From assembly GCA_015178975.1 (NCBI GenBank), contig WHVD01000065.1, positions 372,001-436,000 on the forward strand: 64,000 nucleotides of DNA. The letters run 5' to 3'. Position 1 is the stretch's first letter. Each line of letters begins with the position of its first letter. The notes beneath the pieces were generated by a model, which saw only the letters and a list, made by a program, of their open reading frames with translations, did not search any database and was not told the DNA's origin. The position numbers and the translations under genes were made by a program. Below are positions 1-64,000 of this stretch, piece after piece. The stretch is from Hysterangium stoloniferum. Its lineage: Eukaryota > Basidiomycota > Agaricomycetes > Hysterangiales > Hysterangiaceae.

Positions 1-700
1 GGATTAAGATCAGCAGATTGAGGGACCCATATAATGACATCAAAATCACTGCCATTAAACCAATTGGTGGCCTTCTTGCTCTTGTGTTTGGGATCATTGT
101 CTTGCTGAAAGACAATATCCCCAGTCTTCTTCTTGTAATGCTTGAGAGATTCTTGAAGTTCATCCTCCAAAATGCTAATACAAAGTTCAGCATCCATCCT
201 CCCATCAATCTTGGTGGCATATCTTGGTCCTTCCCAGAACATACAACCTCACAACATCAGATTCCCCCCTCCAAACTTGACTGTGCCCTCAACCAGCCTA
301 TCACTGAGCCCCTCTTCTGCTTTTTTCCACATCCACTTCCTCCCATCTGACCCCAAATGATTGATTTTAGTCTCATCTGACCAAAAAACCCTCTTCCAGT
401 CCTCCAGAGACCAGTTCTTGTATGCCAATGCAAAGTCCAGCCTCTCCCTTCTATGCCTTTTTGTGAGTTTAGGCTTTTTCCTCTTCACCACAGCCTTCAT
501 TCCAGCTTTCTTGAGTTCCCTATGAATTGTTCTTGCAGAGATAGACTCCCCATTCATATCTTGTAGGACTTTAGAGGCCTGAGTGGCATGGTCAATCTTC
601 TGGGAAGTGATTTGTTGGATGATGTAATGGGTATTAGAGGGAGAAAGTTTGCATGGATGACCTCCAGCTGCTTTGGAGAGGAGGAAGAATGTTTAGAGTG
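1..700 (-). pseudogene. Tc1/mariner transposase fragment (DDE)
   Basis: The longest open part is 249-557, with LDFALAYKNWSLEDWKRVFW and then SDETKINHLGSDGRKW, the region around the first catalytic Asp of Tc1-type transposases. Beyond an in-frame stop near 246-248 the same frame continues with WGCMFWEGPRYATKIDG and later QQDNDPKHKSKKATNWF, which carries the second catalytic Asp. The window starts at PQSADLN, just before the expected third acidic residue. The stop sits where a Trp is expected, so a TGG to TGA change is the likely cause. The N-terminal HTH part upstream is also broken. The copy is therefore a pseudogene in this window. Confidence 0.85.
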
Positions 701-965
701 AATTCTGGATATAGTAGAGACAGAACGACTAGTGGTAGCAGCTGTTCATGTGCAGACTTGCCCTTGTCAAGTAGAGTAAGAACACGATCAAGTTAAGCAG
801 GAGTGAGAGCTCTCATGATGTAAACTGATAGGTTGTTGGGATGCTATCACTTGGAGAAGTGAAGTTGTATATATACACAATTTGAACAAGTCACATGATT
901 TTATTTGCATTTATTTGTGGATAATCAATAAGGTTATGTGCTAATCATGTGACAGGGATAAATTG
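1..965 (-). mobile_element. Tc1/mariner-like DNA transposon, cut by the window edge
   Basis: A minus-strand transposase region runs off the left edge. A related terminal sequence (TTGTTCCAATGAGA near 955-985) marks the likely upstream end. The second copy at about 1085-2235 belongs to the same general group but is clearly diverged. The extent is inferred from coding similarity and the end motif, not from a target duplication. Confidence 0.75.
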
Positions 966-1084
966 TTCCAATGAGATTGCATTAGTATTTGATTTATAGT
1001 TTGATGAAAAATACTTCTTATATCATAGAATTATTAAGGTATATAGCCAACATATATGACTACCTAAATTAAAAATTTCAGGTC

Positions 1085-2235
1085 AATTGGTCAAGTACTC
1101 ATTGAGTTATTCAACATTCTTTGACATATAAAAAATCATTGGATTGCATTCCACTCCTCCACCACTCTCTCCCACAATTCATGTACTCCCTTGGGTGGTA
1201 TGTTATATTTTTTGGAGTTGGCATTTGAGGTGTTCCAAAAGATATTCCATGGGGTTAAGATCAGGGGATTGGGGATAGTACTTGAATTTCCTTGTCCTCA
1301 AAACCATTTTGTTGCCTGCTGAGATGTATGTTTAGGATCATTGTCCTGCTTAAACTAACAGTTGGCCTCCTCCATTTCCAACTTTTCAAAAATTTCCACT
1401 ACTCCCAGCTCCAAAATTTGACAGTATTTTTCAGCAGCCATCCCCCCCTGCACTTCTGTGAGCTTTCCCACCCCATTTCAACCCATATGTACAACCCCAT
1501 GAGGTTATTTCCTCCTCCATGTTTGACCATTGGTGTTGTAGTCCTGTCAGACACTGGTTCTCCTCTTTGTTTCTGCACATATGACTTCCATCTGACCCAA
1601 TCTGGTTAATCCTGGGCTCATCTGACCATAACATCCTCTTCCAGTCCTCCACAGTCCAATTTTCATGATATTGGGCAAATTTGAGCCACTTCTGACAATG
1701 AATGGCTTTGCACAATGGTCACCTTTGCTTTGTTGCAGAGTAAAAACCATTCTCCTTCAGTATTGTATTTCTGACTGTTTGGGAAGTGACAGGGTTGGAG
1801 ATGATAGAATTAATGAATTGGGCAGCCTGAACTGCATTATCAAGCTGTCCAGATCTGATTTGATGGATTATTGACTGTTTGTCGTGACCAGAAAGCTTGG
1901 AAAGACAGCCCCCAGGATTGTTCTCCTTGTTCCCATCCACTTCCCTACTAATCCTATTCACAGTACTCTTGCCTAGACTAGTTCTTTCCTGGATTTGGTG
2001 ATAGGAATAGCCTTCATTGAGAAAGACAATAGAAGAGCATTGAGCAGAAATAGATCTCATGATGGTGGTAAGAAGTCAGGATGTAGTTGAACCACTTTAA
2101 ACCTGTCAAACAAATACAAATAAAGTCATGTGACATGTTTTATTGTCCCAATGGCCTCCCTCTGCCTTGTACTGGTGTATAACAGCAGGAACACAGGTCA
2201 AAAAATAAAGGGTCAAAAAACTGTCCCAATGAGTA
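1085..2235 (-). mobile_element. Degenerate Tc1/mariner-like element, second copy
   Basis: The minus-strand open segment 1719-2060 has an HTH-like N-terminus (SYHQIQERTSLGKSTVNRIS, then SQTVRNTILKENGFYSATKQ). A second segment at 1431-1715 has NWTVEDWKRMLWSDEPRINQ, the Tc1 DDE region. They lie in different frames, so the gene is frameshifted. The motif CCCAATGAGTA near 2223-2236 and its inverted relative near 1093-1108 suggest terminal repeats. The element is inactive. Confidence 0.75.
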
Positions 2236-2321
2236 GCTGTTTTGTTTTATTTATTATTTAATGGGTTTTGATTCAAATCACATGAACCAAGGCTTACCTT
2301 CAAGCCATGATCCTATAGTAC

Positions 2322-2750
2322 TGTAATGTATTAGCCTTATTTTAATACTATTTTCCGAAAAAGGAGTCCAATGCTTTATCAAAATGTGCAAATACTCAAT
2401 TCACTGCAAGGTAAAATAATTTAAGTATTTGATATTAATCAGTGGCAGCCTTGGTAGACTTAGAGTTGTGATGACTGTCACTCATTGTGATGAATATTCC
2501 TGCGCATTGTGTAATAAGCGCCAGGTGGCCGGTTTGAAGATATATAGTTAAAAAAGAATAAAAGTAGAAATTTTGTAGTCTACTCAGATTTATAGATAAA
2601 AATACAAACTAATTTGCATAATTTCGAGATAAATAAAAGGAATACTGTACAATTTTACCATAGCGATATAAGTACATTTAAGAGCCTTTGTTAAGAATTT
2701 CATTTTGGGGAAATTGTGAAAAATAGAAAAAACCTTAGAAATACATGACA
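2322..2750 (-). mobile_element. Solo LTR, family B (short form)
   Basis: The 429-bp element begins TGTAATG and ends CATGACA on the plus strand. It is bounded by the perfect 5-bp direct repeat AGTAC at 2317-2321 and 2751-2755. The TG...CA ends plus a 5-bp duplication are the signature of a solo LTR. Its reverse complement matches both ends of the 1,982-bp element at 39100-41081, but it lacks most of that element's middle. Confidence 0.85.
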
Positions 2751-2887
2751 AGTACCTTTGACAATTTACTTAGACTTTCTGCTTATGTCAGTGGTCCATA
2801 CCAACCTGATCTTTCAAAAATGAGAAAACTTTGGGACAGTTTTTTGAGCCACTGTAAAAGGGAACTGTTCATTCAACTCATAGATTT

Positions 2888-3711
2888 TGTTATGACCAGA
2901 ATTCCCACCGGACTCCAGGCACTAACTTATATGCACCCGCACCCTATATGCACCAATTGTCAGTTTACCAGAATTCCCACTGGACTCCATACGTCAGACT
3001 TGTCCATGTTTGACTTTGTTACGTCGTGTATCAGTCACCAGAATACCCACCAGACTCCATCCCTGTCTGTCTGACCTCATCCCACACCTCAGTCACCGGA
3101 CCCTGCTCGGAAAACCTGTCATCCCTCTAACTGAGCCCCATTCCCATTTTAGTCAAATGACCTGTCATGATTCGGACTCCACTCCTGCTCTATTTCCCAT
3201 TATGGTTTATGATTTGTCACGATTCAGACTCCGCTCCGTTCCATCCCATTCCTAACACTAAATTTGGTGTTTACTTATCCCGTTTTATGTTTTGCTAGTT
3301 TCGTTTCATTATTACTGGATTTGGTATGTTATTCATTCCACAGTCTATATAGTCTGGCAAATGTTGTACACACAATCCAGTCAGAAAATCAGCTTAGATT
3401 CTCCCCAGTAATCTAGTACATTTTCTGCCCTAAACTCCTCTCTGAATTACACTGCTCTCACTAGTTGGAGCCCACGGGCTCCAATGCATCTATCTCTTAA
3501 CCTCCAACTCATTTATCTTGACTCCCCGACCTCTCGACCTACAACCTGACCTACAACCCCTCGACCCATGAACTCCACCAGGACTCCCCAGGTTTCCTGT
3601 TTGAAATTGGACAACATGATCTCACAAGGGTGCAGCCTATAAGCTGAAGCCAAGTCCTACCAGATTCCCCATGGGTTTCTCCGGAAACCCACTGTGTACA
3701 TACCCTTAACA
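2888..3711 (+). mobile_element. Solo LTR, family A (copy A1)
   Basis: The 824-bp element starts TGTTATGACC and ends CCCTTAACA. It is flanked by perfect GATTT duplications at 2883-2887 and 3712-3716. Matching copies lie inverted at 6466-7270 and direct at 38360-41162. The short ORFs inside it are not conserved between copies and are not genes. Confidence 0.9.
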
Positions 3712-3903
3712 GATTTGCTCCATGTACATGATGACATGTTGCAGATTCTGCATGTGCTGATTGGACAAAATCATGTTGTTCCCAAGGTTGACTATCAATA
3801 TCTGTACATTTGGACATTAGAGCATTCTTTTTTTTGAAAAGTCACCCAACATACCTTTCATGTATTTCAGCCTTCAGTCTAGACTCATGCACAATCAAGA
3901 AAA

Positions 3904-5460
3904 GTGCAAAAAATGATGATGGAATTACTACATGGCTATGATGAGATGACACAAGTACCCTCATCTCTGGTTTCTACAACTGACTCATTTGTACAAGAAC
4001 TCAAGGGTTCCCCCAATACTTGCTTCCTCCATTCACTTAATCATCCACTGATCCTAGAAGGGTTTCTGATGGACATGAGGATCAAAGTGACTGAATGCCT
4101 ACAAGAGAAAAACATTCCAGTCAAACTTTCCCTTCACCAACCACAACTGCATCACCTTCTCAGCATGGCTGAACTGGAAAGGGAAGTGTTGAGGGAATGA
4201 AGAGCAGCTCCCAATATAGAAACTCCCTGTGCTTGAGTAACTTTTGATACCATCCCTAGCACTCTGAGCCCCTTCAATGACTCACACTAACTCTAGATAG
4301 ACCAATTGCCAACAAAGGTTGACCGTCTTTTTTGACCACATTTGTTGAAGGAATAGCAGGTCAAGTATTCAGTTGAGGATCACTGGACCCAGATGAAACT
4401 CATCATCCCATGCCTATGAGGATCAACCCATTCCTCACTCCTGGAGGAGAACCAAGTGATTCATCTGGAAGCTCAGACAGTTTTGACAGTAATGGAAATC
4501 AGGGATGTGGGGGGCAAAACCCCATAAGTCCTGGATTCACAAACTTGTCTCAAGCTAGCACTAATAACAATGACTTACATACCTAAAACTAAGGTGCTTA
4601 CCTTGAATACTAATGACATCAAGATCAAATGGTCTGATCTCCCTGAATATGATGGAAGTCACTCCAAAGCACTATAGTATATCCTGGATATTATTGAGTC
4701 TTTCAGAAATTTCAGAATCCATGAGCTCACTATTATGAGTCACTCTGCCTAGATGACTCATGGACAACACTAAGATCTGGTGGAGCACCTTGGACTGTGA
4801 GCATTGTACTGACTTCAGTTGATCTCACAGATCTTTCCTTTGGGGCATTGTTGAAGGTCTGCTTGGAATGAGATGGCATGAATCTTTGGTCTTGGAATGG
4901 GAAGAAATGAGATTCTGTCAACCCCATTATGATCATGAAACTCCAGTACAGTACATTCAGCAAAGAATCAAGCTGTATCATTTCTTGTATGGGTTCCATC
5001 AAGACCAGAAGGGAGAAACACATTGGTTGATCTTGACCCTACCCATGGAATGGCTTTACCTGCTGCAAGGCCAACCCATCAACCACATGGGATTGCAAAC
5101 CTACACCAATAATCTGCAAGAAGTTCTTTTGGAACCAGACTCACTGGGAACACTATCAATTCCAAAAACCCAGGGTTATGATTGTGAAATGGGAGAGATC
5201 AGGTTTTGAAGATGAAGAGGAGTTCTTGACTAGAGATGAGTTCACCACTCATGGCCATGTTCTTGTTAGTGAAAGTGGAGACAGAAATGCTACAAGAAAG
5301 TCGAACCCAGTGCAAGGCAAACAATATGGGAAATTCTTTGAGAGAGAAGTGACAAGAAAAGCATCACTAAGCCTTCTAAGGAGTGTTGGATTTGTGGAAG
5401 TTTGGAGCATTTTAAAATTGACTGCCCCCATGCAGGCAAAATGTCCCACTATGTCTTGAT
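3904..5460 (+). pseudogene. Ty3 gag remnant with zinc knuckle
   Basis: This was the structural protein of the particle. Open segments at 3904-4200, 4868-5209 and 5178-5459 are in different frames. A capsid-like stretch at about 4868-5160 contains TPVQYIQQRIKLYHFLYGF. Near 5392-5440 the plus strand reads CWICGSLEHFKIDC, a CX2CX4HX4C nucleic-acid-binding knuckle typical of the gag C-terminus. The N-terminal ORF at 3904 is acidic and not recognisable by itself. Frame changes and stops show it is dead. Confidence 0.7.
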
Positions 5461-6127
5461 TAACAAATGCTCTGCACAGAACCAGCAGAAGATCAGAGGT
5501 TATATGAAATGGTCTATGGATTAAGCACACAAGGACAAGTAACTAACATTGATAATGAATCAATTTTTATTTCTGCTTATCCCCCTCAATCAGAGGATAA
5601 TATTGTCTTAAGAACAGAATTGAGCTCTAGTTTAAATGACATATCAGAAGTATATATTTCAATATCAGATCATGACTTCCTCAAGAGGGGAGACTGGCTG
5701 AGTGCTCATAGTCAGGACTGTAAGGTCTGACAGGAAAAGCAAGTATAGAGGAAGTTGTTGATGAAGAAGTATCAATCAATCCATCCAGGAATATCAGTAA
5801 GGAATTTATCATGGAAGACCCCTCTAGACTAGAAGGGATGGAAGAGGAAACTTTCCCTTTCGATCCAGGATCATTGCTCACATTGATACCATTAGAGGAT
5901 TCAGACTTGGAAGATGATGACCATTCTTTGGGGAGTTCTCCAATGAAGCTCTACAATAGATGAACTAGGAGAGATGTTAAACTGGCATTGAAGGAGGACA
6001 AATGACCCAAAATACAATGCCCTCAATCCAGTTGACTAAGGAAACAGAGGATACAACCATCATCTACTGAAAAGGAGACCCCCCCAGTGGATACTCCAGT
6101 ATAGGAATTTCAGCATTACACGTATAT

Positions 6128-7340
6128 GGACAGATAGGAAATTCTGACTCATCTGATCTCATCAAGATTAGATTGGACACTGGAGCCAATCTTTCTTTAA
6201 TATCAGAAGACTTTTATAAAGGATTGGAGGGTCACCCTAAACTCAAACAAGGACTTAAATTACACCTCATTCAGCTCACTGGCAATGCCAAAGTTTTGGG
6301 ATATGTCAATATTCCCATTTACCTTGAGGACAAAAATGGCACACTACTCAGATTCATGTCTGAAACCTATGCCATCAGAGGAATGATGGTGCCAATCCTT
6401 CTGGGAGAGGATTTCCACATCAACTATGAAATCAGAATGTTGTGAGATCAACCATTGGGATCCAGTGTTAAGAGATGTGCAGGCTCACAGAGGTTTTCTG
6501 GAGAAACCCATGGATAATCTGGTAGGACTTGGCTTCAGCTTACATATAGGCTGCACCCTCATGAGATCGTGGTGTCCAATTTCAGACAGGTGGATGGAAA
6601 ACCTGGGGTGTCCGGGTGTAGTTGCTAGGTCAGGAGGTCAGTTGGAAAGCCTGCAGGCTCTGACAAGGTTGATAGCATTGTGATTCAAAGATGAGAGATG
6701 GTAATTGAGCAGGGTATATGCTAAGTTACTGGGGGAGAACTAAGTTGATTTTCTGACTGGATTGTATGTACAACATTAGCTAGGCTATATACATAGACTG
6801 TAGAATGTATTCAATACCAAATCCAGTAATAATGAAGATCAAAACAAGTAATCATGAAATGAGACAAGTAAACACCAAACTAGGTGTTAGGGATGGAACA
6901 GAACAGGAGCACAGTCCAAAACATGACAGGTCATTTGACCATAACAGGAATGAAGCTCAGTTATAGAGCTGATGGGTTGTCCAGGTGGAGTCTGCTGAAC
7001 TGGTATGTGGGACAGAGTCAGATATAGACAGGTTGATGTGTGTGGGTCCCGGCAGGTATTCTGTTGACTGGTGCATGAGACGCAGAGGGTCAGTCATAGA
7101 CAGGTTTGACATCTGGGTCCCAGCAGGTTGTCCAGTTGTGAACTTCGACTTGGTGGGTATAAAGAGTCAGGTGCATATAAGGTGGGGTCCAGATACCAGC
7201 AGGTTTTCTGGTTAACTGTAACCTGTTATAGAGAGTTGGGTGCATGTAGGATGGGGTTCTGGTCATAACATCCAGATTGATTCTCCCAGGGAGAATGGGG
7301 TTTATCTCAGCCAGTTCCTCAAAATAATCTCAGCCCTTAA
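6128..7340 (+). pseudogene. Ty3 aspartic protease, split by a solo LTR
   Basis: The retropepsin core DTGANLSLISEDFY begins at 6176 and is followed by a flap and helix region ending LLGEDFHINYEIR. The frame reaches TGA at 6442-6444. About 20 bp later it is interrupted by the inverted family-A LTR at 6466-7270. Rejoining across the TCCAG target duplication restores a protease-linker-like frame, so insertion came after the element was coding. Confidence 0.75.
6466..7270 (-). mobile_element. Solo LTR, family A (copy A2) inside Ty3 pol
   Basis: The 805-bp inverted copy begins TGTTAAGAG and ends GGTCATAACA on the plus strand. Perfect TCCAG duplications lie at 6461-6465 and 7271-7275. Its reverse complement matches A1 over its full length, with mismatches and small gaps. 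The insertion dates family A as younger than the host Ty3 element. Confidence 0.9.
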
Positions 7341-7489
7341 CCTTTTTGATCAGTAAGGCACCCTTTAAGGAACAATTTGATGACTCACCTAAATTGACTT
7401 CTAAACTGGATAAAGGAGTGTGTACTGAGAGAGTTGCACAAGCTCTAGAGGACTGCACCATTGAACCAGATTTGGCAAGATTAGTGCCT

Positions 7490-9490
7490 GTTTAGGTCAG
7501 AGATCTTATGGGTAACGAATGGATTGTCAAAGGGATTGTTCTACAAAATGAGGATGGAACTATACTAGCCACCCCTACTACTGCCATCTCTAGAGAAAGA
7601 GCTATTATACCCCTTGCAAACCCCTCCCTGATGCCACAGATTATCAGAAGAGGAGAAACCATCAGATTAATTAATGGCACTGACAAGTGGGCTCAGAAAC
7701 CTAAGTCCCTTGCCAAAAGGGAGATTATGCAATCAATGGGGATGAGAATCACTCATCTCATCAAGAGTTCTCTCAAGGATCAAGGAGGAATGTATCCTCA
7801 AACCCCAGTCATTCAAGTCATCCCTTGAGCAAAAAACAGTAGACGATTTCAACCCAGCAGGCCCTAAAACCTCTGAAGCTGCCACTACAGAGAAGCTTCA
7901 CTCAGAGGATCTTCAGAAACTAGTTAACTTAGGACCTGATATCCCCACTGACATTTCACCTCATCTTGGTGCAATACTGACTAAGAACCTTCAAGCTTTT
8001 GGAGTGGATGGACAACTAGGACAGGTGGATGTTAAAGTTACATAGTATTCCATTGCAGAGTGGTGCACAACCAATCTTGATGCCAATGTTTCAGACCTCT
8101 CCTGCTAACAGGAAAGTCATTGATGAACAAATGGACTGGTTTCAGCAAGAAGTTAGTGAACCATCAAAGAGCCCTTGGGGAGCCCTGGCATTTGTCATCT
8201 ACTGCAACAGAAAACCTCGAGTGGTAATCAATTATTGAAAGCTAAACAGCCTTACTGTCCCCAATGAGTTTCCATTGCCGCATCAATCAGAAATAATGCA
8301 GGCCTTATCTGGATCAAACATTTTATCTTCCTTCAATGCACTGGCAGGCTTCACCCAACTTGAAATGCTAGAAGAAGACAAACCAAAGACTGCCTTCAAA
8401 TCCCAGAGGACTGTGGCAATTTAAGAGAATGCCATTCAGATTAAGGAACAGGCCCTCTATTTTCCAGAGAGTGATGCAGGCTGTACTTGTGCCCTATCTA
8501 TGGATTTTCTGCCTGGTTTACATAGATGACATCATGATCTTTTCAAAGACATGGGATGACCATCTGGAACATTTGGATCTAGTTTTACAAGCTATCATTG
8601 CAGCTGGCATAATACTCTCCCCCAAAAATGTTAGATTGGATACAACTCTATTCTGTTTCTCAGACATAAAGTATAACAACTTGGTTTCTTGACCCATCAA
8701 GAAAAGGTTGCCATGGTATTAGAACTAGCTCAACCCACTAAGAAAGGAGAGCTACAGCACTTCCTTGGAATGGTCTTATATTTTTCACCTTATATATCTA
8801 CCATTCTACTATTGGACAGTCTCCACATTATTCAAACTCTTAAAAAAGGGGACTAGCTGGACCTGGGATTCTGGACACATCAGAGCCTTTGAAGACATCA
8901 AAGTTGCATTGAGCTCTGCCCCTGTTTTAGGACACCCTATTAGTGGAATGCCCTATTGTCTGTATACAGACACTTCTGATTTTGCCCTAGGATGTTGCCT
9001 CCAGCAGGTCCAGAAGATGACACTATAGGATCTAAGGGACACTAAAATTTATGCTCAAGCATGATCCACCTTTGAACAATTGCAAGAAGTACCCATCTTT
9101 GTTACTCACTACAAAACTAAAGAACCAGAAGTCACCTGGATGGACTCTTGGGCCTCAAAGTTCAATGACACTAATGTCACTGTTGAATGTCATTGCCTAC
9201 TGGAGCTGCACACTCAAGAAAGCTGAATGTAATTAATCATTAGCAGCTAAGGAGGGATTGGTTCATTTTCAACCATTCATAGAAGGTGAACACATACTCC
9301 TCATCACAGATCACACAGCCTTGCAATGGGCCAGGTCATATGAGAACACTAATCATAGACTAGCCACATGGGGGGCAGTATATGCTGCATACCCTGGTTT
9401 AGAAATCTCACATAGCACAGGATGAGTCCACAGTAACATGGATCCTTTATCCAGACTCCCCCAAATACCTGACTTTGTGAGTCCTATCAG
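7490..9490 (+). pseudogene. Ty3 reverse transcriptase and RNase H remnant
   Basis: Segment 8029-8238 has SKSPWGALAFVIYCNRKPRVV followed by the palm entry. Segment 8429-8692 contains VYIDDIMIFSKTWDDHLEHL, where YIDD is the polymerase catalytic box. RNase H follows with YCLYTDTSDFALGCCLQQ near 8950 and ends at HSNMDPLSRLP near 9430. A stop directly after VVINY sits where chromoviruses have an Arg (YRKLN), consistent with CGA to TGA. Several further stops and frameshifts make it non-functional. Confidence 0.85.
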
Positions 9491-9799
9491 GGATGACCTA
9501 CCATCAATAGCATCAAGCTCCCTCGACAAAGATACTAATAAGAGACTATGGATAATAAACCAGCCAAAAGAGCAGTCTTTGTCACCCAACATGAGTTAGT
9601 GGAACCCCTCAGAACAAGAAAGGATGTCCCACAAACTGAATGGGATGCCTAGAATCTTCCCAGAGATTGTCACAACCGTCACATGTCACAATATTGTCAC
9701 AAACATTCAAAGGTAACTTTTGACAACTCTTCGACCTATTGAATTCAACTCGACAAAACCGAACATTATTCGACACCATCGAATCTCTTTTATGATAAC

Positions 9800-11080
9800 C
9801 CTTTTGAAGGGGCACATGTGGGAGGACAGCAATTCTTTAACTTGATGAAAGATCACTTCTTTTGGCCTAAGATGCTACAAGATTGTATAGCATATACTTG
9901 TGATGTATGCCAGAAGACTAAGTTGATCACATGGCATGGCATGGAGCACTTTCACCTGTGGATGTACCTCTCAGACCTTTTGAGGTCATTATCTCTATGG
10001 ATTTAATAACTGGGGTACTCCCTTCTGGGGAAGACTCTCACTCTGCAATTTTCGTCACAGTTGATGAACTAACACACTTTGTTATTTGTGAATCTACTTC
10101 CTCCAGTTTATCAGTGGAAGAGTTCACATGAGTCTTCATCAGCAAAGTAGCCACTCCTTTTGGACTACCTTTGAGAATAATTTGTGCTTTGAGACAAGAG
10201 ATGGACCTGTAAATTTTGGAGAGAAGTTTGTAAAGTGTACAGAAGTGTGCTCACAGTATTGTCTTCCCACCACCCACAGACTGATGGCCAAACTGAGAAT
10301 ACCAACACTGTTATTGAACAAATGCTGAGATCTTACTGTGCCTCTTCAAAAGAAGAATGGTCCAAATGGATTCAAATAGTGGTTCACACATATAACTCAA
10401 TGGTGCACACTTTGATGAACTATGTGACAGCCTTTCTGCCAATGGGATACCTGCCCAGGGGAATGTTGTGTTGTTTAGGAGATGACCTGTAGTCCCTAGA
10501 TAATTGTCCAATAGCCCAATGGCTGACCAGTGGGTTCTTGAACTAGAAAACCACTGAGAAATGGCGAGGGACTCAATTGCACAAGCCCAAAAGATGAAGC
10601 CTCACAGTTATAACAATAAACAGGGACCAGTAGAAGAAATAGTGGAAGGAGACCATGTCTTGATTAATCCCCACTCTCTTGAACTCATTGAGGCCAAAGG
10701 TGGTGGACAGAAACTTATCCAAAGGTGAATACAGCCATTTGAAGTCCTAGAAAAGACCAATTCCCAGGTTTTCTGACTCAGAATTCCTTCCCAATATCAG
10801 ATGCACCCAGTTATCAATAGAGAGGATCTTAAGAAGTACCATTTCTCTCCTGAAGAATTTGGATGAAGGACTCAACTCAAGAACCTGAAGAAATTAAACA
10901 CTCAGGATGAAGAGTATGAGGTTGAAGGGATAGTAGGCCATAAGAAGCACCAAAATTGATTACTCTTCCAAGTTTGATGGAAAGGATATGGGCCTGAGGA
11001 GGATACTTGGTTAAATAGCAACAACCTTTGAAACACCCCTGCACTGCTCAGAGCTTACAAGGCTATTTATGGAATTTAAC
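9800..11080 (+). pseudogene. Ty3 integrase with C-terminal chromodomain remnant
   Basis: The zinc-binding part is seen as HFFWPKMLQDCIAYTCDVCQ near 9850-9910. The catalytic core begins at PFEVISMDLITG-like sequence near 9975, and the TDGQTENTN part follows in another frame near 10280. A chromodomain at 10912-11080 reads EYEVEGIVGHKKHQN, stop, LLFQV, stop, WKGYGPEEDTWL. All three stops in that domain are TGA at positions where Arg (CGA) fits. The chromodomain would have targeted integration to modified chromatin. This copy is dead. Confidence 0.8.
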
Positions 11081-11171
11081 CAACTATATGCTCTTCTCAC
11101 AATCAAAAAAGAACAGATTCAATATTCTATTTATCAAACAAAAACCAAAAACACAATTAATTCTTCCTTTC

Positions 11172-11645
11172 TGTGAGGAGTATGCTTTTACCACAGTTTC
11201 ATTGTGGTAAAACACTCCTTTTATTTTATTTATATTTTACATATTCTATTCATATTTTTCTATCTTTCATATTCTTCGAATATTGCATATTTCATTAGTT
11301 CAAAGCATTGTGTATACTTGTGGGTGCACTCAGCACCAATTAGAACTCAGACACACTTTTACCCAAGCACCACCACTTGTAAGACATAAACTAGGTCTAC
11401 TACAAGCAGTGATCAGGGTAACATGTCAGCTACCATATAGGTAGCATTATCTGAACTACTGAACACTTCTGGCCTCGAACTATAACAGTCGAGGCCTCCA
11501 CTCAAACCATTGCACTCGTTGACTCCTTCGTCATCTCGTGCTCTTTCTCTCACTTTCTCTTATATTGCACCGAATAGGTCAATATTCTTCCTTTCTACTC
11601 ATTTCTTCGTATATAGAACGGTCAGAACTTCCACCACTCTTCACA
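11172..11645 (+). mobile_element. Family-D LTR (first copy)
   Basis: It starts TGTGAGG and ends CTCTTCACA. It shares diverged but collinear sequence with 14158-14790, including GGTCAGAACTTCCAC near the end and CAGACAC..TTTTACCC in the middle. No target duplication was seen around this copy or around the pair, so its pairing is uncertain. Confidence 0.6.
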
Positions 11646-11993
11646 CTTTCCCAATCTCTTTTTCCCCTCCTTGACCTCTTCACATTGGTAAATGAGTAGG
11701 ACTTAAATTAATATAAAAGAAATGTAAAATCACTAAATATTTTCACAACTCTCTTTATCTCCTTCACCCATCCTGTTATCTTCCCCATTGATATTTTAAC
11801 ACCTATGTACATATGCTATGTTGCAAGATCAACAAGCTAACCAAGGCTCCCTAACTTCAAGAAGTACCCTGAAGTTCCTCCAAAACTGCAATACATATTG
11901 TTGAATGAGCAATGGTTGACTTGGATAAACTAATATCTTACTGATGACTAACTATCTCAGTAGTGACTGGTTCCTAACAGAACTACTCTTGAT

Positions 11994-12072
11994 GGCCTGA
12001 TAGCTCAGGGGTTAAGAGCACTAGACATGTAATCCAGACATAGTGGTCACTGGTTCAAATCCAGCTCAGGTC
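11994..12072 (+). tRNA. tRNA-Thr(TGT)-like sequence, probably a relic
   Basis: It folds as a cloverleaf: a 7-bp acceptor stem GGCCTGA/TCAGGTC (one G-U), D stem GCTC/GAGC, and T arm with loop TTCAAAT. Both Pol III boxes are present (TAGCTCAGGGG and GGTTCAAATCC), and TTTT follows at 12078-12081. Defects are position 33 being A instead of T, an A-C mismatch in the anticodon stem, one in the T stem, and an 11-nt variable loop. A decayed tRNA or a tRNA-derived SINE head fits better than a working tRNA. Confidence 0.45.
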
Positions 12073-12099
12073 AATACTTTTCACCCTATTATGTAATTC

Positions 12100-12777
12100 T
12101 TACACATATTCCCTTCCACTAAGGAAGAAGTCAAATTCCAACAATGGAGCAAGGATTTCCCCAAAAGAGTGAAAGTGGGAAGAAAAGCAAATCAGAGGAA
12201 AAGAAAGGTGGAATACCAGGAGGATCAGAGGAGGAGAGGTGCTAAGATAGGAGTCCCTTCTATGCATGACAGACAAGAATTGAGAAGGAAGGGAGGTTAC
12301 CAAGCCCCAGTGATAATTTCCCCTCCTCCAGGACAAAAATGGGCAGATTTCACTGAGACCGATGCCAGCAACAAAGGTACCCTTTGTATATAAGTGGTAG
12401 GGAACAAGAGAAGGAAAGAAAAGGATGGTGTCATTTTCTATGATCAGGAATTTATCAGGAGAATCAAACTGCAGAGCATTGAATTACAATGAGGAGATGG
12501 GATTGAATTACCTACAAGACCTATCAAGCAAAGGGGCCCTGAAGAATAGACTTATCATACAGTATGTGGCCCATGGATTTGTCATCTGATTCAGACACAA
12601 GTCAGTCAGACAACCCTTTGTATAAGGTCAAACACTTGGGTGGAGATTGCTACAAGGGATTCTTATTACCTGAAAGAATCCACTTCATAACCAGCAATCC
12701 CAACCAAAGGAGGAAACTGCAACCTTCAACCTGAGTCTGGAGGGGATACCACACCATTAACAACAGTAGCACCGGTC
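12100..12777 (+). other. Degenerate interior of the LTR-bounded unit
   Basis: A basic lysine- and arginine-rich open segment at 12169-12393 (KANQRKRKVEYQEDQRRRGA) is followed by DNA with frequent stops. It may be the N-terminal part of the proline-rich protein further along. I see no recognisable domain. Confidence 0.3.
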
Positions 12778-13845
12778 ATGTCCACATCACATTCTCCAAA
12801 TTCCATCTCTCTTGCCTCAGCCAGATCCCCTACCACCACTTCATGTCACTCATATGAACCATTGACAGCACCTGTGGTCTCAATGTTGCTCACCCCCAAT
12901 TTCACTCCTCTCATCCACCACAAACCCCCTGCCATCTCCTTATACTGTCCAGCTTGGCCACTGACAGTTCCAGTACTCACTACTCCAATACCCTGCCCCT
13001 CTGATTCCAATCCCCTTAATACACAACTCCCCCTCCTGTAATTTCACCTGTACAGGTGACTCACTCCTTGCCTCCCTCTCCACAACTCAATCTGTGCCTT
13101 TGCCAGAAACCCCTAATGACCTTGAGGTTTCACATCCACTCACAGTAAACTTGATCTCTTTACCAGAGCCCACTCCTTTCCTCTGCATATCCCTTGGTAG
13201 TCTGATCTGCCCTCCCTATGAGGAACTGATGGAGGTCGACATTCCCAGTGAGGATCCATTAAAGGACCTCACCCAAATGAGTGAGAAAGCTAAAGGAAAA
13301 ATGACAGCTGTAACTCTGGATGTTGACCCCACTGTAGTAGATCCCCTACCTACCACCCCAATCTACACTGATATTCTTGATGTACCCCCTCCATCACTGC
13401 TTCTGATTCATGAAGTAGCAATGATGCCAACTGGTTGGATGTGCATATCCATCAATTACCCATCCATGCAATTCATGGTGGGGAGTGTACTAACACAATT
13501 GGGGCAAGCAATGCAACAACTGCCTTTCAAAGGAGGTGTACAAGGTTACAGTGGACCACTCATGCTGGCAGCTCCTATAACAGACACATCAACGATTCCA
13601 TGGAAAGGGAGCAATTGGCAGAGAACATCAGAAGAATTAAGCTTTCAAAGTTTCAGCAACTCCTGGTGGACCAAACTCATACTCCCCTGAGAGATGCAGA
13701 TATACTGCATGCTGGTGACCTCATGGACCTGCTCAAGAAGATTTCATCAGACTCCAGTGTGTCTGAACTTCATCCTACAGATGCTATCATGGAGTTATGG
13801 CAGCCATCTTCAGAGACTCAGCCATCCTCAGCTCTTCCCATATAG
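12778..13845 (+). pseudogene. Proline-rich hypothetical ORF chain in the LTR-bounded unit
   Basis: Three open segments (12778-13041, 13094-13690, 13435-13845) in shifting frames give a serine-, threonine- and proline-rich product with little hydrophobic content. The central 198-residue segment has ISLPEPTPFLCISLGSLICP and a stretch of alternating acidic and proline residues. I do not recognise the family. Position between two LTRs suggests a gag-like or captured coding region of a non-autonomous retroelement. Frame shifts indicate decay, or unseen introns. Composition differs from the housekeeping genes on the right, which have shorter open stretches broken by clear GT-AG introns. Confidence 0.35.
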
Positions 13846-14157
13846 TGGTGCAGTCTTTGCCTAAACCTCCTCTTATCACTTGAATTGTGACAGATCCCAT
13901 TGATCATATCTGGCCTATCATTTGAACTAGGCAAAAAGCTTACAGGCACTGGGTCTATGCTATACACTGCATACAAGAGTCTTTGTATGGTCACCACAGT
14001 GCAGACCTGCAGGACATCAACTCATCATTTCAGATTAAATGTGTGAATTGGGCTCAAGCCATCCTGAACCAGGGATGCTCATCTTGAGAAGCTTGGGGAG
14101 GAGTTCCTGATGTCCTTCAGGACTTCATATAACATAGCTCTTCAAACTGGGGGGCAC

Positions 14158-14790
14158 TGTGAGAGGTACCCTTTTCACAGGAATGTAACTATCTTGTCAG
14201 ACTATATTCCCTATATTTCTTCCTTATTTTCTACTATTTTCTAAATCGTCTAATTCTCCACTTAGACACATTTATATTAGTTCGAAGATATATGTACACC
14301 TGTGGGTACACAGAACTTGTAAGCACTTACATACTGCATACTTATGTACACTAGTGGGTGTAACAAGAAGCTCAGACACTTTTTACCCTGTAACTACAAC
14401 TTGCCCAGATACCCTTTTAGTGTCCTGCAAGCTGTGATTGGGGTATTGTCTCAGCCATCTCTCAATTAGAACTTACAATCACTATCTAGCCTCATACTGT
14501 ATAGTTGAGGCTCGATCTATCATTGGCTTCTACTTGCACATCATCTTGCTCATATCAACCTCTCTTCTAACTCATTATCTTGTTAACCCTCCCTTTGGAA
14601 TCACACCATAAAGTCAATTCCTTTCTCTATTAGTCATCTTAACTATCTCAGGGCTACTAAAATTGACTAATCCTATTCTACTTGCTATATTGTACTTTGA
14701 TAGTCAATATATTGTCATGTTGTACATACCTAGATGGTCAATATACATACTTCATATATAGAGTGGTCAGAACTTCCACAACTCTTCACA
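14158..14790 (+). mobile_element. Family-D LTR (second copy)
   Basis: It begins TGTGAGAGG directly after a G-rich tract and ends CTCTTCACA. It is about 160 bp longer than the first copy because of internal A/T-rich insertions. Repeated GGTCAATAT-type motifs lie near its 3' part. A more degenerate relative is at 43430-43860. Confidence 0.6.
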
Positions 14791-14829
14791 GCTACTGGGA
14801 AGGTAAATACTGCAAGTAGGGTTCTGAAA

Positions 14830-15225
14830 CAATGGTTCCTAACATTCTCATTGAAAATCACATTTTTCATTCAATTCTTTGATGGGGAAAATTAAGTAGA
14901 AAAATATGGTTCTCACTTGGTTTGCTTAGAAACACTATTATGGGTTTCATAGATTTTGTTAGGTGCAAAAATCCTAACAAAATGCAAGATTTGCCAGAGT
15001 TTCCCTATTCAGAAAATCCATCAAAAATAGGTTATTTCCAATGATGTTTCCCCAGAATTTCCTGCCAGTTTTTTTCATATTTCACATGATATTCTGCTTG
15101 TAAAAACATACTAAAACTCAAAAATTGCAAACAATTTTTCACTTCAAACAATGCTTAAAAGATTTGGTCAAATTAAAAATTTCCAAATGTTTTCCAACTC
15201 CAAAAACCTTGGGATGCCTTTAGTG
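14830..15225. mobile_element. CACTA-like MITE fragment (right end only)
   Basis: The right end, reading inward, is CACTAAAGGCATCCCAAGG and then TTTTTGGAGTTGGA. It matches the ends of the palindromic element at 28662-29035. I could not find the opposite end, so this copy is truncated or its left end has decayed. It lies about 100 bp past the stop of the HEAT-repeat gene. Confidence 0.5.
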
Positions 15226-15328
15226 TTGAGAATCCAATGAGTGATTGGTAGAGTGTATATAAAATAAGCCTTTATTGGAGATCCTCAAAAATTTTGGAGC
15301 TGGGGCTTTCCCAGTGTACATTGTGAAA

Positions 15329-18300
15329 CTACAATGTGGTTAGTAGTCCATGTCTATCTATTTGCAGAATCAAAGCCTGAATGTGCTCGGAAGAAATATC
15401 CCCCATGAAATGGATTATGAAGGATAAAATGTGAGCAACTTCAAGAATGGTGTATCTTAAACAAGCTACCAAGATCAGCATTCATGACAACTAGAAGATA
15501 CAAACACTTACTGGATTTCAAGAGGATTTGAATCAACATACAACAACGTTGCAGAGGTGGTGTTGGTAAATATAGGTGGCACAATGCAGCCAGGACTACC
15601 CGCAGCTTAATGTTGGTAAAATAACCTGCAAGAGAGTAAAATGAGTCAATGCTGCAAAGAATTAAAGCTTACCATATTGAGCAAAAGCTACAAACAATTT
15701 TCCACCAGCTGAAACAGCTTTGTCATTGTCGGCATCAACGAGGGATATACAGTGATGTTGTAAATTGCAGGCAATAATAGCTTCACGGAGGCAATCTTTG
15801 AAAAGATGGGTGAGGGGAAGGGGTTAGCTTGCATGACAAGGCACACACTATCAGCTGACAGCTTAACGAGCAAGTCAACAACTTGTGTTTGGGTTTGTAA
15901 ATATGTGTCTTCCAACATTGCAACAACGTCGGGAATGACACCCGCAATGACGGCTCGAAATTCGGCTGTGGTCAAATGTCAGCTGGGTGCCCATCCCATT
16001 ATGACACACTGCACCTTGCTCCGAAACCTTCCCCAGGACGGATACTGCGCTTGATGGAACGCCCCCTCCAGAGTGCTTCAGCAGTTCAACAATGTCGGGA
16101 ACGGCACCCGCAATGGCGACCCGAAATTCCGCTGTGGTCAAATGTCAGCCGCATTCCCATCCCATTATCACACACCGTACCATGCTCTGAAACCTTCTTC
16201 AGGACCGATACTGCGCTTGATCGAACGTCAGAGTTAAAGTCCTTCAACAGTCCAACAATGTCGGGAATGACACCCGCAATGGCGGCCCGAAATTCGGCTA
16301 GGTCAAATGTCAGCTGGATTCCCATCCCATTATCACACCACACCTTGCTCTGAAACCTTGCCCAGGATCGATATTGCGCTTGGCCGAACGTCATTGTCAG
16401 AATCCATCAACACTCCAACAAGTTCGGGAATGACACCCGCAATGGCCGCTCGAAATTCGGCTGTGGTCAAATGTCAGCTGGGTACCCATCACATTGTGAC
16501 ACACTGCACCTTGCTCTGAAACCTTCCCCAGGACGGATACTGCCCCTGATCGAACGTCAGAGTCATAGTCATTCAACAGTGCCGCAATATCGGGAATGAC
16601 GCCCGCAATGGCGGCTCGAAATTCGGCTATGGTCAAATGTAAGCTGGGTGCTCATGCTATTATGACGCACCGCACCTCGCTCTGAAACCTTGCCCAGGAC
16701 GGATACTGCCATTGATCGAACGTCAGAGTCAGAGTCCTTCAACAGTCCAACAATGTTGGGAATGACACCCGCAATAGCGGCTTGAAATTCGGCTGTGGTC
16801 AAATGTAAGCTGGGTCCCATCCCATTATGACACACCGCACCTCGCTCTGAAACCTTCCCCAAGACGGATACTGTCATTGATTGAACGTCAGAGTCATAGT
16901 CCTTCAACAGTGCCGCAATATCTGGAATGACTCTCGCAATGGCCCCTCGAAATTCGGCTGTGGTCAAATGTCAGCTAGATTCCCATCCCATTATCACACC
17001 ACACCTTGCTCTGAAACCTTCTCCAGGGCCGATACTGCGCTTAATCGAACGTCACCGTCAAAATCCTTCAACAATGCAACAATGACGGGAATGACACCCG
17101 CAATGGTGGCTCGAAATTCGGCTGCGGTCAAATGTCAGCTGGATTCTCATCCCATGATCACACACCGCACCGTGCTCTGAAACCTTCTCCAGGAGCGATA
17201 CTGCGCTTGATCGAACGTCAGATTCAGAGTCCTCCAATAGTCCAACAATGTCGGGAATGACACCCGCAATGGCCGCTCGAAATTCGGCTGTGGTCAAATA
17301 TCAGCCAGGTTCCCATACAAATATGACACACCACACCCTGCTCTGAAACCTTCCCCAGAATTGATAGTGCCTTTGATCGAGCGTCATCGTCAGAATGCTT
17401 CAACAGTCCAACAATGTCGGGAATGACACCCGCAATGACCGCTCGAAATTCGGCTGTGGTCAAATGTCAGCTGGATTCCCATCCCATTATCACACACCGC
17501 ACCGTGCTCTGAAACCTTCTCCAGGACCGATACTGCGCTTGATCGAACGTCATAGTCAGAGTCCTCTAACAGTCCAACAATGTCGGGAATGACACCCGCA
17601 ATGACCGCTCGAAATTCGGCTGTGGTCAAATCTCAGCTGGATTCTCATCCCGCTATCACAGAACGCACCTTGCTCCGAAACCTTCCCCAGGACCGATAGT
17701 GCGCTTGATCGAACGTTAGAGTTAGAGTCGTTCAACAATCTAACAATGTCGGGAATGACAGCCGCAATGGCGGCTCGGAATTCGGCTGTGATCAAATCTC
17801 ATCTGGATTCCCATCCCATTATCACACACCGCACCTTGCTCTGAAAATTTCCCCAGAACCGATACTGCGCTTGATGGAACCCCCCAGTCAAAGTCCTTCA
17901 ACATTCCAACAATATCGAGAATGACACCCGCAATGGCAGCTCGAAATTCAGCTGTGGTGAAATCTCAGCTGGGTTCCCGTCCCATTATCACACCGCACCT
18001 TGCTCTGAAACCTTCTCCAGGACCGATGCTGCGCGTGATCGAACGCGCCAGGCAGAGTCCCTCAACAGTCCAACAATCTCGGGCATGACACCCGCAATGG
18101 CCGCTCGAAATTCGGCTGTGGTCAAATGTCAGCTGGGTTCCCATCCCATTATCACACACCACACCGTGCTCTGAAACCTTCTCCAGGACCGATACTGCGC
18201 TTGATCGAACGTCAGAGTCAGAATGCTTCAACAGTCCAACAATGTCGGGAATGACACCCGCAATGGCCGCTCGAAATTCGGCTGTGGTCAAATGTCAGCT

Positions 18301-21300
18301 GGGTTCCCATCCCATTATCACACACCGCACCGTACTCTGAAACCTTCTCCAGGACCGATACTGCGCTTGATCGAACGTCAGAGTCAGAATGCTTCAACAA
18401 TCCAACAATGTCGGGAATGAGCCCCGCAATGGCCGCTCGAAATTCGGCTGTGGTCAAATGTCAGCTGGGTTCCCATCCCATTATCACACCGCACCTTGCT
18501 CTGAAACCTTCTCCAGGACTGATGCTGCCCGTAATCGAACGTGAGAGTCAGAGTCCTTCAACAGTCCTACAATGTCGGGAATGACACCCGCAATGGCCGC
18601 TCGAAATTCGTCTGTGATCAGATCTCAGTTGGATTCCCATCCCATTATCGCACAACGCACCTTGCTCTGAAAATTTCCCCAGGAGCGATACTGCGCTTGA
18701 TTGAACGCCCAAGTCAGAGTCTTTCAACAGTGCAACAATGTCGAAAATGGCAGGCGCCATGGCGGCTCGAAATTCGTCTGTGGTCAAATGTCAGCTGGAG
18801 TCCCATCCCATTATCACACCTCACCTTGCTCTGAAAGCTTCTCCAGGGTCGATACTGCCCTTGATCGAACATCAGAGGGAGGATCCTTCAACAATACAAC
18901 AATGTCGGGAATGGCGCGAGTAATGGCGGTTCCAAATGCCTCTGCAAGTCCATGAATCATGGCAGTTGACGAGAAATTGGTGCACGTACCAAACATATAT
19001 AGAGCAGTGACCACCGTTAACAGAGCGGACTTTCCTTCTTGTCCTCTGAGGTCGAATCTGCATAAAGGAAGGTAAAAATTCCACGCTGTGAAGCGGTATG
19101 GAAATTAGTCAATGAGTAACCTAGGAGCTCTCTGCACATACATGTAATTGTTACGCATTGAATGATCCTGATGTGTTCATGACGGGAAAAACTATCAGTG
19201 CTATGCAAGAGATCCACAGTTGACGACAGACGGTGAGTGGGCAATCCGGTGAGGTCTCGCATATATGGCACACTTGCTAGATTACCGCGATATCGATCAG
19301 GATGAGATGATAAAAAAGAGGGAACGGTAATGCTGTGAAGTGGGATTGAAAGTGACTCGAGCAGCGATGGTTGCGTTTTGGCCGACAATCCGACCGCCGC
19401 ACATATGTCAGCCCTAACAAGAGGGAGAAACTCCCCTATAAACACTTCAGACAAGTTCTTCAACAAAATTTATTGGATCACCTTGGTCTGAGAATTTCGC
19501 CAGGGCCGATGCTCCGTTTGATCGAACTTCAGAGTTAGAGTCCTTCAACAGTCCAACAATGTCGGGTATGACACCCGCAATGGTGGCTCGAAATTCGGCT
19601 GTGGTCAAACGTCAGCTGGATTCCCATCCCATTATCACACACCGCACCTTCCTCTGAAAATTTCCCCAGGAGTGATACTGCGCTCGATCGAGCGCACCAG
19701 TCAGAGTCCTTCAACAGTCCAACAATGTCAGGAATAGCAGGCGCAATACCAGCTCGAAATTCGACTGTAGTCAAATTCAACTGGGTTCCTCATCCCATTA
19801 TCATATATCGCACCTTGCTCTGAAATCGTGCCGAGGACCGATACTGCGCTTAATCCAACGCCCACGCCAGAGTGCTTCAACAGGCCAACAATGTCAGGAA
19901 TGACACCCGCAATGACGGCCCCAAATTCGGCTGTGATCAAATGTCAGCCGGATTCCCATCCCATTATCACACACCGCACCTTGCTCCGAAACCTTCTCCA
20001 GGATAGATGCTGCGCTTGATCGAACGCCATAGTCAGAATCCTTTAACAGTCCAACAATGTCGGGAATGACACCCGCAACGGCCGCTCGAAATTCAGCTGT
20101 GGTCAAATGTCAGCGGGATTCCCATCCCTTTTTCACACACAGCACCTTGCCCTAAAAACTTCTCCAGAACCGATACTGCGCTCGATCGAACGCGCGAGTC
20201 AGAGTACCTCAACAGTCCAACAATGTCGGGAATGACACACACAATGGCGGGTCGAACTTCGGCTGTGGTCAAATGTCAGCTGGGTTTCCATCCCAGTATC
20301 ACACACCGCACCTTGCTCTGAAACCTTCTCCAGGAGCAATACTGCCCTTGATCCAGGGAACCTGTCAGAGTTCTTCAACAGTCCAACAATGTCGGGAACG
20401 ACACCCGCAATGGCGGCTTGAAATTCGGCTGTGGTCAAATCTCAGCTGGTTTCCATCCCAATATCACACACCGCACCGTGCTCTGAAATCTTCTCCAGGA
20501 CCGATACTGCCCTTGATCGAACATCAGACTCAAAGCCCTTCAACAGTGCACCAATGTCGGGAATGGCAGGCGCGATGGCGGCTCGAAATTCGGCTGTGGT
20601 CAAATGTTAGCTGGGTGCCCATCCCATTACCACAGACGGCACCTTGCTCTGAAACCTTCCCCAGGATCGATACTGCGCTTGATCGAACGCGTGAGCTAGA
20701 GTCCCTCAACAATGCAACAATGTCGGGAATGACACCCGCAATGGCATCCCGGAATTCCGCTAGTGGTCAAATCTCAGCTGGATTTTCCTTCCCATGTTCA
20801 CACACCGCACCTTGCTCTGAAACCTTCTCCAGGGCCGACTCTGCGCATGATATAACGTCAAAGTGAGAGTTATTCAACAGTCCAACAATGTCGGGAATGA
20901 CACCCGCAATGGCCGCTCGAAATTCGACTATGGTCAAATGTCAGCTGGGCTCCCATCCCATTATCACACACCACACCTTGTTCTGAAACCTTCTCCAGGA
21001 CCGATACTCCCCTTGATGCACCACGCCAGCCAAAGTTCTTCAACAGTCCAACAATGGCGGGAATGACACCCGCAATGGCCGCTCGAAATTCGGCTGTGTT
21101 CAAATGTCAGCTGGGTTCCCATCCCATTATTACACACCGCACCGTGCTCTGAAACCTTCCCCAACATTGATACCGCGCTTGATCCAACGTGCCTGTCAGG
21201 GTTCTCCAATAGTCCAACAATGTCGGGAATGACACCCGCAATGGCGGGTCGAAATTCGGCTGTGGTCAAATGTCAGCTGGATTCCCATCCCATTATCACA

Positions 21301-24300
21301 CACCACACCTTGCTCTGAAACCTTCTCCAGGACCGACACTGCCCTTGACCGAACGTCATCGTCAGCATCCATCAACAGTCCAGCAATGTCGGGAATGACA
21401 CCCGCAATGGCCGCTCGAACTTCGGCTGTGGTCAAATGTCAGCTGGATTCCCATCCCATGATTACACACCGCACCGTGCTGTGAAACCTTCTCCAGGAGC
21501 GATACTGCGTTTGATCGAACGTTAAAGTCAGAGGCCTTCAACAATCCAACAATATCGGGAATGACACCCGCAATGACGGCTCGAAATTCGGCTGTGGTGA
21601 ATTATCAGCCAGGTTCCCATCCCATTATCACACACCACACCTTGCTCTGAAACCTTCCCCAGAATTGATAGTGCGCTTGATCGAACGTCATCGTCAGAAT
21701 CCTTCAACAGTCCAACAATGTCGGGAATGACACCCGCAATGGCGGCCCGAAATTCGACTAGTGGTGAAATCTCAGCTGGATTCCTATCCCATTATCACAC
21801 ACCGCACCTTGCTCTGAAACCTTCTCCAGGACCGATACTGCGCTTGATCCAACGCGCCCATCAGAGTTCTTCAACAGTCCAACAATGTCAGGAATGACAC
21901 CCGCAATGGCGGTTCGAAATTCGGCTGTGGTCAAATGTCAGCTAGGTTCCCATCCCATTATCACATACCGCACCTTGCTCTGAAACCTTCCCCAAGACCG
22001 ATACTGCGCTTGATCGAACGCCCCCTCCAGAGTGCTTCAGCAGTCCAACAATGTCGGGAACGACACCCGCAATGGCGGCTCGAAATTCGGCTGTGGTCAA
22101 ATGTCAGCTGCATTCCCATCCCATTATCACACATCGCACCATGCTCTGAAACCTTCTCCAGGAACGATACTGCGCTTGATCGAATGTCAGAGTTAGAGTC
22201 CTTCAACAGTCTAACAACATCGAGAATGAAACCCGCAATGGCGGCCCGACATTCGGCTGTGGTCAAATGTCAGCTGCATTCCCATCCCATTCTCACACAC
22301 CGCACCATGCTCTGAAACCTTCTCTAGGACCAATACTGCGCTTGATCGAACGTCAGAGTTAGAGTCCTTCAACAGTCCAACAATGTCGGGAATGACACCC
22401 GCAATGGCGGCCCGAAATTCGGCTAGTGGTCAAATATCAGCTGGATTCCCATCCCATTATCACACCACACCTTGCTCTGAAACCTCCTCCAGGACCGATA
22501 TTGCGCTTGATCGAACGTCATTGTCAGAATCCATCAACAGTCCAACAAGGTCGGGAATGACACCCGCAATGGCGGCTCGAAATTCGGCTGTGGTCAAATC
22601 TCATCTGGATTCCCATCCCATTATCACACACCGCACCTTGCTTTGAAACCTTCTCTACGACCGATGCTGCATTTGATCGAATGCCCCAGTCATAATGCTT
22701 CAACAATCCAACAATGTCGGGAATGACACCAGCCATGACCCCTCGAAATTCGGCTGTGGTCACATGTCAGCTGGATTCCCATCCCATTATCACACACCAC
22801 ACCATGCTCTGAAACGTTCTCCAGGACCGATACTGCCCCTGTTCGAACGCCCCAGTCAGAGTCCTTCAACAGTCCAACAATGTCGGGAATGACATCCGCA
22901 ATGACCGCTCGAAATTCGGCTGTGGTCAAATGTCGGCTGGATTCCCACCCCATTATCACACACCACACCTTGCTTTGAAACCTTCTCCAGGACTAATACT
23001 GCGCTCCACCGACCGGCTTCGCCACCATCCTTCAACAGTCCAACAACGTCGAGAATGACACCCGCAATGACCGCTCGAAATTCGGCTATGGTCAAATCTC
23101 AGCTGAATTCCCATCCCATTGTCACACATCACACCTTGCTCTGAAACCGTCCCCACGATCGATACTGCCCTCCCTCGAACGCTCCAATCATTGTGCTTCA
23201 ACAGGCCAACAAGGTCGGGAATGAAACCCGCAATGGCGGTCCGAAATTCGGCTAGTGGTCAAATGTCAGCTTGATTCCCATCCCATTATCACACATCGCA
23301 CCCTGCTCCGAAACCTTGCCCAGGGCCGATATTGCGCTTGATCGGACGTCCTTGGGAAAATTCTTCAACAGTGCAGCAATGTCGGGAATGACACCCGCAA
23401 AGGTCCCTTGAAATTCGGCCGTGTCAAATGTCAGCTGGATGTCCATCCCATTATCACACATCGCACCTAGGTCTGAAACCTTTTCCAGGACCGATGCTAC
23501 CCTTGATCGAATTTTATCGTCCTTCAACAGTTTAACAAGTTGGGGACTGAGGCCCACAATGGCGGCCCGACATTCGGCTAGTAGTCAAATGTCAGCCGGA
23601 TTCTCATCTCATTATCACTCACCCCACCTTGCTCTGAAACCTGCTCGAGGACTGATAATGCGCTTAATTGAACGCGCCCGTCACAGTCCCTCAACAGTGC
23701 AACAATGTCGGGAATGGCACCAACCATGCCAGTTGGGAATCTAGCTGCATACCGATGCATATTATATCGTACTCCTCCTCCACTTGATATTTCTTACCAC
23801 ATTCCAACAGGAATTGTTCCTTAGAATAGTCGGCTTTTGCCGTCACCTTCTTCATCCACTCTTTTTCTTTTCCTGTTGTGATAATACATTAGGTATATGT
23901 GTTTTGACTCATGGTAAATGCACAGTTTACCTACTGTCAAACCTCTTTCTTTCAGCATTTTCCTGCAATCCGCTGTTCATCAATCAGTTTCTTTGCCGGA
24001 GCCACGGAAAAAATCCCTACTAAGATGCCAATATGCTAATATTAACTGTTCACAGGTTACACGTAAGCTCTGCTTTTCTGACAGTGCTCCCTCAATAGTC
24101 GCCGTCATCAACGTCCTTCGCTCGTATGGTGCTGCACCCATCGTGGCCACCGTTTCAATGTGTGGGCCTGTCGGCACCTCTACGTTACCGCCATCTATGT
24201 TTGCCCAAATACCAATATAAACCGCCCATCCCAATGTCTTCACGCAAGGATCTAAACTGCCCAACCGATGTAATGGTCTCCCAACATCTAGGAGTGTTTT

Positions 24301-25676
24301 AAAGGGGGTAAGGTACTCTTTGCCCAAGAGCTTGTCTGTTGGCGGCGATAGGACTCGTGACATTGCAAGGAGAGAAACTTCCGCAAGTGCTGCATCACGT
24401 ACAGTGACGATGCCCGCGGTGAGGTGAAAACAGCTCTCCAAAGTTTTGCATAATTTCTCCGTGACAGCTCGTTGGCACAAGGCAATCCGCAACTGTTCAG
24501 ATTGCTTAGCACCTGCTACAGCCCTAAGTGCCTCGTTAAGTGCCTCCTCCGATGTGGACTTTGCAATCATCCATGCCAGGACCTCAGCTTCAAGTTCGCC
24601 CCGTTGAGGCTTGCGATGCATTTCGATCAAGAACCGAGAAAGGCTTTCTAGCCATTCAGAAATTTTGGATGTATACGTCCTTGTCGGTGGCAAAGACCCA
24701 CAGTAATCTGATGTGGACGTCTCATACTTTGCGCTTGCAGAGACGACTGGGAAAAACCGCGACATTGTTGTCTGAAAGGGACAAGCGGGGGAAAACAAGG
24801 GAAAAACGGTGCCGAGTGAATATAGCACGATTGCGGATATGGTCAAAAAAAGCATAAGAACGCCCAAAGCTACACTGTTATTCCAGGTGAATAAGACGAG
24901 ACCTGCAGAGAAAAGGAAGAGAGCTAGCTGAATCAAAAGTGGGATTCCAGTAACAACTGACTCGAGATGCCATTGCTGTGCTCTCCTAACACGAAGGAGA
25001 CGTTGACATGCATCACTTGAACGACTTCCGGGGGATACAGGAATATACTTCGCCAGCCATTCTCTTGCCAGGACAGCACAAAGAGCACTGAAGAGAGTCA
25101 GACCGAGACTAATGAACCACAAGTAGTTCACAATAAGGGATGATTTGGAGACTTCAAAGCGCTGAGAGGGTGTTACAGCGAAGTGATTTTGAAGCGCCTG
25201 AAGGATTTCCTGGACAGGGTCTATCTGCAAATCCTTCCTACTTTCGATCAGGAACGCGGTAAGAATCCCCCCAAACAAACCCGCCTGAAAGTGTGAATTA
25301 ATGGAATATCTATACAGAAAAGAAATCGTATTCAGCATACAAATATGAGAAGCTCGTCGACACCAACTTGCAATGAGTTGGCAAGTTCTTTATCCTCTTT
25401 TTCCGTTTCCTCCAGATATAATGACCAAGTGGTTGAATCCGGTTGAATGTGCTTGCTATAGGGGTTATCGTCTTCGCTTTCTAACCCATTATCCCCACTG
25501 GATGCCGTCTCGATTGGGATTAAGGGAATGTTAATAGGCGAAGGTTGACGGTCGGTCGTTCCTTGTTCTTCTGTTTGCGTGGCTCAGTTTAAAATAAGTG
25601 AAAACTCCTATCTAATACCTGAGACAGACGGCGTCTGTGATTCCGCGGCACTAAGGTCTTGTGCATACCCCCACAT
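15329..25676 (-). CDS. DUF6535 membrane protein with about 45 near-identical HEAT units
   Basis: A probable membrane receptor or scaffold; its biochemical role is unknown. Exon 1 is 25676-25619, exon 2 25570-25341 and exon 3 25284-24063, all in frame. Residues 97-112 (AGLFGGILTAFLIES), 146-168, 209-230 and 234-258 are four hydrophobic segments matching the fungal DUF6535 layout. After small exons near 24019-24006, 23962-23935 and 23872-23798, the HEAT array starts at 23744. Each unit begins AEFRAAIAGVIPDIVGLL and ends VRSSAVSVLGKVSEQ. A spacer at 18960-19490 divides 26 units from 19. The end uses exons near 15673 and 15625, then 15477-15329 with the stop at 15331-15329. The product would be about 2,400 residues. 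The 5' chain is secure; the spacer splicing is not resolved, and two adjacent genes remain possible. DUF6535 is recognised from memory. Confidence 0.75.
15790..23744 (-). repeat. 166-bp tandem exon-intron array (HEAT units)
   Basis: Forty-five recognisable units: 19 with acceptor sites from about 15970 to 18930 and 26 from about 19600 to 23744, at a mean spacing of 166 bp. One more divergent unit sits at the 3' end. Each unit is a 117-nt exon (39 codons) and a 49-nt intron starting GTGCGGTGTGTGATAATGG, with branch-like GCTGAC and ending ACCACAG. All introns are phase 1. Introns are about as similar between units as the exons are, pointing to recent unequal exchange or conversion. A few units end the intron with CTAG instead of ACAG. 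Confidence 0.92.
18960..19490 (-). other. Non-repeat spacer inside the HEAT array
   Basis: On the minus strand the last unit of the 26-unit block ends KFSDQ and is followed by a 45-nt GT-AG intron. Then comes the unique exon EFLPLVRADICAAVGLSAK and SIPLHSITVPSFLSSHPDRY. A further unique stretch, GKSALLTVVTALYMFGTCTN, leads into a divergent first unit of the 19-unit block (AITRAIPDIVVLLKDPPSDV). It could be an internal linker, or the C-terminus of one gene and the N-terminus of another. I do not recognise it. Confidence 0.5.
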
Positions 25677-27030
25677 GGCCTGAGTCAGTTAGGGACTTTC
25701 CACGTCAACAATGGTTGATATGAATGTGCTCCGTTTCAATAAGCGCCCGAAACTGGAATCACATTAGCGATAATCAATTCGGTGACGCGCGTTAACCAAA
25801 GCTTATTTGCCATTTATTATCCTCTTCTATTTCTACCGCTACCAGCATCCCTTGCTGACAACCTTTTAAGCTGTACTTTTTGTACAACACTGCAAAGATT
25901 TTGTAGGTGGTTTTGTGGAAAACTTCACAGTTTTTGCAGAAGACTTTTAGTTGTGGCAGCTTCTCTATTCGGATTTTAGTTGCATACCTCCAGGTTCATT
26001 TAAAGAGGGCGTCGGGTATTAGTAATGTATAGAACAAAACGCTCAACCCTATCGGCACTGGCAGAGCCAGATGGTTACCCAGACGATCAGGAGGTGCCTG
26101 GTACCTTCGTAAAAATACAACCACCCAAGTCTTTCGTATTTCTGTAAGTCTGATCCCATCAATCCTTCCTTTGGTTAGAGCATCAGCCCGTTGACTCCAT
26201 GCCATTGGTCTTTTCCTATATGGTCAATAAGTCTCCTCCTCAAGATCGTGTTGCCTGAGTCCGACGTATTTTCATGTAGATTGAATGCTTCTCAATGCTT
26301 GATGCGGCTGAGTGATCCCTACCTCAATAAATCAACGCACTCTTGAATTAGTCTTCCCAATCTTTGCAGAGTTAAAGACTTGGACAGAAACTTGTCTAGA
26401 GACTCAATTCAGAAATCTACCATTTGCCTATACATCGTCAACTTTGCCGTCAATGTAGCCTTCTTTGCAGTATACAGGACTTTCATCCCAACCCTTTCCA
26501 AACCAACTTCACAGTAATAACTGGGTCCAACATCATGAGATCATTCCCCAGTCCCTGCCATTACTGCTATATGGGCTGAGATCAGATGTGTTGTCAATGC
26601 TCCCCCCGTAGTGTTAGCAATATTTGGTCGATAATGGCAGCTCGTATCTCCTTAGCAGTGAAACCCGTTGGAAATCTTACAGAGTATGTGATAATAGCAT
26701 TATAATTCACTCACTTACTTGTCAATACAAAGCTCTACTTGGTTTGCAGAGTGGAATGTACTGATTGTCTTTGGGATCTTTATAATCAGGAAAATACCAG
26801 ATGAGGTTTACGTTTCCGGAGCAGATTTTTTTAAGATGGGAATGAGGGAAAGATTCCGGGCGAAGCTTTGACAACAATGCTGATGTAACCTGCCAGGACA
26901 CAATCTATGTTAACTGATAGCAGTGATCCTGCGATGACACCCTCTCTCCAGATGCGCGACAACGAGAATGGCCTTCTCCACACATTGAGGATAAAGATAA
27001 AGCTGCAGTACACTTACCTCCATCAGTGCG
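25677..27030. other. Intergenic; upstream of the HEAT gene plus a decayed segment
   Basis: No intact gene. 25677-26200 is the presumed promoter side of the minus-strand HEAT gene and has no clear ORF. 26280-26780 is related to 29140-29970 (see those entries). Confidence 0.5.
26280..26780 (-). pseudogene. Decayed segment, duplicate of 29140-29970
   Basis: Shared blocks in the same order as 29140-29970 include CCCAACCCTTTCCAAACCAA and a TAATT/GTTCAAGAGAGTG-type block followed by a ...ATCCCTACCTCA... block. On the minus strand a short stretch reads AKEIRAAIIDQILLTLRG, faintly like the start of a HEAT unit of the neighbouring gene. Stops are frequent. It is possibly part of a dead paralogue of the HEAT gene; that identity is inference. 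Confidence 0.35.
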
Positions 27031-27344
27031 TGTTAAGTAGTAGACAAGATTTCGAAAGGGTAGAGTCTGTTTGCGAAGCTCAGTGAGTGAATGAGTAAAC
27101 TCCACTGAGGTATATGGCGAAATATTGTGACTTTTTATCTAATTTCTAATTATTTTAGGAGAGATATTAGGAGAGTAAATAGGGGAAATTTAGATACTCG
27201 AAGTTTCTAGTCGATTGCATCATTAAGGAGAAATTTGCAATTAGGAGTTCCTCCCCTCCTAACGGCACCTCAATATATGTGCATATACTCGTCATTGTAG
27301 GTTTGATTCCGATTTTGGTTTATGCGAAGACTTGATTACTAACA
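27031..27344 (+). mobile_element. Solo LTR, family C (copy C1)
   Basis: The 314-bp element runs TGTTAAGTAG...TTACTAACA. Flanking pentamers are GTGCG (27026-27030) and GTGTG (27345-27349), a target duplication with one C to T change at a CpG. An inverted copy lies at 28240-28564. Confidence 0.85.
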
Positions 27345-28239
27345 GTGTGAATTTTTAACTCCCAAAATCAGAATTGCATGATAGCGCATCATCCACGCAT
27401 ACAGTCTTGGTTTGCCTCCACTGATGGGGCAATTCTTCCTATTTCCGGATGACAGCTGTAAGCCAACTATCGCTCTCCCTCACACTATTCAGCTGGATTA
27501 CATGTCCTACCTGTTTCAAATGTATCTTTGGGCTATGTTCTACCCTTCCACTGAATCCTATGAAACATTGGTATACTGGCACTTTCGGAATTGTTGTTGT
27601 TTCAAGCTGGATAGCATGGGAAAGTGGCCCTCCAATACTGTGTCAAGTTTCGAAGGGAGAGAACTAGTGTAAGGAATTCACCCAGCACTGTGCCTCCTCA
27701 CGGCGTGAAGACCCTCGTCTTATTTCAAAAGCTTTGCTTATGAGCTCATGGATCCTGTCGATTGAACACTAGCATGAAGAAAGATGAGCCTGAACGAGAC
27801 ATGTATCGGAATGGCACGGGTGAGATCTTTCTCAGACCTCCCATGAGAAGTGTGCTGTTGTTGAAAAATACTCCAATACAGTGAAATCAAATCAATGTGA
27901 AGTGTCAATGACACCATATGTATGCTTATGTCGTCCAATAAATCTCTCAATATAGCTCCAGCAATGTCTCGAAACTATGCATCTTGCTGGAAGCAACACA
28001 CGAAAAGTCATATGGGATAGTTTATACAAGAAATGTCATGATATTGTTTGTTATGGTTTTGGTGGGCAGGATGAAATGATGTGAGGTCGCAATGCACGCT
28101 TGTAACCAGAATTCAATGTAACCTCTGATCGCAGTGAGCTCTTCTACGGATAGTTGACACATGTGGCAGATTGCTTCCACGATATACACAAGGCTGAAAA
28201 CGGGAGGTGATCAAATCCTGTTATATAATGGGCGATGTG
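27345..28239. other. Gene-poor segment between family-C LTRs
   Basis: The open segments 27412-27672 (plus) and 27738-27950 (minus) have no recognised domain. The minus one contains RDLLDDISIHMVSLTLHIDL, weakly similar in spacing to a HEAT helix pair. I see no splice pattern that joins them into a gene. Confidence 0.3.
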
Positions 28240-28564
28240 TGTTAGTAATCAAGTCTTCGCATAAACCGAAATCGGAATCGAACCTATAATGACGAGTATA
28301 TGTGCATATATGCGCATATATTGAAGTACCGTTAAAGGGGGAATAACTCCTAATTGCGAATTTCTCCTTAATGATGCAATTGACTAGAAACTTCAAGTAT
28401 CAAAATTTTCCCCTATTTACTCCCCTAATAACTCTCCTAAAATAATTAGAAATTATATAAAAAGTCGCAATATTTCGCCATATACCTCAGTGAAATTTAC
28501 TCACTCACTCACTGAGCTTCACAAACAGACTCAATCCTTTCGAAATCTTGTCTACTACTTAACA
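28240..28564 (-). mobile_element. Solo LTR, family C (copy C2)
   Basis: The 325-bp inverted copy of C1 begins TGTTAGTAATC and ends CTACTTAACA. It is flanked by perfect ATGTG duplications at 28235-28239 and 28565-28569. Confidence 0.9.
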
Positions 28565-28661
28565 ATGTGTAATAAATGTCGATGCAACTTGATCAAAGTT
28601 GGTGTGCAGCGGTGACATGATGACATAATTGTAGCTGATGCAGGCAAAGATGTCAACCTGG

Positions 28662-29035
28662 CACTGGAGTCATCCTGGGATTTTTGAAGTTTGAAAACCT
28701 TCTGAAAATCCGAATATTTGGCCAAGTTTTTTAAGAATTCTTTGCACCAATAAATTGTCTGAAAAAATTTTTAGTTTTAGTAGGATTTTCCAAAGTGGAA
28801 AATTATATCTGAAAACCTTAAAAATTCATTTTAAAAAACTCTGACTAATGTGTTCTCAGATATCCTGATACAAATATTTAAAGTTTTCAGATATGATTTT
28901 CTGCTTTGGAAAATCTTACTGAAACTTAAAATTTTCAGACAATTTATCAGTTCAAAGGATTCTTAGAAAATTTAACCAAATAGTAGGATTTTCAGAAGGT
29001 TCTCCAACTCCAAAAACTTTGGGATGCCTCCAGTG
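28662..29035. mobile_element. Palindromic CACTA-like MITE
   Basis: The 374-bp element has ends CACTGGAG and CTCCAGTG. The whole left half is complementary to the right half with mismatches (GAAAACCTTCTGAAAATCC against GGATTTTCAGAAGGTTCTC). Three-base flanks TGG (28659-28661) and TGG (29036-29038) fit the 3-bp duplication of CACTA elements. It has no coding capacity. Confidence 0.7.
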
Positions 29036-29139
29036 TGGGTGTGATCTTTGTTACTCTGCTGTATATGAAAACACCAGGAACTCATCTAAGACCATCGCCG
29101 CTCTTCTCTGAAGTTAAAGTGGATATGTGGGTCTACGAC

Positions 29140-29970
29140 TCAGACCTGGGTATTTCGGGTGTATTCAATGATTGACACTGAGTTATCCCTACCTCATTAA
29201 ATTAGCACTCTCTTGAACTAGTATTGCGAGTCTTGGTAATGTGCTGTGCATTTCTAGAAACCTGCTGAAGGCCCCGTCGTCCATTAAAAATACTATGAGT
29301 TGGCTTATTGTAAATACACAATCTACAAGGGCTTAATAAGCTTGTAATGAAGTACTTGGATCAATCCATGTGTTAGTGAGTCACTTTCTGACATGATAGG
29401 TATGGTGATAGTTTAGGTGTACATGGGTAAAGTCATGCCTCAGCCTCACTGGTCCACAGTATGCATTCTCAAGGATTTGGTAGAAGGAGAGGGGTGAACT
29501 GCCCTTAGAGGTGGGTGTTCATCACCATTTACAACATCAGGAAAGTGGGAAGATCAGTAAGTATGCCGTCTAGGAAGGCTAGGGAGTCTACATAGTGGGT
29601 GTAGACATTCCCAAATCCCTGATGAACATCGTCCAATCCAATTGACTTGTGACTTGCTTGTATAATGTCAGCTTTGCCATCAGCAAAGCTATCTTTGCAT
29701 TGTAAAGGACTTTGGTCCCAACCCTTTCCAAACCAACTCCACAGTAATACCCAAGGCCAATTTCATACTTGAAGATGTCCCAACATGATGTGAGGCCATT
29801 CTCGAATCCTCGGCATGACTGCAATATGGGCTGTGGTTTGTTGAGGTTCATGGCAGGTCGTTTCTCCTTGGCACTGAAATATGCAGGATGTGACACAGAT
29901 AACATGGAAATAGCACTATACTTCACTCATCCACTCGCTGACCCAACCTCTATATGGTTTGCAGACAGCT
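29140..29970 (-). pseudogene. Decayed segment, duplicate of 26280-26780
   Basis: An open minus-strand segment at 29588-29926 includes IGLGYYCGVGLERVGTKVLY, with a recognisable but stop-ridden counterpart in the other copy. No known domain was identified. The copies differ by many substitutions and indels, so the duplication is old compared with the family-C LTR insertions between them. Confidence 0.35.
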
Positions 29971-31046
29971 GTAAGTGCCACTCGTCATTGAGGGCCCAAT
30001 AACATAAATCAGGGCCGGGTCCATTACAGCTCCATCATTCCCTGAGCTTCAACCAGAATCTTTTTTTCATCCCCATCTCAATGATCTGGTCCTGTTACGC
30101 CAAACTCAATACACTTGGGGAAACCAATGGTGGTAGCTCCTCAACACCTTCAAGGTAGGTCTCAGCTGTTGCCTCATTGTGATTCCCCAGAGTCGTCTCA
30201 TTAAAAGGAGACATTGGTGAGTAGCAGTCACACCCAGACCAGAAGTGAGTGCTGCACTTTTATGCTGCAGTCAGTCAGAGAGTTAATTCCACCAAAGTAC
30301 AGGTGTGTGGCTGTGCTTACACAGGATTCACAGCAGTTCATCCCTGCCTTCGTTCCCCTCACCCTTTTTGAACCATATAAGCTCCAGCACGCTAAGTTAC
30401 CTTACGACTTTCTTACACCTTCCACTGAAGGCTCACACAGCATCTAATAATAGTTTAGTCAATTGTCACCTCATACTATAGTATTTATGGTGTTCTTGAG
30501 CGTCAGAGTTGAAAGCAAAATGGCTTTTCTGATATTCGAAAAGTGGCATTGCAATGGATAATATGAATGCAGTCCAGAGCGATGCTTACCAGCTGCTGCC
30601 TTCGAGTTGGGGCTGTCAACCTCAGACTTTATCCGGCGAGATTGGGCACTTCTTGTTTAAGTTTATCAAAACTTTCAACGAGGAGAAACCTAGGGCAAGT
30701 GATAGTCTAGACAGGTTAATGGTAAGCATTTCTTCATTCACCTTACCATATCACGCGGCTTGAATGTTGTGGAGCATCTGAGAAGACGAGGAGCAAAACC
30801 AGAGTTATCAAGGTAGATTGATTTTATTGAGGCAAAGGCAACATAACAGCAGGCGGGTGTCTGGCGCTATTTGCTTTCAAACTCTTATCATTAGTAAAAC
30901 GATCTTCACGCCCATTTTATATATTTATGACAGAACACAGGCTTACGACCTATACAATGAAACTTCAGGGTGAAAAGTAACAACGATACAGTCACATGGC
31001 ACAGGTACACATCAAATGTTCTGGATGATAAATAATGTGACCCCTT
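29971..31046. other. Gene-poor region downstream of the P450
   Basis: Small ORFs at 30214-30447 and 30554-30763 (plus) have no recognised motif and no clear splice partners. The right part (30800-31046) is the likely 3' untranslated side of the minus-strand P450. Confidence 0.4.
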
Positions 31047-33461
31047 TCAATAGGGCTGTAAGACACTGATCACTAATGTATTTGCCTTGCACGAATCCAC
31101 AGTCCCCCCTACAATATTCTGAGTTGAAGGGAAATATCGTCAGGGAATTGTACTCACGTCGGGATATAGCGTTAAATGTGACCTCAAGAAGCATTTCTCT
31201 AGTGTACGACGTCTAGTCAATGGTACTGTTGTGTCTGGATCCTGCCAGCTTTTCTGAGGATGTGTATTCGGTGGTTGACATTCTGGTGCAAGCTCGAAGT
31301 GATCGTAACGTTGTAGCAATCGAATCATGAAAAACGATGTCTCGTTTAGTGCGAATTGTTGACCAAGGCACTAAATTATAGACATTAAAATTGGTTTTTC
31401 AGCGAGATTCAATGATACTCTTACGATACGAGGTCCGGCATTGAATGGGATGTATATGAATGGCTCTGCGGTATATCGACTCACTCGGCCGTCGAGCCAT
31501 CGATTTGGATCGAATATATGGGCATCCGGTCCCCAGTATTTTTCATCCCTTTGGACATGAAAAGCAGAATATACAACGCTGTGGATTTATCAGGTCCTAA
31601 TTCGATAAACGAGAGCAGGGCAAAATACACAGCATACATACCGAGTCTTAGGGGGAACATATAACAACTGGTCATCGTCGTCAAACCAGGTACTTTCTCC
31701 GATTGCTTCTCGGAGGTTCATTGGGACTGGATTAGAATGTTAATACCATTTTTGAATATGGGCGATGTGCGGTTGGCGCAGACCTGGTGGATATAGCCTT
31801 AATGTTTCGTTCAGAACTGCTCGAAGGTATCTCATCCCGCGGATTTCGTCGTAACTGGTGGAAAACGATTGTCAGTCATATTTGAGAAAACAGAAGAAAA
31901 ACATTTACGTTGGGGAGCGATCTGGTCCGACAGTACTCAAAATCTCCTCCCGTAGTTTAGACCGAACCTCGGGGTGAAGGGTCAGGCAGTATGTTGTGAA
32001 GCTTAATAAGGATGCGGTCTGTGGCAAATTTAGAACAGAAGTAAAGACGAAAAATCGAGACGCACGGTGTCACGTCCAGCAATTAAGAGATTGAGTGTTT
32101 CGTCCACAAGTAATTTCGTATCTGAAAACAAATATTAAATGGCAGCAGATAGGCCAATATGTTCTCGTTACCATCTGTGATGGTCAAAAGATACCCTAAG
32201 ACTGTGCTCTCGTCCTCTGCACCGTCTGCGTCTCGTTTGGCTCGGGAACGGTCAATGATAGGTTCGATGAACTTTCTGATTTCCTTCATAGGCTCCTTCA
32301 GTTTATCTTGAAATATTTCTCCTAGCGGCCATAGACGAGCAAGATCCACACGATTCAATAGGACTATTTGAGCCTCCGCAAAGGCTTTCGTGAAGCGGTT
32401 ACCTGCAGTGTCCAATGCCGTTGATGTCTCGAATGCTGGGGTATTGTAGGGCATGGGAAGTTGGTCCTCTAGACTATTTACCGACGTGCCCAGAAGAAAC
32501 TCGGAAGCTGAGTCGAGTGTGAAACGCCCTGATCATGTAACATGAATAAAACCTTCATCAAAGCGACGTAATGTAAAAAGCATTCTTACCGACAAGGTCC
32601 TTGCATCACATGGATAGTAATTAATATCAATCGCTGTTTGTACAAGAGCTTACATGGAAATCAACTGCCATGCCCGTATCGAGTCGCTGTTGCATTTTAC
32701 CCAATGTCAGGGCTGCCTTTCGGTCATATAGAAGAAAATCTGTGATTCGCTCCTTCGTAAAAAATGGCTTAGTCACTTAATAGTCGGGAGTATAAATACG
32801 GGGGAAATACTCCAATTAGATGGTCTTACGAACCTTTCCGATGAAACTGCCACATAGCCCCATCACTATTAAAAACACCAACGCCCAAAAACGGCTCGGT
32901 AACTTCGTTAAAAAATGGACCTTTATGGAAGCTTTCAAACTCGGTAGACAGCAATTTCTTGATATTTTTAGGATTAATTGTTATCAATCGTTCATCGCCT
33001 ACAACTTTCAGGATGCCTGTTGTTGATCCAACTTGTGCGAGAACATCGGCCAAATATTGCCCGAAATAATCAGTCCTGCCTGCACTGATGGCTCGTGGGA
33101 TCATGTCGACGTTTCCTGGCAGATATCCTTGTATTCGAGGAGCCAGACGAGCTCCTAACCTCCGTGCCGATCGCCTCACCCGTAGAGAGGTCCATGTGGA
33201 TGTAGCGTGGTAATTGAAGAATGGCGCGAAGATGTAGATGAAGAGTGTTATTTTCGGAGTGAGAATGATATTAGTCCAATGGTGGTTCGAAATCAAAACC
33301 AGGATGACATGAAGGACAATCGAGGGGCCAAGCAGTATCGGAAGAATAGTAGTGAGAATAAAATGTACTCCTGGTGTAAGTCCCATTATACAGAACGCGG
33401 CAAACACGCTGGTAGTAGCTGCGTATTTGTATACAGTTGCTAACGCATCTGAGATAGCCAA
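31047..33461 (-). CDS. Cytochrome P450 (CYP63-like), 11 exons, 625 aa
   Basis: A membrane-bound haem monooxygenase. The in-frame exons are 33461-32834, 32775-32654, 32599-32590 (a 10-nt microexon), 32528-32172, 32121-32066, 32018-31909, 31854-31784, 31726-31642, 31578-31425, 31370-31158 and 31118-31047. Hydrophobic N-terminal segments anchor it in the ER. Key motifs are FHRKVTKPFF after exon 1, the I-helix AGRDT (387-391), the K-helix ETLR (444-447), FDPNRW, and the haem-binding PFNAGPRIC with Cys 532. An intron falls exactly between Ile 531 and the haem Cys. The arrangement and the long hydrophobic N-terminus resemble basidiomycete CYP63 xenobiotic or alkane oxidisers, a family call from memory. 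All catalytic landmarks are present, so it looks intact. Met 26 is an alternative start. Confidence 0.9.
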
Positions 33462-33818
33462 GCAATCGTTCCAAGCCTTTATGTGACTACACGAGTATCA
33501 AATGTTTGTCACTCCATATATGTTTACATTCATTGCACAATTTGATAAAAATCAGCAATGCGATGAACGACCAGAAACATCCGGAGGTTTGTTGTAATAC
33601 TTTAGTCTCGCATCAGACTGGACATTAAGCGTCACCTCATGCCACGAGCTTGTTTTCACCCGCGTATATCAGTATAACCCCTTTTTCTCTTTTTGCCCCC
33701 TCAGTCGTTTCTACAGCCCTCCTAGGCAGTGACTGAGTACCGGCTGCCCTGTCATAGTTTGTCAATATCGGGTTGTAAATACAAGGAAGAGATTGCATGG
33801 CAGCAAATCGTGCACCAT

Positions 33819-33933
33819 CCCCAACCGTGCACTACCCCAACCGTGCACTACCCCCAACCGTGCACTACCCCCAACCGCGCACTACCCCAAGTGTGCACTA
33901 CCCCCAACCGTGCACTACCCCAAGTGTGCACTA
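33819..33933. repeat. 16-17 bp minisatellite upstream of the P450
   Basis: Seven units of CCCC(C)AACCGTGCACTA, two of them with the variant AAGTGTGC. It lies about 360 bp upstream of the P450 start codon. The ORFs that cross it are repeat artefacts. Confidence 0.9.
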
Positions 33934-33935
33934 CT

Positions 33936-33962
33936 GTAAGCCTGGCATCCCAGGCTTACTAC
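33936..33962. repeat. Short perfect hairpin
   Basis: GTAAGCCTGG and CCCAGGCTTAC form a 10-bp stem around a 3-nt loop, directly after the minisatellite. It could be a transposon end scar or a structured RNA element. No further support. Confidence 0.6.
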
Positions 33963-36024
33963 AGCGGACCTTTAGCTACGTTAGATAAGGAGACATTTTT
34001 GCTGTACTCCTGTTGTATCTGTTTTGTTCTGAACAATATAGTGTGTGTGGTCCTCTCGACTTGCATGACCTGCAGACACCCAGTGAGGCTGATTGACGAA
34101 AGCCTTACAACTACCCTCAATTGTGCACTTTGCGAATATCTCACTGGCAGGAAATGGTGCTATATTGCGGCGCTGTGATGTCTATATTAGAAGAAATTTC
34201 ATTATTTTTCCCAGTAATGAAAGAGTCGGCGTTTCTAGCCGATTGATACCACTCCGATGCTCCCAAGGAGATCTGAGGACATCACAAGTGAACCAACTCA
34301 AGGGTTGGCTTGTCTCCATTAAACTAATATTGTCTATAAACTGTACAGTATCCGGTTCCGGCATGGGAATAAACGGAAGGGGCAGATTAAAGGTATGCTG
34401 TGGTCAATGTCATCCACTATCACTGCCACTACTACACTAGCTATCACTAGCATGACTTCTGCTACCAGAAAGTGAGGAATTTATAGGACTAGGCCCAGTG
34501 ATGCATCCTTCTGCTACAGATGAGCTTGGACAGTCCAGTGAGTGAAAATGAGATGGTGACCACAGAATTGGGTCTGGAGTCTTGTGACATTATTGTGAGC
34601 AACTCTCTATTCTGCAAAAGACCTGAGCTTGTGAGGCAGTGTGACTACCAGAGGGGGGGCAATACTAATAATACTCAGTTTTAAAAGTGATACATGAAAT
34701 AAATTAGATTATTTACTCACTTGTTGCTACAGGATGACTAACCATATGTCCCATTGAAAACATCTGTGGCTAGTGATAACAATCCTATCCATGTCGCAAA
34801 AATTGAAAATGCCCAATGAGGAATTCAAAGTGCTGACCAAGCCTGATCCAGACTTGGTCAGGCCAATTAAATCCCTGATATGGTTCATCAGGCATTTTCG
34901 ATCTTTGTGACATGCAAGTGGTGGATGAGACAGAATGTGTAAGTGAAGGGGTGGATGGTGCTGGTACCGTAGCCAACTTGTTGTTAGTAATGTATCCCAC
35001 AATGCAAACCTAAAGTCAACTTACCACCGGCTTTGTTGTTTGCAGGATAGACTGTCCCCATCTTTCCCAAATAATACTTTCATCAGTTATCAGACAGATA
35101 TTTGCATACAAGAATAGATTAACTCACTATCCAAGCTGCAATCCTGGCAGTATGTATGGGTTAATCTTCTAAGGGTTTTCATCTGAATGAGCATCTTCAT
35201 CATGGCCATCAACCCACACCAACATTCAAATTTTTAATGTCATGCAAGATTATATGCATTGATGCCTTCAGGGAAAATAAAATGGCCTTTTAATATTGGA
35301 CTACTTTGCATTATGTTAGTCCAATATGAGATATGTCTTACTATAGGAACTCTGTCACTGAGTCTCACTCCTCAGTCAAAAAGAACAAGATTCAGTGACA
35401 CATTTTGCATGGCAACACAGGATGTAAAAAACTGCCTTTTTACAACTACATAGATCTATCATTTGGATTTGCTCATGTATAGCAGTCACATTAAGTGGGA
35501 TTTGAGACAAGGCATGGGTGCAATCTACAAGTGAATTGCATGGGCATCCTGGAGACATGGCAAATGAAAATGGTGGGTCCTGATTTGTTAAAGAGAAATT
35601 GATGAAGACTTTGTCCAGAAATGGGTCACTGAGCACTACATTTTATATGCACAATATTTTGAATAATTTCATACTATTCACTTTTTCAGGATGTACAGTC
35701 ACCAAAAATATATGTATGTATATCCCATAAAAATGTTATCTCTCACTTGCTTTGTGATATCAGAACAATTTCTTCTTTACAAGTAAAAAGAAGCTGTATG
35801 TTCACCACTGTATTATTTCAATTCAAATTTTATATTTATTTTCCATAGGTTGTGGCATTACACACTATTCATTTAATCCAGAACCAAATTCACTCTCCTC
35901 AAAAAAAAAATGAATGGCTCATCCAACAGACTCTGCAGCATCTCGTGGAGTCTTTCTAAAAGCACTTGCATTTTTTTGCAACCTATAGACAATACCTGTC
36001 TGGTTAGTTCTGGAAGCAACAAGC
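33963..36024. other. Gene-poor region, probably transposon debris
   Basis: Only short ORFs in unrelated frames. The minus-strand segment 35376-35636 has a cysteine cluster (IDLCSCKKAVFYILCCHAKC) but no flanking domain I can support. I cannot assign a gene. Confidence 0.4.
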
Positions 36025-36387
36025 TGTAAGGGCGACTCTCTAGTTCATACAAACCAGCACATGAGGGCTCAGGTGTGAGACTAGTAGAGGGGATCCAAAG
36101 ATAACAGATCTACAGAGCCCTCTACTAGTTACAGGCTTAAATAGAAAGAGATGGAACATATTGCCGGTCAGGAGAGACTGACCAGACATGGCCTGAGTCC
36201 CTTACAGCCTCAGATGTCCGATGCAGTCTCAAAGTAGCATCAATGGAGTTGAACAAAGTTCAACTAGTTGCAGATGAAACCTGACCATTGAACCATGGTC
36301 GAGACAGCCAAAGATGGAGTTGAATGAAGTTCAACTAGTCGCAGATCGTTCAATGGTCAAAATGGCCAGCTGAAAAGGAAGGTGACA
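36025..36387 (-). mobile_element. 3' LTR of the minus-strand Ty3 element
   Basis: 363 bp; on the plus strand it runs TGTAAGGGCGAC...AAGGTGACA. On the minus strand it is preceded by the purine-rich tract TTAGAGGGGGTAATATAAGG. Inside are two copies of TGGAGTTGAA..AAGTTCAACTAGT, about 72 bp apart. No matching 5' LTR was found near 43.2 kb. Confidence 0.65.
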
Positions 36388-36483
36388 ATGTCCCCTTATA
36401 TTACCCCCTCTAAGGTGTAGCGTCTCGACACACCATGAGGGGCCATAAAGGCCAGGTCGAAGCCATCACAGGGTGGACAATTA

Positions 36484-37510
36484 TCAAACAGTGGTATTAC
36501 ACCATCCTGGTGTCAGGGGGCCTGTAGGGGCAATAGCTTCAGGGTGGTGTTGGTGGAAGGTGGCAACCAATTTTGGAGCAAAGACATTGGTCACCAGCTC
36601 CCAGCTATCGTGTTTTGTGCCGAACCCTCGCCATTTGATGAGATATTCAATTTGCCCATACTTTAACCTGCTGTCGAGCACTTCCTTCACTTCATATTCA
36701 ACTTCGCCTTCCACCACAATTGGGTCTGGAGGGGGCTCTATGTGACATCCTAAAATCAGATTGGTAATCGTGGGTGTCAGTTTTGTGACATTGAACATGG
36801 GCCTGCTCATCAACTTGGGTAGGTTGAGATGAGATGCAATTGGCGATATGCGGTCAAGCACCCTGAAGGGTCCAAGTTGCAGGTGCAAAAGCTTCTTGGA
36901 TGGTCAGTTGGTGTGAATATCACTCACGTCAAAGAACATGCAATCACCTACCTCAAAGACTGGCATGGGAGTTTGATGGTGGTTGTAGTACCTCGCCATT
37001 TTGTCTTTAGCCTTCGTGAGCACAGCCTTAGCCTCTTCAAGGGTGGTTGGACATACGATCATGGAACTCATTTGCCAATTTGACTTTGTCAGAGTGGAGG
37101 TTCAGTTTGAAACCCATGTGCAGGTTGCACCTGTGATCAAGCATGAAGGGTGTATGTTGGGTGGAGGAGTGGATGTGGTTGTTGTACTGGAATTCTGTGA
37201 GTGGCAGAAGGTTGGCCCAATCAGACTGATGTTGATTTACGAATATGTGCAGGTAGGTCTCAAGTTTCTGGTTGACCCGCTCAGTCTGTCCATTGGACTG
37301 GGGGTGGTAGGCTGTCAAATAGAATGGTTGGATGCCAAGAAACTTATACAATTCCCGGGTGAACTGACTTGCAAATTGGAGTCCATGATTGGAAAGGACG
37401 TGTTGAGGTAGCCCATGGTGTTTCCATACATCTTTGAAAAAGATCCTGGCTGCCCCCATAGAGTCAATGGTCTTATGTATGTGTGGGTAAGAAGTGGCCC
37501 CATTTCATCA
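36484..37510 (-). pseudogene. Ty3 integrase core and chromodomain
   Basis: The integrase core reads QFTRELYKFLGIQPFYLTAY then HPQSNGQTERVNQKLETYL, typical of Ty3 integrases. At the expected SD(R/K)G motif the sequence is SNHG, so one catalytic Asp is now Asn. The chromodomain includes EYEVKEVLDSRLKYGQIEYL and IKWRGFGTKHDSWE, with the aromatic cage positions recognisable. The two parts are in separate frames. The Asp to Asn change alone would abolish strand transfer. Confidence 0.82.
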
Positions 37511-37569
37511 AGAGATTGATGACTACCATGATGGAGTCATATCCCTGAGACTCCAGTAAGTCAACTATG

Positions 37570-38359
37570 AAGTCAATGCTTGCCATCTGCCAGTGATCTG
37601 TCAGGGTGGGATTCAGCTGAAGCTCTCCAATTGGGAGTCGTCATTGGAATTTGGTGCACATGCATATGTTGCAGGACCTTGTATATTGTCCCACATAATG
37701 AGATATGCCTGGCCACCAAAAGTTCCGGCTCACAAGTTCCAATGTCTTCCAATGACCGGTGTGGCCCCCAATTCTGGAATTGTGGTGTTGTTCGATGATC
37801 CTTCATCTCAGCTCAAGGTCTGTTGGAACGTAGATCTTACCATGATACATCACCAACCCATCCTCCTCTGACCATTCCGCTGACCAAATCAAATGCCCTT
37901 TTGATTTGCAAAGTTCTTTTACCACTTTCACAACCGATTCTTCTTGCTCACCATCCTGGTTCCCCAGACAGATCACCATGAGGAATTCTCATTCTGGCTC
38001 ACTGATGGAGACACCTTCTAAGGCCCAAACCACCAGAACCTCTGGTTTGAGTAAGATGAGATTGGAGTTGTCTCCCTCCCCTGAACCATGGTCTGACCGA
38101 TGGGATAGTGCATTGGGTTTACCCATTGACTGACCCAGTTGATGGTGCAGTTTGAAATTGAAGTGTGCTAGAAACAACGACCATCATGCTTGCCTGCAAT
38201 TGAGCTTCTTCAATGACATGAAATACTCCAAGTTTTTGTGGTCTGTCCAGACCTCCACCAGAAATCACACTCCTTCGAGGAAATGTCTCCAGTCTTCAAA
38301 AGCACAGATTACTGCGAGCATCTCCTTGTTGTGTATCTCATAGTTGCATTCGACTGGTG
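37570..38359 (-). pseudogene. Ty3 RNase H / integrase zinc-finger region, broken
   Basis: FNFKLHHQLGQSMGKPNALS followed by HRSD marks the end of RNase H (normally ADALSRR). The RNase H start lies on the other side of the nested LTR insertion near 41.2-41.5 kb. No continuous frame remains. Confidence 0.65.
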
Positions 38360-39593
38360 TGTTATGACTGGAAATCCTGCCGGACTCCGGGCACTAACTT
38401 ATATGCACCCACGCCCTATACGCACCCATTATCAGTTTACCAGAATTCCTGCCGGACTGCGTACGTCAGACTTGTCTACATTTGTCTTCATTACATTGTG
38501 TTTCAGTCACTGGAATAACCACTGGACTCCATCCCTGTTTATGTCCGACCTTGTCCCACGCATCAGTCACCGGACCCTGCTCAGAAAACCTGTCTTCCCT
38601 CTAACAGAGCCCCATTCCCGTTTTAGTCAAATGACCTGTCATGATTCAGACTCCGCTCCCACTCCATTTCCCATTATGGTTTATGATTTGTCACTATTCG
38701 GACTCCGCTCCATTCCATCCCGTTCCTAACACCAAATTTGGTGTTTACTATTCCCGTTTTATGTTTTGCTCATTTCGTTTCATCATTACTGGATTTGGTA
38801 TGACATTCACTCCACGGTCTATTTAAACTGGCAGATGTTGTACATACAATCCAGTCAGAAAATCGGCTTAGATTCCCCCCAGTAATCTAATACATTTTCC
38901 GCTCTAAACTCCTACTTGAATTACACCCCTCACACTAGTCAGAGCCCACGGGCTCCGGCGCATCTATCACTCTTACCTATCTCGACTCACGACCCATGAC
39001 CTCCGACCTACAACCCCTCGACCCATGACCCCCACCCAGACTCCCCAGGATTCCCGTCCACCTGCCTGAAATTGGACAACACGATCTAGCGAGGGCACAT
39101 GTTATGTATTTCTAAGTTTTTTCCAATTTTTTAAACAATTTCCCCTAACAAATTGCGAAAACAAATATTCAAATGTAATTATATTGCGACGATTAAATTG
39201 TACAATATTTGTTTGATTTATCCTGAATTTATACAATTTATTTTGTATTTTTATCTAATAAATTGAGCAAGTAATTGAATTTCTACTTTTTATTCTTTTT
39301 TGATTAATATGTCGGTAACTCAGCGCTTATTCACAACGCGCGAGTAATCATGTGACATTCACATGATATTTCAAACTCCGACGCTGACAAAACGCGATTT
39401 GAAATACTCGCGCATTATCAAGGTGAAATATATATATTTTTATATTATTATAATAAAATATTATATTTATAACTAATTAAAAGTAAATATAATAATTATA
39501 TAATAATATAAAACCGGCCTGGCGTTTATTACACGGCGCGCGGGAAAATCGTCACAACGAGTGACAACCGTCATAACAGGTGACAGTTGTCAC

Positions 39594-39689
39594 AAGGGCG
39601 CGCGACGGTCACAAGGGCGCGCGACGGTCACAGAGGCGCGCGACGGTCACAGAGGCGCGCGACGGTCACAGAGGCGCGCGACTGTCACA
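39594..39689. repeat. 19-bp CpG-rich minisatellite in the family-B element
   Basis: Five units of AAGGGCGCGCGACGGTCAC or the GAGG variant. It is much richer in CpG than the surrounding transposon DNA. The plus-strand ORFs crossing it (arginine-rich repeats) are artefacts of the repeat. Confidence 0.9.
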
Positions 39690-40129
39690 ACGCGTGACAG
39701 TCACAAGACGCGAAGGGTGTCATGCGCGCGCACAGGCGCGAGAGCATTATGTCATCATATATGCTACTGCAACAAAAACAGGAAACTCTCTGGAACATTC
39801 CAGTGGCTTCCAATGGAACATTAGTTAATAGGTACTAATATTAGATAGAATATTGTAGAATATTCTATAAAATTCTACAATGTTCCATTATGCCAAGAAT
39901 ATTCTATAGTGTCTTAGAAGTAGTTAGAACCTTCCACAATGCTCTAGAAAATTCTAGAAAATTCTAAATGACATCACTCCTCCCAGAATGACATCATTAA
40001 ATCTTCTAGAATCTTCTAAATGTCTCAGACTAAAATGTATATAAGGAGCTCAGCTCCAGCCTTGAATAAAACCAATCAATCATATTATCATATCATCTCA
40101 CCACATCTGTGTGTGTCACTGCAGCAAGC

Positions 40130-40520
40130 AGGCTACTCCACCCCTATCTGGGCAGTTGGACATCTCATTCCACCTCTATCTGAGCTGTTGGAAACCCTTG
40201 CCACCTCTATCAGAGTTGTTGGCCCAATCAGATCCCTTGTCACCTCAATCTGAGCTGTTGACTGATCTGCTGTTCCCTGTCACCTCAATCTGAGTTGTTG
40301 ACTTTTGTTCCCCCTTGCCACTTCTTAATTGAATAGCTGGCTATCTTTTATATATTATTTCCACCTCAGTTAGAGTTGTTGGTTATCAACTAATAATATA
40401 TAAATAATCTCATACTATAGTCATCTCTTAATTGAGTACTGATTATTAGTTTTCCTTACATTGTTATTTGTAGTTTAAGACTTCAGTCACCTCTAGTTGA
40501 GTAATTTGACTGTTTATTAC
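40130..40520. repeat. Degenerate interspersed motif cluster in the family-B element
   Basis: About eight spaced copies of a motif like CACCTCTATCTGAGCTGTTGG, 30-60 bp apart, becoming less regular to the right. They lie just downstream of the putative TATA box, so they would be transcribed as untranslated leader. Confidence 0.6.
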
Positions 40521-41239
40521 ATTGCAAATAATCCCGTTCCTTTGTTCATTTATTGTGAATCAGTAAAGCATATTCACATAAACAAATACTGAGAATATCC
40601 TTGCAGAATCCTTAAGACTACATTAAGATCCTGATAAGTTAATATCACAGTAGACCTTGTAGGTTAGTGTAAATAAAGCATATATTAGCCAAATAGTGTT
40701 TTATTCTATATCTAATCTTTTGACCCGTTTATAAATATTTTTACTGTTTGACAAATAGTATAAAGTATATATAAACTAGCTAGCATTGAAGTTAAATCTA
40801 GCTTCAGAATCAGTAAATTGTTATTCTTATTTTAGTAGTTGTTATCACAGAAAAAGAACAAGCTTGCACAAGCAGCTCTCAAAACCTTCTTTGCGAAGTT
40901 GGGTGCATATATTCAAGTAAACTCTTGACTTCAGGGGTTCTAAGTCTATTTAGGCTGCCACTGATTAATATCAAATACTTAAATTATTTTACCTTGCAGT
41001 GAATTGAGTATTTGCACATTTTGATAGAGCATTGGACTCCTTTTTCGGAAAATAGTATTAAAATAAGGCTAATACATTACAGCACAGCCTATAAGCTGAA
41101 GCCAAGTCCTACTGGATATTCTGTGGGTTTCTCCAGAGACCCGCCGTGTATGTACCCTAACATAATGACAGACTCTTTGAATAGAAGGCAATTGGATGCC
41201 ACTTCAGGTCATCATGTTGCTGTGACAAAACTGCTCCTG

Positions 41240-42460
41240 TGGCATAGTCAGATGCATCCACCTCTACTTGGAAGGGTTTAGCATTGTCCAGCGTTGTCAG
41301 GGTTGGTGCATTCATTGTGAGGTCCTTCAGAAGTAGAAAGGCCTCATTTTCTGCTGCTGACCATTTCCATGAGGTCTCCTTCCGAGTCAGGTCAAACAGT
41401 GGTCAGGCATGGTGGGAGAAGTTGTGAATGAATCTTTGATAGAAATTTACGAATCCCAGGAAGGCTTGTACCTCCTTTTGATTTGTTGGGACAGGCCATT
41501 TGCATATGCCAGCTACCTTAACTGGATCCATATCTGCTCAGTTCTCTGAGATGATCAGACTGAGGTATTCAACTTTTGTCTTCTTGAAATCACACTTCTC
41601 TGGCTTCAGGTACAGCTTATGTGTGCAGAGGTGATCTAAGACCAGCATGAGAATGTGTTGGTGCTCTTTGAGGGTCCTGGTGAAAATCAGGATGTCATCG
41701 AGGTAGATGCAGACAACTCTGTCTGCTATTAGGTTGTGGAAGATGTCATTCATCATGGTCTGAAAGGTTGCCAGGCTATTTGTAAGTCTGAAGAACATCA
41801 CTAAGGGTTTGAACAGGCCTCTATTGGTGCAAAACACTGCCTTTGGTTCATCTCCTTCCTTAATTCGGACATTTTTATATCCCCATCGGACATCAAGCTT
41901 TGTGAAATAATGTGTGCCCTTCAACTGGTTACCAGCTCCAAGATCAGGGGGAGTGGGTATCAGTCTTTGATGGTCATTGCGTTTAGCACTCTGTAGTCCT
42001 GTACCAATCGGAGGGAGCTGTCCTTTTTCTTGATAAAGAAAACTGGAGAGGCCATAGGTGACTTTGATGGGTGTATATGACCGGTCACGAGATTTTCTGT
42101 GAGGAAAACATGAAGTTCCACCTGTTCATTCAGCGACATGGGGTAGACCTTGCAATTGGTTGGTTTTGCATCAGGAACCAACTTGATCGCATGATCCCAA
42201 GGCTTTTGGTCTGGCAGAGAGTCGAATGCCTCCTTGGAGAACACATCTTCAAAACTGTGAAGGTAGTGGGGGACAATTTCATGAAAGCCTTTCGAGGCTG
42301 GTGCTCGGAATTTCACCTCTGCCTCTGCAAGTCGTTGTGATGTGGTTGCAGTTGCACGAATCCTGTCCAATTTCTGCTCAGGATGAATGGTGGTTACAAA
42401 TAAGTGATCACCCTCCTTGATGGATTCATCTGGTGGGTCATCCTCCTCCTCCAAATCCAC
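41240..42460 (-). pseudogene. Ty3 reverse transcriptase
   Basis: 42460-41960 holds the lead-in (FEDVFSKEAFDSLPDQKPWD, then VFFIKKKDSSLRLVQDYRVL). 41924-41538 continues with YFTKLDVRWGYKNVRIKEGD and CIYLDDILIFTRTLKEHQHI, where YLDD is the catalytic box. The two parts are separated by a stop and frame shift near 41940. LTNSLATFQ replaces the usual LTNAPATFQ. It is inactive. Confidence 0.85.
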
Positions 42461-42579
42461 GATAATTGAATCAGGGTTTCTTCAGACTCCTCAATCATGA
42501 AATCCAGGGTGGGTGCATCTCTACATGCCTTTAGCTGTTGAATCTCTCCACCTCCTTTTATGGTTGAGATTCAACACTC

Positions 42580-43176
42580 TCAGCACTGCAGAGAGCATCG
42601 TGTCATCTTGACCTCCTGGGTCTGCCAGTCTATCTTGGGGTTGTGATTGTGGAGCCAGGTGTAGCCTAGGAGGATGGACTCCTTCCCTAGCTGGGTGACT
42701 GCGAAGAGAGCTCTCTCTGAGTGATCCTTGTAATGTAGGATTAGCTTGGCCATCTCCATGATCAACCCAGCCTTGTTGGGTGTCCCGTCGATGTTGTAGA
42801 CACAGATCAGGTAGGTGAGTGCATGAATGGAAATCCGATGGATGCATACGTAGTCCCAATCGATAAACAGGTCATTGGTGCCACAGTCTATGAGTGCATG
42901 AGTGGATAGGCAGAGCCCTGTATCTATGGTCTGAATCTCAACTTTCAGGTGTAGGGATTTTGGGGATGCAGTTGAGGAGATAACAATTGATTTGGGTAAA
43001 TGGCGCTCCCATGCTGGCCTTTGAAGAAGACAGGGAGGGGGGGGCGTCGTGAGGTTGGATACAACTTGATTTATGTTTTGTTCACTCAATTTCGACTGGA
43101 TGGAAGATGTATCGGGGATATTTACATCATCTATCGAAAGAACACTAAATCTATTGGACTGAGGCAACGAGGGCAT
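42580..43176 (-). pseudogene. Ty3 protease region (gag-pol junction)
   Basis: A 198-residue open frame has ALIDCGTNDLFIDWDYV, a retropepsin core in which the usual D(S/C)GA is CGTN. It ends with LGKESILLGYTWLHNHNPKI, typical of the chromovirus protease C-terminus. No gag was recognised upstream (43200 and beyond). Confidence 0.75.
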
Positions 43177-43429
43177 ACCCTACTATATATCATTTACCTA
43201 TGATGATAATATGATATCAAAGTGAAATCATCAATGACATCAAACTGAGACAGGTTGAAGATATTCAATATTGTTGAAGATATTGTCAAAGAATAGTCAA
43301 GCCAGAAGTTGAGTTGGAAATTGAGTTGGAAAGTCAAAGGAAAGTCAAAGGAATGTTGAAGGAATGTCAAAGAAAGTTAAATTGAATATTATCAAAATTT
43401 GAGCTTGTACATTCATGACAAGTAGTCAC

Positions 43430-43860
43430 AATGGTTAAGACACTTTTAACCCTGACAACCACCACCTGCACTACACAAGTATTGGTTTGGGGTTCCATCT
43501 CAATAATATCTGCATCAAGATTCTCTTATTTTGACTGTAAGCAAAGCTTTGCACCAAAATGGTCAAAACTTGCTTGCTACTACTCAATTCATCTCTACAG
43601 ATTGGCTTCATGCAATAGAATACTTATCTCAAAGCTATTCTGTCCTTTTCTCATAGTAGCAACACTACTCTTACTCTCTCTCTCACATTACAAGTATTTC
43701 CTGATCGTATCTCTAGATCGATCTGATTCCCGATTACCATCAGTCCAATCACACCTTGGGGTCGATCTCCCTTCTTAAGTATTCATCTCACTGATCGCAC
43801 CTTGAAGGTCAATCTTACTTCAATCATTAGAGGAGGATAGTCACAATTCATTGAATATAC
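43430..43860 (+). mobile_element. Family-D LTR remnant (third copy)
   Basis: AAGACACTTTTAACCCTGAC near 43437-43457 and a TTGGTTTGGGG...TCTCA block align in order with the middle of the LTRs at 11172 and 14158. Ends and flanking duplications are not identifiable. Confidence 0.4.
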
Positions 43861-43967
43861 AAAATTTTATGGAAAAGTCCTCATATTTTTAAGTGAGACT
43901 ATTTCCTTTGGCTATGACTACATGTTTTAGGGGTTTATATTTCATTACTCCAAAATTTCATATTTAA

Positions 43968-44262
43968 GACTTGTATACTCTTTTAAAACATGCACAAATG
44001 TTATAGTTATACAAGATTATCTGAGTTGTTACCTAATCTTTGGGATAAAATGCATTCTTTAGTATCTCTATGACTTTTAAAATATCCACAAACATCATAG
44101 TTAAACAAGATTATCTGGGTTATGACTTAATCTTTGGGATAAGATGCATTCTCTAGTATCTCTGTGACTTTTAAAATATCCACAAACATTATAGTTAAAC
44201 AAAATTATTTGGGTTATGACTTAATCTTTGGGATAAGATGTATTCTCTTGTATATTATGCAA
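43968..44262. repeat. 94-bp tandem repeat, three copies
   Basis: Units start near 43968, 44072 and 44166. They share ATAGTTAAACAAGATTATCT and AATCTTTGGGATAAGATGCA. The first unit is the most diverged. AT-rich and non-coding. Confidence 0.85.
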
Positions 44263-45068
44263 ACTTTCAAATGTAGTTCATATGATTTAAATTTATTTGG
44301 TTTAGAAAGTTGACCAGAACTATCTGGCCAACCAATCCATGTTGTGGAATTTATCCCCAAAAGGATAATCTATATATGTTTGTTTGACTAACTTTTGTCA
44401 GACACAAAATAAATATTAATATTTCCTTATTCTCCAGAGTATCACCTGATAGACTGAATTTGATTAAATATTAATTCTACAGCAAACAATATAAATATAT
44501 ATACTTGAGTGGATAAATAACATTTAAAGTTGTTGGTTATCCTCCAGAGTATTAAACTATTATACATATCATTTAACTGTGACTACTCTAATAAGTCAAT
44601 ATCATTGTCACACTGTTACAAGTCAATATTGTTTGCACATTGAGTGGTAATTTACTCGACTCTTCACAGTACTAAGTTGATATTCTAATTAGATTGTAAC
44701 TACAAACAGATCCTAGACTATATAGACTGAATGATTATTGTCCAAAAATTCTGTTCAAGTCAGAATATATACCTGGGATAGCCGAAACAGAGTAAAATGT
44801 GTCAGTGGCTGAAATGGAAGTAAATGTGGCCAGGTGGCTGCAAAAAATATATGTACATGATGACTTGTGAACATGACATGACATCATTGTCATATCATGT
44901 CACATGATCGAGATTAAATAATGCACATATATGCTGAATAATAAGTAATAAATAACCTGCTTTATAAATACATGTGATATGTGGTTTAAAGGGAAAATGT
45001 CCTGATCACAAGGATAAAATGTGTGGCAGAAATGGCAACATATTGCCCAAGTGATTGTTAATAGCAAT

Positions 45069-45146
45069 GTTCTACAGCTTAGTTGTTAGAGTGCACTTAT
45101 AGCTTTGCAAAGGTTGTTGGTTCAAATCAAGATTCTGCTTTTTTTT
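45069..45146 (+). tRNA. tRNA-like Pol III relic
   Basis: An A-box-like CAGCTTAGTTGTTAGAGTG and a B-box GGTTCAAATCA are separated by a normal tRNA distance and followed by eight T residues (45139-45146), a Pol III terminator. The anticodon and acceptor stems pair badly. This is probably a tRNA pseudogene or SINE head. It ends 30 bp before the fold-back element. Confidence 0.4.
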
Positions 45147-45175
45147 GTTCTTTTTAGGTCAACCTTGTCATATTA

Positions 45176-45860
45176 CAGCTGTTCCGAGTACCTAAGGCGG
45201 AGTTCAGAATTTCAAAAAAATCCCGCCACAGACAAATTGTGCCATATCTCCAGAATGAGTGGCAATTAAGGCATAATAGCATTCTATGTGTATGATATTG
45301 TATGGATCTATGTATATATGTATATATTTGCCCTTATGACAGGCTATTTAATATTCAGTGAAATATCATTGCAATGGTTCCCTTTCATTCAATTCTCTCT
45401 ATATTTGCATATACGCTGGTGGAATTAATACTATGTATTGTATCTAAACATCACCTGAGTTGTAAGACCTAATACTACCTTTTGAACAAGTTATATTACT
45501 CACTATCAAGTGTGCATACAGTAAGTGGCACAACTTGTTCAAAGGATGGTATTAAGCCTCACAGCTTAGGGTATATTCATACACAATATATAGTATTAGT
45601 CCTACCAGCTTACTATATGCAAATCAAGGAAGAATTGAATGAAGGGGAGCCATTGCACTCATATTTCACTAAATATTAAATAGCATCTCATAAGGCCAAC
45701 TATATACATAAATATATAGATCTATACTATATAGTACACACTCCAAAATATTTTGTCTTAATTGGGTCCCTTTCCTGAGATACAGCACAATTTGTCTGTG
45801 GGTCAAAAGCGGAATTTTTTTTTAAACTTTGAACTCCGCCTTAGGTACTCGGAACAGCTG
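45176..45860. mobile_element. 685-bp fold-back element (Tc1/mariner-type MITE)
   Basis: The left end is CAGCTGTTCCGAGTACCTAA and the right end is its exact reverse complement. Both are flanked by TA (45174-45175 and 45861-45862). Complementarity continues nearly to the centre: CTTTTGAACAAGTT near 45479-45492 pairs with AACTTGTTCAAAGG near 45533-45546. The loop is only about 40 bp. The plus-strand ORF at 45482-45679 is not a gene. Confidence 0.88.
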
Positions 45861-45862
45861 TA

Positions 45863-48800
45863 ATTATCTGTTCATCTTTCTCTTTATCAACTTTCGGTTT
45901 TTATTCAATTTTAAAGCAACAAATGGATTTACTTCTCTATTCTTTAGTTACCATCATTTTCTTCTCTTTTATCTGTGATTTTGGAGCTTTAGGTGTATTT
46001 CAAACTTAGCACAAATGCGTGATTTCCCCTAACACGAATAAATATATTACCTAATACGGCGACTTTTCTTAAGCTCACCGTGAGCCGCACCACTTTGCAG
46101 TGCCGGTAGTACAGTATGCGCTGTGTTTGTTGTTAATACGGGTCACTCCTTTTATACAGAAAACCGTTCTCTGATGGTATTTCCCCATTGATTTAACCAT
46201 ATCTATATAATTAAGTAACAGGTAATGACGGTAATCTTCATGGGGATTAATCTAGTTGGGCTATGGAGACCGACTCGGAACTAAGTCTGGTCACGAGCTC
46301 GCAAGGCCCAGACCATGGGGTTAACACATCTTCGTGTACCGACAAGTTCTACTTCGTAGTTCGTCCGAACGATTCCGTAGGAAGTTGGACTAGTACGGGA
46401 GCTATTACTATTGGCAATATAGAAGAAGAGGAGCAAACATTCTTCGAACACTCACTCATCATCTAGTAGAAGCAGCCACTAAGTTATTAATGGTATAGCT
46501 ATACATTGGACCCGGTGATTCAATATCCCACATACTCAACTAGAAAGAAATTATTTAATAGAAAATGTAGCCGTTATCTGGGTAGCTAGTAATATACAGA
46601 TCGATATAACACATTTCATTTGATTAAAAGGCCGAAAGTCTGAACAGGCTATGGCTGCAACCGGAAAATCACTGCCCCTAACTCACCCGACTAATCACCG
46701 TAGCTCGATGAACGTGTGTAGGGAAAACCGGCTCCCGACCTCCATCGCACCTGCTCATTAATATTCAGTTCTCAACCGCATCTAGATATAGATAGTTCCA
46801 TGTATTTATGCCATTCATTTGCCTCCCGATCTCGCCGTCGTCCAACTATGTGTTGTTCCGCCAGTAGTTTACTTGTTTTCAAATTGTGAGTCTGATTTTA
46901 GCAGTCATATATGCATTTCTCTTCGGTAGCTTGATCTGTAATAGTCCCCGATACTGAGATTGCAAGGTGCTATGCTTATTACTTAAATACTTGAAACCCC
47001 TGAAAACCTGCTGTTTGAGAAATATCTCACTATTGATACCGGTAGCTTTCCCCGTCGGTGACTTCATTTCCTTTTGAGTATCCTCTAATCATAGGATGAA
47101 CATATCTACTATGTATGTACATTGCCGTGAACTGGCCACAGGCACCCGTTATTGTCAAGGTTATATGTCCATTCGAAGTCCAGTAATTACAAGCGGATCT
47201 ACACATTTTCTTATCGCGTGACTAGAACGTTCGTTGGCGGATGAAAAGAACAGTTTGCAAAAGTTCTGTTTTAACTGGTCTGGTGAGTAGAAGTTTAATG
47301 CAGGGGGTCTCGTGATGATTGAAAAATATGAGGAAAACACATCACGTGTAAAATGCTCAGAGCATCCGGGCTGCAACCCAATACAGCCACGCCGAAAAAC
47401 CGACGTCAACGAGTTATGATATGACCGCACGTCTTTGGAGAGCCAATATATATATCGGTGTGCCTAATTTCCTGATGTGGGGATGTTGGGAGAATTATAT
47501 TCTGAAGTGCCACGCTGGCATAGATGTCCTCCAGTTTATGGCTGCCGCTATTATGATTTTTTAAGCCGGTAGATCTCTAGGTTGGAAGGGTTTAGAAGAT
47601 TTTATCGAGATTATCAAATACATTTTCCACTCGTTTGAGTACCATGAGTTTTTTTATATACGAACGTTGCATGTCACAAAAGGTATATATTATTTCCCCG
47701 CAATCCCAACGGCATATTCATTTTGGATATGGCAAACATATTGGCTACAAATACGCTCTGAAATTTTCTCACAATGTTTTCAACATGCTTCAATGCCTTC
47801 ATTTTGAGTTCTGCGCCCAAGTACTTCTTGAAATGTATTGCCTTGTGAGTGATTCAAGGTCAAAGTACTCCAAGGAGGAATCTATGATGGGTCCCTTCTC
47901 CCGGTCGCCTGTGAACATTAGACCGTGTTGTCACAGATCATTTGTCAAGCACACAATGAATGCAGTGAATACAGGTGTAATTGACGCATAGCTGTAGGAT
48001 CCCGGTGAAACCAGTACCCGGTAGTACCGCCACCACCAATGACATGATGCTGTTGTGGATCCTTTAGTTGTTTCAATAACCTTCTCGTCTTCTTTATCAT
48101 CGCATGACTCACAATTTAAACCTCTCCCATTGTCTTTCTCTGACCCGTCACCAAGAACATACTCGTGACTCAACCTCTCGCCCAACCACGCCGAGCAACT
48201 CAGCCGACGTCATTCGCCGCCTTTTAATTATTATTCTATTAGTTTCCCATTTGTTCAATTGCTTTCTATGTTGGAAGTTTCAGGAATATTCTCGGATGAG
48301 AATTATGACCTGTCTTGCATGTATATGAAGCAATAGCTAGAAACAACACACAGGTTTTACCATCTTTAATCTGCCGCACAGCGCAGTAAGCTTCTTCGGA
48401 TAGTGATTCACTGTATGAGCCCATTATAAACCACTATTTACACTCATTTTATTCGATTTACCTACTATGGAACACTTCGCGCAAGATCCTCGAAGTACCG
48501 GACCCCAAAATTCCCGGCTCGTTTAGTTTTCAATTTAGAAAATGTAATTCATTCGTACCAAGCGAAATTGTGATGGCCGAATAAATGTGCCCAGCCAAGA
48601 TGAGTATGATGTACCGTGGAGTCAGGAACGTAGATTGCTTCATAGACTGCGCTTTTCTTTTTTTAAGGCATGAATTTTATTTTGTTGTGTTCCAAATTTA
48701 CTACTTCTAACCCAGGATGGTTCTTCCCGTGTAGTCTCCTGTGCATCACGACTTATCACAAACGTTGGTCGTGTGCGAGCCGATTCTAAACTTTTTAAGA

Positions 48801-48991
48801 CTCCGATTGAACTCCGAAAGTTGTTCAGGCTAATAATAGAAATCAACGAGCGTTTATTTGATCCTATAATATAGGCACCACTCTCAGGCTCGGCGCACTT
48901 ACTGTAGCCTTACTTCACACTCTACTCCTACTCCCAAAAGATCTTTTTCCCTCAAAATCCCCCGAAGATACTCAATATCTGAATCATTTTT
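45863..48991. other. Gene-poor region upstream of the kinase
   Basis: Short ORFs only (for example 46263-46466, 47161-47430 and 47635-47991), with no recognised domain and no convincing exon chain. CpG and GC content rise towards the kinase, which marks the return to single-copy DNA. The kinase promoter should lie near 48850-48990. Confidence 0.45.
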
Positions 48992-51013
48992 ATGCCTACC
49001 ACCCCCCCGTTTCAAGTCCCAGTAAGCTCCGTATTCGACCCCACCGCCCTTCCGGAAGAGTCCCTTATAAGTCATCTTCCTGATCAAGCACAACGCGAGC
49101 CGTGGCGCAGCAAGCCAGCTGGTACAGAAAGTGATGTAATGTCCAAGTCATGGCCTCCTATGAAGGGTAGACTTGAGATCAGCTTTGCCACAGCTGGAGA
49201 AGACCTGGAGGTAACCGCATCCCCAGACGCCGACGATTTCAACTTGCTAGAAAATACAGACCTGTCTGTATCGCCAGCAGCTGCATTTCTCTCCTCACTC
49301 TCTCCCATTCAAGCCACGCCACCCCCACCCGACGCATCTGGTCAGACAATTGCTGGTTATGTCCTCGGAGCCACGATTGGCTTTGGCGGCTTCAGTACCA
49401 TCAAAGAAGCGACGTCACCTTCGGGCGGCATCGTTGCAGTCAAGATTGTCCGGCACAATGCCTTTGCTCGTCTTTCCCCTTGCGAGAAGGCTCGGCAAAC
49501 CGCCCGCCTCTCTCACGAAGCAAGGATCTGGGCATTACTATCCCACGAGAACATTCTGCCCCTCTTTGACTCATGCTACACACCAGAGGCCATGTACCTC
49601 ATCACACTCTATTGCCCGACAGGATCGCTCTTTGATATTCTCAAACGAGAGGGTACGCCGGGACTCGAACAGACCGATGTCGGGTGCATGTTTCGACAGA
49701 TAGTCAAAGCGCTACAATACATGCATGAAACGATGGGTCTGGTGCACGGCGACGTCAAACTCGAGAATGTATTAATAGACGAGAGCGGCGTCTGCAGACT
49801 TGCTGACTTTGGTCTTACGCGGCGTATCGGCAGAGACACGGATCATACGAGCTCCGACGAAGAAGAAGAAGACGATGATGATGATGACAATAATTGTGGA
49901 GCAATCGATGAAAGACAGGAAACGATTACATTCAAACATGACCACCCTCGAATTCGACGATCAACGACGGTTGCGCAGCCGAGCCATCTTCGCCGCTTCC
50001 GGCACGAGTTCCAACGCCATCGTCATTCTGACCCCCAATTCTCTTACGCACCGCGCTCCACAAAAAAGGATGATACCTTCCACCCTGGATCCTTGCCCTA
50101 CGCCGCACCCGAACTGCTTCTTCCACATACTTATGTGGCACATCCTGCCCAAGATATGTGGGCGCTTGGAGTCTTACTATATACCTTACTGACAGGATCA
50201 TATCCGTTCTGTGATCCTTTTGAGCCACGTCTACAAATGAAAATAACCAGGGGTGTGTACCGCAGTTCCGGTTTCAAATTTAGATGATTCTAATTTACCT
50301 GGTATCCAGGAATATATGATCTCCCCTCTGCAATCGGCCCTCACGCCGAATCAGTCCTCAAAGGATGTCTAGAAAAAGACGTCTCCGATCGTTGGAGTAT
50401 CAATATGGTCGATGACGCTGCCTGGGGAATTGGATACGGCGATATCGAACCCTCCCCTCCCGCAAGCGACAAACATTGCTCACCATCACAATCACCGTCA
50501 CGTGCACAATCACGCTCGCCATCCGCCCCAGGTATTCTACCCAACGAGGATCTCACCCATGCCCCTCCGGCTTCCCGTCCACAATCCCGCGCTCTCCAGC
50601 GCGGCCGAAAGCCCGCGATCGACATTGACGTTGACATTGACGCCGAGGCAGCGACGCACGTCCGCAGCCAAAGCCGCAGCTCCAGTCCCAGCATCGCACC
50701 GCGCACACCCGATGATGAGCGGACGGTGGACCCGGAGGACTATTTCGTGAAGCGGAGGCGGAAGCGGGATCCGAGTGCGGCGAGGTTTTTCATTCCGGCT
50801 GATGAGGAGGAGGCTGCGGGTGATGATGAGTGGCGGGCGCGAGGGGCCTTTTATCGTGAGAGGACCGACCAAGAGGGGGACCCGGGTCGTATGGGGGTGA
50901 AGGAGCTTATGGAAGTCGTTGTGGAGACCGAGGCGAGGGAAAGACAAGAGGATGGGCCGAGTGAGCGAGGACGTTTGGAGGTGCGGAGGACATTGGTCGT
51001 CGATGACTCTTAA
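48992..51013 (+). CDS. Ser/Thr protein kinase, non-RD type, 654 aa
   Basis: Exons 48992-50252 and 50310-51013 are joined by a 57-nt GT-AG intron in frame. Residues 1-120 are a Ser/Pro-rich tail. The kinase domain starts about residue 122, with glycine loop GATIGFGGFSTIKEA, Lys 151 in VAVK, catalytic HGDVKLENVL (252-261), DFG at 272-274, APE at 372-374 and DMW at 388-390. The catalytic loop has HGD instead of HRD, so it is non-RD and should not need the usual activation-loop phosphate contact. About 100 residues, including a DE-rich run (289-299) and a basic stretch, separate DFG from APE, far longer than normal. The 230-residue C-terminus is rich in Ser/Arg and acidic residues. Substrate is unknown; the fold looks active. 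Confidence 0.9.
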
Positions 51014-52879
51014 AACTTGGCCGTGTGGATCGCTGCTTGTTTCTGGGCTTTCGTCGGACTGGGTCGTTTCTTATAGGTCTACCCTGCTTTCAGGTCTTTG
51101 GACTTTGTTTTTTTATCTTACAATCTGCCCTCGATATTCGTGTTTCGGTCGTAATTCTCGGCTTTGTATTATTGTCATGGTCAATAAGTACCACACCTGT
51201 AGCGTCGTTGTATAATCATCACTCGGTCTAGATCTCTTCATTATTAAATTAAATTAGTTGTACTCACAAATATTTGAGCTTATTTGAAGATTGTCAATGA
51301 GGGACGATGCGAGATATGGGGACCCGCCGGGACAGGATCCCGAAAATATATATTTATATAGGTGCAATTATCTCTGTAGTACAGTCGGAGGGCTGACGGT
51401 GTCCAGCAACAGACAAGATAAATACTGAGATAATAGATGATAGTGGAAATACAATGTTTTGATCATAGATAAGCTACTAACGAAAAAAAGGGATCGAAAT
51501 AGAAATAATATTGATAAGCAGCTGTATATTAGTTGATCGGAGGGGAAATAAGATTGCGAGGATTATACTAAGGTTCGGGTACTCTCGGCTGACTTTACCG
51601 CGCCAAATTTAAATTTAGAAAAAAACACATACATAAATATTTTTGGTTCAGTCCATTATTTTCTTGACTTTAACGGCCTGTTAGATCTGTGAGCTAGAGA
51701 CCCTTTGAAATGCTGGAGTGTGACCTTTTTTGTTAAATTCTGAACTTTTTGAATGATAAACAAGCTCAATATGCGGGTAAAAAATACCGCACTCGTCACG
51801 AAATTGGTACCCAGTTTATGATGAGTTTGGGTATAATGCGCAAGCTCATCAGACCACACCTACGCGTTCGGCTCGCTTCCACACTCTAAGCAAGTGTAAT
51901 TTCTTGTTTGATTTATTTATTATCTTCTGGTGTCCCTGATGTGATGAGTGTCAACATTGTTGCTGTGGTCTCATAGGTTCCACGTTCGTTCTCATTGGGT
52001 AACATACATGTTGGAATACGGGCATTGTAGGCTCACCGGCCCACGACGGAATATGCTTGGTCATTTCGTTGCCCATAGCGTGAACATCATTGCATATTTT
52101 TATATTTTAACGGGTCAAAATTCAGCGGAATGGCACGGATGGTGGCTTCAGGGTGAACATTGGATAAATTGGCGGTGATCCGACCATCCATTTATCCACT
52201 CATATACCTTCTGCCTTCCTCGTTGTAATTAGAAATAATTCATAATTTAATTAGTTATTTTAGATCTTATTTGTCAACTCAAGTAAATAATCAATCTTGA
52301 ATACAAAACACAAAGTAGTAGAAATAATGATAAATCTGCCTAGTTGTCCTAGAGTAGCTAGCTCAAGGTCCGGCTAGCTAGCAGACCCTCAACATGGCTA
52401 GTACACCAACTCGTGGTAAAAAAAACACCGCTCAGTAAATATACTAACTAGCCGTATTATACAGGCTAGCTAGGGCAGCTGCCTGTTTCCCATTTTCCTG
52501 ATGCTTCGGGAACTCTCAACAACTAGCATAGCATCGATCTTCTTACAAATTAACTAGTATACGGTAAACTACCCATCTTTTAAATGTTTGTATGAACTGA
52601 TCTGAGAAGTTCATGAGTCCCGTAAGTCATGACACAATTGCAACTCACTCGACTTTATTCCTCGAGAGTGCTTCCCGCGCTTACAGAATCGCAGAACAGG
52701 GATGAAGTCAACTTCTTGCTTGCTCTATTGGGTGTCCTAGATCGACTATCTTGTGACAAGCGTCGCTTCAGTTGCCATTGGATGAATACAATCACGTGCC
52801 GTAATGCCACGTGACACGAGGACCACGGCACGGACCATCGTGAGCAGCAGAGAGTCACAGTAGGCTACCGTCTGCTACG
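51014..52879. other. Intergenic region
   Basis: No supported gene. 51240-51900 is AT-rich, with short ORFs that have no motif. GCTAGCTAG-type motifs cluster at 52350-52470. 52600-52879 precedes the carboxylase start and should hold its promoter. Confidence 0.5.
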
Positions 52880-55821
52880 ATGTTGTTGACAACTTCAGCT
52901 CGGTCTGCCAAAATCAGATCGACAATAAGCTCTAACACCGTCCGGAAGCTTGTCCCTAGTAGTGCTCTCGCCTCTCGTAACATCACTAATGCTACGGCTG
53001 TTATTGAGAGACAACCTTTACGAAGTAAGCATAATACCAAGGGGGTTGCACAATATACACAAACACGTGGATACGCTGATGGTTAGATGTCTCTTAAATT
53101 GCAACGACGCAGTCTTTGATTATTCCAATCACAATACTTAGCATTTGAACCAGCATTAGTGACGGCACAGCGGAAACCCCTCTTTGATAAGATACTCATA
53201 GCAAACAGGTCTGTCATATGCTCAAAGGTGTTCCTGGACGTTCTCATACATTTCGAATGCAGAGGCGAGATCGCGTGTCGTGTCATTCGTACTGCCAAAC
53301 GGTTAGGTATCAAGACGGTCGCGGTTTACAGCGATGTTGAGAGTAACGCACTGCACGTCCGAATGGTACGTCTCAGTAAGATACAGACTTCTTTGTTATC
53401 GCCTCTAATATCCCCCACAGGCTGACGAGGCTTATTGTATTGGTCCAGCACCTTCGGCAATGAGCTATGTAGGCACAAAGTTGACCTCCCGCCACACATG
53501 ACCGATATTCCAGCAGTTACGAGCAGATAAGATTATTGAAGTTGCACACGAGACTGGCGCACAAGCCATCCACCCCGGGTAGATAAATTCTTACTAACTC
53601 ACCCGTCGCCTTTAATATTTCGAATTGTTTAGCTATGGGTTCCTCAGTGAAAATGCGGCATTCGCAGGGCGGTTAGCTTCAGAGGGGTTGGTCTTTATCG
53701 GGCCTCCCGCCAGCGCTATTAGGAGCATGGGCTCGAAGAGGTAATTCTTCCGATATTTGTTTTGAGATTGACTGATATTTGGCATCGCAGCGAGTCAAAG
53801 GACATAATGATAGGTGAGCTGACACCCAATATGTACATGTAGACGAACTCACGCTTTGTAGCGGCTAATGTCCCTTGTGTGCCTGGATACCACGGCGAAG
53901 CTCAAGATACCGAGACACTTCTCAAAGCAGCATCCAGTATGGGTTATCCGGTTCTAATTAAAGCCGTCCTCGGAGGTGGCGGTAAAGGCATGCGAATCGT
54001 GCGATCTGCGGACGAATTCCCTGAGGCTTTGGAATCTGCGCGTAGAGAAGCTATTAAGGCTTTTGGTGATGACAGAGTTTTGGTCGAAACCTACATTGAG
54101 CGACCGAGGCATGTCGAGGTTCAGGTATTTGGGGATATGATGGGGAATGTCGTGAGCCTTTGGGAGAGGGATTGTTCGGTCCAGCGGAGACATCAAAAGA
54201 TTATTGAGGAGGTAGATGATGTTTGAAACTCTATTGGAGTGGGGAATGTCTGACATGCTTTGGCAGGCTCCCGCTCCGGGTCTTGCGCAAGACATCAGGG
54301 CAGACTTGAGTGCCAAAGCTGTTGCTGCCGCCAAAGCTGTGAACTATGTCGGTGCTGGTACGGTGGAATTCATTTTTGACAATGATACCCAGAAATTCTA
54401 TTTTATGGAAATGTGAGTGCGCTGTGATACGTGTACTAACTCATTTTTATTGTTTATTAGGAATACCCGGCTGCAGGTTGAAGTACGGTGATTCTTGCAG
54501 TTATTTTCATCATGCTCATCAGAGCTCTTCTAGCACCCTATTACGGAGATGATAACTGGTCAAGATCTCGTAGAATGGCAGTTAGAGGTGCTTTAACAAC
54601 ACAGGGGAAAGTTACAAATTGACATTTTAAACGTAGGTCGCCTCAGGAAACCCTCTGCCCCTCATGCAGTCTGAAATACCCCTACTCGGACATGCCTTCG
54701 AAGCCCGAATATACGCAGAGAACCCTCGTAATAACTTTCTTCCCGACGTCGGTCCCCTCTTACATTTATCCACACCGCTCCCTGCAACAAATTTGCGATT
54801 AGAGCAAGGGTTTGAACAAGGCTCTAATATCGAAGTGTATTATGATCCGATGATTGCGAAGCTTGTAACACACGGTAGGGATCGTACAGAGGCTCTGCGC
54901 GTTTTACGGAAAGCGCTGCAGGAATACAAGGTTGTTGGAGTGTCGACCAATATCGAGTTTCTTCATAGTCTAGCTGCGCATCCAGCGTTTATCGGCGGCG
55001 AAGTGGAAACAGGATTCATTGCGGTATTGTTCCCTCCTTCATTATCCCGTCATGAAACTGATTGAAATGGATAGAAACACCATGATACTCTTTTCCCTGA
55101 TCTTTCCCATACTGCTCCGGAGATTTTTGCACTTGCCGCCATGTTCTTGGCCATACGAGATCGCCCTTCAGTCACTACTCATAGTTCACCATGGAGCTCC
55201 TTAGGAGGGAAACGATTCGGCGGAGAGCCATATGAACGTTTCATCACGCTCCAGACGGATGCACAAGGATTGCCCACCACTGTTCGACTTGCACCGACTG
55301 CCTCTGATACCTTCGACGTTACCGTCAGCACCCCATCGGGGGAAACAGCATTCTCTTCCGTTAATGCGTCTCTATTGGACGCCACCACCCTATATTCAGT
55401 TATAAATGGCACCAGGCTACATACAACCATTGTTTCTCAGCCGCCTCCGCCGACTCCACCCATGACGTCTATATTGACTGCCACGGCTGAACGTCTGCAC
55501 CTCTTTTTCGACGGACACAAGACGACCCTTTTGCTTCCCGCACCCAAATGGTTGCAGGAGAAGGGCAATGCCGCGTTCAAAGCAGCTAAAGGAGGCATCA
55601 GAGCACCAATGCCGAGCTTAGTCGTCGACGTGAAGGTTAGTCCAGGTGATACCGTTGAGAAAGGCCAGGTGGTTGTCATTTTGGAAAGCATGAAAACGGA
55701 GACGTTGTTACGGGCGGATAATGCAGGCGTAGTGAAGAGCGTTGGGTGTAAGAAAGGGGAGATGGTTGAAGAGGGCAAAGAATTGGTTGATATTATATTT
55801 GAGGAATCTCCTTCAAGTTGA
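52880..55821 (+). CDS. mccA: 3-methylcrotonyl-CoA carboxylase, alpha (biotin) subunit
   Basis: The ATP- and biotin-dependent carboxylase subunit of leucine breakdown in the mitochondrial matrix. Thirteen exons close in frame: 52880-53081, 53142-53208, 53263-53365, 53421-53468, 53514 (or 53517)-53578, 53633-53740, 53791-53813, 53862-54211, 54267-54412, 54461-54482, 54534-54587, 54637-55023 and 55075-55821, giving about 773 residues. The first 60 residues are rich in Ser/Arg/Thr with few acids, like a mitochondrial presequence. Then come [30 protein letters not shown], the ATP-grasp loop [21 protein letters not shown] and, at the C-terminus, the biotinyl site ESMKTE with Lys 732. SMKT instead of the common AMKM is, from memory, usual in fungal MCC. 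The size and single biotin domain separate it from acetyl-CoA and pyruvate carboxylases. Confidence 0.93.
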
Positions 55822-55921
55822 TTCAAATTACGATATTAACATTTTTTTCGCCAATTGCAATATATCTGCCATGAAATACATTTAGATTGCGATATAGTCG
55901 AGGTTCATCGATTATCCCTCA

Positions 55922-56157
55922 CACAGCCGGCATTTAAAAGTTTTCGTAAGAAAATGGTGAGAAAACGGTGATCCGGCAGATTTTCTCAGCATTCAATATC
56001 AGATAAAACTGTGAAAAAATGAAGTCACGGTTTCCATGCGGTATGATAACCGTGAGAAAATGTTGGCGCATCATTTTCTCACGGCCTTGGCATTAATCGG
56101 ATGTATCATTTTCTCACAGATATTCAATGCTGAGAAAACCTTCAGATGCCGGCTGTG
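55922..56157. mobile_element. 236-bp inverted-repeat MITE with TCA duplication
   Basis: The ends CACAGCCGGCAT and ATGCCGGCTGTG are inverted repeats that extend inward (GTTTTC / GAAAAC and TTTTCTCAGCATTCAATATC-type arms). Flanks TCA (55919-55921) and TCA (56158-56160) form a 3-bp duplication. It ends 30 bp before the aspartic protease start. Confidence 0.75.
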
Positions 56158-56187
56158 TCAGCGCAACTCGGACGAGACTCCAAGACC

Positions 56188-58091
56188 ATGTTGTCACAAT
56201 GGTGGTGCATTATCCTTTTTATGTTTCAATCCATACTGCCCGCCAAAGCCCAGGATGACGTGCCTGTATTGAAGCTCGTCTCTCGGAAACGATCTTGGCA
56301 GCAATCGTCAGGGTCTCACTCCACTGCCAGACGATCTGTGAACGCGTCGGAACCGCTGCTGGATTACTTCAACGGGACAGACCTTCAGTGAGTGAACGCT
56401 GGCTTTCCATAATCATATCATGTAGCTCACAAGAAATATACAGATGGTATGGAAATGTCAGCTTTGGAACACCGATGCAGACTTTCACAGTTGTTTTTGA
56501 TACTGGTTCATCTGCGGCTGTAAGCTTTACGAGTCTCGTTCAATCCTAGATACTTATTACGCACACTTTCCGTAGGAAATCCCTGGTGAGTCGATTTATT
56601 TTCAGTAAATTCCAGTACTGAAGGTCAGGTATTCATGACAAATATGTCAGGGGTCGACTGCAAAGAGTGCCAGAACCAGCGTGTATTTAATACTACTGCT
56701 AGCTCTACCTTTGTAGATCTAGGTATTACGACCAGCATTAATTTCTCGACAGGTAATGTAGATCCTAAATTATCGCATCCGTGTGACTTCACCTGTTTTT
56801 AGGCGTCGGCGTGGATCCAAGTAAGTTCGCATTATTGAGCTAAAATAAGACATTGTCTGAGTGAATTATTTACAGGCGTGAGTAGATCTCATGTCTGTTT
56901 CGGGTCATGTGAATACTGGTCTCAAAACAGTTAAGGATTTTGAAAGTTTGACTGTCAAAGCTGTCAGCGACACCTTCACTGTTCTCAATTTCTCGGCGCC
57001 CAACACGACGTTCAACTTGATAACGTCTCAATCCAGTGGCTTCGTAAGTTTTCTTGAAAGTAATAATTTTATTATACTCAGAAATCTCTATCACTAGTTC
57101 GCCAATCCCTTTGACGGAATTGTGGTGCGTAGATAGCTAGCCATCGAATTTACTAAAGCTCACGGATAACCTTAAAACCATGTGCATCAAGGGTATGGGC
57201 TACTCACCGAATTTGACTGTCTATCAAGCCCTAAAAAAGAATGATAAACCAGGTGGACTTCATATCACAACCCCCTAAATATATGAGCTAATTTAGCGAT
57301 TTGCAGCAATATTTGGTCTATCTTTAACGGCTGAAAGTGTTGGAAATGCCGAACTTACTCTTGGTGGATTTGACAGTTCAAAGGTGACGGGGGATCTTCG
57401 ATTTGTGCCGATTATCAAGCCAGAGACCCTACCGGCATTTTGGGCTCTCGAAACATCTGCTATCTCCGTAAACGGCAGAGTTGCGACTAATGTTTCACAG
57501 CGTTTGGATATCATTTTCGATTCTGGAACAAGCAATTGCGTGTTCCCAAAGGTTATCACGGAAGTAAGTTAAACTCTCGGCCAAGTCACTAGCAGACATC
57601 CTTAGATCTATCTTCAGGCATTGTATGCCATGATATCCCCAAAGATCATTGCACACGGATCCCTTGGTGCTTATGGCGTACAGTGTTCTGAAATTAGCTC
57701 GATCGCTACCAATATCAGCTTTACATTTCATGATACAGCAAGTCGGCCATTCGACCTGGTCATACCACCAGAAGAATTCAATCTAGGGCCTTTCCACGAT
57801 GATCCTACTATTTGTCAGACGGTAATTAATGCCTTAGAGGGATTTAATATCCTGGGAGGGTCAGTATTAAAACACTACTGTAAGGACCATTCCCATAGTT
57901 CAATGATGCATTGATGTTGACACTGAGTTATTACTACAGATAGTGTATGGGACGTTGATAACGCGCAAATGGGATTCTCAATCAACTCTTCATTAGCAGT
58001 AGCTCAAAACCGTGCATCAAGTGCTGTCCCTGATGTCGCCAGAGTTATATTTTTCGCTGTAGCTCTATTATCTGGTCTTTTATACCTTTAA
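56188..58091 (+). CDS. Secreted A1-family aspartic protease, probably GPI-anchored
   Basis: A pepsin-type endopeptidase for the cell surface or medium. Exon 1 (56188-56387) starts with the signal peptide MLSQWWCIILFMFQSILPAK. Exon 2 (56444-56519) has WYGNVSFGTPMQTFTVVFD followed by TGSS; Asp 86 is the first catalytic residue. A 10-nt microexon (56576-56585) and an exon from 56624 follow, then several short exons. The second active site reads IIFDSGTSNCVFP near 57510-57545. Later exons give YAMISPKIIAHGSLGAYG and end near 57885. The last exon ends SSAVPDVARVIFFAVALL plus six residues, a hydrophobic tail preceded by small residues, as in GPI signals. Splicing between 56750 and 57110 is my best reading. 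An upstream ATG at 56146 lies inside the neighbouring MITE and was not chosen. Confidence 0.85.
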
Positions 58092-58988
58092 ATTTATGAA
58101 TAACTTAGGTACCATGGCATGACCATGTACTTTCCGCTGCATTTTGGTTGTTGATGTCATATACTAAACCTTCCTATACTGGAAAGAATCTTTAAAAACC
58201 TTGTGGACTCTGACATACTCTTGGCGAACCAACAATATCAAGGTGGGTATTTTAAATTTCATTTTCACTCCGGCGTCAGGCCGGCTTCTCGCGGGATTCA
58301 TACTAATGGCACAGTAATAGATGCTATAAGTATAGTAAACCAATCAGATTGCCTTTCGAAAACCACCTGAGAACTACTCGCTGGGCCAAAGTTACCACCA
58401 AAATATCGATGACATTTTAAATGGCAAGGATCTTTCCTGTCTCAGATCTTGATCGCCGTTGATACCTGGCAAAAAGGACACCCCTTATCATAGGGGACAT
58501 ATTCCCAATAACGTCCCTTAAACCGTAGCAGTGGTACTGAAAGGGACACGGTGAATGCTTTTCTAATGTCGGTGGCTATCTCGATTATTAGAGACCATCA
58601 AGTGAAACGCGTTATTATGTAATTGGGAGGCGGATGTCAGTGGGGAAGCCTAAGGGAAGATGTCCTTTCAAGTTGGGTTCAGATGGTGTTTCCGGTTACT
58701 AGTGGGTTCTGGTGGTGATGGAATGGAATGGTAAATGGTTCCTTTTTTTGGTCCAGAGATAGTTGATCTGATGGTCAACTTGTAGATATTGACGGCGTAT
58801 GACTAGAACTACTATCCCTGAGCCCTCAGGAGTTATATCGCTATATCTGTCACTACCACAAAAAATTTCTCATAATAATGGACAATCAGCCCATCCATAT
58901 TGGTGTGACACCTGTGACAGGGACAATGACGCCAAGTGTTAGTATTTATTTTATAGCTTCTCACACAGTCTCTGAATCACCGTAGAGG
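58092..58988. other. Intergenic region
   Basis: No ORF with recognisable motifs. It must carry the 3' end of the protease gene and the promoter of the HINT gene. I see no repeats or transposon ends. Confidence 0.5.
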
Positions 58989-59710
58989 ATGGCAACCAAG
59001 TGAGTGATGGCGGAAGAGCGTAATATCCAATAACCAACATTCCAATAGGTCTTTAGCAAGTTGCATATTCTGTAAGATTATTAAGAGTATGTGGTAAAAA
59101 TGAAGAACCGGGTCATCGATTGACTGTGTTTTCAGGCGAGATCCCAAGCTTCAAGCTTGTTGAAACAGAGTTATCGTGAATATACCTTCCTTTCATGTTT
59201 TATATATCACCTAAACTGCGATAGTTACTCCTTCCTCGACATCGGCCCGCTTTCTAAAGGACACGCTGTAATCATCCCGAAGTGTAGAGCATTCCACAAA
59301 ATTACTTGGGTACTAATCAGGTGCTGATTGATATCTGAAGATCACGGAGAAAAGCTGCATGACATTCCCGACGAGTACCTCACTGATGCGATGCCGATTG
59401 CTAAGAAAATTGCCCAGGCTCTAGGGTGCGTGGATTATAATATTCTGCAGGTGAGTTATTTCAAGCCTGGTACATCAACAACGTATTTATTTTTACAGAA
59501 CAACGGAGAAATTTCACATCAGGTATTGGCGATATTCTGTCGATGAGGTTGTCATACTCAGCTTTCCGCCCTTAGGTGGTGAAACATGTACATTTCCACG
59601 TTATTCCAAAGCCTAACGCAGAAGAAGGCCTCATTGTGGGCTGGCCCCAACAGAAGCCCACAATGGACGAGCTTAAAGCAATCCATGAGGAGATAAAGAC
59701 CCGCCTATAG
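58989..59710 (+). CDS. hnt1: HINT-type histidine-triad protein, 134 aa
   Basis: A small purine-nucleotide phosphoramidase of the HIT superfamily. Seven exons close exactly in frame: 58989-58999 (11 nt), 59061-59086, 59136-59175, 59225-59283, 59341-59450, 59499-59522 and 59576-59710. The protein begins MATNCIFCKIIKSEIPSFKL, followed by DIGPLSKGHAVIIPKYHG and LHDIPDEYLTDAMPIAKKIA. The catalytic triad motif is HVHFHV with His 94, 96 and 98. The CxxC near the start and HVHFHVIPKP place it with HINT rather than FHIT or aprataxin. The C-terminus (KAIHEEIKTRL) matches the usual length. It ends 61 bp from the stop of the convergent 2H phosphoesterase gene. Complete and probably functional. Confidence 0.93.
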
Positions 59711-59771
59711 AGAAATCAGAGTGTACAATTACAAACGAACTAATGATTCAGTTGAATTAGACTGCTCCTTT

Positions 59772-60829
59772 TTAAACTACAGCCAGGTCGTTCGCAACTT
59801 GTGGCTCATGATCCTGCAAAGATATTGCTCCGATATGACGATATGCACCATTATCAGTTTTACTACCCATCTCGCATAATTGCACTTCAAACACAGACCA
59901 AGTTCCCAAATTTATCTTCAAGGGTCCCGTCTTATTTATGTTGGCTTCACCGTGCTCTTGTAAGATATCTACCATCGCGGGAGACGAAACAACAGCTGGG
60001 AAAGAAAACGGTACCCGCTGATTGTTTCCCCAGCGTTTACCGTTTGATTTCTTAAGACCCGTGTTCTTTCGATAGACTGTGTTTATCAGGGTACAGTGAA
60101 GCTATTATTGGGCATCAGCTATGGTGCAGCGATGCCAGCTCATGTTAAGCCATGTTTATTTTACCTTCAGTGGCCGGTCATCTTGGAGCATCCTGGCCCC
60201 CTTGAAAGTCGAGTGAATCAAATCTGTGGTTTAATATTTAATCGTAGGAAAGATCCTGTCCCGTTGTTTCAAAAACATACTACACACGGTGGCCAGTCGT
60301 TTTCCTGCCTCACTTGTCAAGTCAGGGCCAGCCCACAGGACATGGGATTGCTCTGGACTTTGATTCGGCTTCGAGCGCATAACATCCATAGATTCCAGAG
60401 GGATCATTAATTCCTCGCCATTCAATATCGTCATTATAGGTATCCGGAGACTATGGAGCAAGTTTAAGGCATCCTTAACTGTGTGGGAAATTGGGGACTC
60501 ATCAGCAGGTTTCAGAGTTGTGGTATTGTCTATTGCATCTCCCATTAAAGCGCCTTCATCCCGCTTTTTTTCAGCTCCAGAATTTTCTATCATCGTATTC
60601 GAGTTAAGGCTGAGGACGCCAAGAGTAATATGAAGGCTGCCTGGCCTGATAATGATGGATTCATCAAGCCCAGGAATCGGAGGCGACGTTCCAAGAAGGG
60701 TTGTAGATATACGATTCCAAGTTTCATGCAATGCAGCATGGTGGCCCTGTATCACTTAGATACTAGTAACAGTTGACACCTGACTCTTACAATGGGCAGT
60801 GAAATAACTATGTTAGAATGTTGTTCCAT
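59772..60829 (-). CDS. AKAP7/ASCC1-like 2H phosphoesterase, 296 aa
   Basis: Member of the 2H superfamily (two H-x-T/S motifs; RNA-ligase/cyclic phosphodiesterase fold). The in-frame exons are 60829-60791, 60746-60284, 60223-60165 and 60101-59772. The start reads MEQHSNIVISLPIGHHAALH. The first catalytic motif is GSLHITLGVLSL (His 52, Thr 54) and the second is LHCTLINTVYR (His 189, Thr 191), which falls at the start of exon 4. DDRPLK just before it matches the typical lead-in. The region between, with EEL and a Lys-rich run, is variable in the family. It may process 2',3'-cyclic phosphate or 2'-5' RNA substrates; the substrate here is unknown. The tail-to-tail partner is the HINT gene. Confidence 0.88.
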
Positions 60830-62223
60830 TGTCAATACGAAATAAAATTGTAACATCCTGCTCACAATGAGTTAATCTCGGTTTCTTTGGGGGGAAACGG
60901 GAAATTGTTGATGAAGAGAATGCTTTGCGTTCGATTGTTACTCCGAGTGACATGGCGGTTTGACTAGCTTTCTTAAATCAAGTAGACAACGGATACACAG
61001 GAGGTTGAAGCAGAATGAGGGTGAAGGTTCGAGCGGAGCTGTCAACGGTGACGGAGTTTTATTCGGCAGAAAGCTTTTTGCATAACTGTTCGTGTCCACT
61101 CACATTTTCTTTATGTTGCGGAGGTCCAAGTAATGAAAATCAAATTTTTCAGTGTACTGAGTGTTAGATCCTCTAACTCTCTTAATGTGATACATAGTTT
61201 GTATATGCAATGATATATTCAGTGATGTGGCAACTTCAATGATACGTTTCACAGTAGAGCATTCTTTGATGTATTTTTCATTTCAGGAAGCTCGCAAAAT
61301 ACTCAACGAAAATACTCCAAAAATACGCGAGAAAAGCTACCGTGAAACTCCCTAATGTTGTTTCAATGAGGCGTTACAACATAGCGCGAGTCGTTGAAGG
61401 CTTGCACACGACTAAGTGGTGCGACCGCCGCGGGCTAACCAACACAGAGTCAAAAAGTCAACAGAATCATCTCACATTTATGATCCGAGAGGCGGATACT
61501 AGTACGCTTTCACCGTTGTGTAGTAATTGTAAGTTCCCACACAGATCTGAGAGAATAACAGGGGCGAAAGATAATAGATTGTACTTGACGCATTAAAGAT
61601 ATGCCACCATTAAAGGAATACAGCGAGAGGAGGGAATTGGACATGTTTTAAGGCAACGAACAGAATGGCTGCCGAGGTATAAGTAGTACGCAGTCTGGGG
61701 ATGAAATCTGAGAATACAATCTCCGGTCCTGTTAAATGTAACATGTGTCGCTTAATAATAATGTCTATCAGTGAGGCGCAAAACCTGTAGTATTCTTTAT
61801 AAGTACATGCGATTGACAGCATCCAATAGTTATCAACATGGGAACCGGTGGAGTGGTGGAAACCAAATATTGTTGGGTGATCATAAGTCTCACTTACCTA
61901 CTGACAAAGCAGTGGTGAGATCTGCAGTTTGAATCCTATCTCTTCCAAGCCTTCTCGGCTGCTCCAGCTACGCATGCTACAGCTTACAGGGTTTTAGTAG
62001 GAGTATATACATAATCTGTAAGAGTCGAGTCATGTACATGCACATGACCACCCACATTCACCCACATCGATAACCTGGGATAACCCCCACATGATCTGTT
62101 AACCCCCATGAGTAAAAATACAAATAAACAAATCACAACAAAGTGTGATCTCTGTGACACAACATGTCAATATCACAGTCAGGACACGTCACACACCCTG
62201 CTTCCTGCTTCCATTCTCAACTG
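60830..62223. other. Intergenic region
   Basis: Short ORFs (for example 61342-61596 and 61610-61822) lack motifs and splice partners. The left 150 bp must hold the 2H phosphoesterase promoter. Otherwise nothing was seen. Confidence 0.45.
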
Positions 62224-64000
62224 ATGTCTTCCAGCTCAATCAACCTGTCAAGCCTTCTCAAAGTGGCAGGAGATGACATTATCAGAGTGTATCGGACAAA
62301 AGTGAGTGTATAAATATTTACGCCTTGGAGTGTGGACAACAGCTAAATTGATTGTTAATTCTTTCAGTACTTCACTACTGGTATCATTGAAGCATCTGGC
62401 GACTTTCTTTCCAACAAGAATTGGGTAAATGCTGAAAATTTCCAGCATTTCGTAGTTGAATGGCTCCAGGTTCCCACACCGTGTACTCCACAGATCATCG
62501 AGTCTTCAACATCTGCAAGTGCACTTCCATTGAGACAGTATAAACGACAGCGGGGATCATCAACATCTTCTGAGCATTCAGTGGTGATAGCCAGTAAGCT
62601 TCATATTCCCTCCAGATGTTCTTTGCTAATTTTCATGAGATAAACGACTGCGGAGAGTATCTAGATCTTCTGAATATCCTCCTCCAATCACCTGGGTGAC
62701 CCCAAGTAAGCTTTATATTTTCTCAGTCAGCTCCATTTTTGCTAATATTCATTAGATAAATCTACTGGCACACCAGCCAAAAAGCATGCCCAGTATTCCA
62801 AACATCAAGCAATGACTGATGCTGGCTGGATACAGATCACACACCAACAATGGGTCAAGCAGCTGGTTGAACTGACAGAAATTCCTACGACCTGGCCAAT
62901 TCCTATGGAAGGTGAATCCATAGGATATATTCTTGATCTGACCAACAGCGCCTTCAAATTTATTGATTCCAATGGTAATCCACTCTCCATGGCAGCTATT
63001 ATTAAGAACAAGTGTTCATTCTCATTCTTGATTTTAATATCTTATTATTATTATTTATATGTAAGTGCGTTGATGGTTGGGGTGATGGAAGTGGTGGAAC
63101 CAAAGACACTGGCCCTGTCGTCTTCCCCCTTGGCAAGATCAAAACTCAACGAGCTATTCATGTTTGCTGTGGACATTTTATGTGCTCACATGTGGATTCA
63201 TCCTTATTCTTCAAGTATGAGCACTATAGTGATGATTTCAAGACCTTTGAGGAGATCCACAATGCACAGATGGCCAATAATGCAGCTGAAGCAGATTCGG
63301 TTATTGGTGTGGCTGCAGCGTAAGTCCTTATTATCTTTATATTCACTTCATTAGCTTTAATGAGATTTGTTTAAGTTTTTATAATAGTGTTGCATTTCAA
63401 ACATGTAAATTCAATGACGGAAAATGTAAGGGGCAGCCAATCATCCAGACTTTTGAACGTGTAAGTTTAAGATTCTTTTTTATTTATACATTTCAACAGT
63501 GCTGTTCTTTAGATGACGGCATTTGGCAAGGATCAATTCATTGGATGCTCAGCAAGGCAACCTGCCAAAGATAAACATGCCCACATTTTTTTCTCAATCC
63601 CACTCCATGTCTCCCAGTCCACATTAAATGATATTTTTACTACCCAGGGTTCCACATCTCGGGATACTGAAAAGTACACAGGTCCATGCTATTATACCAT
63701 CCCACCAACTGTTGGCTTGAAGCAGGAGAAATGCCATAAGTCTCAGTTCATTATTATACATATACACATATATTGTTAATTTATTATCTAGCCCACATAC
63801 ATTTTGAAAATGGCAAATTACTTAATGGCCTCATCACCCGGCATCAGTGCCCCACTCAGATTATAATATGTACCCCAATTGATCATTCCATTCAAAAAGC
63901 TGTCATCATAACCACACCTGGACTCCCCTACAATCATCCCCCTTACACATTGCAAAAACTAACATTTGAGGCAACTGAACTCTATGTGGAGGCAATTGAG
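62224..64000 (+). CDS. Unassigned fungal protein with Cys/His-rich domain (partial)
   Basis: The gene starts at 62224 and leaves the window on the right. Exons 62224-62301, 62368-62593 and short ones with acceptors near 62638 and 62755 give SSLLKVAGDDIIRVYRTKYF, then a Ser-rich linker and a segment around EIPTTWPIPMEGESIGYILD. From about 63091 it reads TGPVVFPLGKIKTQRAIHV, then CCGHFMCSH. After 63500 come FGKDQFIGCSARQPAKDKHA and FSIPLHVSQSTLNDIF. The last part, FENGKLLNGLITRHQCPTQI followed by PYNHPPYT, resembles a zinc-binding pattern common in Agaricomycete hypothetical proteins and may be transposon-related. One junction near 63740-63792 lacks a clean GT donor, so a sequence error or decay is possible. 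No function is assigned. Confidence 0.55.

Follow-up and report, generated by a model that had tools for sequence, protein, structure and literature searches.

We find that a 64,000-nt stretch of DNA (hereafter the window) from the "false truffle" Hysterangium stoloniferum contains an intact gene belonging to a fungal family that has expanded, in which a long array of HEAT repeats is built from one exon per repeat. We consider it highly probable that the array is coding, that the encoded protein joins a hydrophobic DUF6535 N-terminus to a HEAT superhelix in two blocks, and that exchange of exon-intron cassettes alters the length of the family's proteins.

The periodicity of the array is readily detected. 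Tandem Repeats Finder reports a period of 166 nt at 15913-23721 (47.2 copies, 75% matches), and an anchor search places 45 units on the minus strand at 23742..15963. These correspond to 45 HEAT units at 23744-15849 (minus strand), one exon per unit and each with its own intron, confirming the roughly 45 units proposed by a first-pass annotation of this DNA. The 166-nt cassette was described there as a 117-nt exon plus a 49-nt intron, which holds for 43 of the 45 exons (the remaining two, of 111 and 105 nt, are also multiples of 3) but is too uniform for the introns: the 43 between-unit introns have 46-51 nt plus one of 60 nt (30 of 49 nt, four of 47, three each of 50 and 48, and one each of 46, 51 and 60). 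The 60-nt intron arises because the acceptor of unit 3 has changed to GG and the model takes the next AG, 12 nt further on, which keeps the frame. As also claimed, period, phase and splice signals can be read from the sequence; all unit introns are GT-AG and phase 1 in our model. When the array is spliced in this way, one frame has no stop codon against 57 and 81 in the other two, and unspliced there are 96-115 stops per frame. The introns are probably removed in vivo. The units share the 39-residue consensus AEFRAAIAGVIPDIVGLLKDSDSDVRSSAVSVLEKVSEQ, in which the phase-1 intron divides the alanine codon. Of the 25 of 38 Pfam families listed for a consensus of three units, HEAT is the best match (PF02985, E = 7.7e-16). 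The unit also has the helix A/loop/helix B form of a HEAT repeat, as judged from a modest structure model of the related protein P0044, in which helices 47-65 and 69-84 make up one unit (pLDDT about 85-89 over residues 51-90; 65.6 overall).

The gene extends beyond this array on both sides. A single open model of 55 exons encodes 2559 aa on the minus strand from 25676 to 15329 with no internal stop, so that the extent of 15790..23744 given by the first-pass annotation is too short. Outside the array, we placed the boundaries using reading frame, splice signals and resemblance to listed proteins, and this part is a model, not an observation; with these boundaries all 54 introns are GT-AG and 53 of 54 are phase 1, the exception being a phase-0 intron between LLIF and AGLF. 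The array had been taken to be uninterrupted, and here too the model differs: the N-terminal DUF6535, which has four hydrophobic segments, is followed by 26 units, then a module of about 130 aa, 19 further units and a conserved C-terminus (Table 1). Exon 3 scores 117.4 bits against PF20153 (curated cut-off 23.9) and therefore belongs to DUF6535. Exon 2 alone falls below this cut-off, and its match ends exactly where that of exon 3 begins, which supports the exon 2/3 junction. The hydrophobic segments lie within aa 86-261, the first starting in exon 2, and probably form a membrane anchor; the searches gave no function for DUF6535, and structure matches are weak. The mid-array module matched no Pfam family, and the C-terminal exons have relatives in proteins P0044, P0050 and P0149. 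Among the H. stoloniferum protein matches listed, the window gene seems to be unannotated, and its relatives are fragments no longer than 599 aa (only proteins 0.55-1.75 times as long as the query were admitted).

Table 1. Features of the proposed gene, in window coordinates.
Feature	Position	Strand	Basis
Exon 1, proposed ATG at 25676	25619..25676	-	Open spliced model, GT-AG
Exon 2, N-terminal part, start of DUF6535 (profile 1-29)	25341..25570	-	Pfam E 0.0065, 16.8 bits
Exon 3, DUF6535 and linker	24021..25284	-	PF20153 E 8.5e-34, profile 30-177
Putative exons 4 and 5 (23972-23931, 23872-23798), link to array	23798..23972	-	Phase-1 GT-AG, open frame
HEAT units 1-26, one exon each	19482..23744	-	Anchor search, gene model, Pfam HEAT match
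Unit 3 (acceptor GG in place of AG), 105-nt exon starting at next AG	23302..23406	-	Use of next AG inferred
Conserved mid-array module, two exons (19435-19142, 19085-18990)	18990..19435	-	81 match rows in genome
HEAT units 27-45, one exon each	15849..18941	-	Gene model; colinear with C533 sister array
C-terminal exons (15795-15673, 15625-15512, 15465-15329), stop 15329	15329..15795	-	58 genome matches to first exon

Patterns of change among the repeats argue that the array is kept as coding sequence, since stops, splice ends and indels are all constrained. We compared nine array stretches including the window (197 units, 173 of them regular and used for substitutions). The regular units carry 1723 substitutions relative to their consensus without a single stop codon, where 68.5 would be expected, or 10.1 when distinct changes are counted once; for the window alone the expectation is 19.2, or 6.8 on the stricter count. 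Across 180 introns, change at the rate of the intron interior would have broken 48.8 splice ends; three were counted, and on inspection only one is real, the acceptor of window unit 3. Length changes are multiples of 3 in 4 of 4 exon cases and 2 of 36 intron cases (Fisher p = 1.6e-4). The N-terminal exon tells the same story: among 32 copies including that of the window, 27 are open over at least 397 of 421 codons, two have a stop and three give shorter alignments, and the median dN/dS of 0.43 over 462 filtered pairs indicates that this exon is under purifying selection. It is consequently very improbable that the array is a decayed or passively amplified minisatellite with a chance frame and no working gene; whole-unit dN/dS (0.54-1.27 by array) is near 1 in several arrays and some copies are truncated (for example C533, where the profile search shows no DUF6535 match and the module is preceded by a partial unit alone), as such an origin would predict, but the missing stops, the preserved splice ends, the in-frame exon length changes and the selection on the N-terminal exon all contradict it. 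In addition, proteins P0044 and P0149, listed with 1005-nt contigs, continue without a break through the predicted junction between units, as expected of a spliced transcript; by eye, the same holds for the C-terminal junctions. Both resemble the products of spliced transcripts from a relative, but may instead come from intron-poor relatives.

The window gene has many relatives in its own genome. A DUF6535 search hits 75 places, of which 47 score at least 100 bits, and a search with 500 nt of the array yields 331 matches among 30 scored candidates. The N-terminal 1.7 kb has at least 39 further copies at 80-90% identity (40 of 123 candidates scored). Some genes contribute two of the module matches counted in Table 1. 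From coordinates alone, the module lies downstream of 38 of 40 N-terminal places, and the C-terminal exon follows in 36 of these, one of them unreliable. Using distances calibrated on the window (26 + 19 units), which sets the constants, we obtain 2-26 units in the first block (38 genes) and 15-48 units in the whole gene (35 measurable genes, window included). These counts agree with the sequence where the two were compared (C157, 14 + 21; C377, 14 + 15; C32, 11; C200, 10; C2, 11; C24, 14 after the module). Before the module, 23 of 37 genes have distances no more than 0.15 unit away from an integer, and after it 30 of 34 do, and this clustering at whole units is significant with the window left out (Rayleigh p of about 7e-5 for the 37 genes and 3e-12 for the 34). 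The C545, C212 and C79 genes are mostly 0.2-0.4 unit off before the module, so their counts are approximate. Six stretches extend over the module, and in each of them it divides the array. The N-terminal domain is shared with DUF6535 proteins of Agaricomycetes (PF20153; Mycena, Hysterangium and others), and the separate Mycena proteins P0046 and P0049 carry the same 39-residue unit as the window array.

How might such arrays change in length? Each 39-residue HEAT repeat corresponds to a single 117-nt exon bounded by phase-1 introns. We propose that, because exon and intron are copied jointly as the cassette, homologous exchange out of register by whole cassettes would add or remove complete repeats while keeping frame and splice sites. 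The first-pass annotation had suggested both frame-neutral gain and loss of units and unequal crossing-over as its cause. The first idea stands across the family, given the varying counts in sister genes, exact duplications in 4 of 9 array stretches and whole-unit gaps relative to C533; as to the second, some sisters show whole-unit duplications, but exact repeats of at least 100 nt are absent from the window array, so that recent unequal crossing-over is not evident at this locus. The exact duplications reach 610 nt and are mostly spaced by whole units: C157 has a 610-nt repeat at a spacing of 5.00 units and others at 4.00 and 1.00, the eight longest in C377 measure 184-333 nt and some join units on either side of the module, and in C32 and C2 neighboring units are duplicated at 1.00 unit. 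Near-identical cassettes, introns included, occur in C157, C377 and C32. C533, C200 and both C24 stretches resemble the window in having no exact repeat of at least 100 nt (5 of 9 stretches in total).

The window array also differs from its nearest sister. By module identity this is the truncated C533 copy (87%; the next is 76%), and window units 27-45 align with it in 15 pairs (mean identity 91%), each array lacking four whole units of the other. The alignment score was unmatched in 1000 shuffles of unit order, and the eight whole-unit gaps hold at gap penalties of 0 to -0.05 but not at -0.1. Greater likeness within than between genes, as in fungal repeats under concerted evolution, is clear in C157 and C377 and weaker in the window. 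The nearest relative of a unit lies in its own array for 28.2 of 29 units in C157 and 21 of 25 in C377, for 18 of 39 in the window (9.1 expected), and at near-chance levels in C533 (2.8 of 16) and C24 (2 of 14); window units are on average more distant from one another (0.170) than from units of other arrays (0.161). In most arrays the correlation between exon and intron distances is only weak, and in both C24 stretches it is negative, so that many exchanges may be shorter than a cassette. Crossing-over and gene conversion fit these data alike, and misassembly could in principle account for the identical blocks in C157 and C377. The mechanism of length change is thus visible in part of the family and not as recent events at the window locus.

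It is also conceivable, if rather unlikely, that the introns themselves matter, in that symmetric (1-1) exons of 3n length would allow skipping and hence many protein lengths from one gene, in the manner of Dscam. The uniform phase and the 3n lengths of all 45 exons would permit this, and the common unit donors, GTGCGG or GTGTGG, differ from the GTAAGT of the gene's last intron. However, the same symmetry follows from copying one cassette, which makes selection for skipping needless.

The first-pass annotation had suggested aligning all units; comparison of those in the window shows codons 22 and 23 to be the most variable (2.85 and 2.46 bits of entropy in 40 regular units), followed by 27, 21, 31, 19 and 20 (1.86 to 1.55 bits). 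In the P0044 model, helix A ends at codon 18 and helix B begins at codon 22, so that variability peaks within the intra-repeat loop and at the first helical turn of helix B, while the less variable of these residues are spread along helix B. In the window, helix A is conserved (dN/dS 0.56; 0.43-0.75), while dN/dS is 1.14 for loop codons 19-23 (95% interval 0.82-1.49) and 1.00 for codons 24-38. Loop dN/dS spans 0.50-1.28 over seven arrays with 12 or more units, and only codons 24-38 of C157 and C377 have an interval above 1; diversifying selection in loop codons 19-23 is therefore not supported by dN/dS in the window or the seven arrays. In PR65, intra-repeat loops bind partner subunits. The variable loops of this family would bind partner proteins, probably for recognition of self and non-self or of symbionts and pathogens. 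The strongest competing proposal, which we regard as a real but minority possibility, is an ordinary structural scaffold such as a vesicle or membrane adaptor, whose length varies neutrally and which has no role in recognition. HEAT/ARM solenoids are common adaptors, armadillo matches are present (none at E 0.001 or better), and loop dN/dS is not clearly above 1. Conversely, the dozens of dispersed copies, the variability concentrated in the A-B loop and the turnover of copy number appear to resemble recognition families more than housekeeping adaptors. A recognition function is plausible.

Genes with one repeat per exon include those for collagen, with 54-bp exons, and vertebrate NLRP genes, with LRR exons. 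The closest precedent for the window array is the LRR exon arrays of Tetrahymena thermophila, where, according to the available text of the report, a gene has 1 to 51 uniform exons of one length and one intron phase, exon copies are exchanged within and between genes, and arrays are tied to REP retrotransposons (PMC6564038). The authors were aware of no further eukaryote whose repeated exons and introns are so uniform, and suggested that the design may have evolved only once (PMC6564038). The first-pass description of the window array as rare is fair, this precedent aside. Uniform exon length and a single intron phase are common to both. However, the Tetrahymena repeat is a 90-nt LRR with phase-2 introns in a ciliate, and ours is a 117-nt HEAT repeat with phase-1 introns in a fungus, in a gene that adds a DUF6535 domain and a mid-array module. 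The window array works like a Tetrahymena array but, its repeat being HEAT and not LRR, is not a member of that type; the family is an independent fungal HEAT case of the exon-per-repeat design.

A second comparison is with fungal NLRs, among them the Podospora het-d/het-e NWD family, whose WD, ANK or TPR repeats are highly conserved (PMC1805685, PMC4986451, PMC12222747); highly conserved HEAT repeats also occur in some STAND genes of Podospora (PMC4986451). As far as the available text of these papers goes, fungal NLRs share with the window family its organization as a gene family, differences in repeat number, exchange within and between genes and variable loop positions, and in turnover the window family resembles the Podospora WD-repeat NLRs (PMC1805685). 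There are also differences. Positive selection is reported for fungal NLR repeats, unlike the loop dN/dS found here, and an exon-per-repeat structure was not seen in the available text, where the word "intron" occurs once in PMC1805685 and not at all in PMC4986451 and PMC12222747. Furthermore, neither NACHT nor NB-ARC, the nucleotide-binding domains of NLR (STAND) proteins, was found in a piecewise Pfam scan of seven non-array exon pieces and the three-unit consensus (exons 1, 4 and 5, of 58, 42 and 75 nt, are too short for these domains and were left out). The non-array pieces gave only DUF6535 and a Rab3-GAP row (E = 0.24, below its cut-off) and the consensus, among the families listed, only HEAT/ARM families, so that the term "receptor", used in the first-pass annotation, is not borne out by domain content.

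Hysterangium stoloniferum is an ectomycorrhizal member of the Agaricomycetes, subclass Phallomycetidae (PMC7550596). We speculate, with considerable reservation, that the family forms a non-NLR, membrane-anchored recognition repertoire of this symbiont, in which the 166-nt cassette would be the unit of somatic or meiotic length change over dozens of genes, possibly aided by exon skipping, and one pool of interchangeable exons would supply receptors that range from 15 to about 48 repeats; arrays with one exon per repeat would then have arisen independently a second time. The fungal HEAT family, with another repeat, length and phase, makes the design found in Tetrahymena a recurring solution, and allows one to ask directly if a repeat gene can vary its length more safely when it has introns. 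In this family, gain or loss of whole exons can alter protein length with the reading frame intact. It is also a large gene family outside the NLRs, known among protein matches only as pieces, and a candidate for self/non-self recognition in fungi.

Some 1.4 kb upstream of the proposed start of the HEAT gene lies a nested inverted repeat that, by its look, resembles a terminal-inverted-repeat element. Dispersed repeats are present downstream of the gene, at 12600-15300; this region has at least 77 matches, self counted, with 40 of 2373 candidates scored, and the non-self matches are at 68-93% identity. Elsewhere in the window, minus-strand frames look by eye like fragments of retroelement gag/pol genes, and two pieces of them scanned against Pfam gave no match at 0.001. 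The Biotin_lipoyl piece appears, also by eye, to be the end of a carboxylase-like gene.

Repeats and other protein-coding pieces in the window
Feature	Position	Strand	Details
Nested inverted repeat	27031-28564		arms 161, 106 and 72 nt, 88-93% identity
Short tandem repeat	33809-33934		17 bp
Retroelement gag/pol-like frames	36484-42460	minus	by eye
Short tandem repeat	39589-39690		19 bp
Short tandem repeat	43980-44253		94 bp
Protein kinase gene piece	48992-50287		Pkinase, E 3e-42
Biotin_lipoyl domain	55141-55821		E 7.5e-17
AKAP7_NLS 2'-5' RNA ligase-like domain	60231-60755		E 1.8e-9

Sister genes of the same family on contigs C414, C475 and C527 of the H. stoloniferum assembly carry modules, the conserved two-exon pieces between HEAT blocks, with identical scores (94.0 bits each). 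Judged from coordinates, about 10 units follow the module in C414 and C475 versus 11 in C527, a difference that possibly reflects a very recent one-unit change.
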